From Saururus chinensis (lineage: Eukaryota; Streptophyta; Magnoliopsida; Piperales; Saururaceae), in NCBI GenBank assembly GCA_035235625.1, contig CP141146.1, forward strand, positions 5,760,501-5,824,500: a stretch of DNA of 64,000 nucleotides, written 5' to 3'. The first letter of the stretch is position 1. Each line of letters starts with the position of its first letter. The notes below the pieces were generated by a model. It was given only the letters and a program-made list of their open reading frames with translations. It did no database searches and was not told the DNA's origin. This document shows, piece by piece, positions 1 to 64,000 of this stretch. The position numbers and the translations under genes were made by a program.

Positions 1-2398
1 AATACATTAATATATCAAAGACAAATAATAAAGTAAAAATACATTACCCTTTTTATCACCGGCTAATGGGTGGCAAGTGGGGTCATCCACCTGGCTCAAT
101 GACTATTGGATAACAACCCTGGGAAGTGCATTAACGGTTGTCACCTAACTGCTTAGGCTGTGTTTCATAGGTGTCAGAGTATGTTAAATTCGGGTTCACA
201 TGTGAACGAGCTCGTGGCATGCTCATTCAAACAAAAACCATTGTAATGTCTACCTTCCCTTGTTCAACGTTCAAATCTCTAAGTCAATGAACAAACTTGT
301 TAACAACCAAGAATCAAGTAGATACCTATAATATAGAAATTATAGGCCAAAGAAAAGAAACCAGAATAGGTCAGACCTTTCACACTTCATCAAAAGGTTA
401 AGTCAGCCACTAGCATAAAGGGGTCTGAACGCCATTTCCCACCCATCATTTTGCTTCCCACACTCAATCTCTAGTTGGAAATCGGAAGCGAGCTTGGTAA
501 ATTTTAGCGTGCATTTTCCACAAACAAAAGTTCTTCATAATTAAAAGTAGGGAAGGTTTCATCTCTGTTTCCCTATGCCTAAGTCAATGAACAAACTTGA
601 TAACAATCAAGAATCAAGTAGATACTTACTTTACTGAAATCTAGTAATTGGTAATTTTAACTTTACTGACATTCACAAGCCATCTTTCCACCATTATAAT
701 ATTTAAGACAATTAGCACAAACAACTAAATTAAACTAAGTAAAGTCGGGATTACACAGAGAAGATCAATCGAATGCAAAAGTTAGAACTGAAAATAGGCA
801 CTTTTTGTGTTGCATTGTACCTAATAATAAACTCTCGTGAGCCAAAATATATACTTTCTATGTACTATATTAATCATTCTATTTGACTTTTTAAAAGAAA
901 TTAATTCTAGTTTATTTTAAAAAATTTAATAAAATTATTAATATGAGATAAAGTATATATGTAAGTCCAAGAGCAAGAAAATTTACATGCAAAGATTAGA
1001 GATGGATAATTAAGAATTAACCTGGAGAGAGACTCAGGGTGATCAGGTCGTGGCTCGCTTAAAACACAACAAGTATAGTATCATAACTGCACTCCTTAGG
1101 ATTATATAGCACGCTCATAACCTCCGGAGTTGTTTGTGGTGCAGGAGCAGATGTCTCGGACGGACTATGCAAGAACCCCCCTTGGCTTAGATCTCTAAAA
1201 GAGAAAATTGAAAGAAGGGATATATGTTCCCTTACAGTAATTGTATATAAAGAATTTCGTCTTGATTACATGATTAATATACTAGAGAAACAATAAAAAA
1301 AATACCTTGTTGGATTTATCACTTCAAAGAGAACAAAATCTAGGATAAGATACCTTGTGTGACACTACAATACAAGATGTTGTAAATTAATTAATACCAC
1401 TTGTCATTATTGTTGTACTCCTGCCAATCACATATAAGGGATTAGCAATAAAGGACAAACCACTTGCATTATTGTTGTCGGATTTCTTTTTGATTGACTT
1501 GTCAAAATGTTCTTCTAGCTTTTACTCCCGCCAATCACCTTCCTTCCTTTTGCTTTTCAGCTGTCCTTTTTTTCTTTCACAATCCAGCCTTTATTCTACC
1601 GTAAAAGCTCCAAATGGGAATGCCTATAAGAGAATCTCCAACTATAAATTTTAAATTGAATTATTAAAAATATTTTAGTCGTAAAATAATATTGATAATT
1701 TAACAATAGGTAAACTTTAACTATGAATGTCAAATATAAAGAGAGAGCACATCCTTAAAAAATAATAAAAAAGATGAAAAAATATTATTAGAAAAATTGA
1801 CAAATGATACCCCACAAGTAGAGATATAATTGGGCTATATACTTGGTTCGTATTTCACTTAGTGACAGTCTGCAATCAACTGCCTTGACAGCTAACATTC
1901 TATAAATATATCTTTTGCTCCATAAAAGGCTATACAAGCTAAATTAAGAGTTAACTAACAAAAAACTTATAACTATTTAGAAGATATATTGCTTCACAAT
2001 ATTTAAGTCTCTCATAATTGACACAATTAACATGGTATAATGATTTTACATTATAGAGAGTAATAATGAAATTTCAATGAATAGAAGTAGCGGTTCTGTT
2101 TGTGACCATCAAGTTAGGAATTAATTGTAAATATTAAAAGTAGAGAAAGGTATTTATAACTAGGTAAAAATTCATAGGGATATTTATAAATTTCATCTTT
2201 TTGTATACATCAAAGACCCTCCATCCCATAGACACTTAAAAATTCATAGGGACATTTAGGTATGTTGTGAGTGTACTTACATGCACATGCCCAATAATAG
2301 TTACACGTGAGAGCACTCATTGAACTCGTCAGCCAACTGAAACTTGATTACATTAATTAGTATTAAAAAAAACAAGGGAAAACTCCTTGCTCGATTTA
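1..2398. repeat. Dispersed non-coding block R1, copy 1
   Basis: AT-rich stretch in which I see no gene. Much of it recurs in the window: 600-1000 is nearly the same as 5520-5900, 1300-1670 matches 6340-6690 and 19510-19990, and 1800-2290 matches 20310-20810. The part at 310-480 recurs at about 56530-56690. Short open frames in the shared TTGTCGGATT part (about 1480-1650) occur in all three copies but show no conserved protein pattern, so I do not call them genes. Confidence 0.8.
854..953. mobile_element. Stowaway-like MITE
   Basis: About 100 bp flanked by TA on both sides. The ends CTTTCTATGTACTATATTAA and TTAATATGAGATAAAG are imperfect inverted repeats and resemble the degenerate Stowaway terminus (CTCCCTC-GTCCCA). 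A copy lies at 5765-5864 in the duplicated block. Confidence 0.6.
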
Positions 2399-2703
2399 TC
2401 ACCAGCAAATGGGGTGACAATTGGGTGATCCATCTGGCTTGATGGCGACTTGATAATGAATACGAGCGAGTGAGTGCTTTTCTTTTTTGAAGAAAGCAAA
2501 TGGCCTAGCTAGCATGACAACTTTACAGCTAATATATTCCTTGCCAACGAGAAGACAACACCATAACAAAATAATGTTGCTGGTCATAGTCTAAGGTTGA
2601 TTCAATTTACCACCAGCAAAGTAGAAAAATGTAACAAATTAATTAAATAACTCTAATAGCAACTTAGTTAATGTGGGTTATTTTTAGTAAATAATATCGT
2701 AGG
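2399..2703. repeat. 3' flank of resistance-gene unit 1
   Basis: Non-coding. It is nearly the same as 23645-24000, which lies on the 3' side of the CNL-B region, so it probably belongs to the copied resistance-gene unit. Confidence 0.7.
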
Positions 2704-3613
2704 TTATTTATAGCATCTAATAATTCGGAGGTGGCTCAGCCTTGGCAATGCCCCTTCTTCCACTTCCCATTCTTCTAAATCACTTAAGCTTTCCAATGCT
2801 AAGAACTCAAGTCTTGGGAAACCTCCAGCAGAGCAGACAAGTCTGGTACCAGTGTAGGAATTAAACCCTAGTACCAGTATTCGAAGGTTGGGCAGGTGTT
2901 GTAGCTCTTCAAATGGGTCCATACCTAAATCAGACAACCGCAATTCTAGTTTGCTGAGTTGTGGAGGGAAATCATTAATTTCAATTTGGAGAGGAATCTT
3001 TACCCCGCAAGAAGAAGAATCGACGACGGTATACGTACCTGCTCATGAAAAAATACCTCCAAGAACCGGAGGTACTCCATTTTGGCAATGGAGTCAGAGA
3101 GATGCTCCGCTAGCCGTGAGTTAAAATAACCATAGTGAATGACCAGCTTTTTTAGATGAATCAGATTGTCAAAACTTTCATCCAACTCATTGTCCATAAC
3201 CCTGGTCATAGAGTCTGGACTCTGCTTGATTGAGGGAGCCCTCCAAGACTAATTGCCTGATCCGAAAGAATATTCTTCAGCGGCTTCCCCAAGAGTAAAT
3301 GTCTAAGTCGGGGCAACTTGCACACAAAGTGTGGCATGAACTTGACGTCACAAGGATCAACGTCTAAGGTTTCTAAATTGCTAAGATGTCTCATGGAAGA
3401 CGGAAAAAGTTTTATTCCAGTGTCTTTCAATCCCAAGTACCTTAGATGAAGCACCACTTCGTTGTCTTTCTGCATTGGATCAACTTCCTTGAGGAATGTT
3501 TTGATCATTGAGAGTTCGCCACGAAGCTGTTGCACATCTTCGTTCACTCCACGGAGGAAATGAACTTCATCATCAATCAACTTAGTTGTAAGAGGTTCCA
3601 AGATAACTTCCAT
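2704..3613 (-). pseudogene. CNL-A: collapsed CC-NBS-LRR gene (CC joined to LRR)
   Basis: Remains of a coiled-coil NBS-LRR (RPP13/Rx-type) immune receptor. Translation starts at the ATG at 3613 (MEVILEPLTT), the same start as in CNL-B and CNL-C. The first 54 residues match the Rx-type coiled coil. Near 3450 the reading frame then passes directly into the LRR part (HLRYLGLKDTG), so the EDVID region and the whole NB-ARC domain are missing. Compared with CNL-C this removes about 549 residues (1.65 kb). The frame stays open across the join and continues to about 3206 (PQSSRVQTL). Further LRR sequence appears in other frames down to 2704 (DPFEELQHLPNLRI, EEWEVEEGALPRLSHLRI). Without P-loop, kinase-2 and GLPL motifs it cannot act as a normal NLR. 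A short CC-LRR product is conceivable but not shown. Confidence 0.9.
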
Positions 3614-3639
3614 GTTTTTATGAAATTCCTTCAACTAAT

Positions 3640-5480
3640 TGAGAAGGAAAGAAGCAACGCAAAGAAGCATTTTCCTGTAATTGTAAGTAAAGGAATTTGT
3701 TAACCAAGTGAAACTTTGAATATAATATTTAAAATATATTTTAATAGAAGAGAAGATGAGTTAAATCAATTTCATGCCTTGGTAATTTGATAACCATCTT
3801 CAAGAAATTGGTAAATATTTAATATAATCCAAGGAAGTATGTACTATTGGTCCACCCCAGCAACATTACAATTAATATTGATTAAGGTTGTGACACAATA
3901 ATAAAAGACCACTCCTTGCAATAATGTTGGTAGAAAGACCAAAAAATATGCTAAATGGTTATGGTTTTATGTTTATCAATAACTTGAGTTTTCTTGTTCT
4001 TGTTTTTTTTTTCTACATTGAAGACCCCCTCCCCCACACTACACACAGACACACAAATTCCTACCCCATTTCCCCAAGGTCATTTAGGTCCGCCATAAGT
4101 GCACTTACACTGGATCCAAACCGCCCTAAGGGCTCCAAATGCTCAAATTGGTCCTATCCTGCATGCCAATAGCTAGATTGTTTTTGTTGATGAGATCCAA
4201 AAGAGTAAAGATATTATATTAAAAAAAGTGACTAAGCTAGTTTGTCGGGTATAACTGGTTGTGGGCGTCTCTTGTTTGACTTCCATGCCGTGTCTTGTAG
4301 AATTTTTATTGTCTGTCAATTTCTAGACACATCCATTGACAAAAGGCTTCTGTCGTCCATTTGTTGAAGGTTCGATTAATTTTTAATCTAATTTGCACTC
4401 TTGCATAAAGGATTTTTTTATTTTTATATAACTATCCTTCATTATCATTTTCGTATAGAAAAAGTCAATAATTGTCAGGTCACATATAGAAAAATATGTG
4501 CCCAAGGTATTGCGAGTTGTCGGATTGTCATCCAACAACTCACATTAGAGGGGGGCATATAGGTGATAAAAACACACATTCCCCCTAAGTGACATCGTGC
4601 AACCCATATGCATCAGGAGCATGCGTCAGGCATATATTAAAGGGATTCTTTTCTTATACTTGAATTCTTAACAATTTAAATGCAATCATGTTAATGTTAC
4701 ATTTTAGTTATTTATTAGTGAATTACTATATCTATGTAAGGCAAGTTCAGTAATAATACTACTATAAATAAAAAAAATAACATGTATAAGTCTAAATTGT
4801 TATTATATACTAAGTTACTTAATACAAGAATCTCGACCCAGGCTGCCGCACTTGGTTATACTTATCGGTGCCTCTCTCATTCTCGCTAACTGCCCCAACT
4901 CTCATACAATTGCCCAAGAGGTTGTGCCCATGGATAATGGTCATGTCTGTTTCCACATAAGAAAAGCTAGTAGACAAATTGTTAGCAGATACAAACACAA
5001 AGAAGGCTTTTCTACTAGCTATTTCATCAAGGACCAGCTCTTCTACCTGATGACAGGTTACTGCTTGTAGTCACCTTTCTATCACAATCTTTGCTCTTTT
5101 GAACCAAGATAGATGAGGCAAATTTCTTTTATGAAGAAATGTTAGGCAAAGAATTTACATGTGAAACTTAAAGACAACTAGTCTATAAATAACCTAGCAA
5201 TTTAGTGTAATTGGGTTGTGGAGCACCTAGAACACAGCGACCAAAGTGCGATAACTGAACTTCTTGGGATCGTTATGCACCCTCATGACCTCTAGAGTAT
5301 GGTTACCGTGTTGGAGCAAACTCCGTTGCATGTAACTCAGATTGTGCAAGAATACTTTGGGTTAAAACTCATAAAGATACGGAAAGAAGTGATGTGAGTC
5401 CCTTTGGAATAGTTGTGTATAAAAGAGTTCGTCAACCAACTAGAACTTGACTACATTAATATATCAAAGTAAATTAATAA
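3640..5480. repeat. 5' flank of resistance-gene unit 1
   Basis: Upstream sequence of CNL-A. It matches 28620-30460 (upstream of CNL-B), and its first part matches 47570-48350 (upstream of CNL-C). It includes a pyrimidine-rich GACCCCCTCCCCCAC stretch and should hold the old promoter. The part at 4810-5070 has a partly open frame on both strands. The copy near 29780-30030 has indels in it, which argues against a conserved protein. Confidence 0.75.
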
Positions 5481-6693
5481 AGCAAAAATATATTAGACTA
5501 TTTAGATACAAAGGACTCAAGAATCAAGTAGATACCTACTTTACTGAAATCTAGTGGTTGGTAATGTTAACTTTACTGACATTCACAAGCCATCTTTCCA
5601 CCATTATAAAATTTAAGACAATTAGCACAAACAACTACATTAAACTAAGTAAAGTTGGGATTACACAGAGAAGATCAATCGAAAGCAAAAGTTAGAACTG
5701 AAAATAGGCAAATTTTGTGTTGCATTTTACAAAAATAATAAACTCTTGTGAGCCAAAATATATATTTTCTATGTACTATATTAATCATTCTTTGACTTTT
5801 TAAAATAAGTTAATTCTAGTTTATTTTAAAAAATAAATAAACTATTAATATGAGATAAAAGGAGTATATATATAAGTCCGAGGGCAAGAAAATTTAGATT
5901 AGAGATGGATAATTAAGAATTAACCTGGAGACTCAGCGTGATCAGGTCGTGGCTCGCTTAAAACACAAGAAGTATAGTATCATAAACTGCACTCCTTAGG
6001 ATAATATAGCACGCTCATAACCTCCCGGATTGTTTGGATTTATCACTTCCAACTTCCAAGTGAGTGGCAATTCGGGTTATCCAGCTAGCTGGATGGCGAC
6101 AACTTGATAATGACCACCAGCTAGTGGGTGCTTTTCTTTTTTGAAAACGTTTATATGCATTTGGGCTTACGCGGACACACTTGAGCCCGATAATCATCTC
6201 ACAATGTAGAGTGGCAAAAATAAAATTTCTCACTCAGTTATGGCATTTGTTGGATCAAAATTCAACAACATGTAATACCCGTACTTACACAATTCTACGT
6301 GACCCTACAATTTAGGAGGATAAGATGCCTTGTAATATACTCTTAACCAAAGAGAGCAAAATTGAGGATAAGATGCCTTGTGTGACACTACAATACAAGA
6401 TGTTACAAATTAATTAAATGACTTTTCTGTTCATAAAGATTATACCACTTGACATTATTGTTGTACTCCTGCCAATAAAGGAGTACAACTTGTCAATAAT
6501 ACAAACCACTTGCATTATTGTTGTCGGATTCCTTTTTGATTGACTTGTCAAAATGTTCTTCTAGCTTTTACTCCCGCCAATCACCTTCCTTCCTTTCGCT
6601 TTTCAGCTGTCCTCTTTTTCTTTCACAATCCAACTTTTATTCTACCGTAAAAGTTCCAAATCGGAATGAGCTCGGAATGAGCTCCAACTATAA
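5481..6693. repeat. Dispersed block R1, copy 2
   Basis: Second copy of R1 (compare 600-1670). No gene seen. It is interrupted at 6693 by the long-TIR element and resumes at 8474, where the block continues in register with 1640-1780 and 19965-20110. Confidence 0.75.
5765..5864. mobile_element. Stowaway-like MITE (copy of 854-953)
   Basis: Same element in the duplicated R1 block, with the same flanks. It was therefore present before the block was copied. Confidence 0.55.
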
Positions 6694-6990
6694 GGGAAAA
6701 TTATTTAAATAATAATTTTTTAAAAAAAATAATTATCAAATCGACCTATTTTGGGAAATATTTCTTAAAATTGTGTTAGTTTTCGCCATACAGGCGCTAG
6801 CGAAGCAGCTGACGCCTACATGATTTTTTTTAAAAAAAATTAACTGATTTTGTCCTTTAGAACAACGAAATCAACTTTAAGTTGATTTCGTCATTTTAAA
6901 GGACGAAATTGTTTTAAAACAAATTAAGTGATTTCGTCCTTTAGAAGGACGAAATGATTTTGTCCTTCTAAATGACGAAATCACATATTT
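6694..6990 (+). repeat. Left TIR of element 1
   Basis: Inverted match to about 8190-8473. It contains at least three TTTCGTC/GACGAAA palindromes between 6850 and 6985, which could be transposase-binding subterminal repeats. Confidence 0.8.
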
Positions 6991-6994
6991 TTAA

Positions 6995-7440
6995 AAAAAT
7001 GCATGAAGTTGTCGTTGCTCTGTCGGATAGACGTCTTTATGATCTCAATGGCGTCCTCGGGCCAACGAGAGTGAGGATGTTGCAACGAAAGAGCATCGGT
7101 GCCGAAGCTGTGGTCGAAATCCCAGCGGAAGATCTCGCAGAAGGGCTATTGTAGAAGTGGAAGCCGTGGTCAGTGCCAACGGTGAAGCAGCTGTGGTCGT
7201 AGTTGAAGGAGTGGATGGTGCGGGTGCGGAGGGAAGAGGAGTCGAAGAAGTCGAGGGTAGAATTTTCAGGGGAATCCTAGAGGGGGTAAGGAGGGGAGGT
7301 GTGGATGGGAGGGGGGATGGAGAAACTCGAAAGCAAGGAACAAGAGTCGGGTCGGAGAGGAAGTTGTCTGGGTCCGGGTCGGGGTTGGTGGGATCGGGGC
7401 CGGAGAGGGGCGAGGGGGAGGTGGGCATGGAGAGGGAAAT
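6995..7440 (-). pseudogene. ATG18-like: Captured 5' exon of an ATG18/PROPPIN gene
   Basis: Reading the minus strand, a Pro/Asp-rich N-terminal stretch (PDPTNPDPDPDNF) is followed by HSFNYDHSCFTVGTDHGFHF, then FCEIFRWDF, then MLFRCNILTLVG, in different frames. This order and wording match the start of plant ATG18 WD-repeat proteins (SFNQDHxCFAVGTDxGFRI, FREIFRRDF, VEMLFRCNILALVG). These proteins bind PI3P and act in autophagosome formation. Only the low-complexity N-terminus and about the first blade are present. At least one frameshift separates the blocks, and the rest of the propeller is absent. The piece is GC-rich compared with its surroundings. The adjoining 7440-7620 may be captured leader or promoter. 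It ends at the left TIR of the transposon, so it is a captured fragment rather than a resident gene. Confidence 0.82.
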
Positions 7441-7619
7441 GGGCGGAGCTCAACAGTAGCTCACTCTTGAGACCTTCCTGTCGCCAGCCAGTTTTCTGAA
7501 TTGTGGGTCTGCTATATTTAGAGTCGGGCCTGTATTTAGAAGGGGTGCATCTAATAGAGGGAAAGAGGGTGGATACAAAGGATTTAAAAAAATTAAATCT
7601 TGTAGTTATATTCACTATG

Positions 7620-8190
7620 TAAATTCACAAAAATCCTTGTAAGTGCGGTGATTTCGGCGTTCACACATATTTACCTTTACGATGGTAAACATTGACAGAG
7701 TTGTTTTTCTCCTTTTTCTGTGGTTGGGTTTGTCAGTGGAACTGGGTTTTCCAGAATCCTTTCGTTAGTTTGAAATTTGGGACAATTGTATGGACTATGG
7801 AGTAAATTTTTTCCTTAGTCCATGGTCAAGATTCTTCTTCTGCCTCCGACGGTACCTTTCACCAACTTCTAGATAACTTTAAATGCTTTTTTTTCCAACT
7901 TAAGTTTACTTTAGAAGAATCCATTAAATGCCATGTAAGGAACAAGAGTTCAGACTTATTAAATGCATCCTTGATCGTTACCCTTCTCCCATTAATGCTG
8001 CACATTAAATTTTTTTTTACTTTTAAATATTTTTTTAATAACAGAAAGTGACAAATATTTTGTTAAGGTTATTTATTAATTATTTATATAATTAATTAAT
8101 TTCCTAGTAGGAAATACACCTTGTAGATTTGTAAAGAAGAAATTTGAGGAACTTTACTTCTAAAGTACTGCTCCCGATCGTGTTAGATTG
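7620..8190. other. AT-rich interior of element 1
   Basis: Between the ATG18 piece and the right TIR. It may be further captured non-coding sequence from the same donor. No protein pattern recognised. Confidence 0.4.
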
Positions 8191-8473
8191 AGTTTTTTTT
8201 AGAAATTCGTGTGATTTAAATCAACTTAACGTAATTTTGTAAAGGACAAAATCACTTAATTTATTTTAAAACGATTTTGTCCTTTAGAACTTAAGTTGAT
8301 TTTGTCGTTTTAAAAGATGAAATTAATTAATTTTTAAAAAAAAAAGCAACGCAGGTGCCAGCTGCTTCGCTAACACCTGCGTGGCGAAAACCAACACCAC
8401 TTTGGGAAATATTTCCCAAAGTGCGTCGATTTGGTAATTATTTTTTTAAAATTATTATTTAAATAATTTTCCC
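8190..8473 (-). repeat. Right TIR of element 1
   Basis: Reverse complement of the left TIR with moderate divergence. It contains GGTGCCAGCTGCTTCGCTAA and ends in AAATAATTTTCCC. Confidence 0.8.
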
Positions 8474-8958
8474 AATTTTAAATTAAATTATTTTTAATAT
8501 TTTAGTCATAAAATAATATTAATAATTTAACAATAGGTAAATTTTAACTATGGATGTCATATATAAAGAGAGAGTATATCCTTAACTAATAATAAAAAAG
8601 ATGCCAAAAATAGTTTCCCAATTGAGGTGATCCATGACGCCCTGGTTGGAAGCCTTGAAGTCCTATCTGAGACTTCAAAATCACCGCTGCAGGATTAATG
8701 TCATTGGGGCGGGGGGCTGGCCCACCTAGATGAGAGGGTGAGGAAAAGGGGAGAGGGGAAGGAGCATCAATTAGAATTGCCACCGATTAGGGTCCCTGAA
8801 TGGAGGAGCTCTTTCATTTATACCAATTAGGTCAACCCGAGTTGAACTGGCCCGACCACTAATCTGGGTCAACGGTTGGGCCGAGTTTTAAAACATTGTT
8901 TAAAAACACTAAGTAGAGTGTCATAGCTGCACTCCTTAGCATCATACTACACACTCAA
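8474..8958. repeat. R1 remainder plus GC-rich repeat end
   Basis: 8474-8600 continues block R1 beyond the transposon. 8620-8900 is a GC-richer segment matching about 31430-31620. The end GGTCAACCCGAGTTGAACTG looks like the terminus of another mobile-element family. No gene. Confidence 0.5.
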
Positions 8959-9396
8959 TAAAACATCCCTGGTTTTTGAAAAAAAAAATCAAGGAAATAA
9001 TTTTTTTTAACACTTCAAAATCCATTTTTGGAAAAAGTGCCCTTCCATGGTTTAATTTTCTTTTATAAATATCTCGGATGTTCTCATCGTATCATTATTA
9101 TAACTACATTTACAAAATATAAACATTTTGAGATCTCCTTAACTGTATACAAATGAAACAATAATTTAAAGTAACAAACCTGGTAAAACAATAAATATCT
9201 CAAGCTTCTGCACTTTTAAGCTGACCCTACATCACAAAGATGCATGAGTATTATAATACCTAGTAAAATGGAAAAAATACTTAATACTCATGCAATATTA
9301 AAAACTATAAAGGAACCATAAGAACTAATATTGTTGAATGACAAAAGTTACAAGACAAAATAACCACAGTGATCTTAACATTTGAGGGATGCTACG
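8959..9396. mobile_element. Solo-LTR-like fossil, R2 copy 1
   Basis: About 438 bp matching 36819-37237, inserted at the same point of the R1 context (after CACACTCA). The ends are worn forms of TGTAACATC...GATGTCACA. It is an old LTR-type remnant without coding capacity, shared by both duplicated blocks and so older than their duplication. Confidence 0.5.
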
Positions 9397-9873
9397 ATAC
9401 ATAAGATTATGTTTAGTTGAAGGAAACAAACTCAGACTCTAGGAGGAAAATCGACTCTGACACATAGAGTAACTAATCTTTGCCTCTAGAAAACTAATTT
9501 CAAGGTTAAGAGTAAATGGACTCCAACATCAAGAGGAAACTAATACCAACCCTATGAGTAAAGAAAGAAGTGACGAAAAGAAGTATTTTCCGGTAATTGT
9601 TAGAAAAGGAATTTTCTAACCAAGTGAAACTTTGATTACAATATTGAAAATATATTTTAATAGAAGAGAAAATGAGTTAAATCAATTGCATGCTTCGGTA
9701 ACTTGTTGACCAAGGCCAAGAAATTAAGTTGATATTGTAAGGGCAGCGACAACTCAGTCAATATTGGCATCAATAGGGTATAAAGATTTTAAATTATGGA
9801 GAGTAATAATGAAATTTTAATAAATAGAAGTAGCAATTCTGTTTGTAATTGTCAAGTCAGCAATTAATTGCAA
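9397..9873. repeat. Resistance-unit flank remnant
   Basis: 9590-9730 matches the sequence just upstream of the CNL genes (3660-3790, 28640-28780, 33980-34110). 9770-9870 matches 2030-2140 and 20540-20640. No gene seen. Confidence 0.6.
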
Positions 9874-10939
9874 ACACTACAATAAAATTAACCATTAGCG
9901 ATGCTTTTAAGCGTCACTAATAGTACGCATAAAAAGCATCGATAAAACAGCAGTCGCTACTACGCATTAGCGACGCTTAACATAAAGTGTCATTAAAAGT
10001 CTAACTTTAGCGATATATATGTATACGTCGCTAATGATTTTGCTTTTGCAACACATAATCAAGTGTCGATGATATTAAATTATTAGACACATAGCTCTAT
10101 ACGTCGCTAATAATTAGTTAGTAGCGATCCACAATTATGAATCGCTAATAAATTAATAATGTAACGCCCGTGGTTTTTCATACATTTTCCTCAAAATTCA
10201 TGGAAATTTTTTTACAATATAACTACTATAAATTGGAGAAAATGACGAATACGAAACCTAATAAAACAATTTTATAATTTAAAGCATAGCACATCATTTT
10301 TTCTTATCCAAAGTTTTCCTCATTCGATTAACCATCGTACGGCCAAAACAAAAATCCTCAGGCGCTACTCGAAAACAACTGTACGAATAAATTACTATGA
10401 TCATAGACTTTAAATACAAAACTCTCTCAGGCATCCCTGAGTGCAAGTCTCATAACAGTCCACAGTCTAATCCAAACTAAAGTCCAGAAAGAATAAACAT
10501 CTTAATGTTCGTCTCACCCAATACATGAAATCATGGCACAAATAAACTCGTAGTGAGTCAAGCATATAACTGAGTCAACGGGAATCAATCCACCGCTGAA
10601 ATGAGCATCTATCTCCAGGAGCTCTCCATCACAAACCTGCAAAAGCCTTCCGAACCACGGGGCTAAAAATGGTAGGGTGAGTATTTTCATACTCAATAGG
10701 AAAATACCCAGTAGGGGAAATCCCAAACGGTGAACTCAATAAGTTCATAAATACATGCGTTCATGCAACTCAAACATGAAGCAGATAGGCATATCAATAT
10801 CATGCTCATGCACATACAAACATACCAAATGCACTATCGTGCCAAAGTCATACCAAATGCACCATCGTGCCAAAATCATACCAAAGGCACCATCGTGCCA
10901 AAATCGTACCATCAAATTAAACTTACACAAACACCCCTA

Positions 10940-11235
10940 TCCAGGGTCTTACGAACTTACTCGTACCATCGTACACATACTCATACAACATACGCATACT
11001 TGTACGACCTTACTCGTACATCTTATACTTACTCGTACATCTTACACTTACTCGTACATCTTACACTTACTCATACGACCTTACTCGCACATCTTACTCA
11101 TAAGCATACGCTTACAGTCTTACTCATTCTCTTACAGTTGTACACATACTCATACTCTTACAGTCGTGCTCGTACACATATGCTTACAGTCGTACTCACA
11201 TTCATAATCGTACACATATCAACGACCACTGAAGC
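10940..11235. repeat. CTCGTACATCTTACA-type short tandem array
   Basis: Repeated units of about 18-20 bp (TTACTCGTACATCTTACAC and variants) inside fossil A. The open frames across it on the plus strand are a by-product of the repeat. Confidence 0.75.
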
Positions 11236-11592
11236 TCATTACAACTAATAAACTCCAGCGTCGAAAAGGAAAAGAATGTCACTGGGGCAACACCTTAACC
11301 TCCGGTGAGTGACTAGACGCCATGGACTTTTTCGAAGGTAAGGCACACCAATGCTCATGGGGCACTGGATCAAACATGTAAGAGTAGATCCATGATACTA
11401 CTTACCTGAGCGCACAAACATAAACACCCACACATAAGGGGTCATACAGTTGCCCACCATAATGGGTCTTATAGTGCCATAGAATTGCCCAACATAATGG
11501 GTCTTATAGTGTCGTTGCCCTTCTTGGGCAGAAAACATACAGTGCCACTTGGGCAGAAACATATAGTGCCACTCTTGAGCGGAATCATACAA

Positions 11593-11850
11593 CGCTCTCA
11601 ACAAAGCATCAAACGTCTGGGCTTATACAGCACACAGACCAAATCGGAAACATACTTCGCTCTCAACTGAGCATCAGACGTCTGGGCTTCATATAGCACA
11701 CAGACAAAGTCAGAAACGTACATCGCTCTCAACAGAGCATCAAACGTGTAGGCTTATACAACACACAGACCAAATCGGAAACATACGTCGCTCTCAGCAG
11801 AGCATCAGACGTCAGGTGCTCTATACAGCACACAGACAACATCCCGCAGG
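11593..11850. repeat. 66-bp tandem repeat, four units
   Basis: Units begin CGCTCTCAAC at 11593, 11658, 11724 and 11789 (spacing 65, 66 and 65). Each contains GAGCATCAGACGTCTGGGC and a CACACAGAC stretch. The inverted relative near 34745-34860 keeps about two units, so the copy number has changed. Confidence 0.9.
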
Positions 11851-12554
11851 ATAAACACCATGGCAAGACATGAGAAATGCTCAACCGACTCATTATCGGC
11901 TAGCTCAAACACGGAACTTAATCCGTCGAACCCTCAGGTCTCAAACTCACAACGCTATCATTAGTTGTGCTTATAATTCAAGTTTGAATTATGTACATTA
12001 TGCGGTACAATTATGCCACACAAACTCACAATCTTCGACTGATCAAACTGAAGCTGAGCCTAATTGAAACCCTAGTTCGTCAGGGCAGGAGACTTCACTT
12101 AACCCGTCCACATCATGATCACAACACATCGTACATCAACCCTTACAGTCTTACATACTTTGTCATCCCTCTTATGACCAAAACATCTTACACTGACATC
12201 ATCAAATGAAGCTCCTCAGAGTCAACCCAGTTGGCGCCCTCTTACTTATACCTCACTTATTGAGCTTACTTTTCACTTCATAATTTGTACGTTATGCTTG
12301 TACAATTATGCACACTGTTACTGTTTGACAAACCTCACCCGTCATACCCATAACCTCTGTCATCCATCATACGCTTACACATCCATAACCAAATCCAGAC
12401 AAAACCTCTGTCACCTCTTACTGTCCATCGCCCATACTTCTGCCCACATACACTTACACAGATCCATAGCATAGGCCAATAGCCATCATACATACGTATG
12501 TGTATCACACATACGTATAACATACATGTACTTTCATACATAGCTTACTATCAT

Positions 12555-12790
12555 ACTCGCTAGCCATCACTAGCGCACATACATACACATACGTTTAACA
12601 TACACGCTAGTCATCACTAGCACATACATATGCATCCATACATGCTTCAAACATACTCGCTAGCCATCACTAGCGCATACATACACATCCATACATGCTT
12701 CAAACATACTCGCTAGCCATCACTAGTGCATACATACACATACTTCAAACATACACGCTAGCCATCACTAGCACATACACACATTCCATA
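12555..12790. repeat. About 50-bp tandem repeat with GCTAGCCATCACTAGC
   Basis: Five units start near 12558, 12604, 12656, 12709 and 12754. Each has an imperfect inverted repeat (GCTAG...CTAGC) followed by CATACATACAC. Confidence 0.85.
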
Positions 12791-13235
12791 CATACTTCAA
12801 ATATGCTTACAGCCCATATGCACGTCATAGCATTTCAGCATGGCATAATTTATCCTTTTACATCATGCAAACGGAACTGATTTAACATCCATATCATTCA
12901 ATCATATAGTCCTAGCATGCTGCTACTCATTCAAAGCATGCTATCATGAAATTACGAGTTCAAAGCTCCCCTACCTCGTAATCATGACGTTCGATGGTGA
13001 GCACATGACGGTGGCGGCATCGACAACGGAGCTGGCGGTCAAAACTGTTGCCCAGCTGAGAGAGCTACTGTCCCGAGGGTTTAGGAAGTGCCGGAAACAA
13101 TCACGTCCAAACGGGGTGTTAGAAGTCGATGCGGCAAAATCCGTGATCCACAGCGGCACACTAGGGGCGGCCGAAAAAATTGTCGTGCCAACATAAGTGG
13201 CAGATGCGACCGGAACACGATGTGTACTCACTGAA

Positions 13236-16200
13236 TGTCACGATCGGGGTTTTCTAAATAACATTTTCGAAGTAAATGTAGCGGAAAATTTGAGTAATAA
13301 ATTTTTTTTTTCTTCAAGTCAAATCATGCAAACCATCGACTAAAATAAACCCCAATCTGTGACTGCTGTTTTTCAACATATTGATAATATCAAACCATGA
13401 ATAATCATAATAGTCGATAGAATTAATTAAATAAAGAGCCAGGTCTCGTCCATGTGCAAAATCTGATAACTAATAAAGAATAACAAATAAAGTACGTAAT
13501 GGCAACTCTCGTGCCTTATTCCAATCTACTGAAATAAAGCAAATCCTACTCTGAAGCAGTGAGTTCCCGCTCCACGAATCCAGCTACTCTGCTACTCCTC
13601 CTTTGAGGTACCTGCATCACGAAGATGCATGAGTATACCCACTTATACTCAATAAGATCAAACAAGTTTATAAAACCCAGTAAGGGACTAAGCTTTGGTT
13701 TTTTTTAATTATCATTCATAAGCCACTGAATTTTTATTCTAATGATATCTAGCTCTGTGAAAACCAAGCCCTTAACCCATTCTCAAAGTGTTAAAAGCCA
13801 CAATATCAGAGACTAAACCACCAAAGTAACACAAAACTGATGCAGAAGTTAATCTCTGCAACAACTCTTAATATCAGACTCCAACCTTGGAGTAGACTGC
13901 TTAACAACAGCTTGACCCAAACCCTCAGGGCTCTCAATAGCCTGCCACGAGTCTGAAGGAATGGATCCCAACTGTGTTCATGGACATAGATTGGCAAGAA
14001 ACACAAGCCTTCCATTATGCTCATGTAACTCCGCTTTTCGTACGCACTATATGATCCTGGGAAGACCTGCGAGAGACCCACGGTAAAGACCTTCTGGTCA
14101 ATACCCAAACCGTCGTGGCGATGGAGAAGCATATCGCAATCTCCATCATTCCCCAACTGTGGGGAAAATAAGTCTTTGCAGACTTTGCAGATAAAATTCC
14201 AAGGAACCTAAGACTCTATGGCTCAAGGTTCCGCATAAAACAAGCACAGTCCAAAAATAATTTATTTATGTCACACGTTCGCTCAAATGAACGAATATGT
14301 TCTCACACCGTTCATTAACCCCTAATCACCCCTGAAGGTAAATTAGTATATTTAAAATATTAATGAAGGTACTATTAGTCATTTAAACCCCTCATGCCCC
14401 ATTGCAAGGTTTTAACTAATTATTATTATTATTATTAATTTTTTTTCACCATTTATAAATATACACTTGTATATGTATTTTAACAAGATACAAATTTAGA
14501 GTATGATAGCCTGAACCGGCCCAAAAATCCTCAGGACCAGACCGGTTCAGGAGGAGAGGCCCTGGGTCGGCCCGCAAGAAAAAGCCTCACGGGGTCGTCT
14601 TCCCCGTGAGCCTTCTTCTTCTCCCAGAAGTGTGCAGACGCAGGGAGGGTGGCCTGGAGCACCGCCGCCTGTCTGGCGGCTTGGGTCCACCAAAGCTTCT
14701 CCGCCGCCCACTCCTCGGCCTTCAGGGATGGGGTGAGATGTCAAGCACCACCCCCAACCCCCCTGTCCCGCTGCCTCTTCACGCCTGGGAAAGAAAGAGG
14801 TTGACGGCCAATGAGCCGCCAGTCGTCCGGCAGGTCCAGAACCGCTGGGGACTTCCTCCTTTGACCCCTGGATGCGTTCAAAAGCCTTTTCGGCACCACC
14901 AGTGCAATCTCCCATCTGCTCCTCACTTCTCACAAAATTTAGACGCAGAAACAGAGTCTCGTCGTCTCATGTAAAACGAGCAGTAGACTCCGCTCTGTGT
15001 CTGTGCTGCCGAAGAACAGACCAGAGCCGGCCCTTGGGCAGCCAGGGCGGCACCGGTCATTCCGTGGCAAGCAAAACTATTCCCTCTGCCGCAACCATCC
15101 TCTAAACTCACAGTCAAGTATGCTGGCCGGGAGTTGCAGACGGATTTTTTTTTTATATATATCGATCATGCAGAGGCCATATAACCGATCTAAAATTCCC
15201 TTCTACAACGAACGGCTACTTCAGCAAGGGTTATCATACGTTCAACCACCATAACTACTTCTACGTACATCAATTCTATATTCATGAAACCGAACAACCA
15301 CAAGCTAAAAAAAATACTACTTGCCGATTTCAATAGTCAGGTTCCAATATTTACAGTAGTACTAAATATCTTACAGATTAAACTCTTAACTATAAGCCTA
15401 GTCCTAGAACTGAATTTCATAAATAAGGATCCTACCTTTTCCGGTGGTGCCTTCGTGCACGCCCCTCCTCCTCGCCCCCTTTCTGGCGATGAACTCTCTT
15501 ATCCGGCCACCGGAACCTCTATGCTTTCAGCCTTAACAGCTTCTCCCGAGGACTTGTGAAAGAGATAATGGCTAGGGTTTACTTGAGGAGGTTTCAAATA
15601 GAGGGGAAGCCTAGTTTTATAAGAAGATAGTGGTGATACAGGATTGCCAATTACCCCTACGCCAAATCACCCCTAAGTGGTCCCCGCTAGGTGACCCTAC
15701 TCAATTAAGCTCTTAACAAATAAATAACCCTAACTATGCTAATTCTTCATCAATAATTCCCAAAAAAATATAGAAAAAATGCCAAAAATTCAGAAAATTA
15801 CCTTGAAAAACCTGGAGCAAAGAAAGCATGGCGGCGGCTCTAGCCAGCGCCTATGGGTTCCTAGCGGCTAACTAAACATAAGTCTAGTTGAGAGCAGCCG
15901 CAAACGACATCAAAATCGTACACCCACAACTCAAAAACGGGATTAAAGGAGAAAAAAAACCCGAAAAAGGTTCAGTACCTCGTTGAGGAGCGAAGAGGCC
16001 GTGGCGGCGATCATAGCCAGTGTCTACGGACTCGTGGCGGTGAGGCAAAGCAAATCCTGACAAGAACCGCCGGAATCCGATGATGGAGGAGGGAGAACGG
16101 AGCGACCGAAAATGGGCTCGGGTTTCTCTCCTCCTCTCTGGACGTGAAAAAGTTACTGGAAGTCGAACTTCCTGGAATCCGATCTTCGGATTAACATTTA

Positions 16201-16391
16201 TATAAAATCTTTTTAATTTTTACATCCACGTCCCTAATACGCGTTCACCCATCGGTTACGCATTGTAGCTCCAAAATTCGCGCCGTAAGTGCGCAGCGAG
16301 GCCCGCGGCCTGCGACTAAGCCCCACACCCGACTCTATGGGTATAAATATGGGGAAAAAATACATAAATACGAATACGCCGTAGCGTCACA
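13236..16391. mobile_element. LTR-type fossil B
   Basis: 3.16 kb from TGTCACGATCGGGG to CGTAGCGTCACA, the TG...CA form of an LTR. No gag or pol. The interior has a GC-rich segment (14500-15100) with long open frames on both strands, which I read as a composition effect. It also has a TATATAAA-like site near 16200 beside UTR-like GC-rich sequence. I do not see a matching 5-bp target duplication. Probably a long solo LTR of Ty3/gypsy type that disrupted fossil A; broken. Confidence 0.5.
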
Positions 16392-16489
16392 TTTTCCCGC
16401 CGAAAATTACCAGAAAAATAGCAGAAAAATCACAAAAAATCGTAGAAAAATCAAGGACATTGCAAATAATATCTAAAAAAATAAAAAAA

Positions 16490-16680
16490 ACTTATTAGTG
16501 ACGCATCATTATAAGCGTCGCTAATATATCTTATTAACGATGCTAAATTATGCTTCGGTAATGTTCAATAATAAAAAAAATTTTAAAAATATTATTAGCG
16601 ACACATAATGATATGCGTCGCTAATGAAAAGTTATTAGCGACGCTAAAAACCTATCTTTTTTTAAAAAATAAAGCCCGAC
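16490..16680. repeat. CACTA subterminal TAGCGACGC repeats
   Basis: Several copies of TTAGCGACGC and its inverse CGTCGCTAA occur within 190 bp, the same as at 9890-10140 and 58350-60070. They are likely binding sites for a CACTA transposase. Confidence 0.7.
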
Positions 16681-16950
16681 GGTGGCGGGCCTGGCAGGGG
16701 AGAGGGAGGTGGCCAGATTCCAACACCCCCCCCCCCCCCCCGACGGGGGCAGGGGGAGGGGGGGTTGTGGATGGGGGAGGCCCCCCTCCTCCCTCTCGTT
16801 CCCTCCTTTTACAGAGAGGGGAAGGAGGGGGTGGGGGAGAGGGGTGGGACCGGGGGTGTGGGGTTAAATAACCGTGCGGTCGAAAATTGCTCACGCGGTT
16901 AAAATTTTGCGCCTGCACAAGCTAAAAAAAATGTAGTAGCGAATGATAGT

Positions 16951-17880
16951 TATTAGTGACGCATAAGATATGTGTCACTGATACACTAGTTATTAGCGAC
17001 GCATAAAGTATGTGTGTCTACAATCTCTCTCTCTCTTCCTCTTCCTCTCTTTTCTCTCTCTCTCCCTCCCCTCTCTCTCTCTTCTCCCCTCTCTCTCTTA
17101 CCTTTCTCTCCTCTCCTCTCTCTCTCTTCCCCCCTCTCTTCCCTTTCTCTCCTATCCTCTCTCTCTTCCTCCCTCTCGGTTAAATAACCGCGCGGTCAAA
17201 AATCACCCGCGCGGTTAAAATTTTGCGCCCGCGCGAGTTAAAAAAACATATAGCTAGTTATTAGTGTCGCATAAGATATGTGTCACTGATACACTAGTTA
17301 TTAGCGACGCATAAAGTATGTGTGTCTACAATCTCTCTCTCTCTCTTCCTCTTCCTCTCTTTTCTCTCTCTCTCTCTCCCCTCTCTCTCTCTCTTCTCCC
17401 ATCTCTCTCTTACCTTTCTCTCCTCTCATCTCTCTCTCTTCCTCCCTCTCTTCCCTTTCTCTCCTATCCTCTCTCTCTTCCTCCCTCTCGGTTAAATAAC
17501 CACGCGGTCAAAAATCGCCCGTGCGGTTAAAATTTTGCGCCCGCGCGAGTTAAAAAAACATATAGCTAGTTATTAGTGTCGCATAAGATATGTGTCACTG
17601 ATACACTAGTTATTAGCGACGCATAAAGTATGTGTGTCTACAATCTCTCTTCCTCTTTCTCTCTTTTCTCTCTCTCCCCTCTTTCTCTCTCTTCTCTCTC
17701 TCTCTCTTCCTCTCTCTCCCTCTCTCTATCCTCTCTTTCTTCCCTCTTTTTCTCTCTCCTGATCTTCTCTCTCTACCCTATCTCCCCTCTTTCTCTCTCT
17801 CCTAATCCTCTCTCTTTCTCCCCTCATCTCTCTCTCTACCCTCCTCTCTCTCCCATCTCTACCCTCTCTCCCCTCATCTC
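16951..17880. repeat. 310-bp tandem repeat, three units
   Basis: TATTAGTG(A/T)CGCATAAGATATG starts at 16951, 17259 and 17571 (spacing 308 and 312). Each unit has TAGCGACGCATAAAGTATG, then a CT-rich tract. The first two units close with GGTTAAATAACC and GCGCGGT/GCGCGAG stretches; in the third the CT tract simply runs on. The first unit is preceded by a partial copy (about 16860-16950). Open frames in the CT tracts are low-complexity artefacts. Confidence 0.9.
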
Positions 17881-18640
17881 TCTCTCTACCCTCTCTCCCC
17901 TCTTTCTCTCTCTCTCCTCTCTCTCCCCTCATCTCTCTCTCTCTCCTCTCACTCTCTCTCCCTTCTCTCCATCTCTCTCTCCCTCTTTTTTTTTATTTTT
18001 GTTTAAAAAAATTGTAGTAGGCGACACATAACAGTATACGTTGCTACTACAAATGCATACCAGTATGCGTCACTACTATCTATTTTTTTATTTTTTAAAA
18101 TTTTCAAAATAATTTATTATTAAAAAAATTTCCTCCCCTGTTTCTCTCTTTTCTCTCTCTTCCTCTCTCCCTCTCTCTCTTCCCTTTCCCTCCTCTCTCC
18201 TCTCTCTCTCTCTTCCTCCCTCTCTTCCCTTTCTCTCCTCTCCTCTATCTCTTTCTTCCTCCCTCTATCTCTCCCCTCTCTCTCTCCTCTCTCTCTCTTC
18301 CTCCCTCTATCTCTCCCTCTCTCTCTCTCCTCTCTCTCTCTCCCCTCTCTCTCTCCTCTCTCTCTTCTCTCTTCCTCTCCCCTCCCTTCTCTCTCTCTCT
18401 CTTCATCTCTCTCTCTCATCTCTCTCTTTCTTCCCTCTCTCCTCCCGCTCCCCTCTCTCTCCCCTCAGTCTCTCTCCCTTGTCTGATCTCTCTCCTCACT
18501 CTCTCTCTCCCTCTCCTCACTCTATCTCTGCTCTCTCTCTCTTCTCCTCACTCTATCTCTGCTCTCTCTCCTCTCCTCTTTCTCTATGCACTCTCTCTTC
18601 CTCACTTCTTTCTCTTCACTCTCTCTCTCTTTTATTATAA
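17635..18640. repeat. CT-rich low-complexity tract
   Basis: About 1 kb of (CT)n, CCCTCTCTC and TTCC. It is broken once at about 18000-18120 by TAGGCGACACATAACAGTATACG-type CACTA repeats. No gene. Confidence 0.9.
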
Positions 18641-18660
18641 ATTATATTTTAAAATTAATA

Positions 18661-19340
18661 AAAAAAATTTTAAAATAAAATATATTATATTTAAATAGTG
18701 AAAGTTTAATCTATTATTGACACAGTCTTTCATTAAAAATTAAATATTTATACAAATAGTCAATATTGAAGAAAATATATTATATTTAAAATTTTTATTT
18801 TAATTTTTTTAATATTTATTATATAATTATTTATCCACGTTAATTATTTTCAAATACTGATTCTATCTCACATTAATTATTTAATTTGATTTTTAAAAAT
18901 AAATTAAAATTAATTAATTAATTTTTAAAAATTAAATAGAGTAATTAACGAGGGTTGAAAGGAATGCATCATATATAAAAAAGAAAATGTTTGTATGAGC
19001 CTTGGCTCACGTATGTTAGTGTGAGCCCATGTATTATGGGTCATCGGATCAAGATCCAATATGACAAAAAAACTAGTATGCCCTATGAATTATATGCACC
19101 GTTGGATTGAAATCTGATAATGCGTATGCATAGGCTTACACCAATCACATGAGCCATGGCTCATATAACAAGGTTTAAGTAAAAGAATAAGCTATTCAAA
19201 ATTGTGCCAATTCAACCGCTTTATGCGAAGACTAACGGCTGCCATGAGCCCATGACACTTTTAATATTTTTGTCACATCTTAAATTAAAATAGTCAATAT
19301 ATTGTCAAGAAAGCACACCTACAAGTTGTTAATTTTTAAT
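18661..19340. other. AT-rich spacer with MITE-like palindromic stretch
   Basis: Very AT-rich. 18985-19170 has inverted ends (ATGAGCCTTGGCTCACG and CATGAGCCATGGCTCAT) and a diverged relative at about 56160-56340. It is a probable small MITE. No coding signal. Confidence 0.5.
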
Positions 19341-20925
19341 GGGAAAAAGTTTTTGCCGTGAGCAAATGTCTCGGACTATGCAAAAACCCCTTAGCTTAGA
19401 TCTCTAAGAGAAAATTGAAAGAAGGGATATATGTTCCCTTACAGCAGGTGTATATAAAAGATTTCGTCTTGATTACATGATTAATATACTAGAGAAACAA
19501 TAATAAAAAAAATACCTTGTTGGATTTATCACTTCAAAGAGAACAAAATTTAGGATAAGATGCCTTGTGTGACACTACAATACAAGATGTTGTAAATTAA
19601 TTAATACCACTTGTCATTATTGTTGTACTCCTGCCAATCACATATAAGGGATTAGCAATAAATGAAGGACAAACCACTTGCATTATTGTTGTCGGATTCC
19701 TTTTTGATTGACTTGTCAAAATGTTCTTCTAGCTTTTACTCCAGCCAATCACCTTCCTTTTGTTTTTCAGCTATCCTTTTTTTCTTTCACAATCCAACCT
19801 TTATTCTAATGGAAAAAGTTATTTTATCTTCTTAAAACCATAAATCGGTCCCACTTATCAATGATTATGGGAAAATGAAGTAGTTTTTTTACAAGCCCTT
19901 CTCAACGTCTTAGTAACATTACTCTTTATTCTATAGTAAAATGGGAATGACTATAAGAGAATCTCCAACTATAAATTTTAAAATTTATTATTAAAAATAC
20001 TTTAATCGTAAAATAATATTAATAATTTAACAAAAGGTAAACTTTAACTATGGAGAGAGAATATATCCTTAAAAAATAATAAAAAAGATGAAAAAATATT
20101 ATTAGAAAAAAAGATGCCAAAAATAGTGTCCCAATTGAGGTGATCCATGACGCCCTGGTTGGAAGCCTTGAAGTTTTATTTTACACTTTAATTTGCTCCA
20201 CGGCAGTGTTAGAGATGCTCTAAGATGTTAAAAACTGACCTCCAAGTCACTTGCTGGCTTTCAATGCCTGAGTTAGTGAGTTGGCGATAAACTTACCAAC
20301 TTATTTAGGTAGAAGACTTGACAAACAATACCCCACAAGTAGAGATATAATTGGGCTATATACTTTGGTTCGTATTTCACTTAGTGACAGTCTGCAATCA
20401 CTTGCCTCTGACAGCTAACATTCTATAATATTAGAAGATATACAAGCTACTTTAACAGTTAACTAACAAAAATCTTGTAACTATTTAGAAGATATATTTC
20501 TTCACAATATTTAAGTCTTTCATAATTGACACAATCAACATGGTACAAGGATTTTAAATTATAGAGAGTAATAATGAAATTTCAATGAATAGAAGTAGCA
20601 GTTCTGTTTGTGACCATCAAGTTAGGAATTGATTGTAAATATTAAAAGTAGAGAAAGGTATTTATAAATAGGTGAAAACTCATAGGGATATTTATAAATT
20701 TAATCTTTTTGTTTAGATCAAAGACCCAATTTCCCTAAGGGCATTTAGGTATGTTGTGAGTGTACTTACATGCACATGCCCAATAATAGTTACATGTGAG
20801 AGCACTCACCGTGGATCCAAACTACCCTAAAGGTGCCACACACTCGAATTGGGGACCCAAGAGGTCCTATCTAGCTCGATTGGTCTTGTTGTTGGGATCC
20901 AAAAGGGTGATGATGTTAGATTAAA
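19341..20925. repeat. Dispersed block R1, copy 3
   Basis: 19370-19990 matches 1150-1670, and 20110-20170 matches 8610-8660. 20310-20880 matches 1800-2290 and then the region upstream of the CNL genes (ATTGGTCTTGTTGTTGGGAT). It is interrupted at 20926 by a transposon. No gene. Confidence 0.75.
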
Positions 20926-23254
20926 GAGTTTTTTTCATATTACCTGGCTAGATATACAAATATTCCATATTCTCTGGATTTTAACACTTAATCCCATATG
21001 ACCTGGTTTATGACAAATATACCCTTAGGTCAAACCTAAACCTATATTCAAGCTCTTATCTCATTATTGGTGAAAAATTACCGAAAATGACACAAATTTG
21101 TATAAGTAAAATCAAAACATTCAACATACAGAAAATAAATCACCCACTTAAAGATGATCGATAGAAAGTAAAAAAATTCTCCTTCTCAATCATGTGTTTT
21201 AGAGAACAAACCAAAACAGAACCACATCCGGGTTTCAATCCAAAAACTGGTTCAAAAGGGGGAATCAAATGAAGCCACTTTAGTGCTCGCTAAATTGCAA
21301 CAAACAGAATGTTCCAGCAATCTGAAAAACTGGGTTGCATTTAGAATGGATTGAAGGACTCTGTAGACTTGCGCCAAATGGGGATTGAATGCTGCAAAAA
21401 GAAATGATTTTTGGGAGTACAGTGAATCCGAATGAAATAGGGTAGAGTACATCAACTTTGCATGACTCGCGAGACTTTCGAGAATGCAAGAACGAGAGGA
21501 TGACTCCTATTAAATGAACCAAAAATCTCACGCTCCACATGGCCTGTGTCCAACACTTAATCCATATCGCATATACAATAACTCGATATGTCAATAAAAT
21601 GTATTTTTAATAATACGATATGTATTCTTTGAGCGAACAACCCATAATATGATATTCTCTATATCGCATATACGATAACACAATATTCACCATAACTTGT
21701 TATCGATAAAATGATATGCCACCATAGCGTATTATTGATAACACGATATGCCACCATAGCGTATTGTTGATAACACGATATGCCAACAATGTGTGCTATT
21801 GATAATACAATATGTTACGATATCCTCTATATCGCATATACAATAATACGATATTCACCAAAGCGTGTTATCGATAACACGATATTTGCTATAGCATATT
21901 ATCAATAACATGAGATTCGCAATAGCGTGTTATCGATAACACGATATGTTGGCATAGTGTGTTATTGATAACAAGATATGCCAACAAGATGTGTTATTTA
22001 TTTTCCTCTATAATGCATATACTATAATATGATATTCATCATAGCATATTATCAATAACACGATATTCACCATAATGTGTTATCGATAATACGATATGCC
22101 AACAAGATGTGATATTTATTTTCCTCTATATCGCATATACGATAATATGATATTCGTCATAGCGTATTATCGATAACACGATATGCAACCATAGCGTGTT
22201 ATTGATAACACGATATTTGTCAGTATTTGTTATTTATACAATTGTTCATCATGTCAGGGATAAAAACCTCTGAGATCGTGTACATGCTTACATAAGATGT
22301 TCTATATAGTAAAACTTGCATATAAAAAATCATACTAGAGTCCCTCTTTGCACAATAGGGTAGGAGGCTATCATAGTTATTTATTTTCCTCTATATCATA
22401 TATACTATAATATGATATTCGTCATAGCATATTATCAATAACATGATATTCGCCATAATGTGTTATCGATAACACGATATGCCAACAAGATGTGTTATTT
22501 ATTTTCCTCTATATCGTATATACGATAATACGATATTCGTCATAGCGTATTATCGATAACATGATATGTAACTATAGCGTATTATCAATAACACGATAGG
22601 TAACCATAGCATGTTATTAATAACACGATATTCGCCAGTATTTGTTATTTATACAATTGTTCATCAAGTCAGAGATAAAAACCTCTGAGATCGTGTACAT
22701 GCTTACATAAGATGTTTTATATAGTAAAACTTGTATATAAAAATCATACTAGAGTCCCTCTTTGCACAATAGAGTAGGAGGCTATCATAGCTATTCTACA
22801 ATGTCCTTCCTTAGCATCTACATCCTTCTTCATTCTTATATAGTCATGTTCTCCCTAGATAGTTCCTCGAGATTCATTTTTTGAGTTGCAGTATCATCTT
22901 TATCTCCTTTTGTAATAATAAATAGTTTATGTGGTTAGAAATTTTTGGACAAAAATTAGAGAAGAATGATCGCCGATGAAGTGAGAGAGGCCGACAATCG
23001 CCGAATAGAAATCAAAATTTGTTGTTGATGAAAACCGTCAGGCGAAAATCACAAATCGTCTCTAAGGTCCGATCTCCTCTTTGTTTATGCTTCGTCATAA
23101 CTAGTTTACACGATATTTAACCCAAACCTTGTTGAAAGGGTATTTTGTCCATTTTTTTCCAAATATCGTGTAAACCCAGGTTCTATAGAATGTTTTTCAT
23201 AAAACTAGGGAATATGAAATATTTATATCTTAGGCCAGATAATATGAAAAAAAC
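20926..23254. mobile_element. Mutator-like non-autonomous element with palindromic satellite
   Basis: A 2,329-bp element flanked by exact 9-bp direct repeats TAGATTAAA (20917-20925 and 23255-23263). Its inverted ends are GTTTTTTTCATATTACCTGG on the left and GTTTTTTTCATATTATCTGG read from the right, and the match continues for about 50 bp. The related sequence at 48150 is uninterrupted there (TTAGATTACAAAAATTGACTAAG). A 9-bp duplication is the Mutator signature. No transposase. The interior is a palindromic satellite (21560-22640) between two stretches of unique sequence (21060-21540 and 22800-23150) that I cannot identify and that may be captured. Confidence 0.88.
21560..22640. repeat. About 32-bp satellite of CGATAACACGATAT units
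   Basis: Roughly 25-30 units of a 32-bp period (CACCATAGCGTGTTATCGAT then AACACGATATGC and variants). The core GTGTTATCGATAACAC is a perfect 16-bp palindrome at 21865, 21927 and 22460, and imperfect elsewhere. A higher-order duplication covers about 21994-22376 and 22377-22790. The two halves differ by about one unit, and each contains the same non-satellite stretch (CTCTGAGATCGTGTACATGC). Confidence 0.9.
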
Positions 23255-23263
23255 TAGATTAAA

Positions 23264-25435
23264 AACAAAGTGACTAAGCTAGTTTGCCATGTGGCAAGTG
23301 ATTGTCCGTGGGCACCAACATTTCTGGCACAATTTTTACACTCTGGAACCAATATACGTTAGACATTTTTTTATGAAGAAATTCAAGGCAAAGAATTTCT
23401 ATGTGTAGATTAAAGAAGACTAATTTGGTTGGAATTAATATGGTGATTCAACATAATCGGGGTCATAGCACACTTAAAACGCAACGAATAGAGTGTGGTA
23501 ATTGTACTCCTTGAGATCGTACTACACCCTCGTGACCTCCACCGTAGTTTGTCATGTCGGAGCAAACGGTGTTGTAACTCGGAGTGTGCAAGAACTCGGG
23601 GTTTAGAACTCAAAGAGAAAAATGACAGAAGTGATGCATGTTCCTTGGAGTAGCCAACTGAAACTCCTTGCTGGATTTATCAGCAGCAAATGGGGTGACA
23701 ATTGGGTGATCATCTGGCTTGATGGCGACTTGATAATGAAAACGAGCGAGTGAGTGCTTTTCTTTTTTGAAGAAAGTAAATGGCCTAGCTAGCATGACAA
23801 CTTTACAGCTAATTAATACTCCAAGTCAACGAGAAGACAACACCATAACAAAATAATGTTGCTGGTCATAGTCTAAGGTTGATTCAATTTACCACCACCA
23901 AAGTGGGTTTATCTTCCAAGTAGAAAAATGTAAAAAAATTATGAAATAACTCTAATAGCAACTAAGGTAATGTGGGTTATTTTTAGTAAATAATATCGTA
24001 TGTTATCTCGCACATCTTTTAAGTTGAGCTTTTTTGTTAGGTAGTCAGAAGATGTGAGTTTGTTTGGCAAGACACTAAATATAAGTTATGTAAATTTTGG
24101 GGACTAAATGACATTAGTTTTTTTCTTTTTTTCTCTGCAAGGATAACATCAATTATCTTACACATGTATAAGCTATCCCATTAATGCCTTTCCCCTCAAT
24201 GTAAAAGCTCTATTTCATAAGTGATTATTAATCTATTAAAGGAAATTAAGAAATGGAAAGAAAACAGTTAGTATGGGCAAGCGTGAGCCCAGGCATCTCT
24301 AGCCATCATATCTCCGTTCAAGAGCAAAAGGGAGCAGGTGGTGATTTAAGCTTGCTCGGCCCCTAAGTCATGTTAGGATGGTAATGTAAGTGTCCAATCA
24401 AAAATTGAACAACATACATATCTAGCTGAATTTTAAAATTACACTTAAACATTGGTAACACATTTTTTTCGCAAATATTCCCTCCATCTTAAATTAATAG
24501 CTCCATTTGAAAAAAAAATTTATTCTATATTAATAGTTCCATTTTATTAAATTTAAGTACTTCTACCTAAAAAGGACTATCATAAGCTTATTTTCCCTTC
24601 TTAGATGTGAGTTTTACCATTCAATAAAAACTATAATTTTTTAAAAATAATTATTAATATAGGATAAAGAGAATATAATGTAAATGATAATTAGCACGAC
24701 TCACTACAAAAGACCAGGTAAAGTCAAGATCAAATAGGATAGATAAATCTACGGTCAGAAATAAGAAGTGAAAACGAGGTAAGTTTGGCTTTGCAATCTG
24801 TATTCACAGGGGAACTTGCTCGTAGATACTGAAATACTTGCTAAAATAGAAGTAAAACTGCTTCTCTTATACTTGCACCACACATGTATATATTTCAGAA
24901 AATTGCGTCTGACCTAGGGTCGTTAGCCTGATTCAGAAAAGGTAGAAGAGAAGAATAACGAAGTCAGAGAAAGAAAAGATTGTTAAGCTTAAAGAAGAGA
25001 ATACAAAATTTCATCCCTCCAATGACTAATTAACACAGATAGGCATGTCATATAGGATCCCATTGTAACGCCTCAAATTGTGCCAATCAAAGACGGCTAG
25101 ATTGCAATAGAACATACTTCCCCAAATAAGTTGCTTAATATAACAACAGTCTTCACAAAATAGAGAACATCCCCACTCCTACTGCATTCAAATCCTTCTA
25201 CTGATTGCTGGAACCAGATACAGAAAAAAGCTGCAAACTTTTATTCTTCAGTATAATAATTGTTCACTTTCACAAGAACGCACACAAAATCAGAAGATAT
25301 TTAACTAACTTCAACAGAATTAAGGCCAGCCTATTCGAGCTGGTTCTGAATGAAAAAACAATAAACATAAACACTTTGAAGGCTGTTAAGAAGTTGAAAA
25401 AAAAACCATAAAAAGATACAAGAAGATGATAACAA
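23264..25435. repeat. Spacer made of resistance-unit flanks
   Basis: 23400-23640 is similar to 1010-1200 and 5110-5360. 23645-24000 matches 2399-2700. 24470-25435 matches 42890-44400 on the 3' side of CNL-C, including a MITE-like stretch at about 24478-24676. No gene seen. Confidence 0.65.
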
Positions 25436-25860
25436 CTATGAGAGTGGAACCAAACCCGGCCTAGAAGACGGCATATTCGGGAATGAACTCATCAGTGAGT
25501 CACCAGAATTGGGAAGCACAACCATGTTGAAGCGTATGTCAGCCCCCTTGAAGCCTCTTTCTTCGTAAGAAATGCACTCTGAGTTGAAATTCACAGAACG
25601 CCACTGGCAATGAAAATTGTTGTTCGAAGCAGTAGCTGGGAGCAAAGAAGCTCACCCTGCGGGTGAAGATGGAAGAGGAAACACTTGTATATTTGTCCCG
25701 ACAGAAGTCCCCATGCGTCAATGGCAATGGGATGGTAGAACTTGCCGCGGCTTCTCTTCTCGTAGTCCGAATTGGTGAGCACGTGGTCCTCGAAGTTAAG
25801 CCTGCTGTCGACCCTCTTCTCTCAGTAATTTCTTTAATTTGTCCGCGGAGGAATTGATTG
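25436..25860 (-). other. Conserved 3' tail shared by CNL-B and CNL-C
   Basis: Nearly the same as 44418-44840. In mixed frames it reads FEDHVLTNSDYEKRSRGKFY, HPIAIDAWGLLSGQIY and ADIRFNMVVLPNSGDSLMSS, which look protein-like but do not belong to the LRR. I do not recognise the family. It may be the end of another gene copied with the cluster, or an old 3' fusion. It is broken into frames in both copies. Confidence 0.5.
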
Positions 25861-28602
25861 ATAATTACGGATGCAACATGTTGGATCTTATAGTAATCCG
25901 CGCCCTCGCCTTCTTTCATCCTTGCATTGAAACTGTAGCCCATATTCTGCAGCTCTAATTTGTTGAGAGTTTTGATATGACGCAACCCTTCTGGCAGCAT
26001 GCGAAATTTGCTGCAGTCACGAATTCGGAGGTGGCTCAGCCTTGGCAATGCCCCTTCTTCCACTTCCCATTCTTCTAAATCACTTAAGTGTTCCAATGCT
26101 AAGAACTCAAGTCTTGGGAAACCTCCAGCAGAGCAGACAAGTCTGGTACCAGTGTAGGAATTATACAATAGTTCCAGTATTCGAAGGTTGGGCAGGTGCT
26201 GTAGCTCTTCGAATGGGTCTCTAGCTAATCGAGACCCATACAATTCTAGCTTGATGAGTTGTGGAGGGAAATCATGACGACCAGGTAGTTTATCCAACTC
26301 CCTATACAATTTCAATTTGGAGAGGAATCTTTTCCCCGCAAGAACAAGTTTCGACAATTGGATATTTCCCTGCACAAAAAATGCTCTCCAAGGGCCGAAG
26401 GTATTCCATTTTGGCAATGGAGTTAGAGAGATCCGCCGCTGCCCGTGAGTTAAAATCACCTTGAATGATAAGCTTTTTTAGATGAATCAGATTGCCAAAA
26501 CTTTCATCCAACTCATTGCCCATAACACATGCTCGTAGAGTATGGAGTCTGCTTGATTGAGGGAGCCCTCGAAGACTAATTGCCGGATCTGAAAAATAAT
26601 TTACGAATAAACTCTTCGTCTGCTTCCCCAAGAGTAGATGTCTAAGTCGGGGCAACTTGCACACAAAGTGTGGCATGCACTTGACGTCACAACCATCAAC
26701 GTCTAAGGTTTCTAAATTGCTAAGATGTCTCATGGAAGACGGAAAAACTTTTATTCCAGTGTCTTTCAATCCCAAGTACCTTAGATGAATTAGGTTACCG
26801 ATTTCCTTGGGTAAGTAGGAGATGCCTTCACCTACTAGATCAATCACCCTAAGCAACTTAAACCCTCCAAATAAATATTTGCACTCTGTCTTTCTTAAAG
26901 GATTATCAATCTTCTTGAAAGTCAAAATAGTACGTAGACATTCTGATGAACAGTTTTGAGAAACATACTCATGAATGGATACATTTGGAAGTAAAGATTG
27001 TCTACGTACAGACATGCTGCCCATTGAGTTGCTTCCGTCTGTCCCTTGTATAATATGGACAAAGTTTGCTTTTCGAGCTTCAAATACGCAAAAATCAAGT
27101 AATAGATCATGGATGCAGCATGATTTAACCCTACCATCGTACTTAATTTTCTTAATTTGAACCAAGCTTCTACGAGCAAGCTCTTTCAAGTATTCCTCGG
27201 CAGTTTCTTCTTTTGTTGCTTCTTCTCTTTCTTCGATGAACCCCTCTGCTACCCATAGTAATATTAATTTAGATGCATAAATCTTAAAATCTTCAGGGAA
27301 AACACTAAAATAGAGGAAACATGGTTTTAAGTAGTAAGGAAGATTATTGTAGCTCAAGGCTAATATTTCCCATATTTGAGTTTCACCTTCCAACAACTCC
27401 CATTTCATGCTTTTCCAAAGAGCATGCCATTCACTTGACTATTTCTCTCTTCTCCTCAAAATTCCTCCTAACACAGCCACTGCCAAAGGTAAGCCACCAC
27501 ACTTTTTCACGATTTTCTTCCCCAACTCTTCCAAATCTAAAGGACAATCAAGGACTCCATCCTCCATGAAAACCCTCTTACAAAATAGATCACAAGCCTC
27601 CTTATCATTCAGTACTCGTACTTTATAGGGAGACGTTTGAGGATTTGCATGCCTAGCTACCTCTTCTAACCGAGAGGTAAGTAGTACTTTGCCTCCATTT
27701 TCAACAAGTGGAAGTGTGTGTTTCAACATATCCTAATCCTTTATGGCCCACACATCATCAAGTACAACCAAGTATCTCTTACTACGAAGGTAGTCAGAGA
27801 GTTTTGTCCTCAACTCTCTATCATCCATCTTCCTTATCCTTTTCATCTCCTCTTCGTCTTGTTTATTTATACAATTGACATCTACCATAATATTCACTAA
27901 GAGCTCTCGCATACTAAATGATTGAGAGACAGTAACCCATATGCGATATTGAAAATGCTCCCTCACTAAATCACAATTGTAAATTTTCTTAGCAAGGGTT
28001 GTCTTACCTATTCCACCCATACCTATTAAGGAAACAATGGAGTTATGTGCATCTCCTTCAATGATCTTCTTCACCAATGATTGGGCTTCATTTTCCATGC
28101 CCACTACATCTCCTTCGACTTCCATGGATAATGCTTTTATCTCGGCATGGAATGGACTTTGGTTTGAGGAAGAAGCTCCATTTTTGTTGATGTGTTCAGG
28201 TTTGAACATTTCTTTATCTTTTGAAATTTGGTTGAACCTTTTTGTGATATCTTGAATTTCCTTCCCAACACTATGCACTGTCGGCAGTTGTTTTGTGCAT
28301 AAAATCCAACTTCTGGTTGTGCTTGAGAGCCCATATCTTCTTCGTTGTTGTATAGCAACTTCAAAAATGTATTTCTCAATCACATCCTCTGCTTTATACG
28401 CTTCCGCCTGAATTTGATTTAACCACTCTCTCTCCACTTTGCTATCTTTCTGCATTGGATCAATGTCCTTGAGGAATTCTTTGATCATTGAGAGTGTACC
28501 ATGAAGCCCTTGCACATCTCCCTTCACTCCATGGAGGAAACGAACTTCTTGTTCAATCCACTCAGTCAACTTAGTTGCAAGAGGACCCAAGATAACTTCC
28601 AT
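25539..28602 (-). pseudogene. CNL-B: broken CC-NBS-LRR resistance gene
   Basis: An RPP13/Rx-type intracellular immune receptor. The start is the ATG at 28602 (MEVILGPLAT). Order: coiled coil with EDVIE; P-loop GMGGIGKTTLAKK; kinase-2 LVVLDDVW; RNBS-B LLTSR; GLPL motif CGGLPLAV; RNBS-D CFLYFSVFPEDF; IHD in place of MHD; then about ten LRRs ending near 25900 (YYKIQHVASVII, a usual CNL end). Two in-frame stops lie in the NB-ARC: TAG at 27733-27735 just after kinase-2 (Trp in CNL-C) and TAG at 27439-27441 after RRREK (Leu in CNL-C). A frameshift near 26370 splits the LRR. No intron is needed. Otherwise about 85-90% alike to CNL-C by eye, so a recently lost gene. Confidence 0.93.
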
Positions 28603-30480
28603 GTTTTTTTTGAAGTTCCTTCAACTAATTGAGAAGGAAAGAAGCGACGCAAATTAAGAAGTATTTTCCTGTAATTGTAAGTAAAGGACTTTGTTAACCA
28701 AGTGAAACTTTGATTATAATATTGAAAATACATTTTAATATAAAAGAAGATGAGTTAAATCAATTCCATGCCTCGATAATTTGATAAGCATCTTCAAGAA
28801 ATTAGAATATATTTAATATAATCTAAGGAAGTATGTACTATTGGCCTGCCCCAGCAACATTACAATTAATATTGATTAAGGTTGTGACACAATAATAAAA
28901 GACCACTCCTTGCAATAATGTTGGTAGAAAGACCAAAAAAATATACTAAATGTTGTTTTTATCTACATTGAAGACCCCCTCCCCCACCCCACACACGGAC
29001 ACACGAATTCCTACCCCATTTCCCCAAGGTCATTTAGGTCCACCATAAGTGCACTCACAGAGGATCCAAACCGCCCTAAGGGCTCCATATGCTCAATTTT
29101 GTGCCATCCTGCATGCCAATAGCTGGATTGGTTTTGTTGATGGAATCCAAAAGGGTAAAGATATTATATTAAAAAAGGTGTCTAAGCTAGTTTGCCAGAT
29201 AAAACAAGTTGTGGGCATCCGTTGTTCGACTTCCATGCCGTGTCGTGTAGAATTTTTGTTGTCTATCAATTCCTGGACACAGCCATGGACAAAGAGCTTC
29301 AGTCATCCGTTTGTTGAAGGTTTAATTAATTTTTTATTCAGTTTGCACTCTTATATAAAAGATATTTTTTATTTCTATATAACTATCCTTAATTATTTTT
29401 TTTATAGAAAAAGTTAATATGTGTCGGGTCACATATTTAAAAATATGTGCCTGACGTATTGCGAGTTGTAGGATCGTCATCCAACAACTCGCATTAGATG
29501 AGGGGGGCATATAGGTGATAAAAACACACATTCCCCCTAAGTGACATTGTGCAACCCATATGCATTAGGAGCATGCACCAGGCAATATTAACGAGATTCT
29601 TTTCTTATACGTTAATTCTTAACAATTTAAATGCAATCAAGTTAATGTTACATTTTAGTTCTTTATTAGTGAATTACTATATCTATATAAGGCAAGTTCA
29701 ATAGTATACTACTATAAATAGAAAGGATAACATGTATAAGTCTAAATTGTTATTATATACTAAGTAACTTAATATAAGAATCTCCCCCCAGGCTGCCGCA
29801 CTAGGTAATACTTATCGGCGCCTCTCACGTTCTCGCTAGCTGCCCCAACTCTCATACAATTGCCCAAGAGGTTGCGCCATGATCATGTCTGCTAGATAAG
29901 TGGCTTTGTCCACACAAAAAAAGCTAGTAGATAAATTGTTAGCGGATACAAACACAAAGAAGACTTTTCTACTAGCTATTTCATCAAGGACCAACCCTTC
30001 TACTCGATGATAGGTGATTGCTTATAGGCACCTTTCTCTCACAATCTTTCCTCTTTTGAACCAAGATAGATGAGGCAAATTTCTTTTATGAAGAAATGTT
30101 AGGCAAAGAATTTACATGTGAAAATTAAAGACAACTAGTTTAAAAATAACCTGGCAATTTAGCGTACTCAGGATGTGGAGCACCTAGAACACAATGACCA
30201 AAGTGCGATAATTGAACTTCTTGGGATCGTTCTGCACCCTTATGACCTCCAGAGTATGGTTACTGTGTTGGAGCAAACTCCGTTGCATGTAACTCAAATT
30301 GTGAAAGAATACTTTGGGTTAAAACTCATAAAGATAAGGAAATAAGTGATGAGAGTCCCTTTGGAATAGCTGTGTATAAAGGAGTTCTGGAACTTGACTA
30401 CATAAATATATCAAAGAAAATTAATAAAGAAAAAATATATTAGTCTATTTAGATACAAAGGAACTAAATAACGAGGTTTC
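28603..30480. repeat. 5' flank of resistance-gene unit 2
   Basis: Matches 3620-5480 almost throughout. It is the presumed old promoter region of CNL-B. 29780-30030 is the copy of the partly open stretch at 4810-5070. No gene. Confidence 0.75.
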
Positions 30481-30849
30481 TGTTTTTTATTTAGATATAG
30501 CATAACGTTGATCAGTTGTCTTGAACATGGTACATTAATAGTTGTCACTTAATTGCCTACGCTGTGTTTCATAGGTGTTAGAATCAATTAAGCTTGGGTT
30601 GAGGTGTGGAGGAGTGTGACTCATTCAAACCAAAATCCATCGCCCTTCCCTTGTTCCACGTTCAGGTCTTACTGCATCCAATTAAATTTTCAACAACCAC
30701 GTGAGTTCTAGTTTTGTGTTTATCAAAGTTTAGCCCAAAACCATTTCTTAAAAGCTAGAGCAGCAACAAAAAAGTTTGAGGGTTTTCTCATTGTTGAGAT
30801 CCAAATGGGTGATTATTGAAGATTAGAAACAACGTGACACCCTGCCAAA
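30481..30849. repeat. R1-related spacer
   Basis: 30540-30680 is similar to 150-290 and 53110-53250 (GCTGTGTTTCATAGGTGT). No gene. Confidence 0.5.
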
Positions 30850-31625
30850 GTCGAGTTGACCTAGGCGGGTCACTCAAACCCGGTTGGTCAAACGTGTGAC
30901 CCGGACGACCAGGCCGATCTGAGATGTGAAAAAAAAAATCCATCGAGAACTGAGGAGATGGAGGGGAGGGGACAGGAGGGGAGGGAGGGGCAGGGGGGAG
31001 GCTGTGCCATCCTGCCAAAGTCGAAACCAGCAAAGCATTGGCGGCAAAGGAGGATGAGCTTAATGGCCTTAAAGCGGAGGATCTCCCACTCCACGAGGTC
31101 GATCGTTGAAACGTCTGATTCAGCGCCATTGCCATCTTCTTTGGGCTGAAGCTTTCTCACGGATTCCACTAGGTTGCTGCTACTGTTGGGAGGGAAGAGG
31201 TACTGGACCTAGGTGGCGAGGTCGGAGGAGTGATGGAGGTGCAAAGGGAGAAGCAAAAACCAATCTACCGATTTGGGCTGTCTGGCTGCCAGAGTTGGGG
31301 TCGATCAGTCTGGGAGGAGATGGAGAGGAAGGGGTAAGGACCAAGGGGGAAGAGGGCTAGTCTTCGGGGTAGGGGGTCGGGCCGTTGGGAGGAGAGGGTG
31401 AGTAAGAGGGGAAGGAGTAGATGATTCAAAATCGCAGCCGCAGGATTAACGTTATTGGGGCTGGGGCTGGGCCACTTGGATGAGATGGTAAGGAAAAGGG
31501 AGAGGGGAAGGAGCATGATTTAGAATTGCCGCCGATTAGGTTCTTGGATGGAGGAGCTCATCCATTTTTACCAACTAGGTCAACCTGGGTTGAACCTAGT
31601 TGAACTGGCCCGACCCTAGTAAGAT
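30850..31625. mobile_element. GC-rich element remnant with possible captured exon
   Basis: A GC-rich island bounded by GTCGAGTTGACCTAGGCGGG and by GGTCAACCTGGGTTGAACC, which are loosely inverted. The right 190 bp recurs at 8620-8900. On the minus strand 31169-30990 reads ESVRKLQPKEDGNGAE then STIDLVEWEILRFKAIKLIL, which looks like a real exon, followed by a G-rich stretch. I do not recognise the protein. Possibly another gene-capturing transposon; no clear target duplication found. Confidence 0.4.
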
Positions 31626-31868
31626 GTAAGCGTATTATAATACCTAGTAAGATGCAACTATTTATACTCATGTAAGATGAATGCGTATTATAATACCTAG
31701 TAAGATGTAAAAACTATTTATACTCATGTAATATTTAAAACTATAAAGGAACCATAGGAACTAATATTGTTAAATGAAAAAAGTCACAAGACAAAATAAC
31801 AACACTGATCTTAATATTTGAGGGATGTCACAATACACAAGATTGTGTTTATCTAAAGGAAACAAACT
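31626..31868. mobile_element. R2 LTR remnant, 5'-truncated copy
   Basis: Matches the right half of 8959-9396 and 36819-37237 (AACTATAAAGGAACCATAGG to TTTGAGGGATGTCACAATAC) and includes a local duplication of the CGTATTATAATACCTAGTAAG stretch. Its flank is interrupted by fossil C. Confidence 0.5.
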
Positions 31869-31873
31869 CAAAA

Positions 31874-33838
31874 TGTAGTGCCCTGACTTTTAAATTAAAT
31901 TAAAGGTCAGAGTGCCTCAAATTCATAATTAAAAGTGGGTCAAGATTAATCGTGCACAGAAGAGTAACTATTTATTAACTTAGATAATTACGAAAACTTT
32001 ACAAACTAAGGCCTATCGTGCCTTAACAAGATCAAAGTCACGCACATCCAAAATTCATACATAACAAAATAACATGATAAAGTAAATAAAAAGCATAGAT
32101 CTTTCGAAATTCTATAGGCAATCTTCAATGACATCAACATCTTCGTTCGTAGCTGCAACGTCTAGGGGTGGGTGAGTATAACTATACTCATTAGATAGAG
32201 CTAAATTCTATTAGCATGCTAAGGCATAAAGCATAATTAAATATGCATAAAATATTCTCATAATAATTAATATTCAAAAGTCAACTTTAAAATAATAATA
32301 TCAATTAACAGAATCCAATGCATTTCTTCTACGAAAAGTCAGACAAAATAGTTATTTGCAAAATCTGGTAAACTCAAATAATTCATTCGTAGTCAGAATC
32401 TAATAAATAATTCAAAATCGGATAAAACATCATTTATAGAATATCGCTGATACCTGAGCGATATACACTCGTGCTAGTGGGCCAACGGGATCAGAATGAA
32501 GAGGATCTTCCTACAATATCCAACTTCATGGGCGCGCTATATGCCATAATAGGCGGTATCTAGGAGTCATAACTCCGATAACTTTTGGGCTTTATACCAA
32601 ATAACTATCATTCAAAACCGATCGTAGTTTTTGGGCTTTATACCAAATAACTATCCCTCAAATCCGGTCATAATCATTTGTAAATGTAATTAAAATAATA
32701 ATAATCATAAAGTACGTATCATGATAAAATCCATCTTAGAGGTGTACAATATGCTATTATCTTAGCGTTCGCCCGACCTCTAATAAATATCATCATTTTT
32801 TAAAATAATATTTATTATAAGAGACAAATAAATAACATAATAAAATGCCTAATCATAGCACAAAATTAGAAGTTAAAGCCACCTACCCTCGTTAAGCCTA
32901 CGTTTGCGGTTGGCTTAAAAGCAGTGGGCAGCACCTCCCCTTGTGCGGAGATAGTTTCTTCATCCGGTTCGGGTGAGGCGGGTAGAACCTCCCCTAGTGT
33001 TGGGATAGTCTTTGTTTCTGGCTTGAGGGTAGCGGTCAGGGCCTCCTCTTGCCTCAAGTTATTTCCACCTTTTAGAGAAGCTATCTTGAAAAATGGACCC
33101 TCTCACGATGTCATGCACTCTCGAATTAAGTAGGTGCGGTTTTTAAATGGGTGCAGGATAGTGAAGAACCGTGCGTTTAAGCTTTAAAATGTGTGTTTAT
33201 ACAAAGGGGAGGAGAGGAGGAAGGGGTGAGGTGTGTTGCACCTCCCCCAAACCTCCCCTTTTATAGTGTTAAAGGGCTTCCGTATGCGCAACAAGTGTCG
33301 CACATCCGATTTACAGGAGCCGGAATGGCTCTACAGTCCCCAAGTCAAGCTAACCCAAGTAGCCTACTACCCATTGTGGCAGTTCACAACTTCCACAATG
33401 GGTAGCTTTACCCTGTGCCAGGGTAAAGATTATATTTTTTTTAAATTCTATTTTTTTGTATTAAAATAGAATTTAATACTTCAAATGGCCACAACTCCTT
33501 ACCCTGAACTTGGAATCACGCGTTCTTAGTATTGTTGGACTCGTATCGACAAGCCCTACGAAACAAGACTACACATGGGCATGTTTTCTTGTAAAATTAA
33601 AGTGGGTCCCACCTATGGCATGCTTCCCAATGCCATAGTCTTCTATCCCGGTATCTATTTGACATGTTCTTGGGCTTGATACATTCGTCTCACTGAGCCC
33701 TATTAAATGTCTTAAGGCTCCTTCAAATGAATCAAACTCAAAATGGTCCAATTTAAGAAAAGTCCTTATTAGGCCTTAAAACTAGTTAATGGGCCTAAAT
33801 GTTCACATTTCCAAACATTGAAATTCTTGGTCGTTACA
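31874..33838. mobile_element. LTR-type fossil C (solo LTR, about 1.97 kb)
   Basis: TGTAGTGCCCTGAC at the left and GGTCGTTACA at the right. The related uninterrupted site near 9430 reads AACAAACTCAGACTCTAGG, so the insertion duplicated CAGAC: exact on the right (33839-33843) and worn to CAAAA on the left (31869-31873). A TATAAAAGG box on the minus strand near 33260, followed by a leader-like stretch, suggests minus orientation. No gag or pol, so a solo LTR. Probably Ty3/gypsy type; moderately old. Confidence 0.7.
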
Positions 33839-33843
33839 CAGAC

Positions 33844-34215
33844 TCTAGGAGAAAAATTGACTCTAACACATAACTAAACTTTGCTGCTAGAAAATTAATT
33901 CCAGGGTTTAAGAATAAATGAACTCCAACATCAAGAGAAAACTAATACCAACCCTAGGAGTAAAAAAAGAAGCCACAAAAAGAAGTATTTTCTGGTAATT
34001 ATAAGTAAAGGAATTTGTCAACCAAGTGAAACTTTGATTACAATATTGAAAATACATTTTAATAGAAGAGAAGATGAGTTAAATCAATTGCATGCTTCGG
34101 TAACTCGTTACCCAACCAAGAAATTAAGTTGATATTATAAGGGAAGTGACTAAGTGACAACTCAGTCAATATTGACATAAAAAAGGTATAAGGATTTTAA
34201 ATTATGAATAGTAAT
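33844..34215. repeat. Resistance-unit flank remnant
   Basis: Continues the host block interrupted by fossil C and matches 9430-9830. No gene. Confidence 0.6.
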
Positions 34216-36094
34216 AATGAAATTCAAGGTAAAGGTGCAGCATAATTATACAAGTATAACATACATATTATAAAGTGGAAAGTAAGAACAATAAGTGAGG
34301 CATAAGTAAGAGAATGATAACTAGGGTTTGCTTTGAGGAGCTTAGTTGATGACTTCCAAGTAAGTTGATTTAGCCATAAGGTGGATGGCAGAGAATATAT
34401 GAATATGAAAGGATTTGTCATATGGTGAGTTATGGTTATGAGATGAATTGGTTAAATGAAATTTGCTGCCCTAACAAACTAGGGTTTCAAAATAGGCTCT
34501 CCTTTAGATTAGTCAGTGGAAGACTATAAGACTGAAAAATTTTATGAAATAATTGTATCCTCATAAATTACTTAATTCAAATTTGAAATATAAGCAAAGC
34601 TTATATGATACCATTGTGAGTTTGAGACCTAAGGGTTTCGATAGATTAAGTTCTATGTTTGAGCTAGTCGATAATGAGTCTGCTTAACATTTCTCATATC
34701 TTGCTATAGTGTTTATCATGCGGGATGTTATTTGTATGTTGTGTCTAAGCCCAGACGTCTAATGCTTTGTTGAGAGTGATATATGTTTTCAATTTTATCT
34801 TGGTGTTGTATTAAGCTCGGACGTTTGATGCTCTATTGAGATTGTTGTATGTTTCTACCCTTAGTCAACACTGTATGATTCCGCCCAAGAGTGATACTAC
34901 AAGATTTTGGCCCAAAAGTGACACTGTATGATTTCTGCCCTTAGTTGGCACTATATGACCCTTAAAGTGTGGGTGTTTGCGCGCTCAGGTAAGTAGTATA
35001 ATGGATTTACTCTTACTGTTTGATCTTATGCCCAATGAGTATAAATGCGCCTTGCTTTTGAAAAAGTCCATGACGTCTAGTTACTCCTCGAAGGTTAAGG
35101 TGATGCCTCAGTGACATTCTTTTTCATTTCAATGTTGGAGCTTATTAATTTTAATGAGCTTCAGTAGTCGATAATATATGTACAACTATGTAAGTAAGTA
35201 AGTTTCTGAGCAAGTTTATAAGATTATGAGCAATACCGTAAGTGTAAGATTATGGGTAAGACTGTAATAGTAAGTTCTTGAGCAAGACCGTAAGCGTATG
35301 TTTTTTAGCATAACTGTAAGAGTAAGAATTTGAGTAAGATGATATGAGTAAGACTATAAGAATGTTCCAAGTAAGACTATAAGTATAAGGATTGCATGAG
35401 TAAGGTTGTGAGTGTATGAGCAAGTGTAAGAGTAAGTGTAAGAGAGGTAAGATAATATGTGTTTATACATGATTGTTATACTATGCGACTCCGATGTGTT
35501 TGTTTGTTTTTATGTTTCATGTTTAAGTTGCATGAACGCATTTATGTATATACTCAGTAGAAATAACTCATTTTCCCTATCCTTTTATCCTTATATATTC
35601 TGGAGGATTTTGCAAGTTTTGTTAGAGGGCTCGTGATGATGAACATTTGTTTCTGTGGGTGGATCAATTTCTTTTGGTTCAAGTATATTTCTGACTCACT
35701 GTGAGTCTTTATTATTTATGCCATGATCTAATATATCAGGTGAGATGAAAATAAATGTTTTTATACTTTCTGGACTAGTAATTTGGATTAGATTTTGGAT
35801 TCTATATAGGACTTGTACTCAGGGATGCCTAGGATAGATTTATATTCAAAGCCCATGATCATGACAACTTATTTCAAAAGTTTGTTTTTTAGCAGTGTTT
35901 GAGGATGTTCGGTTTTGTCGTACGATGTTTGATTTAAAAAGAAAAAATATATAGAAAAAATTGATGTGTGATGTTTTAAATTATAAACTATTTTCACAGG
36001 TTTCATATTTCGTAATTTTCCTGATTTACAACCATTATATTTAAAAAAAAATTGTGAAGTTTTATGAAAATATGTTAAAAATTCTCGGGTGTTA
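34216..36094. mobile_element. LTR-type fossil A, inverted second copy
   Basis: About 1.9 kb matching the reverse complement of about 10160-12310, ending in TCTCGGGTGTTAC at 36094. It keeps about two of the 66-bp units and a GTAAG-rich array (35180-35460) that corresponds to the CTCGTAC array. Left edge truncated. No coding capacity. Confidence 0.55.
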
Positions 36095-36818
36095 CCTTGC
36101 GAGCCGTCAGAACTCGCATTAGATGAGGGGGGCAGGTAGGTGATAAAAATACACCTACCCCTATGCATCAAGAGCATGCTCCTCAGTATGCACCAAGCAC
36201 ATATTTACGAAACTCTTTTATTATACTTGAATTCTTAAATGCAATCATGTTAATGTTACATTTTAGTTAGGGTTAGTTACTATATCTATGTAAGGCCACT
36301 TTGGCTTAGAACTCAAAAAGATAATAAAAGAAGTGATGTGAATCCCTTTGGAGTAGCTATATATAAATGAGTTCTCTACCAATTGGAACTTGACTATATT
36401 AATATAAAAAAAAAACTTAATAAAGCAAAAATATATTAGTCTATGGTGAATATCATCGATTAAAAACATCATGACCATGCCCATTTGCGAGGTAGGATCC
36501 TCCATGGGCACTAACCTTGTGTTCCAATTTTTACTCGCCTAAACAAGAATATAAACTCCCTTGTCTTATATTAATAGCTCTATTTGGTTTTTTAAAATAA
36601 AATAAATTTATTTTATTTTGAAAAGTTAAATAAAATTATTAATATGGGACAAAGATAGTATATATGTAAGGCAAAGAGTGAAAAAAATTACAAGTAAAAA
36701 ATAGAGATGGCTAGTTTGGAATTAGTTTGGGAGTCAGTGTGATTAGGTCATGACGCGCTTAAAGCACATCAAGTATAGTGTTGTAGCTACACTCCTTGGG
36801 ATTGTACTGCACACTCAT
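36095..36818. repeat. Resistance-unit flank and R1 remnant
   Basis: 36095-36300 matches 29460-29690, 36300-36450 matches 30330-30450, and 36700-36818 matches 1000-1110. It contains a Stowaway-like MITE. No gene. Confidence 0.6.
36556..36658. mobile_element. Stowaway-like MITE
   Basis: CTCCCTTGTCTTATATTAAT at the left and ATTAATATGGGACAAAGATA at the right form inverted ends close to the Stowaway consensus. The interior is AT-rich. Confidence 0.65.
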
Positions 36819-37237
36819 TATAACATCTCGGGTCTTTAAATACTTTTTAGGGCAATAAATTTTTTTTAACACTTCAAAATCCATATTTGGAAAAAGTATC
36901 CTACTAGGATTTAATTTTCTTTCAAAAAATAATCATATCATTATTATAACAACATTTACAAAATATAAACATTGTGAGGTCTTCTCAACCATGTATAAAT
37001 AAAATAATAATTTAAAATAACAAACCTGGTAAAGTAGTAAATCTCTCAAGCTTTCTGCCCTTCTAAGTTAACCCTGCATCACAAACATGCATGAGTATTA
37101 TAATACTCAATAGGACACAAAAAATCACTCATACAATATTAAAAACTATAAAGGAACCATAGGAAGTGATATTGTTGAATGACAAAAGTCACAAGAGAAA
37201 ATAACCACACTCATCTTAACATTTGAGGGATGTCACA
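36819..37237. mobile_element. Solo-LTR-like fossil, R2 copy 3
   Basis: 419 bp from TATAACATCTCGGG to GGGATGTCACA. Relatives at 8959-9396 and 31626-31835. It carries the TGAGTAT...ATACTCA hairpin at 37092-37109. No coding. Confidence 0.55.
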
Positions 37238-37384
37238 ATATTGAAGATTATGTTTAGATGAAGGAAACAGACTCCGACTCTTGGAGCAAAACCGAATACG
37301 ATACATGGAGTAACAAAACTTTGCCGCTAGGAACCTAATTCCATGGCTAAGAATAAATTGACTTCAACGTTAAGAGGAAACTTT

Positions 37385-39560
37385 GTGCATGCTTTGGGCC
37401 GAACGAGTACAATGGACTTTGCACAGCAGGCCACCCATGTGGATTGGATGCCTTCAAGCCTTCTTTCCAAGTTTATGAGTGGCTTACAGGAGGACATATA
37501 TGCTGAAGTTGCCAGTTGAACTTACTTCGCTTCGTGAGACATATGCTTTGCCTGCATCCAAGGGAAGAGCCTCATACGCATTCAGCGAGGTGGCATGGAC
37601 TATCCATGGCAGGCCCCCTCCCTCTCCTGCCACTGCTCCCTCTAACGGGGCCACCGATGCCTCACCCCTACTCAAATGGAGGAACGACGTCTCATAGACG
37701 TTGTTATAATTGTAACGAGCATTTCGTTCCTGACCTCACCTCATCTTATTTCTCATCCTATCTCCAGACTTTCCCCTCTTGGGAGCCATACTCATGCAAG
37801 GCAGTTGCCCCATTTCTTATTTTTCTAAATCCATCTTGGGGCGCACGACCAAGCTTTCTACCCATGCTCCTGGGATGTTGGCCATTGTGCACGATGTCAC
37901 CAAATGGAAACCTTATCTCTTAAGGTGCAAGTTCATTATCCAGATGAACCATCATAGTCTTCGATATTTCCTTGAACAATGGGTTGCTACTCCTGCTCAA
38001 CAAAGATAGGTCTCCAAGCTCCTTAAATATGATTAGGAGTTGGTCAACAAGAAGGGCAGTGACAATCAGGCCAATGATGCTTTGTCTCGCTAATCGGAGG
38101 CCTCACAATTCAACACTTTACCCATTCCAATTTTCACCGGATTTGACCAGCTCGTACCAGCATGACCTAGGCATCGCCACCCTCATTTATCGGCTTTGCA
38201 CCGACCCACTATGCTCAATTCCTTTTGTTTTTTTGGATAGTCTGCTCTTCTAGTGCAACAACTTGTGGGTGCCCTTAGTTTCCCAATTGTGCCAAAAGCT
38301 TCTCCAACACTTTCACTCCACCCCCATAACCGGCTAGGATAGTCAATTTCGGATTTACAAGTGTATCTCCCATAATTGCTATTCGCGTGGTCTAAAGAAG
38401 GATGTCCATGAATTCGCCGTGTCTTGTGATGTTTACTAACATTCTAAAGCCATCACCACTTCTCCAACCGGTTTAGTCCAACCACTGCCCATCCCTGACA
38501 GAGTATGGGAAGACATCTCAATGGAATTCATTGATGGCTTACTAGTGGTCCAAGGTAAATGTGTCACTTTGGTGGTCGTTGATAGGCTATCTAAATGTGC
38601 ATATTTTTCACCTCTCAACCACCCATACTCTGCCAAGTAGGTTGCCAAAGTCTTTGTTAGTGATGTGGCCAAACTTCATAGCATGCCATAGTCCATTATC
38701 TAGTATTACAACTCGATTTTTCTCTCTCAATTCTGGCAAAGTTTTTTTGAGTTGCAGGGCACCAAACTACAAATGAGCATGACTTACTATCTCCAAACAG
38801 ATGGTCAAATGGAGGTCCTTAACCCACCCCGCATCCACCCTGTCTTTCATCTCTCTCACCTTTGGAAGTTCATGGGTGATCCAGCTTCAGTTAACCCCTC
38901 TGTATTGCCACCATCATTGCCTTCTGATGTCTTGCCATCCTTGTTTCTGGCTGTGATCCATGACACTCGTCGTGTTTGTTGTAACGGATGATTTTCGCAT
39001 AGATACTTGTTGCATGGAAAGAAAAACCTCCGGAAGATGCCACTTAGGTCCTTGAGGATGATTTTGCTAGTCAGATTCCTAATTAGATGTGTTGAGGACA
39101 AGTCGTATTCAGAGTATTGTGGGATGTTGTATCCCGACCTCTAGCACTTAGCCTACTCATTTATTTGTTTAAGTAGGGTTCTTTATCAATTCTAATTAGG
39201 TTTATTGTAATTTTTGATTAAGTAGTTAAGGGATCCACTATGGGCCATCCCATGGCCATTAGGGTCAGTACTATTTAGGCTTCTCTTATGTTGTTTTGGA
39301 GCAATTAAGAAAGATTAATCCCAAATCCTAACTCCCTCTTCTCACTCACTCACAATCTCTCTCTCTCAACCTTCCCTCACCAGCCCTTGCCGCCTGCAAG
39401 TGCTTCCCAGCCTCACCTCGTCTTATTTCTCCTCCCATCTCCGGACTTCCCCTTAAACCCATGGTGTAGTCCTATTTGGGGCTATACCAGCTACACATGC
39501 ACTACAACTCAAACCCTGCTTTCCCCACCAATTGGTTCTCCGGTTTACTACTTAGCTTGA
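37385..39560 (+). mobile_element. Ty3/gypsy retrotransposon fossil
   Basis: A decayed LTR retrotransposon body in gag-to-pol order on the plus strand. A gag-like part lies at about 37385-37720, an RNase H-like part at about 37860-38110, an integrase-like part at about 38330-38830 and a short post-integrase part at about 38830-38890. Most of protease and reverse transcriptase is missing. 39121-39560 (from TGTATCCCGACC) is a possible 3' LTR or downstream region. It is clearly broken, with many breaks and large deletions, and therefore old. Confidence 0.8.
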
Positions 39561-40391
39561 CCATCCATGTTATGCAACCAGGCTTCTAATTAAAAACTTT
39601 TCTCAATAGTAGTTTGACTTGTTAAACACGAGTAAAGAATCCTAGCCGGGAATCAAGGCAGGAATAGACAATAAACTACCAAAAAATCTACTCATCTGGT
39701 CCGTTGTTTCTTGAAGCAAAACCTCTTGTTTTAACCAGTGATTTATTGCCTAAGTTTGATGATTCATATTCTGCATATAAAGATCTGATTAAAGACCGAA
39801 CCAATACTTAAATGCAATTTCATTGGGTATTCACGTGTCCAAGGAGCCCGGGCCAGGAAACAAGCCAAGAATATAGTCTAAATAAGTAAGCAGGAGGAGG
39901 AGATGACGAGCGGAAGCATGTAAAGCCTCTATATTCCAGCACGTTGGCAGAATTTAATATCCAAGGATAAAAGAATTGAAAGACCAAAAACAGAGGGAAA
40001 AGTGATTGTGCTAAGCCTACATGAACCACTTTCCTTGATTTACAGGGATTCTATATTACCCACAACCTCCTGGCCAATCGCAACAAAATTTAGGAGTTGC
40101 CCTTAACGTGCACTGCTTCCACAAGATTCAATTTGAGGACTCCCTGTCCTAATGTATTGCAAACCTGGTCTCACACAGCTAATTCAAATATGAGATGAGA
40201 ACCACTAATTTTTTCCCCAAAATAACTCTAATAAAATACATATAATAATAAAACAAACACATAAAAATAATTAGCATACTTCAATGAAATGAAATTTACC
40301 CGGGTTGTGAGATGTTACACACATAACCTCCCGATTTGTTTGTAGTGCAGGAGCAAACGTCTCGGAGTGTGCAAGAGCACAAAAATAATTA
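39561..40391. other. Spacer, nothing recognised
   Basis: No gene or clear repeat in 39561-40300. 40310-40375 is the R1 motif (CATAACCTCCCGATTTGTTT...TGTGCAAGAG), which stops abruptly where the MDAR fragment begins. Confidence 0.5.
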
Positions 40392-42218
40392 GCTGATGCT
40401 GATTCACTTATCTTCATTGGTACTTGCGGCTTTACCCAAGTTATAACATTGTAATTTGTTTACACACATGTTGTATATCATTTTTTTGCCAACTGCACAA
40501 ATATTTTCGAAATGAACTATGGATTCTATTTTTTCTTTTGGTAGACAAAAGCACAAAAAGTTGCAGTCATTGGTGGTGGTTATATTGGTATGGAGGTTGC
40601 TGCTGCAACTGCCGGTTGGAAACTTGATACAACAGTATATGACCATATTATCTTGACATGCTTGTTATTAATTTATTATAAGAAGGGCATTGCCTTCTAT
40701 AGTCAATGTTCATTTGATGGCTCTAATGTTCAACTTTACTTTAACCTTGAGCAGATCATCTTTCCAGAGAATCATTTAATGCCCAGATTATTTACTTCTT
40801 CTTTAGCTCAGAGGTATGAAAAGCTATACAAAGATAATGGCGTAAAATTTTTGAAGGTATGCATGTGCCTAAATTGTCAAATGTTGTAGCTGGTCATACT
40901 AAACAGTATTGGTCACCTCTCTTTTCTTTTAAACTATGCTTAGGGTGCTCCTATCAGCCAACTAGAAGCTGCTTCTGATGGACGAGTAGCTGCTGTTAGA
41001 CTTGAGAATGTGTCTATTGTAGAGGCAGACACGGTAGATGCCCTTTTTTTGGATATTTTACATCTGAAGTAGACACTTTGCTTATGTTGCAGTTGAAATA
41101 GACTGTAACTTTCAATTATTCAAGTGAGATAGAATGCTCATGCCCGGTAATATTATGGCTTTTCAAATTAGGTCATTGTTGGAATAGGTGCTAAGCCATC
41201 TGTAAGTCCCTTTGAGGTGGTGGGTATGAACACCACTGTTGGTGGGATACAGGTCTGTCAAACTACTTAAAATAAATTTCGTAGTATGTTATTCTTATAT
41301 CTTTCATTGAGAGAGGGGTTGGGGGTAGTGGGAGGGAGGGGAATATGTTTGCAAATATAAATGGTTGATCAGCATAAACATGTAAATGGAACTTAAGGTC
41401 TTGTTGTCAGGTAGATAGTCTGTTCCGAACAAGCATACCTGGTATATTTTCTATTGGAGATGTGGCTGCATTCCCACTGCAGGTATTTAGGTCTTTCAAT
41501 ATAGCACATATTCAACCTTCCTTTCTTGCTTTATGTAACTACGTACATCTGTGAGTATAACTGACTTGAATAATTCGCTTTTCAAGTTTTCCTTTACAGA
41601 TATATGACAGGATGTCCCGGGTTGAACATGTAGATCATGCTCGTAAATCTGCCCAACATTGTATTGGAGCACTACTAACTGCAAAAACTCACCCGTAGAT
41701 TTTTTTTCTTTTAGCTATGGCCTTCATTTCCTTGAATCTGATTTTTTGTTTTCATCAAAATGTCATATTATCCATAAATAAATCGAGGCTTGTTCATGGT
41801 TTATATGATTGTTCGGTTATGATTATCTGCTTTACTTCTACTCGAGGGTCTTTGAGTATGAAGGTAGTGCAAGAAAAGTTTGGTGGCAATTCTTTGGAGA
41901 CAATGGTAACAATATGTCATGCACCATACTTTGAAGCCCTTAATGCTGTAATAAGAATATAAGATTTTGAGCTGTGCTTCTTTTTGTTTTCCTGTTAGTT
42001 GGTGAGACTATTGAAGTTGGAAATTTTGATCCGAAGATAGCTAACTTTTGGCTTGAATCTGGTACTTTGTATATCCACATCAATTATGTCACATTGCTGC
42101 TTCCTGTTTCTTGTTTCTTCTTGTTTTTATTGTCCAATAAAAAAGGTTTACTCATTCTCCCTTCCTTCTGGCCACAGATCGAATGAAAGGGGTTTTCCTT
42201 GAAAATGGAAGTACAGAG
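40392..42218 (+). pseudogene. MDAR: Monodehydroascorbate reductase fragment, ten exons with introns
   Basis: The middle of a plastid/mitochondrial-type MDAR, the NAD(P)H and FAD enzyme that regenerates ascorbate. Exons: 40392-40419, 40545-40634, 40755-40856, 40944-41033, 41172-41252, 41411-41482, 41600-41694, about 41818-41905, 41999-42061 and 42178-42218. Nine of the introns have clear GT-AG borders or nearly so. Visible are the NAD(P)-binding loop VIGGGYIGMEVAAA, PRLFTSSLAQRYEKLY, GASDGRV-like and VIVGIGAKP stretches, SIPGIFSIGDVAAFPL, RMSRVEHVDHARKSAQHC, FYSRVFEYEGSARKVWWQFF and VEVGNFDPKI-like residues. The N-terminal FAD-binding half and the last C-terminal exon are absent, and exon 8 lacks a clear acceptor. 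The open exon frames suggest a recent DNA-level copy. It cannot make a working enzyme. Confidence 0.93.
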
Positions 42219-43499
42219 GTATTTTTCTTGTCCACATTAATGGTCTTAACAATGCTTATACATCGCTGTAGGTAAAGATAAATTCTTCAATAGTCGCAAA
42301 CCTTGCTTTCTTCAATCAAAATGGTGAGCATATGTTCAAATAGTTTTTATGGCCTTTTGTGCTCATAATAGGTGGGTGACACACAGGTTTCCAACCTTGA
42401 TCTTTTCTGTTTGGTAGCTTATTTGAATGGGGCAATGATCACTAAATGTAAAAAAATTGTAGGAATATGTTGCCTACAATATTTGTTAAGGAAATGCTTT
42501 CTGCCCCTGTTATTAGCACTCTTATCTTCCATCCTCACCTGCTAACATCAGATGGCATGAGTTTCACCAGACACTGATGCCATCTGATGGTGGGAAGGGG
42601 AGGAGCTGATAGAGATGTACAAGTCAGCATTTTATAAATATACCGTTTGGTCCAGAAAGGGCTAAACAAATTATTTCAACAGTCGACAAAATTAAAACGT
42701 GGTCGTATTTACAAGGTAAAATTCTTCCCAATGTTTAAGTTGCTCATAATTGACACAATCAAACATGGGACTTCTAAGAAACATGAAATGGGATATCCCA
42801 CAGTTTCATGTTAAATGGTAATGTAAATGTTCAATAAAAAACTGAACAGAGTGTACATCTGTCTTAATTTTAAAATTGTATTCAGACATTGGTAACTCAT
42901 TTTTTTTGCAAATAGTCCCTCCCTTTAGCTCCATTTGGTAAAAAAATTTGTTCCATATTAATAGCTCTATTTTGTTAGATTTAAGTGCTTGGGTAACTAA
43001 AAAAAAGTATCATGAGCTTATTTTTTCTTCTCTTAGATGTAGGTTTAGCTATTCGATAAAAACCTTCATTTTTCAAAATGTAACTATTAATATAAAATAG
43101 AGGTAGTATAATATAAATGATAATTAGCACAAATGACTACAGAAGACCAGGCAAAGTCAAAATAACACAGGGTAGATCAATCTACGGTTAGAAGTAAGAA
43201 GTAAAAACTAGATAAGTTTGGCTTTGCAATCTGTATTCACACTTCACAGGGGAACACTTGCTCATAAATACTTGCTAAAATAGAAGTAAAATTTCTTCTC
43301 TTATACTTGCATCACACATGTATATATTTCAGAAAATTGAGCCTGACCTAGGGTCATTATTTGGATTCATAAAAGGTAGAAGAGAAGAATAACGAAGTCA
43401 GATAAAGAAAAGATTGTGAAGCTTATAGAAGAGAATGCAAAACTTCATCCCTCCAATGACTAATTAACACGCATAGGCATGTCATATAGGAACCCATTG
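42219..43499. other. Spacer with hairpin and resistance-unit 3' flank
   Basis: 42219-42650 is unassigned and contains a perfect 13-bp inverted repeat, CATCAGATGGCAT (42546-42558) and ATGCCATCTGATG (42577-42589). 42890-43499 matches 24470-25080 near CNL-B, including a MITE-like stretch. The last MDAR exon was not found here. Confidence 0.5.
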
Positions 43500-44417
43500 T
43501 AATGCCTCCAATCTATGACGGCTACAATATGATTGCATTAGTTACAGAGGTAGATAAATATCAAGAAAACTGTGGCAAAAGGACCAGTCTCCATATCTCA
43601 ATGGAGGAACCAGCAGGATCCGCATGCAAAGAATGGTGCAAGGACAATAAGTCTCCCCCCACTCTCAATGCACTCAGTGTAGGGAACACATAAGAACTCT
43701 TGATATTTAAGATCGATGGTGCACACGTGGGGTAGTCAATCTCACGGAAGAAGGGCTCCCATACATTCCTTACGTTAGGGGCATTGTCACTTGGGAGGAG
43801 CATAGAAAATATTTCCCAAAATAAGTTGCTTAATATAACAAGAGTCTTCACAAAATAGAGGAGAACATCCCCACTCCTAATCACAAGAAAAGAGTGTATT
43901 CAAATCCTTCTAATGATTGCTGGAACCAGATACAGAAAAAGCGGCAAACTTTTATTCTTCAGTATAATAATTGTTCACTTTCACAAAGAAGCACACAAAA
44001 TCATAAGATAATTAACTAACTTCAGCAGAATTATGGCCAGCCTATTCCAGCTGAATGAAAAAACAATAAACATAAACACTTCCCCAAATAAGTTGCTTAA
44101 TATATATAACAACAGTCTTCACAAAATAGAGGAGAACATCCCCAATCCTAATCACAAAAAAAGAGTGTATTCAAATCCTTCTACTGATTGCTGGAACCAG
44201 ATAGAGAAAAAGCTGCAAACTTTTATTCTTCAGTATAATAATTGTTCACTTTCACAAGAACGCACACAAATTCAGAAGATATTTAACTAACTTCAACAGA
44301 ATTATGGCAAGCCTATTCGAGCTGGTTCTGAATGAAAAAACAATAAACATAAACACTTTGAAGGCCGTTAAGAAGTAGGAAAAAAAACCATAAAAGGTTA
44401 CAAGAAGATGATAACAA
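43500..44417. repeat. 3' flank of CNL-C with local duplication
   Basis: 43920-44090 and 44190-44345 are two copies of the stretch GATTGCTGGAACCAGATA to AACATAAACACTT, an about 270-bp tandem duplication. The CNL-B side has one copy (25200-25385). 43535-43800 is missing from the CNL-B side. On its minus strand a frame reads SDNAPNVRNVWEPFFREIDY; not recognised. Confidence 0.6.
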
Positions 44418-44840
44418 CTATGAGAGTGGAACCAAACCCGGCCTAGAAGACGGCATATTCAGGAATGAACTCATCAGTGAGTCACCAGAATTGGGAAGCA
44501 CAACCATGTTGAAGCGTATGTCAGCCCCTTGAAGCCTCTTTCTTCGTAAGAAATGCATTCCGAGTAGAAATTCACAGAACGCCACTGGCACTAAAAATTG
44601 TTTTTTCGAAGCAGTCGCTGGGAGCAAAGAAGCTCACCCCGCGGGTGAAGATGGAAGAGGAAACACTTGTATATTTGTCCCGACAGAAGTCCCCATGCGT
44701 CAATGGCAATGGGATGGTAGAACTTGCCGCGGCTTCCCTTCTTGTAGTCCGAATTGGTGAGCACGAGGTCCTCGAAGTTGAGCCTGCTGTCGACCCTCTT
44801 CTCTCAGTAATTTCATCGAGCATCTTGTTTGCGAGAGTGT
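44418..44840 (-). other. Conserved 3' tail of CNL-C
   Basis: Copy of 25436-25860, with the same frame changes for the most part (ADIRFNMVVLPNSGDSLMSS in one frame, KGSRGKFYHPIAIDAWGLLS in another). Family unknown. Confidence 0.5.
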
Positions 44841-45141
44841 AAACGCCACCGAGGATCTTCGATAATTACGGATGCAACATGTTTGATCTTATCGTAATCC
44901 GCGCCCTCGGGTTCTTTCACCCTTCATTGAAACTATCGCCCATATCCACCAGCTCTAATTTGTTTAGAGTTTTGATATGACGCAACCCTTCTGGCAGCAT
45001 GCGAAGTTTAGAACATTTACGAATTCGGATGTGGCTCAGCCTTGGCAATGCCCCTTCTTCCACTTCCCATTCTTCTAAATCAGATAAGCGGTTAAATTCT
45101 AAGAACTCAAGGCTTGGGAAACCTCCAGCAGAGCATACAAG

Positions 45142-47549
45142 TCAGGTACCAGTGTAGGAATTATACCCTAGTTCCAGTATTCGAAGGTTGGGCAGGTGCT
45201 GTAGCTCTTCAAATGGGTCGCTAGCTAAATAAGACCACCGCAATTCCAGCTTGCTGAGTTGTGGAGGGAAATCAAGACGACCAGGTAGTTTATCCAACAC
45301 CCCATACAATTTCAATTTGGAGAGGAATATTTTCCCTGCAAGAAGAAGTATCGACGACGGGATACTAAACCGCCCATGACAAAATATCTCCAAGGACCGG
45401 AGGTACTCCATTTTGGCAATGGAGTTAGAGAGATCCGCTGCCCGTGAGTTAAAAACACCATGAATGACGAGCTTTTTTAGATGAATCAGATTGCCGAAAC
45501 TTTCATCCAAATCATTGTCCATAACCCTTGCTCGCAGAGTTTGGAGGCTGTTTGATTGAGGGAGCCCTCGAAGACTAATTGCCTCATCCGGCATCCGATA
45601 GGGATTCTTAACATGCCCCCTCACTAGTAGATGCTACAACGTTTAACGTCTAAGGTCTCTAAATTGCTAAGATGTCTCATAGAAGATGGAAAAACTTTTA
45701 TTCTAGTGTCTTTCAATCCCAAATACCTTAGATGAATCAGGTCCCCGAATTCCTTAGGTAAGTAGGAGATGCCTTCACCTACTAGATCAATCACCCTAAG
45801 CAACTTAAACCCTCCAAATAAATATTTGTACTCTGTCTTTCCTAAAGGATTATCAATGTTCTTGAAAGTCAAAATAGTACGTAGACATTCCGATGAACAG
45901 GTTTGAGAAACATACTCACGAATGGAAATGGATGCATTTGGAAGCAAAGATTGTCTACGTACAGACATCATACTGCCCATTGAGTTGCATTCGAGTGGCC
46001 CTTGTATAACATGGACAAAGTTTGTTTTTCGAGCTTCAAATACGCAAAAATCACGTAATAGATCATGGATGCCACATGATTTAACCCTACCATCGCACTT
46101 AATTTCCTTAATTTGAACCAAGCTTCTACGAACAAGCTCTTTCAAGTATTCCTCAGCAGTTTCTTCTTTTGTTGCTTCTCCTCTTTCTTCAATGAACCCC
46201 TCTGCTACCCATAGTAATATTAATTTAGATGCAGAAATCTTAAAATCTTCAGGGAAAACACTAAAATAGAGGAAACATGGTTTTAAGTAGTAAGGAAGAT
46301 GATTGTAGCTCCAGGATAATATTTCTCGTATTTGAGTTTCACCTTCAAACAACTCCCATTTCATGCTTTTCAAAAGAGCTTGCCATTCACTTGATAACTT
46401 CTCTCTTCTCCTCAAAATTCCTCCTAACACAACCACTGCCAAAGGTAAGCCACCACACTTTTTCACAATTTTCTTCCCCAACCCTTCCAAATTTGAAGGA
46501 CAACGAAGGACTCCATTCTCCATGGAAACCTTTTTACAAAATAGATCCCAAGCCTCCTTATCATTAAGTACTCGTATTTCATAGGGAGGGGTGTGAGGAT
46601 TTGCATGCATAGCTACATCTTTTGACCGAGAGGTAAGTAGTACTTTGCCTCCATTTTCTACAAGTGGAAATGTGTGTTTCAACATATCCCAATCCTTTAT
46701 AGCCCATACATCATCAAGTACAACCAAGTATTTCTTATTACTAAGGTAGTCAGAGAGTTTTATCCTCAACTCTCCTTCGTCCATCTTCCTTATCCTTTTC
46801 ATCTCCTCTTCATCTTGTTTATTTATACAATTGACATCTACCATAATATTCACTAAGAGCTCTCTCCTACTAAATGACCGAGAGACAGTAATCCATGAGC
46901 AATAATGAAAATGTTTCCTCACTAAATCACAACTGAAAATTTTCTTAGCAAGGGTTGTCTTACCTATTCCGCCCATACCTATTAAGGACACAATGGAGTT
47001 ATCTGCATCCCCTGCAATGACCTTCTCCACCAATGATTGGAATTCATTTTCCATGCCCACTACATCTCCTTCGACTTCCATGGATAATGCTTTTATCTCA
47101 GCATGGAAGGAACTTTGGTTTGAGGAACAAGGTCCATTTTTGTTGATGTGTTCGGGTCTGTATTTTTCTCTGTTATTTGAAATTTGGTTGAGCCTTTTTG
47201 TGATATCTTGAATTTTCATCCCAACACTATGCACTGTTGGCATTTGTTTGATGCATAAAATCCAACTTTTGACGATGCTGGTGAGCCCATAATTTATTCG
47301 TTGTTGTTTAGCAACATCAAAAATGTATTTCTCAATCACATCCTCTGCATTATACACTTCCGCCTTAATCTGATTTAACCACTCTCTCACCACTTCGCTG
47401 TCTTTCTGCATTGGATCAACTTCCGTGAGGAATGCTTTGATCATTGAGAGTTCACCACGAAGCAATTGCACATCTTCCTTCACTCCACGGAGGAAACGAA
47501 CTTCATGATCAATCAACTTAGTTGCAAGAGGATCCAAGATAACTTCCAT
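45142..47549 (-). pseudogene. CNL-C: CC-NBS-LRR gene with broken LRR
   Basis: The best preserved of the three resistance genes. From the ATG at 47549 a single 641-codon frame encodes: Rx-type coiled coil (1 to about 130, with EDVIE at 69-73); P-loop GMGGIGKTTLAKK (191-203); kinase-2 LVVLDDVW (275-282); RNBS-B LLTSR (304-308); GLPLA (367-371); RNBS-D CFLYFSVFPEDF (425-436); IHDLLRDF in the MHD place (494-501); first LRRs from about 585. It then stops at 45624-45626 after LETLDVKRCSIY. CNL-B continues there with MPHFVCKLPRLRHLL, so a small deletion has removed that segment and shifted the frame. More LRRs follow (45624-45142) up to another stop, where CNL-B has Arg after SYTGT. Residual LRR sequence reaches about 44950. 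A truncated CC-NB-ARC protein of 641 aa could still be made. Confidence 0.93.
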
Positions 47550-48440
47550 GTTGTTTATAAAGTTCCTAAACCTTAACGAGAAGGAAAGAAGTGATGCAAA
47601 GTAGTATTTTCCTGTAATTGTAAGTTAATGAATTTGTCAACCAAGTGAAACTTTGATTAAAATATTGAAAATACATTATAATAGAAGAGAAGATGAGTTA
47701 AATCGGTAATTTGATAACCATCTTTAAGAAGTTGGTAAATCTTTAATATAATCTAGGGAAGTATGTACTATTGGCCCGCCCTAGCAACATTACAATTAAT
47801 ATTGATTAAGGTTGTGGCGCAATGATAAAAGACCACTCCTTTCAATAATATTGGTAGAAAGACCGAAAAAATATTTTAAATGGTCATGGTTCTATGTTTA
47901 TCAATAGCTTGAGTTTTCTTGTTCTTGATTTTTTTTTATCTACATTGAAGACCCCCTCCCCCACCCCACACACGGACACACAAATTCCTACCCCATTTCC
48001 CCAAGGGCATTTAGGTCCACTATAAGTGCACTCACACTGGATCCAATTTGCCCTAAAGGTTCCATATGCTCAAATTTGGACCAGAGAAGTCCTATCTTGC
48101 ATGCCAATTGCTGGATTGGTTTTGTTGATGGGATCCAAAAGGGTGAACATATTAGATTACAAAAATTGACTAAGCTACTTTGCCAGGTAGAACTGGTTGT
48201 GGGCATCTGTCATCTAACTTCCATGCCATGTCTTGCAAAAGTTTAGTTGTTCATCACTTACTGGACACATCCATGGACAAAGAATCTCAATTGACTATTT
48301 GTCCAAGGTTTGATGAATTTTTAATGCAGTTTGCACTCTTACATAAAGGATTTTTTTTCTCTATAACTATACCTAAGTATCATTTTCTTATAGAAAAAGT
48401 TAATAAAGGATTTTTAATTTTCACTTGTAAGTAATAATAT
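47550..48440. repeat. 5' flank of resistance-gene unit 3
   Basis: 47570-48350 matches 28620-29400 and 3640-4440. It is the presumed promoter region of CNL-C. The match ends near 48400. Confidence 0.7.
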
Positions 48441-49505
48441 ATCATTATAATACTCTTTTTAGAGCATAGTAATACATGAGAAATTAGGTAATAGTCGAGT
48501 TGGATAATTTAATTACTATGAATCAATGTAAATAGTACAAATTGAGAATTCAATAGCTAAGTGAACAATCAATAGGCAAACAATTTTGGAGAACATGGTG
48601 ATAGAGCCCAATCAGGCTAGACGCGTGCATTAGAAGGAACAATGAAGGTCGGACTATGGACTATGGACTATGGACCCCAGCTAGACCACCATTCCCGTAA
48701 TCTAATCTACTCAAATCAGAAACTGATCCATATCTCACATTAACAATTGGAACTAAACCGCCAGAAAAACTGGCAACCTCCTTAGTCTTACCACCATCGG
48801 TCTTCTTCAACTCCGATTTCTTGGATTGGGGCGTTGATGCTGGCTGTAGGGGGTTTAATTCTGGGAATGTGCACAAAAGGAACCTAAGACCCCTGATGGT
48901 GCTTGACTACAAAAGGGGGACCCGGAATCGAGAAAATGAACAGTCGCAGCAATGGGAGGTGCCGACGGGGGCCAGAGAATCCCTTTCCTCTGGAAAACCA
49001 GCAGTGCCGGCGCGACGAACCTTCGCAACTCGAAAAGTAGGGCTTCCCAATCAGTTCAAAGAAGCAGGAACGCATAGCATACAAATCACAAATTGAAACT
49101 GGTTGAAAAGCCTAAGACACATCCTCCTAAAATCCAAAAACAGGGACGGATATATGAAGCCACAGTCCATGCATTTGATCTTCACGAGTTACGTCCTCCA
49201 GAATAAAAAAACTTTGATCGGCTATTGGTGGTGGGGGGAGGGGAAGAAAAGAAAATGATGAACTATAGATGTAGATGAAAAGCAGATCGAGCGAAAGAGA
49301 AAAGGTTGCAAGGACCTGGCTGAACTTGAGGGCGTGTCGTTCGCCAGCGAGCTGGAGGTTGCTGGAGACAAGCGTGCCGCTAGCAGGGCCGGTGCAGCAG
49401 GAAGGGGAGGGAGGTGAGCTTGACGATGATGCTGGAGGAGCACTAGATCTTCTGTCCTTCGAAGGTCAACAGGGAGCTGTTTCCGATTTCATCGTCTGTC
49501 CCGGC
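48441..49505. other. GC-richer stretch, possible gene remnant, unidentified
   Basis: 48441-48640 is AT-rich and has nothing recognisable. 48660-49500 is GC-richer. The minus strand has a 71-codon frame (48876-48661) with a Lys/Ser-rich part (PQSKKSELKKTDGGKTKE), and the next frames upstream have Ser/Arg-rich text. This may be the first exon and leader of an old host gene or captured sequence, but I recognise no family. A GGACTATGGACTATGGACC microsatellite lies at 48652-48675. Confidence 0.35.
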
Positions 49506-49870
49506 TTAGGACTCGTTTGGGTACGGAATCGTGAAAAAATTCCGACGATTCTATCACAATTCAGCATAGAATCGTTAGAATCTTATTTGGGTAATGAATC
49601 ATAACGGAAATAAAAATTCGGCCCGAAACACGATTCAGTCGTGTTTCCGTACTGAATTCCGTACTGAATGATCGAATCTCCTCGCGAGGAGATTCGGTCG
49701 ATTCCAAAAAACGCGTGAAATCGGAAACACGCGTTATCGCATATTTCCGGCCATTACCCCTCGCCCCATTCACATTTCCACTGAAACCCTGTCTCCTCTG
49801 GGCCTTTCGATTCCATAGATCGTCTCCCTCCCCTCGTCACCCGATGCTGATTTCTCTCTACCTCTTCGAA

Positions 49871-50045
49871 CGCCGATTTCCATCGCGGTCCTCTGTAGCT
49901 CGCTCGGCGCGGCCCTTCTCCGAATCATCGCCTCTTCGGCCGCCAATATCCATCCCGGTCCTCTGAAGCTCGCCCGGCACGGCCCTTCTGCGAATCGTCG
50001 CCTATTCGGCCGCCGATTTCCATCCCGCTCCTCAGCCGCCTCCAC
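49871..50045. repeat. 70-bp tandem repeat, about 2.5 units
   Basis: CGCC(G/A)AT(T/A)TCCATC starts at 49871, 49941 and 50011. It is GC-rich and lies within a possible captured promoter or leader. The open frames on both strands here come from composition and repetition. Confidence 0.85.
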
Positions 50046-50099
50046 GAACCAGCCCATCTTCAGCAAACTTTAGCGGCGTTCGGCGTTCGGTTTTACCTA

Positions 50100-51267
50100 C
50101 CCTCACTGATCGGAGTTTCGATTTTTTTTTCATGATTTGTGGCCCAATGTTTGGGCGAATTTAGGCCCTCACGTAGCTATCATTCAATCGTCCGGCGATT
50201 CCCCCAAATGTCACTGATATGTGATAAATAATTTTTTTCATGATCTGCGTTGAGATTGTTTTTTTTTTTCTCATTCCTTCCTTCACTGATCTTTGGCTTG
50301 TTTATGGTTTTTGTCGTTGTAGCTTGCCCTCACTGATCCATGGCCAAATCTTTGGCTTCCCAGTTTGCCTCTTATTCTCTGCCAACGGGGGAGCCAGCAA
50401 CTCTAGATCCCGGCCAACTTTGCCGCCACCGCTGCTGCTGCCGATATTTTTGCTAGCTGGTCGCCATTGTTCAAATTTCAGGTGTCATATTTTCTTCATT
50501 TTCTAGTATTAGTTTTTCCTTCTCCGTTTGCCTCGTACCTCCTGTTTATTTTCGCGGTAAAGATTGTGACTTCCATTTTCCGATTTTCAGTCATTTGCCT
50601 TGTTGCTCTCATAGAAATATCGGTTAGTATGAAGCTCAATATCTGAGCTTTTTCACTGATTTTGGCTTCATAATGTAAGATGCTACTTGGCTTCTTTTAT
50701 AATTTCTCATGCTCTGTTTGGTGTAGCATGTCTATGTTTTTGGTTTGCGCATGCTTACTTCCTACGAAATTCGATGGAGACAGTATCTTACGTAGGCCAT
50801 CGCTCACTCTCTCTGAAGCTTGTTCTAGAATTCCTTTTTGTCCGTGTTGTATAAACTGAGTTAAAGAATATAATTTCTTGCCTATTTTGTGGATTCTGCT
50901 GGTAGCTTGAATTATAGTGGGGGGACAGGAGTGGTGTCTGTGTGTAAATCATGATAAGAGAAAAAAAATTTCTGATTATAGATCAATGGGTCCATACTAT
51001 TGGGGGTGCTAAAGGACTGAAATATGTAACGAGCATGACGTGATTGTTTGAATTATATGTTAATGAAATGGAATATTTATCTGTTTGTTTTGGTATGGAG
51101 CTCTTATAAAACAAATTTGGACTTAGAAATGTTATATCCTTAGGGAAAGTATTTTGACAGGAATTACTTCGAGTATTTTTTTTCTACTGTAAAATTTTAT
51201 TTCTCACAGGCAGAGAAGACAACAGGAAAGGTTCTTAATTCTTAATTGGAAAGAAAGGAGGTGAAAA
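50100..51267 (+). other. Likely captured promoter, leader and intron of the bL20 gene
   Basis: No coding frame. T-rich and intron-like sequence runs up to the ATG at 51268, with a TTCTCACAG acceptor-like site at about 51205-51210, which fits a leader intron. Assignment to the bL20 donor is inferred from position only. Confidence 0.35.
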
Positions 51268-51354
51268 ATGAACAAGAGGAAGATCTTCCAACTTGCATAA
51301 GGGTTCAGAGGGAGGGCCAAAAACTGCATCAAGATAGCTAGCGAACGTGTGGAG
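51268..51354 (+). pseudogene. RPL20-like: Captured start of a bL20-type ribosomal protein gene
   Basis: From the ATG at 51268 the frame reads MNKRKIFQLA, a TAA stop, then GFRGRAKNCIKIASERVE. This matches the conserved start of organellar bL20 proteins encoded in plant nuclei (MNKKxIFKLAKGFRGRAKNCIRIARERVEK), a 23S-type rRNA-binding assembly protein. The match stops after residue 29, where the next bases read RREISL in place of KALQYSYRDRR, possibly at an exon border or capture breakpoint. The stop replaces a Lys or Arg codon. Only the N-terminus is present, so it is non-functional. It lies wholly inside the Harbinger-type element. Confidence 0.85.
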
Positions 51355-51360
51355 AGACGT

Positions 51361-52990
51361 GAGATCTCTTTGAATTGAGAGAATCAATTATAGAAGTAGA
51401 TTGCATGGAGTATGATTCCATCTCAAATTCTATTTTCATATTTTTTTAGTCTTTCAGCTTTTAGTGCTTGTAGTAATGGATTGGGCATACTAGATCTTTG
51501 TGCTGATTTACATGCATTTATAGTGTTTTTAGTGGCACTGGCTTCAAAGATACATTATCTTTCCACATGATTTCCAGGAGATTACGAGATGAGCCAAGCA
51601 GTCAATTGGTTTCTCTGTGATTTATTGGTTTTATAGGATTATTCTTTGAGGTGTTCCTCCATGGACAGTATAGTGGCAATGTATTGATGAAAGACCAGTA
51701 TTGAAGATGGAATTGTATTTGAATTTTCATATTGAATTAATAAATAAATGTCATAGTATGGGCTCATTTGGCTGTTCTCTTTGTCTTTGCTATTAGACTG
51801 AAAGTCTTGATTTTGTATTATACCCCCACAATACCTAGTACATTTGGACCTGACCAGTTTTTATTGATATAGGTTAAGTGGTGTATAAGAACATCTTATA
51901 CTTTTCTCATTGTTGATGCACTTGATTATGAAAAGGTTTTGATATGATATTGCGGTAGCTTTAACAACGTGGTCCTCTTTTTAAAGTGTATCAGTAGCTA
52001 GGGTGGGTTAAAAAAGATTGATAAACGTGATTCTACTTTGGTGGTCAATCGCATCGGTCCATAACTATAGAGTTGCTGAGTTGATTCTTCAGTGTCCACT
52101 TTGCATATGCATCTAGTTGAGTGCCGTCGACTGATGCCACTTATTTGCAACACCAAATGAGTTACCTGATAGTTTTCCCCCCATTTGTTAGTTGTCAGTG
52201 CATGAGTCATACTGCTTCAAGGCGCTTGTTGACATAACTTGGAAAGCTTTTTGCATAATAAACCGATTGCCCTTAAAAATGAAGGTCTTTCAACGCTTGC
52301 AAGATGTTAATTGATTTTTTTATGGTTAGGATTTAGCAATATAATTGATTTTTTATATTGTTATGTCTCTGTCGTATTTTTTAAAATATAAGAAATAATA
52401 AATTAATAACGTGTCGATATGTATTTACTGTATCGATATAATACATGTCAATACAATTGATATATATCAATTTTTATGTAGGGCATATCACCTCTCGTAT
52501 CATACCATGTTGGTCTCAACAAATATAGGTAAGTACGGTTGATAGGCACTCATATCGGCTGGTACGTACTTCTATGGCCCATTAAGCCATAAAAGATTAT
52601 TTAAGGAGCATAAGGCCCTTGTACTTCTACAATCAATTTAACGAAATAAAAAAAAAATTTAGCGTGATGTTAAACTGTTCGGTATGGCCCAAACCCAAAT
52701 TCGAGTGGTCGGGCATATTATTGGTGTTGCACACAAATATCGTACAATGCCTAAACAAAGGTTATTTTTTTGAATTTTTTTCATAAATTCAACGATTCTA
52801 AAAAATACACAAATTCCTTACCCAAACATGATTCTATCAAAACAATTCCATTTAAAGGGTATATTTGTCAATTTACCTAAAATTCTAAAGAATCTAACCT
52901 TAAACACAATTCGCTATCCAAACACGATTCCATATTAAAAATTCCATACCCAAACGAAATTCCGATTCTATATTGAATCGGCGGAATTAA
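51361..52990. other. Non-coding right half of the Harbinger-type element
   Basis: AT-rich. 52380-52560 has GATATGTATTTACTGTATCG-like short repeats that may be a nested small element. 52790-52990 is rich in AATTCC/GGAATT, as near the left end. No gene. Confidence 0.5.
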
Positions 52991-53045
52991 TTCCAAAAAA
53001 TTCCAATTCGCTACCGAATTAATTCCGTACCCAAACGACCCCTTA

Positions 53046-53397
53046 ATTGCTTAAAGTCTTTTGACAATCGTACCTATCGAAACGATACGTACGAAATGGG
53101 ATGTCTGAAATACTCGCTCAAGTTGTGTTTCATAAGTTTTAGAACATGTTGCGCTGGTTGACGTGTGAAAGGGCGACTTGACGCATTCGAACGAAAACAA
53201 CGTTATAGTCTACCCTCATCTAGTTCCAGGTTCAGATCTGATCGTGTCCACTACCTTATTGGCCGTGACGGGAAAAGCTTGTACTTAGTATTAGGCCTCG
53301 TATTCAGTTACGATATCTATCTTGTTCAGCAAATCAATTAATGTTTATGTCTCATATTAGTTATTTTATTTGGTTTTTAAAAATAAATTAAAATTTA
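53046..53397. repeat. R1-related spacer and MITE half
   Basis: 53110-53250 is similar to 150-290. 53350-53388 (GTCTCATATTAGTTATTTTA) is the left half of a Stowaway-like MITE whose right half (AAATTATTAATAAGGGACAG) is at 56100-56125, so the next transposon landed inside it. Confidence 0.55.
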
Positions 53398-53725
53398 GAT
53401 AAAATTATTTAAATAATAATTAAAAAAAATTATTTATTAAATTAACTCACTTTGAAAAATATTTCTCAAAGTAGTGTTATTTTTGCCATATAGGCGCGAA
53501 CCAAGCCGCTGGCGCCTGCGACTGTTTTTAAAAAAAATTTATATAATTTCATCATTTAGAACGATGAAATCAACTTTAAAGTAGATTTCGTCGTTCCAAA
53601 CGACGAAACCCTTAATTTTAAGTAATTTCATCGTTTAGAACGACAAAATCCGCTTTAAGTTGATTTCGTCGTTTAGAACGACGAAATCTGTGTACGTTTA
53701 AATTATTACCCAAATTACCCCATGC
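53398..53725 (+). repeat. Left TIR of element 2
   Basis: Inverted match to 55762-56071. It includes four or more TTTCGTCGTTTAGAACGACG-type palindromes between 53550 and 53695. Confidence 0.88.
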
Positions 53726-54160
53726 CGCGGTTTTTCCATCTGGCCCGGGTGGTGCTCAGCTTACGGGTTAGTGGTCGGCAAAATATTCCGAGGGCGTATA
53801 GTTTTCAAAAATACATGAGCACCAACCTATGCATCAAGAGCCAGTCCCTTCGGGAGTAGAACACCTCTTCCTTTCTCATCTTACTCGCCACCCTCATTAG
53901 CTTCGACCAAAACCCAGATCCAGTACCCTTCCTCAAGTCCTTTGTTGCCTCCCTCTCCCCTAACCTTTCCCTGTTCTCGGCTACCATAGCCAAGGCGGAC
54001 GTATACCTAGATGGTTCCTAATCGTGTCCCAGATGAAGTCTCTCTGCCCAGACCTCAGCTCCCAACCCGACATCTTCCACGGCATCCCCGCCTGCCTACC
54101 GGGCATTCGGGAGGGGTTCCAAGAGGGGTTCTGGGCCCAAATCGCGGTGCTGCGGCCGAT
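53726..54160. other. GC-rich captured sequence, donor not recognised
   Basis: Between the left TIR and the AAE promoter-like site. Frames on both strands look coding in composition (plus: PDLSSQPDIFHGIPACL; minus: GTGSGFWSKLMRVASKMRK), but I recognise no family. It may be a fourth captured piece. Confidence 0.4.
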
Positions 54161-54166
54161 TCAAAC

Positions 54167-54174
54167 TATATAAG
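54167..54174 (+). promoter_or_regulatory. TATA box, probably captured with the AAE start
   Basis: TATATAAG in CAAACTATATAAGAAC, followed by a CT-rich leader (CACCCTCATCTTCTTCAACC) that includes an exact 33-bp tandem duplication (TTCTGATTTCTCCCTTCCAA unit) at 54233-54299. The position about 220 bp upstream of the AAE ATG fits a captured core promoter. Confidence 0.5.
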
Positions 54175-54391
54175 AACTATTTCCACCCTCATCTTCTTCA
54201 ACCATCTTTCCCAAACCTCCTTTCTTCATCGTCTTCTGATTTCTCCCTTCCAATCTCTGGAGTTCTGATTTCTCCCTTCCAATCTCTGGAGTTCTGATCT
54301 TGCAGAATGGCACCATTCCCTCAGTCTCTTGTCCTTGTGATATTCTTCTCCTGTTTTACCTTGAACAGCAGTTTTGAAGTTCAATATACAG

Positions 54392-54515
54392 ATGGATCAG
54401 CTGCTCAAGGCCAACTACGTCCCCCTGACCCCTGTTACTTTCCTTGAGAGGGCAGCAGCCTATGTACACCAACTGCATGTCCATCGTATATGGTCGCAGC
54501 CATTTCTTCTTGGGC
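54392..54515 (+). pseudogene. Captured N-terminus of an acyl-activating enzyme (AAE)
   Basis: From the ATG at 54392: MDQLLKANYVPLTPVTFLER then AAA. After a frameshift comes TNCMSIVYGRSHFF. This matches the start of plant peroxisomal-type acyl-CoA synthetases of the AAE/benzoate-CoA ligase group (MDxLxxxxANYVPLTPxxFLERAAxVYGxxTSIVYGxxRFTW). These enzymes activate carboxylic acids to CoA esters. A second AAE piece follows at 55051, after an HCT piece. Confidence 0.85.
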
Positions 54516-54590
54516 AGTTTACTCCCGTGAATTCATCAACCCAGCATTTGGTGATTGAACTAACTGGTCCTAGTGCAGGAACAATATGCC

Positions 54591-55007
54591 AAGGTCTCCA
54601 TTGAGATCAAATCATCAACCATGGTGAGGCCGGCCAGTAAGACGCCACAAGAGAGGCACTGGATCTCGGACTTGGACCTCATTGTGCCGGAGTTCCACAC
54701 TCCCACTGTGTACATCTACCGCTAGCAGCCGGACAAGTTGTCCAACTTCTTCAACTCCAAGAGGCTCATGCAGGCGCTGGGGAAGGCCTTGGATCCATTC
54801 TACCCTCTGGCCGGGAGGCTGGTCAGTGGCGAGAATGGGCGCACTGAGATCGACTGCAACGGCGAGGGGGCGCTGTTAGTGGAGGCGGAGGCTGCCAGCG
54901 ATGTCAAAGGCTTGGGTGACTTGGTGCCGTCGTGGGAGCTGTTGAGCCTCATCCCCAAGGTTGATTACAATGTGGGACTCTCCTCTTTCCCATTGCTTGT
55001 GCTGCAG
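54591..55007 (+). pseudogene. HCT-like: Captured first exon of HCT (BAHD acyltransferase)
   Basis: Reads IEIKSSTMVRPASKTPQERH, then SDLDLIVPEFHTPTVYIYR, stop, then LMQALGKALDPFYPLAGRLV, GENGRTEIDCNGEGALLVEA and DYNVGLSSFPLLVLQ, followed by GTATAT. This is the first exon of hydroxycinnamoyl-CoA:shikimate/quinate hydroxycinnamoyl transferase, up to the usual exon-intron border after LLVLQ. The enzyme makes p-coumaroyl shikimate in lignin synthesis. One in-frame TAG (54723-54725) breaks it. The second exon with the catalytic HHxxD and DFGWG motifs is absent. The frame stays open for about 95 codons after the stop, so capture is fairly recent. Confidence 0.93.
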
Positions 55008-55050
55008 GTATATTCACATGCATGATTAATCAACTTTTCCACCATTTTCA

Positions 55051-55390
55051 ACTGATGTCGTCTCCGTGCTTGCGCATAATGTGTCGGCCCTCTACGAGAT
55101 GCACTTCACCATGCCAATGGCCGGGGCGGTGCTCAACTCCATCAACACCCGACTGCGTGCCAAGAATGTGGCCACTGTACTCTAGCACTCCAAGGCCAAG
55201 GTGTTGTTTGTGGACTATGAGTATGTCCCACTGGCCAAGGAGGCCTTCAAGTGGTTAATCAAGGAAACGGTCAGCTCGATGCCATTGATTGTCGTTGTTG
55301 ACGATGTTATGCTCCCATTGGTGTCCGGCCGAGGAAGCTAGAGTATGAGGAGCTCGTCTGGCTAGGGAAGCTGGAGTTCCAGGAGGGGTT
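55051..55390 (+). pseudogene. Captured second piece of the acyl-activating enzyme
   Basis: Reads DVVSVLAHNVSALYEMHFTM, then AGAVLNSINTRLRAKNVATV, stop, then KVLFVDYEYVPLAKEAFKWL, LIVVVDDV and, in another frame, KLEYEELVW. This matches AAE proteins (GDVVSVLAPNVPAMYEMHFxVPMAGAVLN..., FVDYxFVPLAREAL, ELEYExLV) in the region before the AMP-binding P-loop. It lies after the HCT piece on the same strand, so either one AAE gene received the HCT exon or two pieces were taken separately. At least one stop and one frameshift. Confidence 0.87.
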
Positions 55391-55482
55391 ACGGGCTGGA
55401 GCGGATCAATGACGAGGTCCGAGAGTGGATATGCGGGTCGACCAGGAGGCGGAGGGGACCGGGGTCCGTGCCGAGGAGGAAC

Positions 55483-55566
55483 TCGGACTTGGTCGAGGTG
55501 GCTGCCCTTGAGGGCCTCAGCTGTGGCGGCCCAGTTGAGGGGATCATGGCTCGGGCAAGCTAAGTC
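55483..55566 (-). pseudogene. PAL-like: Captured N-terminal piece of phenylalanine ammonia-lyase
   Basis: On the minus strand one frame reads DLACPSHDPLNWAATAEALK then GSHLDQVR. This is the conserved N-terminal segment of plant PAL (DPLNWGxAAEALxGSHLDEVKRMV), the entry enzyme of phenylpropanoid metabolism. The match covers 28 residues and then the text diverges (PPRHGPRSPPPPG), so the fragment ends there. It faces opposite to the AAE and HCT pieces. Confidence 0.85.
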
Positions 55567-55761
55567 ATGGCAGAGAGACTACCAGCGTTGTTAAAGAGGC
55601 TTTCCACTTCTTCTCTGTTTGAAATGAAGCAATAAGAAGGAGGAGGGGCTTTTTTCGTTGTGCATTTGTTAGTGCCATATCACGTGAATTTTACTGTGAG
55701 AAAAGAGCGGGAGAAAAGCATTTTCCCGCATGGGAGTAGAATCACATAGGAATTTAGTGGA

Positions 55762-56071
55762 GCATGGGGTAAGTTGGGTAATAATTTAAACGTACACAGA
55801 TTTTGTCGTTCTAAACGACGAAATCAACTTAAAGCGGATTTCGTCGTTTTAAACGATAAAATTACTTAAAATAAGGGTTTCGTTGTTTGGAACGACGAAA
55901 TCTACTTTAAATGAAATTATATAATTTTTTTTATTTTAAAAAAAGTCACGCAGGCGCCAGCGGCTTAGCTGGTACCTACGTGGCAAAAAGTAACATCACT
56001 TTAAAAAATATTTTCTAAAGTATATTAATTTGGTAAATAATTTTTTTAATTATTATTTAAATAATTTTCTT
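55762..56071 (-). repeat. Right TIR of element 2
   Basis: Reverse complement of 53398-53725, ending in ATTTAAATAATTTTCTT. Confidence 0.88.
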
Positions 56072-56080
56072 TAAAATTAA

Positions 56081-58302
56081 TTTATTTAATTTTAAAAATA
56101 AAATAAAATTATTAATAAGGGACAGAGAAAATATATTATAATATATAAAAAAATTTATATAAGCCTATATTTATATGTGTTAATGTGAACTCGTTCATTC
56201 TGGACTATTGGCTTGAGATCTGACTTGCTAGAAGTACATAATTTAATATACCCTATGAGTTATATACTACTGGATTAAAATTTGATGGTGCGTGTGCTTA
56301 AGCTCACGGCAACCACATGAACTCAGGTATAAGTAAAAAAGTTAAAAAGTCGATGAACTGCTGCCATGATCCAATGACACTATTTTAATATTTTTTCCGC
56401 ACCATACGTTTAAATAATCAAACACACCAACAAGTTGTTAATTTTAATGGGAAAAAAAGGTAGGTGACCTTGCAAAGGAAGATGGGAGCTAGGTCAAGGA
56501 ACGAACTTGATAGCAAATAAATAAGAATTAAGTAGATACTTATAATATGGAAATTATAGGCCAAAGAAGAGAAACCAGAATATGCCACGACCTTTCACAC
56601 TTCATCAAAAGGTTTTAAGTGCACTGGCGTGAAATAGTCTGAACGCCATTTCCCTTCCCACCCATCATTTTGCTTTTCAACACTTTAAAAAATTTAGATC
56701 ACATATTTATATGTAATTGTAAATTTAAAAAATTCAGAAACAACTTTACAACTAAAAATTAAAAAATTGCCTGAAATTTGACATATAATCAAGTGACATT
56801 GACCTTCGCCAGAGCCCAACGCCTAGTTGCGATATCTCTTACCAACAGCCCGGCGGCAACCCAAAAATTTGGCAGCCGCCTAAAAAATCGTTAGCTGACC
56901 TATAAGTCTTGTGGCCATTTGGTGGCGATGTCTGTGCTAGCAGCTAAAAAACTTTCAGTTGTCGCCTTTCGCCATTGTTACAAACCTAGCCTCAATACCA
57001 ATTGATGGAGCAAGATACAAAAAAATTGGGCTTACTTTTAACCATTAGAGCCCGAACAACGTTTTATCCCTTTAATGAAACTTTTCCTATGTTAATCTTT
57101 TATAAATTTTCACAATGTGTTATTTTCGTTTGGTAAAATTACCTGATTGTGTCAATGAAACCGCTAGTGAAGAGGCAGAAAGGAAGGGCAGGAAATCCAT
57201 TGTGCCGTTGCCAGGGTATTGGAGGAGACCCTATCATCAATCCGGTATACCACCTTCTGCTGGCTTGGGAACCAGGTCATGTCTGCAAACTCATGTTGCT
57301 TGCTACTGATTTCCCCACTTCCCAGCAGGTTTCGATCTCTCCACGCTCTTCTACGATTGGCTTGATCCATAAGAGTTTGTCATTCATTCATGAATTTCAT
57401 CTAAATTTTTTTAAATATGAAACTTAATTAGGTAATAATAGGCATTCTACATTACAACGCAACAAACTTAGATACAAGGTAACAAGGCCACTGAATGTAA
57501 GTTTTAAAGGAAGAAAAGGCTTCCTTGATTGAGAGTTTTTCATTAATTGGATATAAATAAAAAGATGTTTTTAACATTTTGCAAGGGCAATAGAAGAAGT
57601 CTCTGATTAGTATGCATCCAAATGCGTATGCTAGGGCATGTCTCAGGTGCATTTTGCGTAATTGGATCATGTTTACCCCATCATATCGAGATCCAACAAC
57701 TCCATGTGACAGAGTGAGATGCATGTTATTTTTCTTCATAAAAAAAGTGAGCGTAGGGCATGTAAGTCGTTTTATTGAGATCTGATGACGCGCATCAACA
57801 GAGGAGGCGGGCAACCGATTGAACCACCTGCCCCATGGGAATATAGTAACTAATATAGTGTTGGAATAGAAAGTACTATTTAACATTAAATTAAATGAGA
57901 CGATATCATAAAGTTGTCTTATTAAAGTGAATGAGACAAAAAAATCTACTGTGACTAGTGCTACTGTGAAATGATGAAGTAAAGTTGACATGTAAAAGTT
58001 AATGTTACTCCAACATTTTTCTTCATAGGAAGGTTTAAATAAAAAAATCAAGAAAAGTGGGCTCATGCTTTGACCCTTAAGTATGGTAGCCATGTATATT
58101 CTTTTATTTTTTAAAATTTTAATAAATAATATAGAACAAAAGAGAGAGTGGGGAGAAAGAGAGAGAAGAGAGAGAAGGGGAAGAGATAGGTAGAGAGAGG
58201 GAGAAAGAGAAAAAAAGAGAGAGGAGAGAGAGAGGGAGAGAGAAGAGAGAGGAGAAAAAGAGGGGGGAGAGAAAAGAGGGGGATAGAGTAGGAGGAGAGA
58301 GA
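56081..58302. other. AT-rich spacer with repeat remnants
   Basis: 56160-56340 is a diverged relative of the MITE-like stretch at 18985-19170. 56520-56690 matches 310-480. 57115-57420 is a GC-richer stretch with open frames on both strands and no known protein. 57452-58093 has a 213-codon minus-strand frame with low-quality, AT-driven content. 58130-58300 is GA-rich low complexity like that inside the CACTA elements. Confidence 0.45.
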
Positions 58303-60096
58303 CACTACAATAAAGTACATTATTTTTTTAAATAAAAATAAAAATATTTATAGTAGCGACGCATACTTGTATGCATCGCTACTACTTAGTATAGTAGCGG
58401 CGCATTTTCCTATGTGTCGCTAATATATTATTTTTATTTTAATTTTTTTAATAAATAATATAGAATAAAAAATAAGTGGGGATAGAAAGGGAGAAGAGAG
58501 AGGGAAAGAGGAGACAAAAAAGAGAGAGGAGAAAAAGAAGAGACGCATATCCGTATAATAAAAATTTATCAAAAAAATCTAAATTAATTTATCGCACCCT
58601 CTATCTCTCATCTCCCTCTCATCCTCTATCTCTCCTTTCTCCTTCTCTCTTCTCCCACTCTCCTCTCTCTTTCCTCTTTTTTTCTTCCTTTTATTATATA
58701 TTATTTTTTAAAATTATTAAAAAATTATAATGAATAAAATAAATTATATAGAGAGGGAGAGAGAGTGGAGTGAGAGAGAAGTTTTTTATTTATTTATATT
58801 ATTAGTGATACTTATCAATAATTGTCGCAAATAACATCACTATTTGCGACGCTTACTAGTAAGTGTAGTTATTATTAAATATATTAGTTACGCATAACCA
58901 GAAGTGTCGCAATATAGATACTATTTGCGACACTTTTAGATAATCGTCGCTAATATCTAATTTTTTTGCCCCCGCAGGCGAATTTTCAACCGCACATGCG
59001 AAAATTTCGCCCGTGTTGTTATTTGCTCCCCTGCCCTCTCCCCTTACGATGCCACCCCCCTCCGCTGACGTAGCCCCCTCTCCCCTGCCCCCCTTCTTTT
59101 TGCTCCAGCTGGAGCCCCCTCTCTCCACTCTCTCTCTCCCTCTCTCTTCACTTTGTGTCTCCTCTCTCCTTCCTCTCGTTTTCTTCCTTTTATTATATAT
59201 TATTTTTTAAAATCAATAAAAAAAGTATAATGAATTAAATAAATTATATAGAGGGGAAGAGAGAGGAGACAAAGAGTGGAGAGAGAAAAAGAGAGAGAGA
59301 GTGGAGAGAGGAGAGATAGTCGAGAGAAGAGTTTTTTTTTATTTAATGTATATTATTAGCTACGCTTATCAATAATCGTCGCAAATAACATCACTATTTG
59401 CGACGCTTACTAGTAAGCGTATCTATTATTAAATTTATTAGCTACGCATAACGAGAAGCGTCACAATATAGATACTATTTGTGACACTTTTAGATAAATG
59501 TCGCTAATATCTAATTTTTTCGCCCCCACATGTGAATTTTCAACTTCCCCAGAATTCCACCGTAGGTGGGATTTTATTTTATTTTTAAATTATTTTTTAT
59601 ACTAGCAACGGTTCATCAGTATCGCTAAATTTTTTTCTTTTTTTTACTAGCGACATTTTTAGAAGTGTCGCCAATAACTTTTTTATTGTTTCTTTTTTAA
59701 TTGATATTTTTTTATTTTTATTAATATTTTTTATTTTTTATCAACATCACTAATAACTATATTTTATTTGTTTCCTTTTTAGCTCCACAAAATTAACTGT
59801 CAATAATAATTATATTTTTTAAATTATTTTAATAATCTAATAACTAATTATCAACTACATATGTTATTACGCACCATTAATAATGTCTTTTTTGTGACTC
59901 TCTTTTCAACATCGCTAAAAATATTGATATTAGAGACGCAAATGTAAGTATCGCTAATATTGCACTATTAGCGACTTGATTTTTTTCGATGCATATGACG
60001 ATTCTTTTTAAGTGTCGCTAATAGTCATTAGTGATGTTTATAAGACTATTAGCGATGTTTTTTAAGCATCGTTATATAGTCTTTTTTGTTGTAGTA
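58303..60096. mobile_element. Non-autonomous CACTA (En/Spm-type) element
   Basis: 1,794 bp from CACTACAATAAAGTA to TTTTTTGTTGTAGTA, an inverted terminus with the last base changed. Dense TAGCGACGC/GCGTCGCTAA repeats lie near both ends (58350-58430 and 59340-60070). The middle has CT/GA tracts and two related blocks (58680-58990 and 59170-59540), each with a long GA-rich tract and TTATTATATATTATTTTTTA. The flanking triplets AGA and AGT differ by one base, so the 3-bp target duplication is uncertain. No transposase. Same family as the element at 9874. Confidence 0.75.
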
Positions 60097-60590
60097 AGTC
60101 CATGATCCACCTGTATTACTACGAGGATAACATTAGATATCTACCATCTATTATATAAATATCGGAGGGTGTATATCCTCTATAATTTTATGTCAGGGTG
60201 ATAGTGACTTATTTGAGAAAAAAAAAAGCCTTAGGGTAAGCTTAAATATAGCAAAAGATATAATAGAATTATACAAGTTTATAAAAATTTATAGAAAATA
60301 TATGAAGTAAAAATAAGAGATTTTAAAATTTCACACGAGGTAAATAAGAAACGAGGTAAATGATTAATGAGTCATTATTGGGTCTAAATGAATTTTTTTT
60401 TTTTACTATTTGTTTGTTGGAATAGAGCTCAACTAGGTATACAGTATATTGGTCTTTTGTTCTAAAAACTAGATTATATTGTTTAATTACTTGTTTTATT
60501 TGTATAATTTTAGGTTTTTATATAGTGTGTTTTTTAATCATAATAACTTTTTCGTTCTTTTTCATTAATACTTAAAAAAATATTAATTTC
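60097..60590. other. AT-rich spacer, nothing seen
   Basis: No gene, repeat or motif that I can support. Composition changes sharply to GC-rich at about 60595, where the AFR promoter begins. Confidence 0.6.
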
Positions 60591-60594
60591 TTAT

Positions 60595-60990
60595 GGCCCA
60601 CCGGATGGAATCCTAGTTCCGTCGGTGCCATGCGTACCGTGCATGCGAGCGTACGTCGCTCACAGTCCTCTTTAAATTCGCGGCAAGGAGCGCGGGAAAC
60701 GAAAACATCAAAAGCGTCTGAAAATTCCGGAATTGACTGCCTCACGCGGCGCGCGTGCCACAGGAGTGTGGGGCCCGCACTGCTTTCCACCTGGGCACCT
60801 AGCCGTTGGAAGCCGAATAAAACCGATTTGGACGTGACGATAAAGATCGTGCAACTCCGCTCCCATCCAACGGACGGAAATAAACCATCTCCCCTCCGTG
60901 GGACCCGCTTCTCTTTCCCTTCTGACAAGGGGCACGTGAATTAACAGGCCCGGTACGGAATCCCAGCGAGGGAAGCAAGAAGCGCCATTA
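60595..60990 (+). promoter_or_regulatory. Promoter region of the SAP30/AFR gene
   Basis: A GC-rich island directly upstream of the only intact gene. It contains GTGGGGCCC (60768-60776) and GTGGGACCC (60899-60907), which fit TCP-type sites, and a G-box core CACGTG (60933-60938). No convincing TATA box, as in many housekeeping plant promoters. Open frames on both strands overlap it but show no protein pattern. Confidence 0.6.
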
Positions 60991-61079
60991 CTCTGCTTTG
61001 CTCCTATGGAATCATTCGCCCTTACACTGTATGCTCTTGTGCTTCTGAAGAATTTCGAGCAATTTTACTGTCAGGAATG

Positions 61080-61545
61080 ACGGATATGAGTGATTGTTAC
61101 GCTGATTTCAACTTTTGTGTAGAATTGGCGTCGGTTGACTTTGATTACTTCTGAGCAGTGAGAGAGCTGCAACGTCTGATTTTCTCTGGTATGTTTTGTT
61201 CAAGTTGATCAGTGATGGGTTCATTTGTAATGGGTTGTCATGTTTTCTTCTCTTTTTTTGTAAATTATGTTAGCTTCCGAAAGTTTGAGTGGATTCTTGG
61301 TCAATAATGACATGCTCGAGTGATTACTATGCTTTCTTTCACTGTTGGGTAGAATTGGCTTCGGTGAACTTCGATTACTTTTGAGCAGTTAGAGAGCTGC
61401 AATTTCTGATTTTGACGGGTGAAATTTGGTTCGTTTGGTTAATGATGTATGTACCTGTAAGGCTGTAATGAGATGTTTTGCTTTTTTTTTTTTGCTGGTT
61501 TCTGTCCGGAATTTTATTGTGGGTACGGAAATGTGGATGAGAGTG
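61080..61545. repeat. Tandem duplication in the AFR leader
   Basis: Two diverged copies of about 230 bp: GTAGAATTGGCGTCGGTTGA at 61119 and GTAGAATTGGCTTCGGTGAA at 61349, each followed by GAGCAGT(G/T)AGAGAGCTGCAA and T-rich sequence. Only the first copy has a good donor (CTCTG|GTATGT at 61188) for a leader intron. Confidence 0.75.
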
Positions 61546-61941
61546 CATATTTTACTGGATTTTTGGTTGCAGATTTTTTTCCATTTCCGATGCGAATTAG
61601 GTAAACAAATTGGTTTGTTTTGGTGGGCCATTTTCTTATTTCACATCCGAGATGTGCTTAGATTTGTGAATCCTTCGTTTCCTGCGGCTCAAATTAATAT
61701 TTTTCTTCACTTGATTTGCTTGTTTAAGTGTCGAACTTTATGATTACCTCATTCTCAAGGACAAGTTCCACGGAGAGTTATGTGTTGAATCACATTTCTT
61801 CTTAGTGAATTGTTTAAACGTTCTTAAATTTCTCTAAGATAACATTGTCTTTATCTTCTGATCCTATCCTTTGTTTGTTTTGGAGAAGCTTGATTCGTGA
61901 ATTGTTAACAGTGACAATTTCACTTTTTTAGTTTTCAGGCA

Positions 61942-61956
61942 ATGGCGTATGAATAA
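61942..61956 (+). promoter_or_regulatory. Short upstream ORF in the AFR leader
   Basis: ATG GCG TAT GAA TAA begins four bases after the probable leader-intron acceptor TTTTCAG (61938) and ends 72 bases before the main ATG. A four-codon uORF could lower translation of the main frame; this is inference. Confidence 0.4.
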
Positions 61957-62028
61957 GGAAATTAACCTGCTCCTTCAAAAGAAAATTGAGTTACACTTAC
62001 GGGTCAAGTTAATCTTGTTCTGCCAACC

Positions 62029-63204
62029 ATGTTCGGGGAAGACTTTGTGGAAGAAGAGCTCCCTGTTCTTCCTCGACACACAAAGGTTGTAGTCACTGGA
62101 AACAACCGAACTAAGTCTGTTCTCATTGGTTTGCATGGAGTTGTAAAGAAGGCTGTGGGCCTTGGTGGCTGGCATTGGCTGGTACGAGGGTTCTTCTGGT
62201 AAATGATACTTGAATTTTCGTGCTCATCATTGTTCATGTACTGAATTGTCTTTTATTTATTACAGGTTTTAACTAATGGAGATGAGGTAAAACTTCAAAG
62301 AAATGCATTGAGTGTCATCGAAGCTCCAACAGGATATGAAGAAGATGATGAAGAGGTGGGAAATTTTTCATCCAGTGGCTCTGATTTAGTGTCAAGGAGC
62401 ACTCCTCGAAGGAAGCTGGTGCCACGATTTCTCAATATTATTTTGTTTCTGTCTATTATCTAACTGAAAAGAAAAATTAACGTTTACTTTCTCTTTGAAT
62501 ATGTGGAGAATGGTTACTATTTCTAAACTAATTGAAAATGTGGCAGACTGTGAATTTAAGAAAATTGGAGACTGCATCTTTGAAAAGATACTGGAGGCAT
62601 TTTAAACTTGTAAGTGAAGTCTTCTGAAATGAATTTTTCTACTTTCTGTTGAAAAACTAGTTAGCTGAAGTGAACTGTGCTTTATTGATACCTTTACTGA
62701 TGACCCTTTTTGGGGAAAAATCCTAGGCTTCTAGAACAGCTATATGTGCCCAATTTAGTCGTTTTTCTAATGGTTAATTTGATGTGCAAACGGGACAATA
62801 GGATGAGCTGAATTGCCCTGCTTACTCAAAGGAGCAGTTGATTGGAGCTGTTGAAAAGCATTTTATATCTCAGGTATGTATGCTTTACTGATTACCATGC
62901 TGTCTGCTTTCTCATTGTTCAGTTTGTTGAACCCGTGCATACTCCTGATTAAATTTGACCCTCAATTCTACTTTGGGAAGGCAACTTTTACTTGTTAATG
63001 GAACCTGTTAACATGATTTTGGGGCACACTTATTTTTATACTCATTTCTTTTTTTTCTTTTTTGTTTGCCTTCAAAAGCAACTGGACGAGTTTCAGGTGA
63101 TAGCAAGCTTCCTGCATGCAGCAGAACGCTTGAAGCAGTCCACGCACAGGCTTCCTGGTTATAATAAAAGAAAGATAAACTGTCAATCTTACCGCAAACA
63201 CTAA
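62029..63204 (+). CDS. AFR-like: SAP30-like histone deacetylase complex subunit (AFR1/AFR2-type)
   Basis: A five-exon gene for a 188-residue protein: exons 62029-62181, 62266-62418, 62547-62609, 62802-62873 and 63079-63204. All introns are GT-AG and phase 0. The start MFGEDFVEEELPVLPRHTKV then VVTGNNRTKSVLIGLHGVV and GLGGWHWLVLTNGDEVKLQR is the conserved N-terminal module of plant SAP30-like proteins. An acidic Ser-rich linker (about 66-102) leads to the SAP30 Sin3-binding domain (about 106-168: LETASLKRYWRHFKL, YSKEQLIGAVEKHF, QLDEFQVIASFLHAAERLK). Arabidopsis AFR1 and AFR2 are nuclear bridging subunits of Sin3-type HDAC complexes that help repress FT and thus flowering. The C-terminal 20 residues (STHRLPGYNKRKINCQSYRK) look lineage-specific. 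Length and exon pattern fit an intact gene. Confidence 0.93.
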
Positions 63205-63620
63205 CAAAGACCTAAAGATGTGTTTATAATAGCTTTCTGACAATTACTGCACCACCAAGTACTCCCTAACTCCGACTTCAAATTGTCTTCATGAAGTTCA
63301 TGGCGCCTGTATTGGTTCTAGTTATCTGTTATTTGGGAAGATGGAATTTGTATATAAAATTATAAAATTTGGCTAGTGGAAGCTCGTGATGTTGTACCAT
63401 TGCTTATATTATTGTCACATTTGACAATGTCATGTTCAAACCTAAACCCAGTGAATCTTGTCACTTTACTAATATTATATTTCTTCTTGTAAACTCTGTT
63501 ATGATCTTCATTTTTAGATATCGTCTTCTTTTTGTCTATTGATTCTCTGTAAATATTTATATGACTGAAAGTACTCTGTTGGCTTTGGAGTAAGTGTTTT
63601 AGGTTAAAAGAAATTTAATA
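63205..63620 (+). other. AFR 3' untranslated and downstream region
   Basis: AT-rich with AATAA-like signals (for example TTATAATAGC near 63225 and AATATTATATTTC near 63470). No second gene is visible. Confidence 0.5.
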
Positions 63621-63725
63621 CTCTCTCTGTCCCAAAATAAGTGTCCTATTTAGTTTTTTTAAAATAAATTAATTTTAATTTATTTTGTCAAATCAAATAA
63701 GACACTTATTTTCAGATGGAGGGAA
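63621..63725. mobile_element. Stowaway MITE
   Basis: 105 bp flanked by TA (63619-63620 and 63726-63727). The termini CTCTCTCTGTCCCAAAATAA and, read inward from the right, TTCCCTCCATCTGAAAATAA are inverted repeats. The left one is close to the Stowaway consensus, and the hairpin (AAGTGTCCTATTTA / TAAGACACTT) is well kept, so it is a fairly young copy. Confidence 0.88.
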
Positions 63726-63727
63726 TA

Positions 63728-64000
63728 TTGGCGAAAGAAATATAACTGTAGATTGTGTATGTATTTGGTTGGGGAAGTGAAATACTGTATCTTATGCAAT
63801 ATTATATAACCGGAAACGGTTTATGCGCTGTGCCACGTTGAGTTCTAACGGTATGTACCTTTTAGTTAAAAAACCTGCCCACCCCTTGTTTTACGTGGGC
63901 TGAAAAACCTCAATAAGTGGGCTGCAATGTTAATGGGACTCACATAACCAAAGTTTTTTATTTCTTTTGTCTGCTCATTATCTGACACTGGCTTGGGAAA
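63728..64000. other. Spacer at window end
   Basis: No gene. 63890-63940 has GGGCT/AGTGGGCTG repeats. It could belong to the next gene's upstream region beyond the window. Confidence 0.4.

Follow-up and report, generated by a model that had tools for sequence, protein, structure and literature searches.

The segment at positions 53398-56071 of the window, by which we mean the whole 64,000-nucleotide stretch of Saururus chinensis DNA analysed here, is very probably a Pack-MULE, namely a non-autonomous Mutator-like element that carries host gene pieces between its TIRs and that was inserted into a MITE with a 9-bp TSD. We refer to this segment as element A. Protein homology identified the carried fragments as parts of at least three host genes, namely HCT, an acyl-activating enzyme gene (AAE, acyl-CoA synthetase) and PAL. 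A preliminary description made from the sequence had already read the segment as a Pack-MULE, and this reading is borne out by the TIRs, the 9-bp TSD, the empty site and the host gene pieces.

Terminal inverted repeats and boundaries

The left TIR (53398-53725, plus strand) measures 328 bp, and the right TIR (55762-56071, minus strand), recognised by the inverted-repeat alignment, measures 310 bp and contains about three palindromes. The two arms agreed in 275 of 303 ungapped columns, and the local score of the pair reached 440, as opposed to a maximum of 71 among 300 dinucleotide shuffles, confirming the inverted copies of about 310 bp that had been claimed. Both lengths fall inside the range of about 100-500 bp for Pack-MULEs. 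With the flanks included, the inverted repeat comprised 324 matches in 401 alignment columns; the similarity extends beyond the TIRs because element A sits inside a short inverted-repeat MITE.

The outer edge of the left TIR was placed from the TSD and from the alignment to the GGGAAAATTATTTAAATAATAATT end of element B, a second member of the same TIR family in the window. The alignment to element B gave the same coordinates, 53398-56071, as the preliminary description, and the TSD agrees with them. The terminal three bases of element A are degenerate, reading GAT and AAG as compared with GGG in element B. Inside the left TIR, about four palindromes of about 26 bp are repeated with a period of about 38 at 53546-53689 (3.7 copies by TRF, with a DNA fold z of -8.7), and sequence related to this array is also present in element B. 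The 25-base TIR palindrome pattern had no match in viral_contigs.

The interior of element A has a GC content of 52.5%; the TIRs have 28-30% and the 1-kb flanks 34%. According to PMC3310237, MULEs have TIRs of 100-500 bp and TSDs of 9-11 bp, and the Pack-MULEs of rice and maize prefer GC-rich sequence; PMC4858842 describes MULE parents as GC-rich and hypomethylated. The contrast in GC between the interior and its TIRs and flanks is thus as expected from the GC-rich capture preference in these two sources. The Pfam search of the translated interior, made on 9 + 4 pieces that covered all but a few residues at the piece ends, found no transposase family, so that element A carries no transposase of its own as far as this search reaches.

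Insertion site

The two copies of the TSD, TAAAATTTA at 53389-53397 and TAAAATTAA at 56072-56080 (both plus strand), differ by one mismatch in nine positions, which lies within the 9-11 bp and the at most two mismatches that characterise Pack-MULEs. The TSD taken alone is weaker evidence, as 35 of 3660 offset pairs in the AT-rich flanks match equally well. When a single copy of the TSD was kept, however, the joined flanks gave an ungapped empty site. The left half of the interrupted MITE (53336-53397, plus strand), joined to 56081-56140, aligned across the junction to four other copies in the window, and the right half was delimited at 56081-56137 (plus strand) by the same joined-flank alignment. 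We take this MITE to be Stowaway-like.

The best match of the joined flanks was to 18850-18954 (82% of 105 columns; stretch tested 18830-18970), where 103 columns were aligned without a gap at the junction. The other three copies lie at 36562-36663 (81% of 106; tested 36530-36680), 849-948 (77% of 104; tested 830-980) and 5760-5855 (76% of 104; tested 5740-5890). All four exceeded the null, with scores of 130, 128, 114 and 102 against 79, 72, 68 and 66 for the best of 300 shuffles. The flanks, once joined, thus restore a short MITE that recurs four times elsewhere in the window, and this reconstruction fixes the ends of element A. The window also holds further, weaker, AT-rich matches to the joined flanks.

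Captured gene pieces

The preliminary description had listed four gene pieces, namely AAE, HCT, AAE and an inverted PAL piece. We recovered them in this order and on these strands, with AAE piece 1 and the PAL piece scoring above shuffled sequence.

The HCT (BAHD) piece occupies 54594-55007 on the plus strand and runs from the initiator position to LLVLQ, as defined by Pfam, PDB and residue alignment. It matched Pfam Transferase with an E-value of 1e-28, and the best PDB rows were the HCT structures 4g22 and 4g0b (E 1.2e-45); the best 10 of the 19 PDB rows were hydroxycinnamoyl transferases or rosmarinate synthase. Of 137 residues aligned to 4g22, presumably the coffee HCT, 81 were identical. 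The protein homology reaches LLVLQV and ends at the splice donor CTGCAG/GTATAT, which indicates that genomic DNA was captured. A retrocopy, or processed pseudogene, can be rejected because in the HCT piece the splice donor is kept and leads into AT-rich non-coding sequence. This following sequence, the start of HCT intron 1 (GTATAT..., GC 30%), spans 55008-55053 on the plus strand; it begins at the donor site where the homology ends, and its inner breakpoint is inexact. The claim of a complete HCT first exon therefore stands at its 3' side, where the exon reaches the splice donor, but not at its start, where GTC aligns at the initiator Met position and the Met is not conserved. One in-frame TAG interrupts the piece at 54723-54725. 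Upstream, a link at 54524-54593 (plus strand), delimited from the sequence, ends where the HCT homology starts.

The second AAE piece lies downstream of HCT at 55054-55385 on the plus strand and contains an in-frame TAG (55183-55185) and a later frameshift. Its best family was NCBIfam PRK08162 (E 5.4e-21, profile positions 70-141), accompanied by Pfam AMP-binding (E 7.5e-8), by acyl-CoA ligases in the PDB from E 4.5e-6 and by matches in 132 plasmid records. The end of this piece, 55332-55379 (RKLEYEELVWLGKLEF), was assigned by eye against protein L031, and on its own it matched no NCBIfam family.

The first AAE piece is placed at 54392-54523 on the plus strand and starts with an ATG at 54392. 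It comprises ANYVPLTPVTFLERAA (54410-54457) and, after a one-base frameshift assigned by eye, TNCMSIVYGRSHFFLG (54468-54515). PRK08162 was the sole family that it matched (E 0.0036, profile positions 13-31); its profile score of 10.0 bits exceeds by a modest margin the maximum of 5.8 among 100 shuffled interiors. The piece has 13 of 16 residues in common with an Azotobacter acyl-CoA synthetase, a count given for protein L033. Five of six bacterial proteins matched it, L034 giving no match and three of the five being near-identical Azospirillum proteins; the best bacterial match had an E-value of 7.7e-5 in a search space consisting of the element A interior only. The PDB search with this piece gave a single, unrelated row. 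Eight AAE relatives from Bacillota all matched piece 2; at piece 1, four gave E-values of 2.6-3.4 and four gave no correctly placed match. The frameshift was assigned by eye from the VYG motif, which lies 28 nt past the first AAE block, one more than the 27 that protein L031 calls for. The frame-shifted AAE stretches on their own matched no AAE family in NCBIfam or Pfam.

The inverted piece with the N-terminal part of PAL (DPLNWAATAEALKGSHLDQVR) was located at 55483-55545 on the minus strand by homology searches with queries of 77 and 32 residues. The longer query gave an E-value of 0.012 with PAL in seven of eight rows, and the shorter one 0.0014 with PAL in all seven rows. With the rest of the window included in the search space, the piece scored 31.6 bits, whereas none of 500 shuffled interiors exceeded 10.6. 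This assignment rests on about 21 residues, for which no Pfam family was matched.

Leader and segments without a donor match

A pyrimidine-rich leader with a TATA-like box lies at 54166-54391 on the plus strand, upstream of the gene pieces as had been described, and includes a perfect 29-bp tandem duplication (54234-54291). The TATA-like sequence CTATATAAG at 54166-54174 is a putative promoter element. Because the leader abuts the start ATG of AAE after CAATATACAG, it may represent the 5' end of the AAE gene itself, possibly its own promoter and 5' UTR, as judged from sequence.

Beyond what had been described before, a GC-rich segment of about 440 bp (53726-54165, GC 54.8%) and the tail of the interior (55561-55761) matched no donor family in the searches made. 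For the former, neither Pfam nor NCBIfam gave a match and the PDB gave no convincing one (a single unrelated row, E 0.18); for the latter, no family exceeded the cut-off. The same holds for the very GC-rich stretch at 55386-55482 (GC 66% over 55381-55483). Pfam rows below the cut-off, DUF5981 (E 0.053) and Acyl-CoA_dh_N (E 0.091), were set aside.

Proposed order of capture

By tblastn, the AAE pieces aligned to residues 15-30 and 71-149 of L033 and to residues 21-36 and 77-156 of L029. Between the supported AAE blocks, 38 profile positions (32-69) are absent, or about 20 if the VYG stretch assigned by eye is counted. HCT occupies the gap between the two collinear AAE pieces, which lie on the same strand with 20-40 AAE codons absent. 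The collinearity and common strand suggest that AAE was probably captured as one gene that is interrupted by HCT, and they disfavour two separate AAE captures. The preliminary description was accordingly right about an AAE start and a second AAE piece, both being present, in gene order and with a shared orientation, but they are best read as a single interrupted capture.

In the sequence of events that we propose, the 5' part of the AAE gene, perhaps including its promoter, would have been captured first. A break or gap within AAE would later have been filled from HCT exon 1 at the cost of 20-40 AAE codons, and the 5' end of PAL would have been copied in reverse elsewhere in element A. Alternatively, repair that switched its template from AAE to HCT and then returned to AAE would give the identical pattern. 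We consider it possible, without leaning towards it, that the HCT, AAE and PAL pieces came from one event with multiple switches instead of successive steps: such an event would fit an HCT piece inside a collinear AAE segment that lacks only 20-40 codons, but the same layout follows from successive captures.

Coding potential and possible effects through RNA

The longest ATG frames in element A, two in number, have 85 codons. These short frames, together with the stops in HCT and AAE and the frameshifts, argue against a chimeric enzyme, and we reject such a product for a transcript that stays unspliced. Most likely, element A is decayed and inert as a protein source, and any effect would act via RNA. 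We regard it as unlikely that a transcript or small RNAs from element A regulate the parent AAE, HCT or PAL genes. The TATA-like box with its leader and the strong folding of the TIR palindromes would be compatible with such regulation, but the pieces look decayed by stops and frameshifts, so near-exact matches of 21-24 nt to the parents may be few. A review (PMC13317346) describes the sequence that maize Pack-MULEs and other elements have captured as an siRNA reservoir able to silence donors.

Apparent common pathway of the captured genes

PAL and HCT are members of one pathway. AAE enzymes form a large family of differing substrates that includes cinnamate- and benzoate-CoA ligases, so the label of a phenylpropanoid gene for the captured AAE is an assumption. 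The common pathway of the captured pieces most likely reflects coincidence together with a bias for GC-rich, hypomethylated parents. On an informal reckoning, if the gene set makes up about 1-2% of the genome, two more donors from it would be expected with a chance of about 1e-4 per three-donor element. This chance is raised by the GC and expression bias, and also because many different themes could be taken as coherent.

A real link, in which co-expressed phenylpropanoid loci close to one another in the nucleus were sampled jointly by template switching during repair, seems very improbable to us. It would accord with the shared pathway of PAL and HCT, with the presence of cinnamate- and benzoate-CoA ligases among AAE-type enzymes and with the order AAE-HCT-AAE, which is compatible with a switch away and back; against this, we have a single element whose theme was noticed post hoc, a captured AAE that could have various substrates, at least one more segment that matches no donor, and genes of a kind already favoured by the general GC-rich bias. 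Capture also favours hypomethylated, recombinogenic parents according to PMC4858842, which would likewise suit a real link. The same source gives, for O. sativa japonica, 264 of 1186 parent-assigned MULE-derived genes with at least two parents. Multi-parent elements are therefore common enough for some to look coherent, and on this ground we rate the link as most likely coincidence and bias.

The more general idea that MULE capture samples co-active loci, with element A recording switches among co-expressed and spatially close phenylpropanoid genes, is likewise very improbable; if true, multi-donor Pack-MULEs could be read as fossils of which active genes once lay close together in the nucleus. 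Pack-TYPE donor sets do show functional enrichments, none of them of the single-pathway kind in the available part of PMC8903248. The abstracts and passages searched, which took in few subscription papers, yielded no Pack-MULE described with genes of one pathway.

Relation to other gene-capturing elements

Element A is a multi-donor Pack-MULE, and both multi-donor capture and GC-rich capture are already documented. Pack-MULEs are reportedly the subject of work by Jiang et al. in 2004. Those of rice, tomato and maize resemble element A in their long TIRs, 9-11-bp TSDs, non-autonomous nature, gene fragments and GC-rich capture, and sometimes have at least two parents. Element A differs from them in combining pieces of at least three identifiable donors with segments that matched no donor, all within 2.7 kb, and in its apparent pathway theme.

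The superfamilies of Pack-CACTA, Pack-Mariner, Pack-hAT and Pack-PIF elements have TSDs shorter than 9 bp; Pack-CACTA elements have CACTA termini and a 3-bp TSD, and Helitrons have neither TIRs nor a TSD. The ends of element A, GATAAAATT and AAGAAAATT, and its 9-bp TSD exclude a Pack-CACTA element, and its long TIRs and TSD exclude a Helitron. According to PMC8903248, these four kinds of element are DNA transposons with captured coding DNA that in some cases stems from several loci, as in element A. In contrast to them, element A has no CACTA ends, a 9-bp TSD and long TIRs. The animal Pack-TIRs, for which gap filling and fork switching are described in PMC8277862, are similar in that the patchwork interior of element A, here in a plant, fits repair-based template switching.

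With its clean bounds, exact empty site and partly readable layout, element A is a useful example of repair-based gene capture. Element A alone cannot show how capture picks its templates; donor co-expression beyond the GC and methylation bias, if shown genome-wide, would tell this.

It is hardly credible that element A should be a Pack-TYPE element of some kind other than a MULE, or that pseudogenes came to lie between repeats by chance. The inverted-repeat MITE of the outer flanks could be misleading, but against these readings stand a TIR score far beyond the shuffles, the 9-bp TSD, the exact empty site and the same ends in element B. Element B, located at 6694-8473, showed no recognisable 9-bp TSD by eye (CAACTATAA and AATTTTAAA). 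It has GGG...CCC ends and a different GC-rich interior, and its arms, measured on 6694-6999 and 8194-8472, matched at 229 of 272 ungapped columns.

Related elements and the termini of the Pack-MULE

The terminal inverted repeats (TIRs) of the Pack-MULE at 53398-56071 belong to a family that also includes a second element, element B, at 6694-8473, with ends GGG...CCC. The interior of element B (7043-7459) is GC-rich and differs from that of the Pack-MULE; none of the Pfam families matched it in three translated frames, and inspection by eye found no matching 9-bp target site duplication around the element.

Both TIRs of the Pack-MULE contain arrays of palindromes of about 26 bp of the TTTCGTCGTTTAGAACGACGAAA type with a period of about 38, comprising about four units in the left TIR (53546-53689) and about three in the right TIR (55799-55912). 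Related sequence was also found in element B. These arrays are possibly transposase-binding or fold-back sites.

The MITE interrupted by the Pack-MULE, which we take to be Stowaway-like, has copies at 849-948, 5760-5855, 18850-18954 and 36562-36663, and one of its halves is weakly similar to the right flank of element B (50 bases, 78%). Within the Pack-MULE, the leader carries a perfect 29-bp tandem duplication (54234-54291), which is apparently recent in view of the decay of the rest of the element.

Other features of the window

A cluster of CC-NB-LRR resistance-gene copies (25542-28620, 45145-47624, 3209-3634; minus strand) matched Pfam Rx_N, NB-ARC, WH_DRP and LRR. The copy at 45-47 kb has an open frame of 666 codons; the others are divided among several frames. 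An exon-like frame at 40545-40886, perhaps from a monodehydroascorbate reductase, matched pyridine nucleotide-disulphide oxidoreductase. A long, CT-rich, low-complexity tract occupies 17627-18698, where several forward frames are Ser/Leu-rich.
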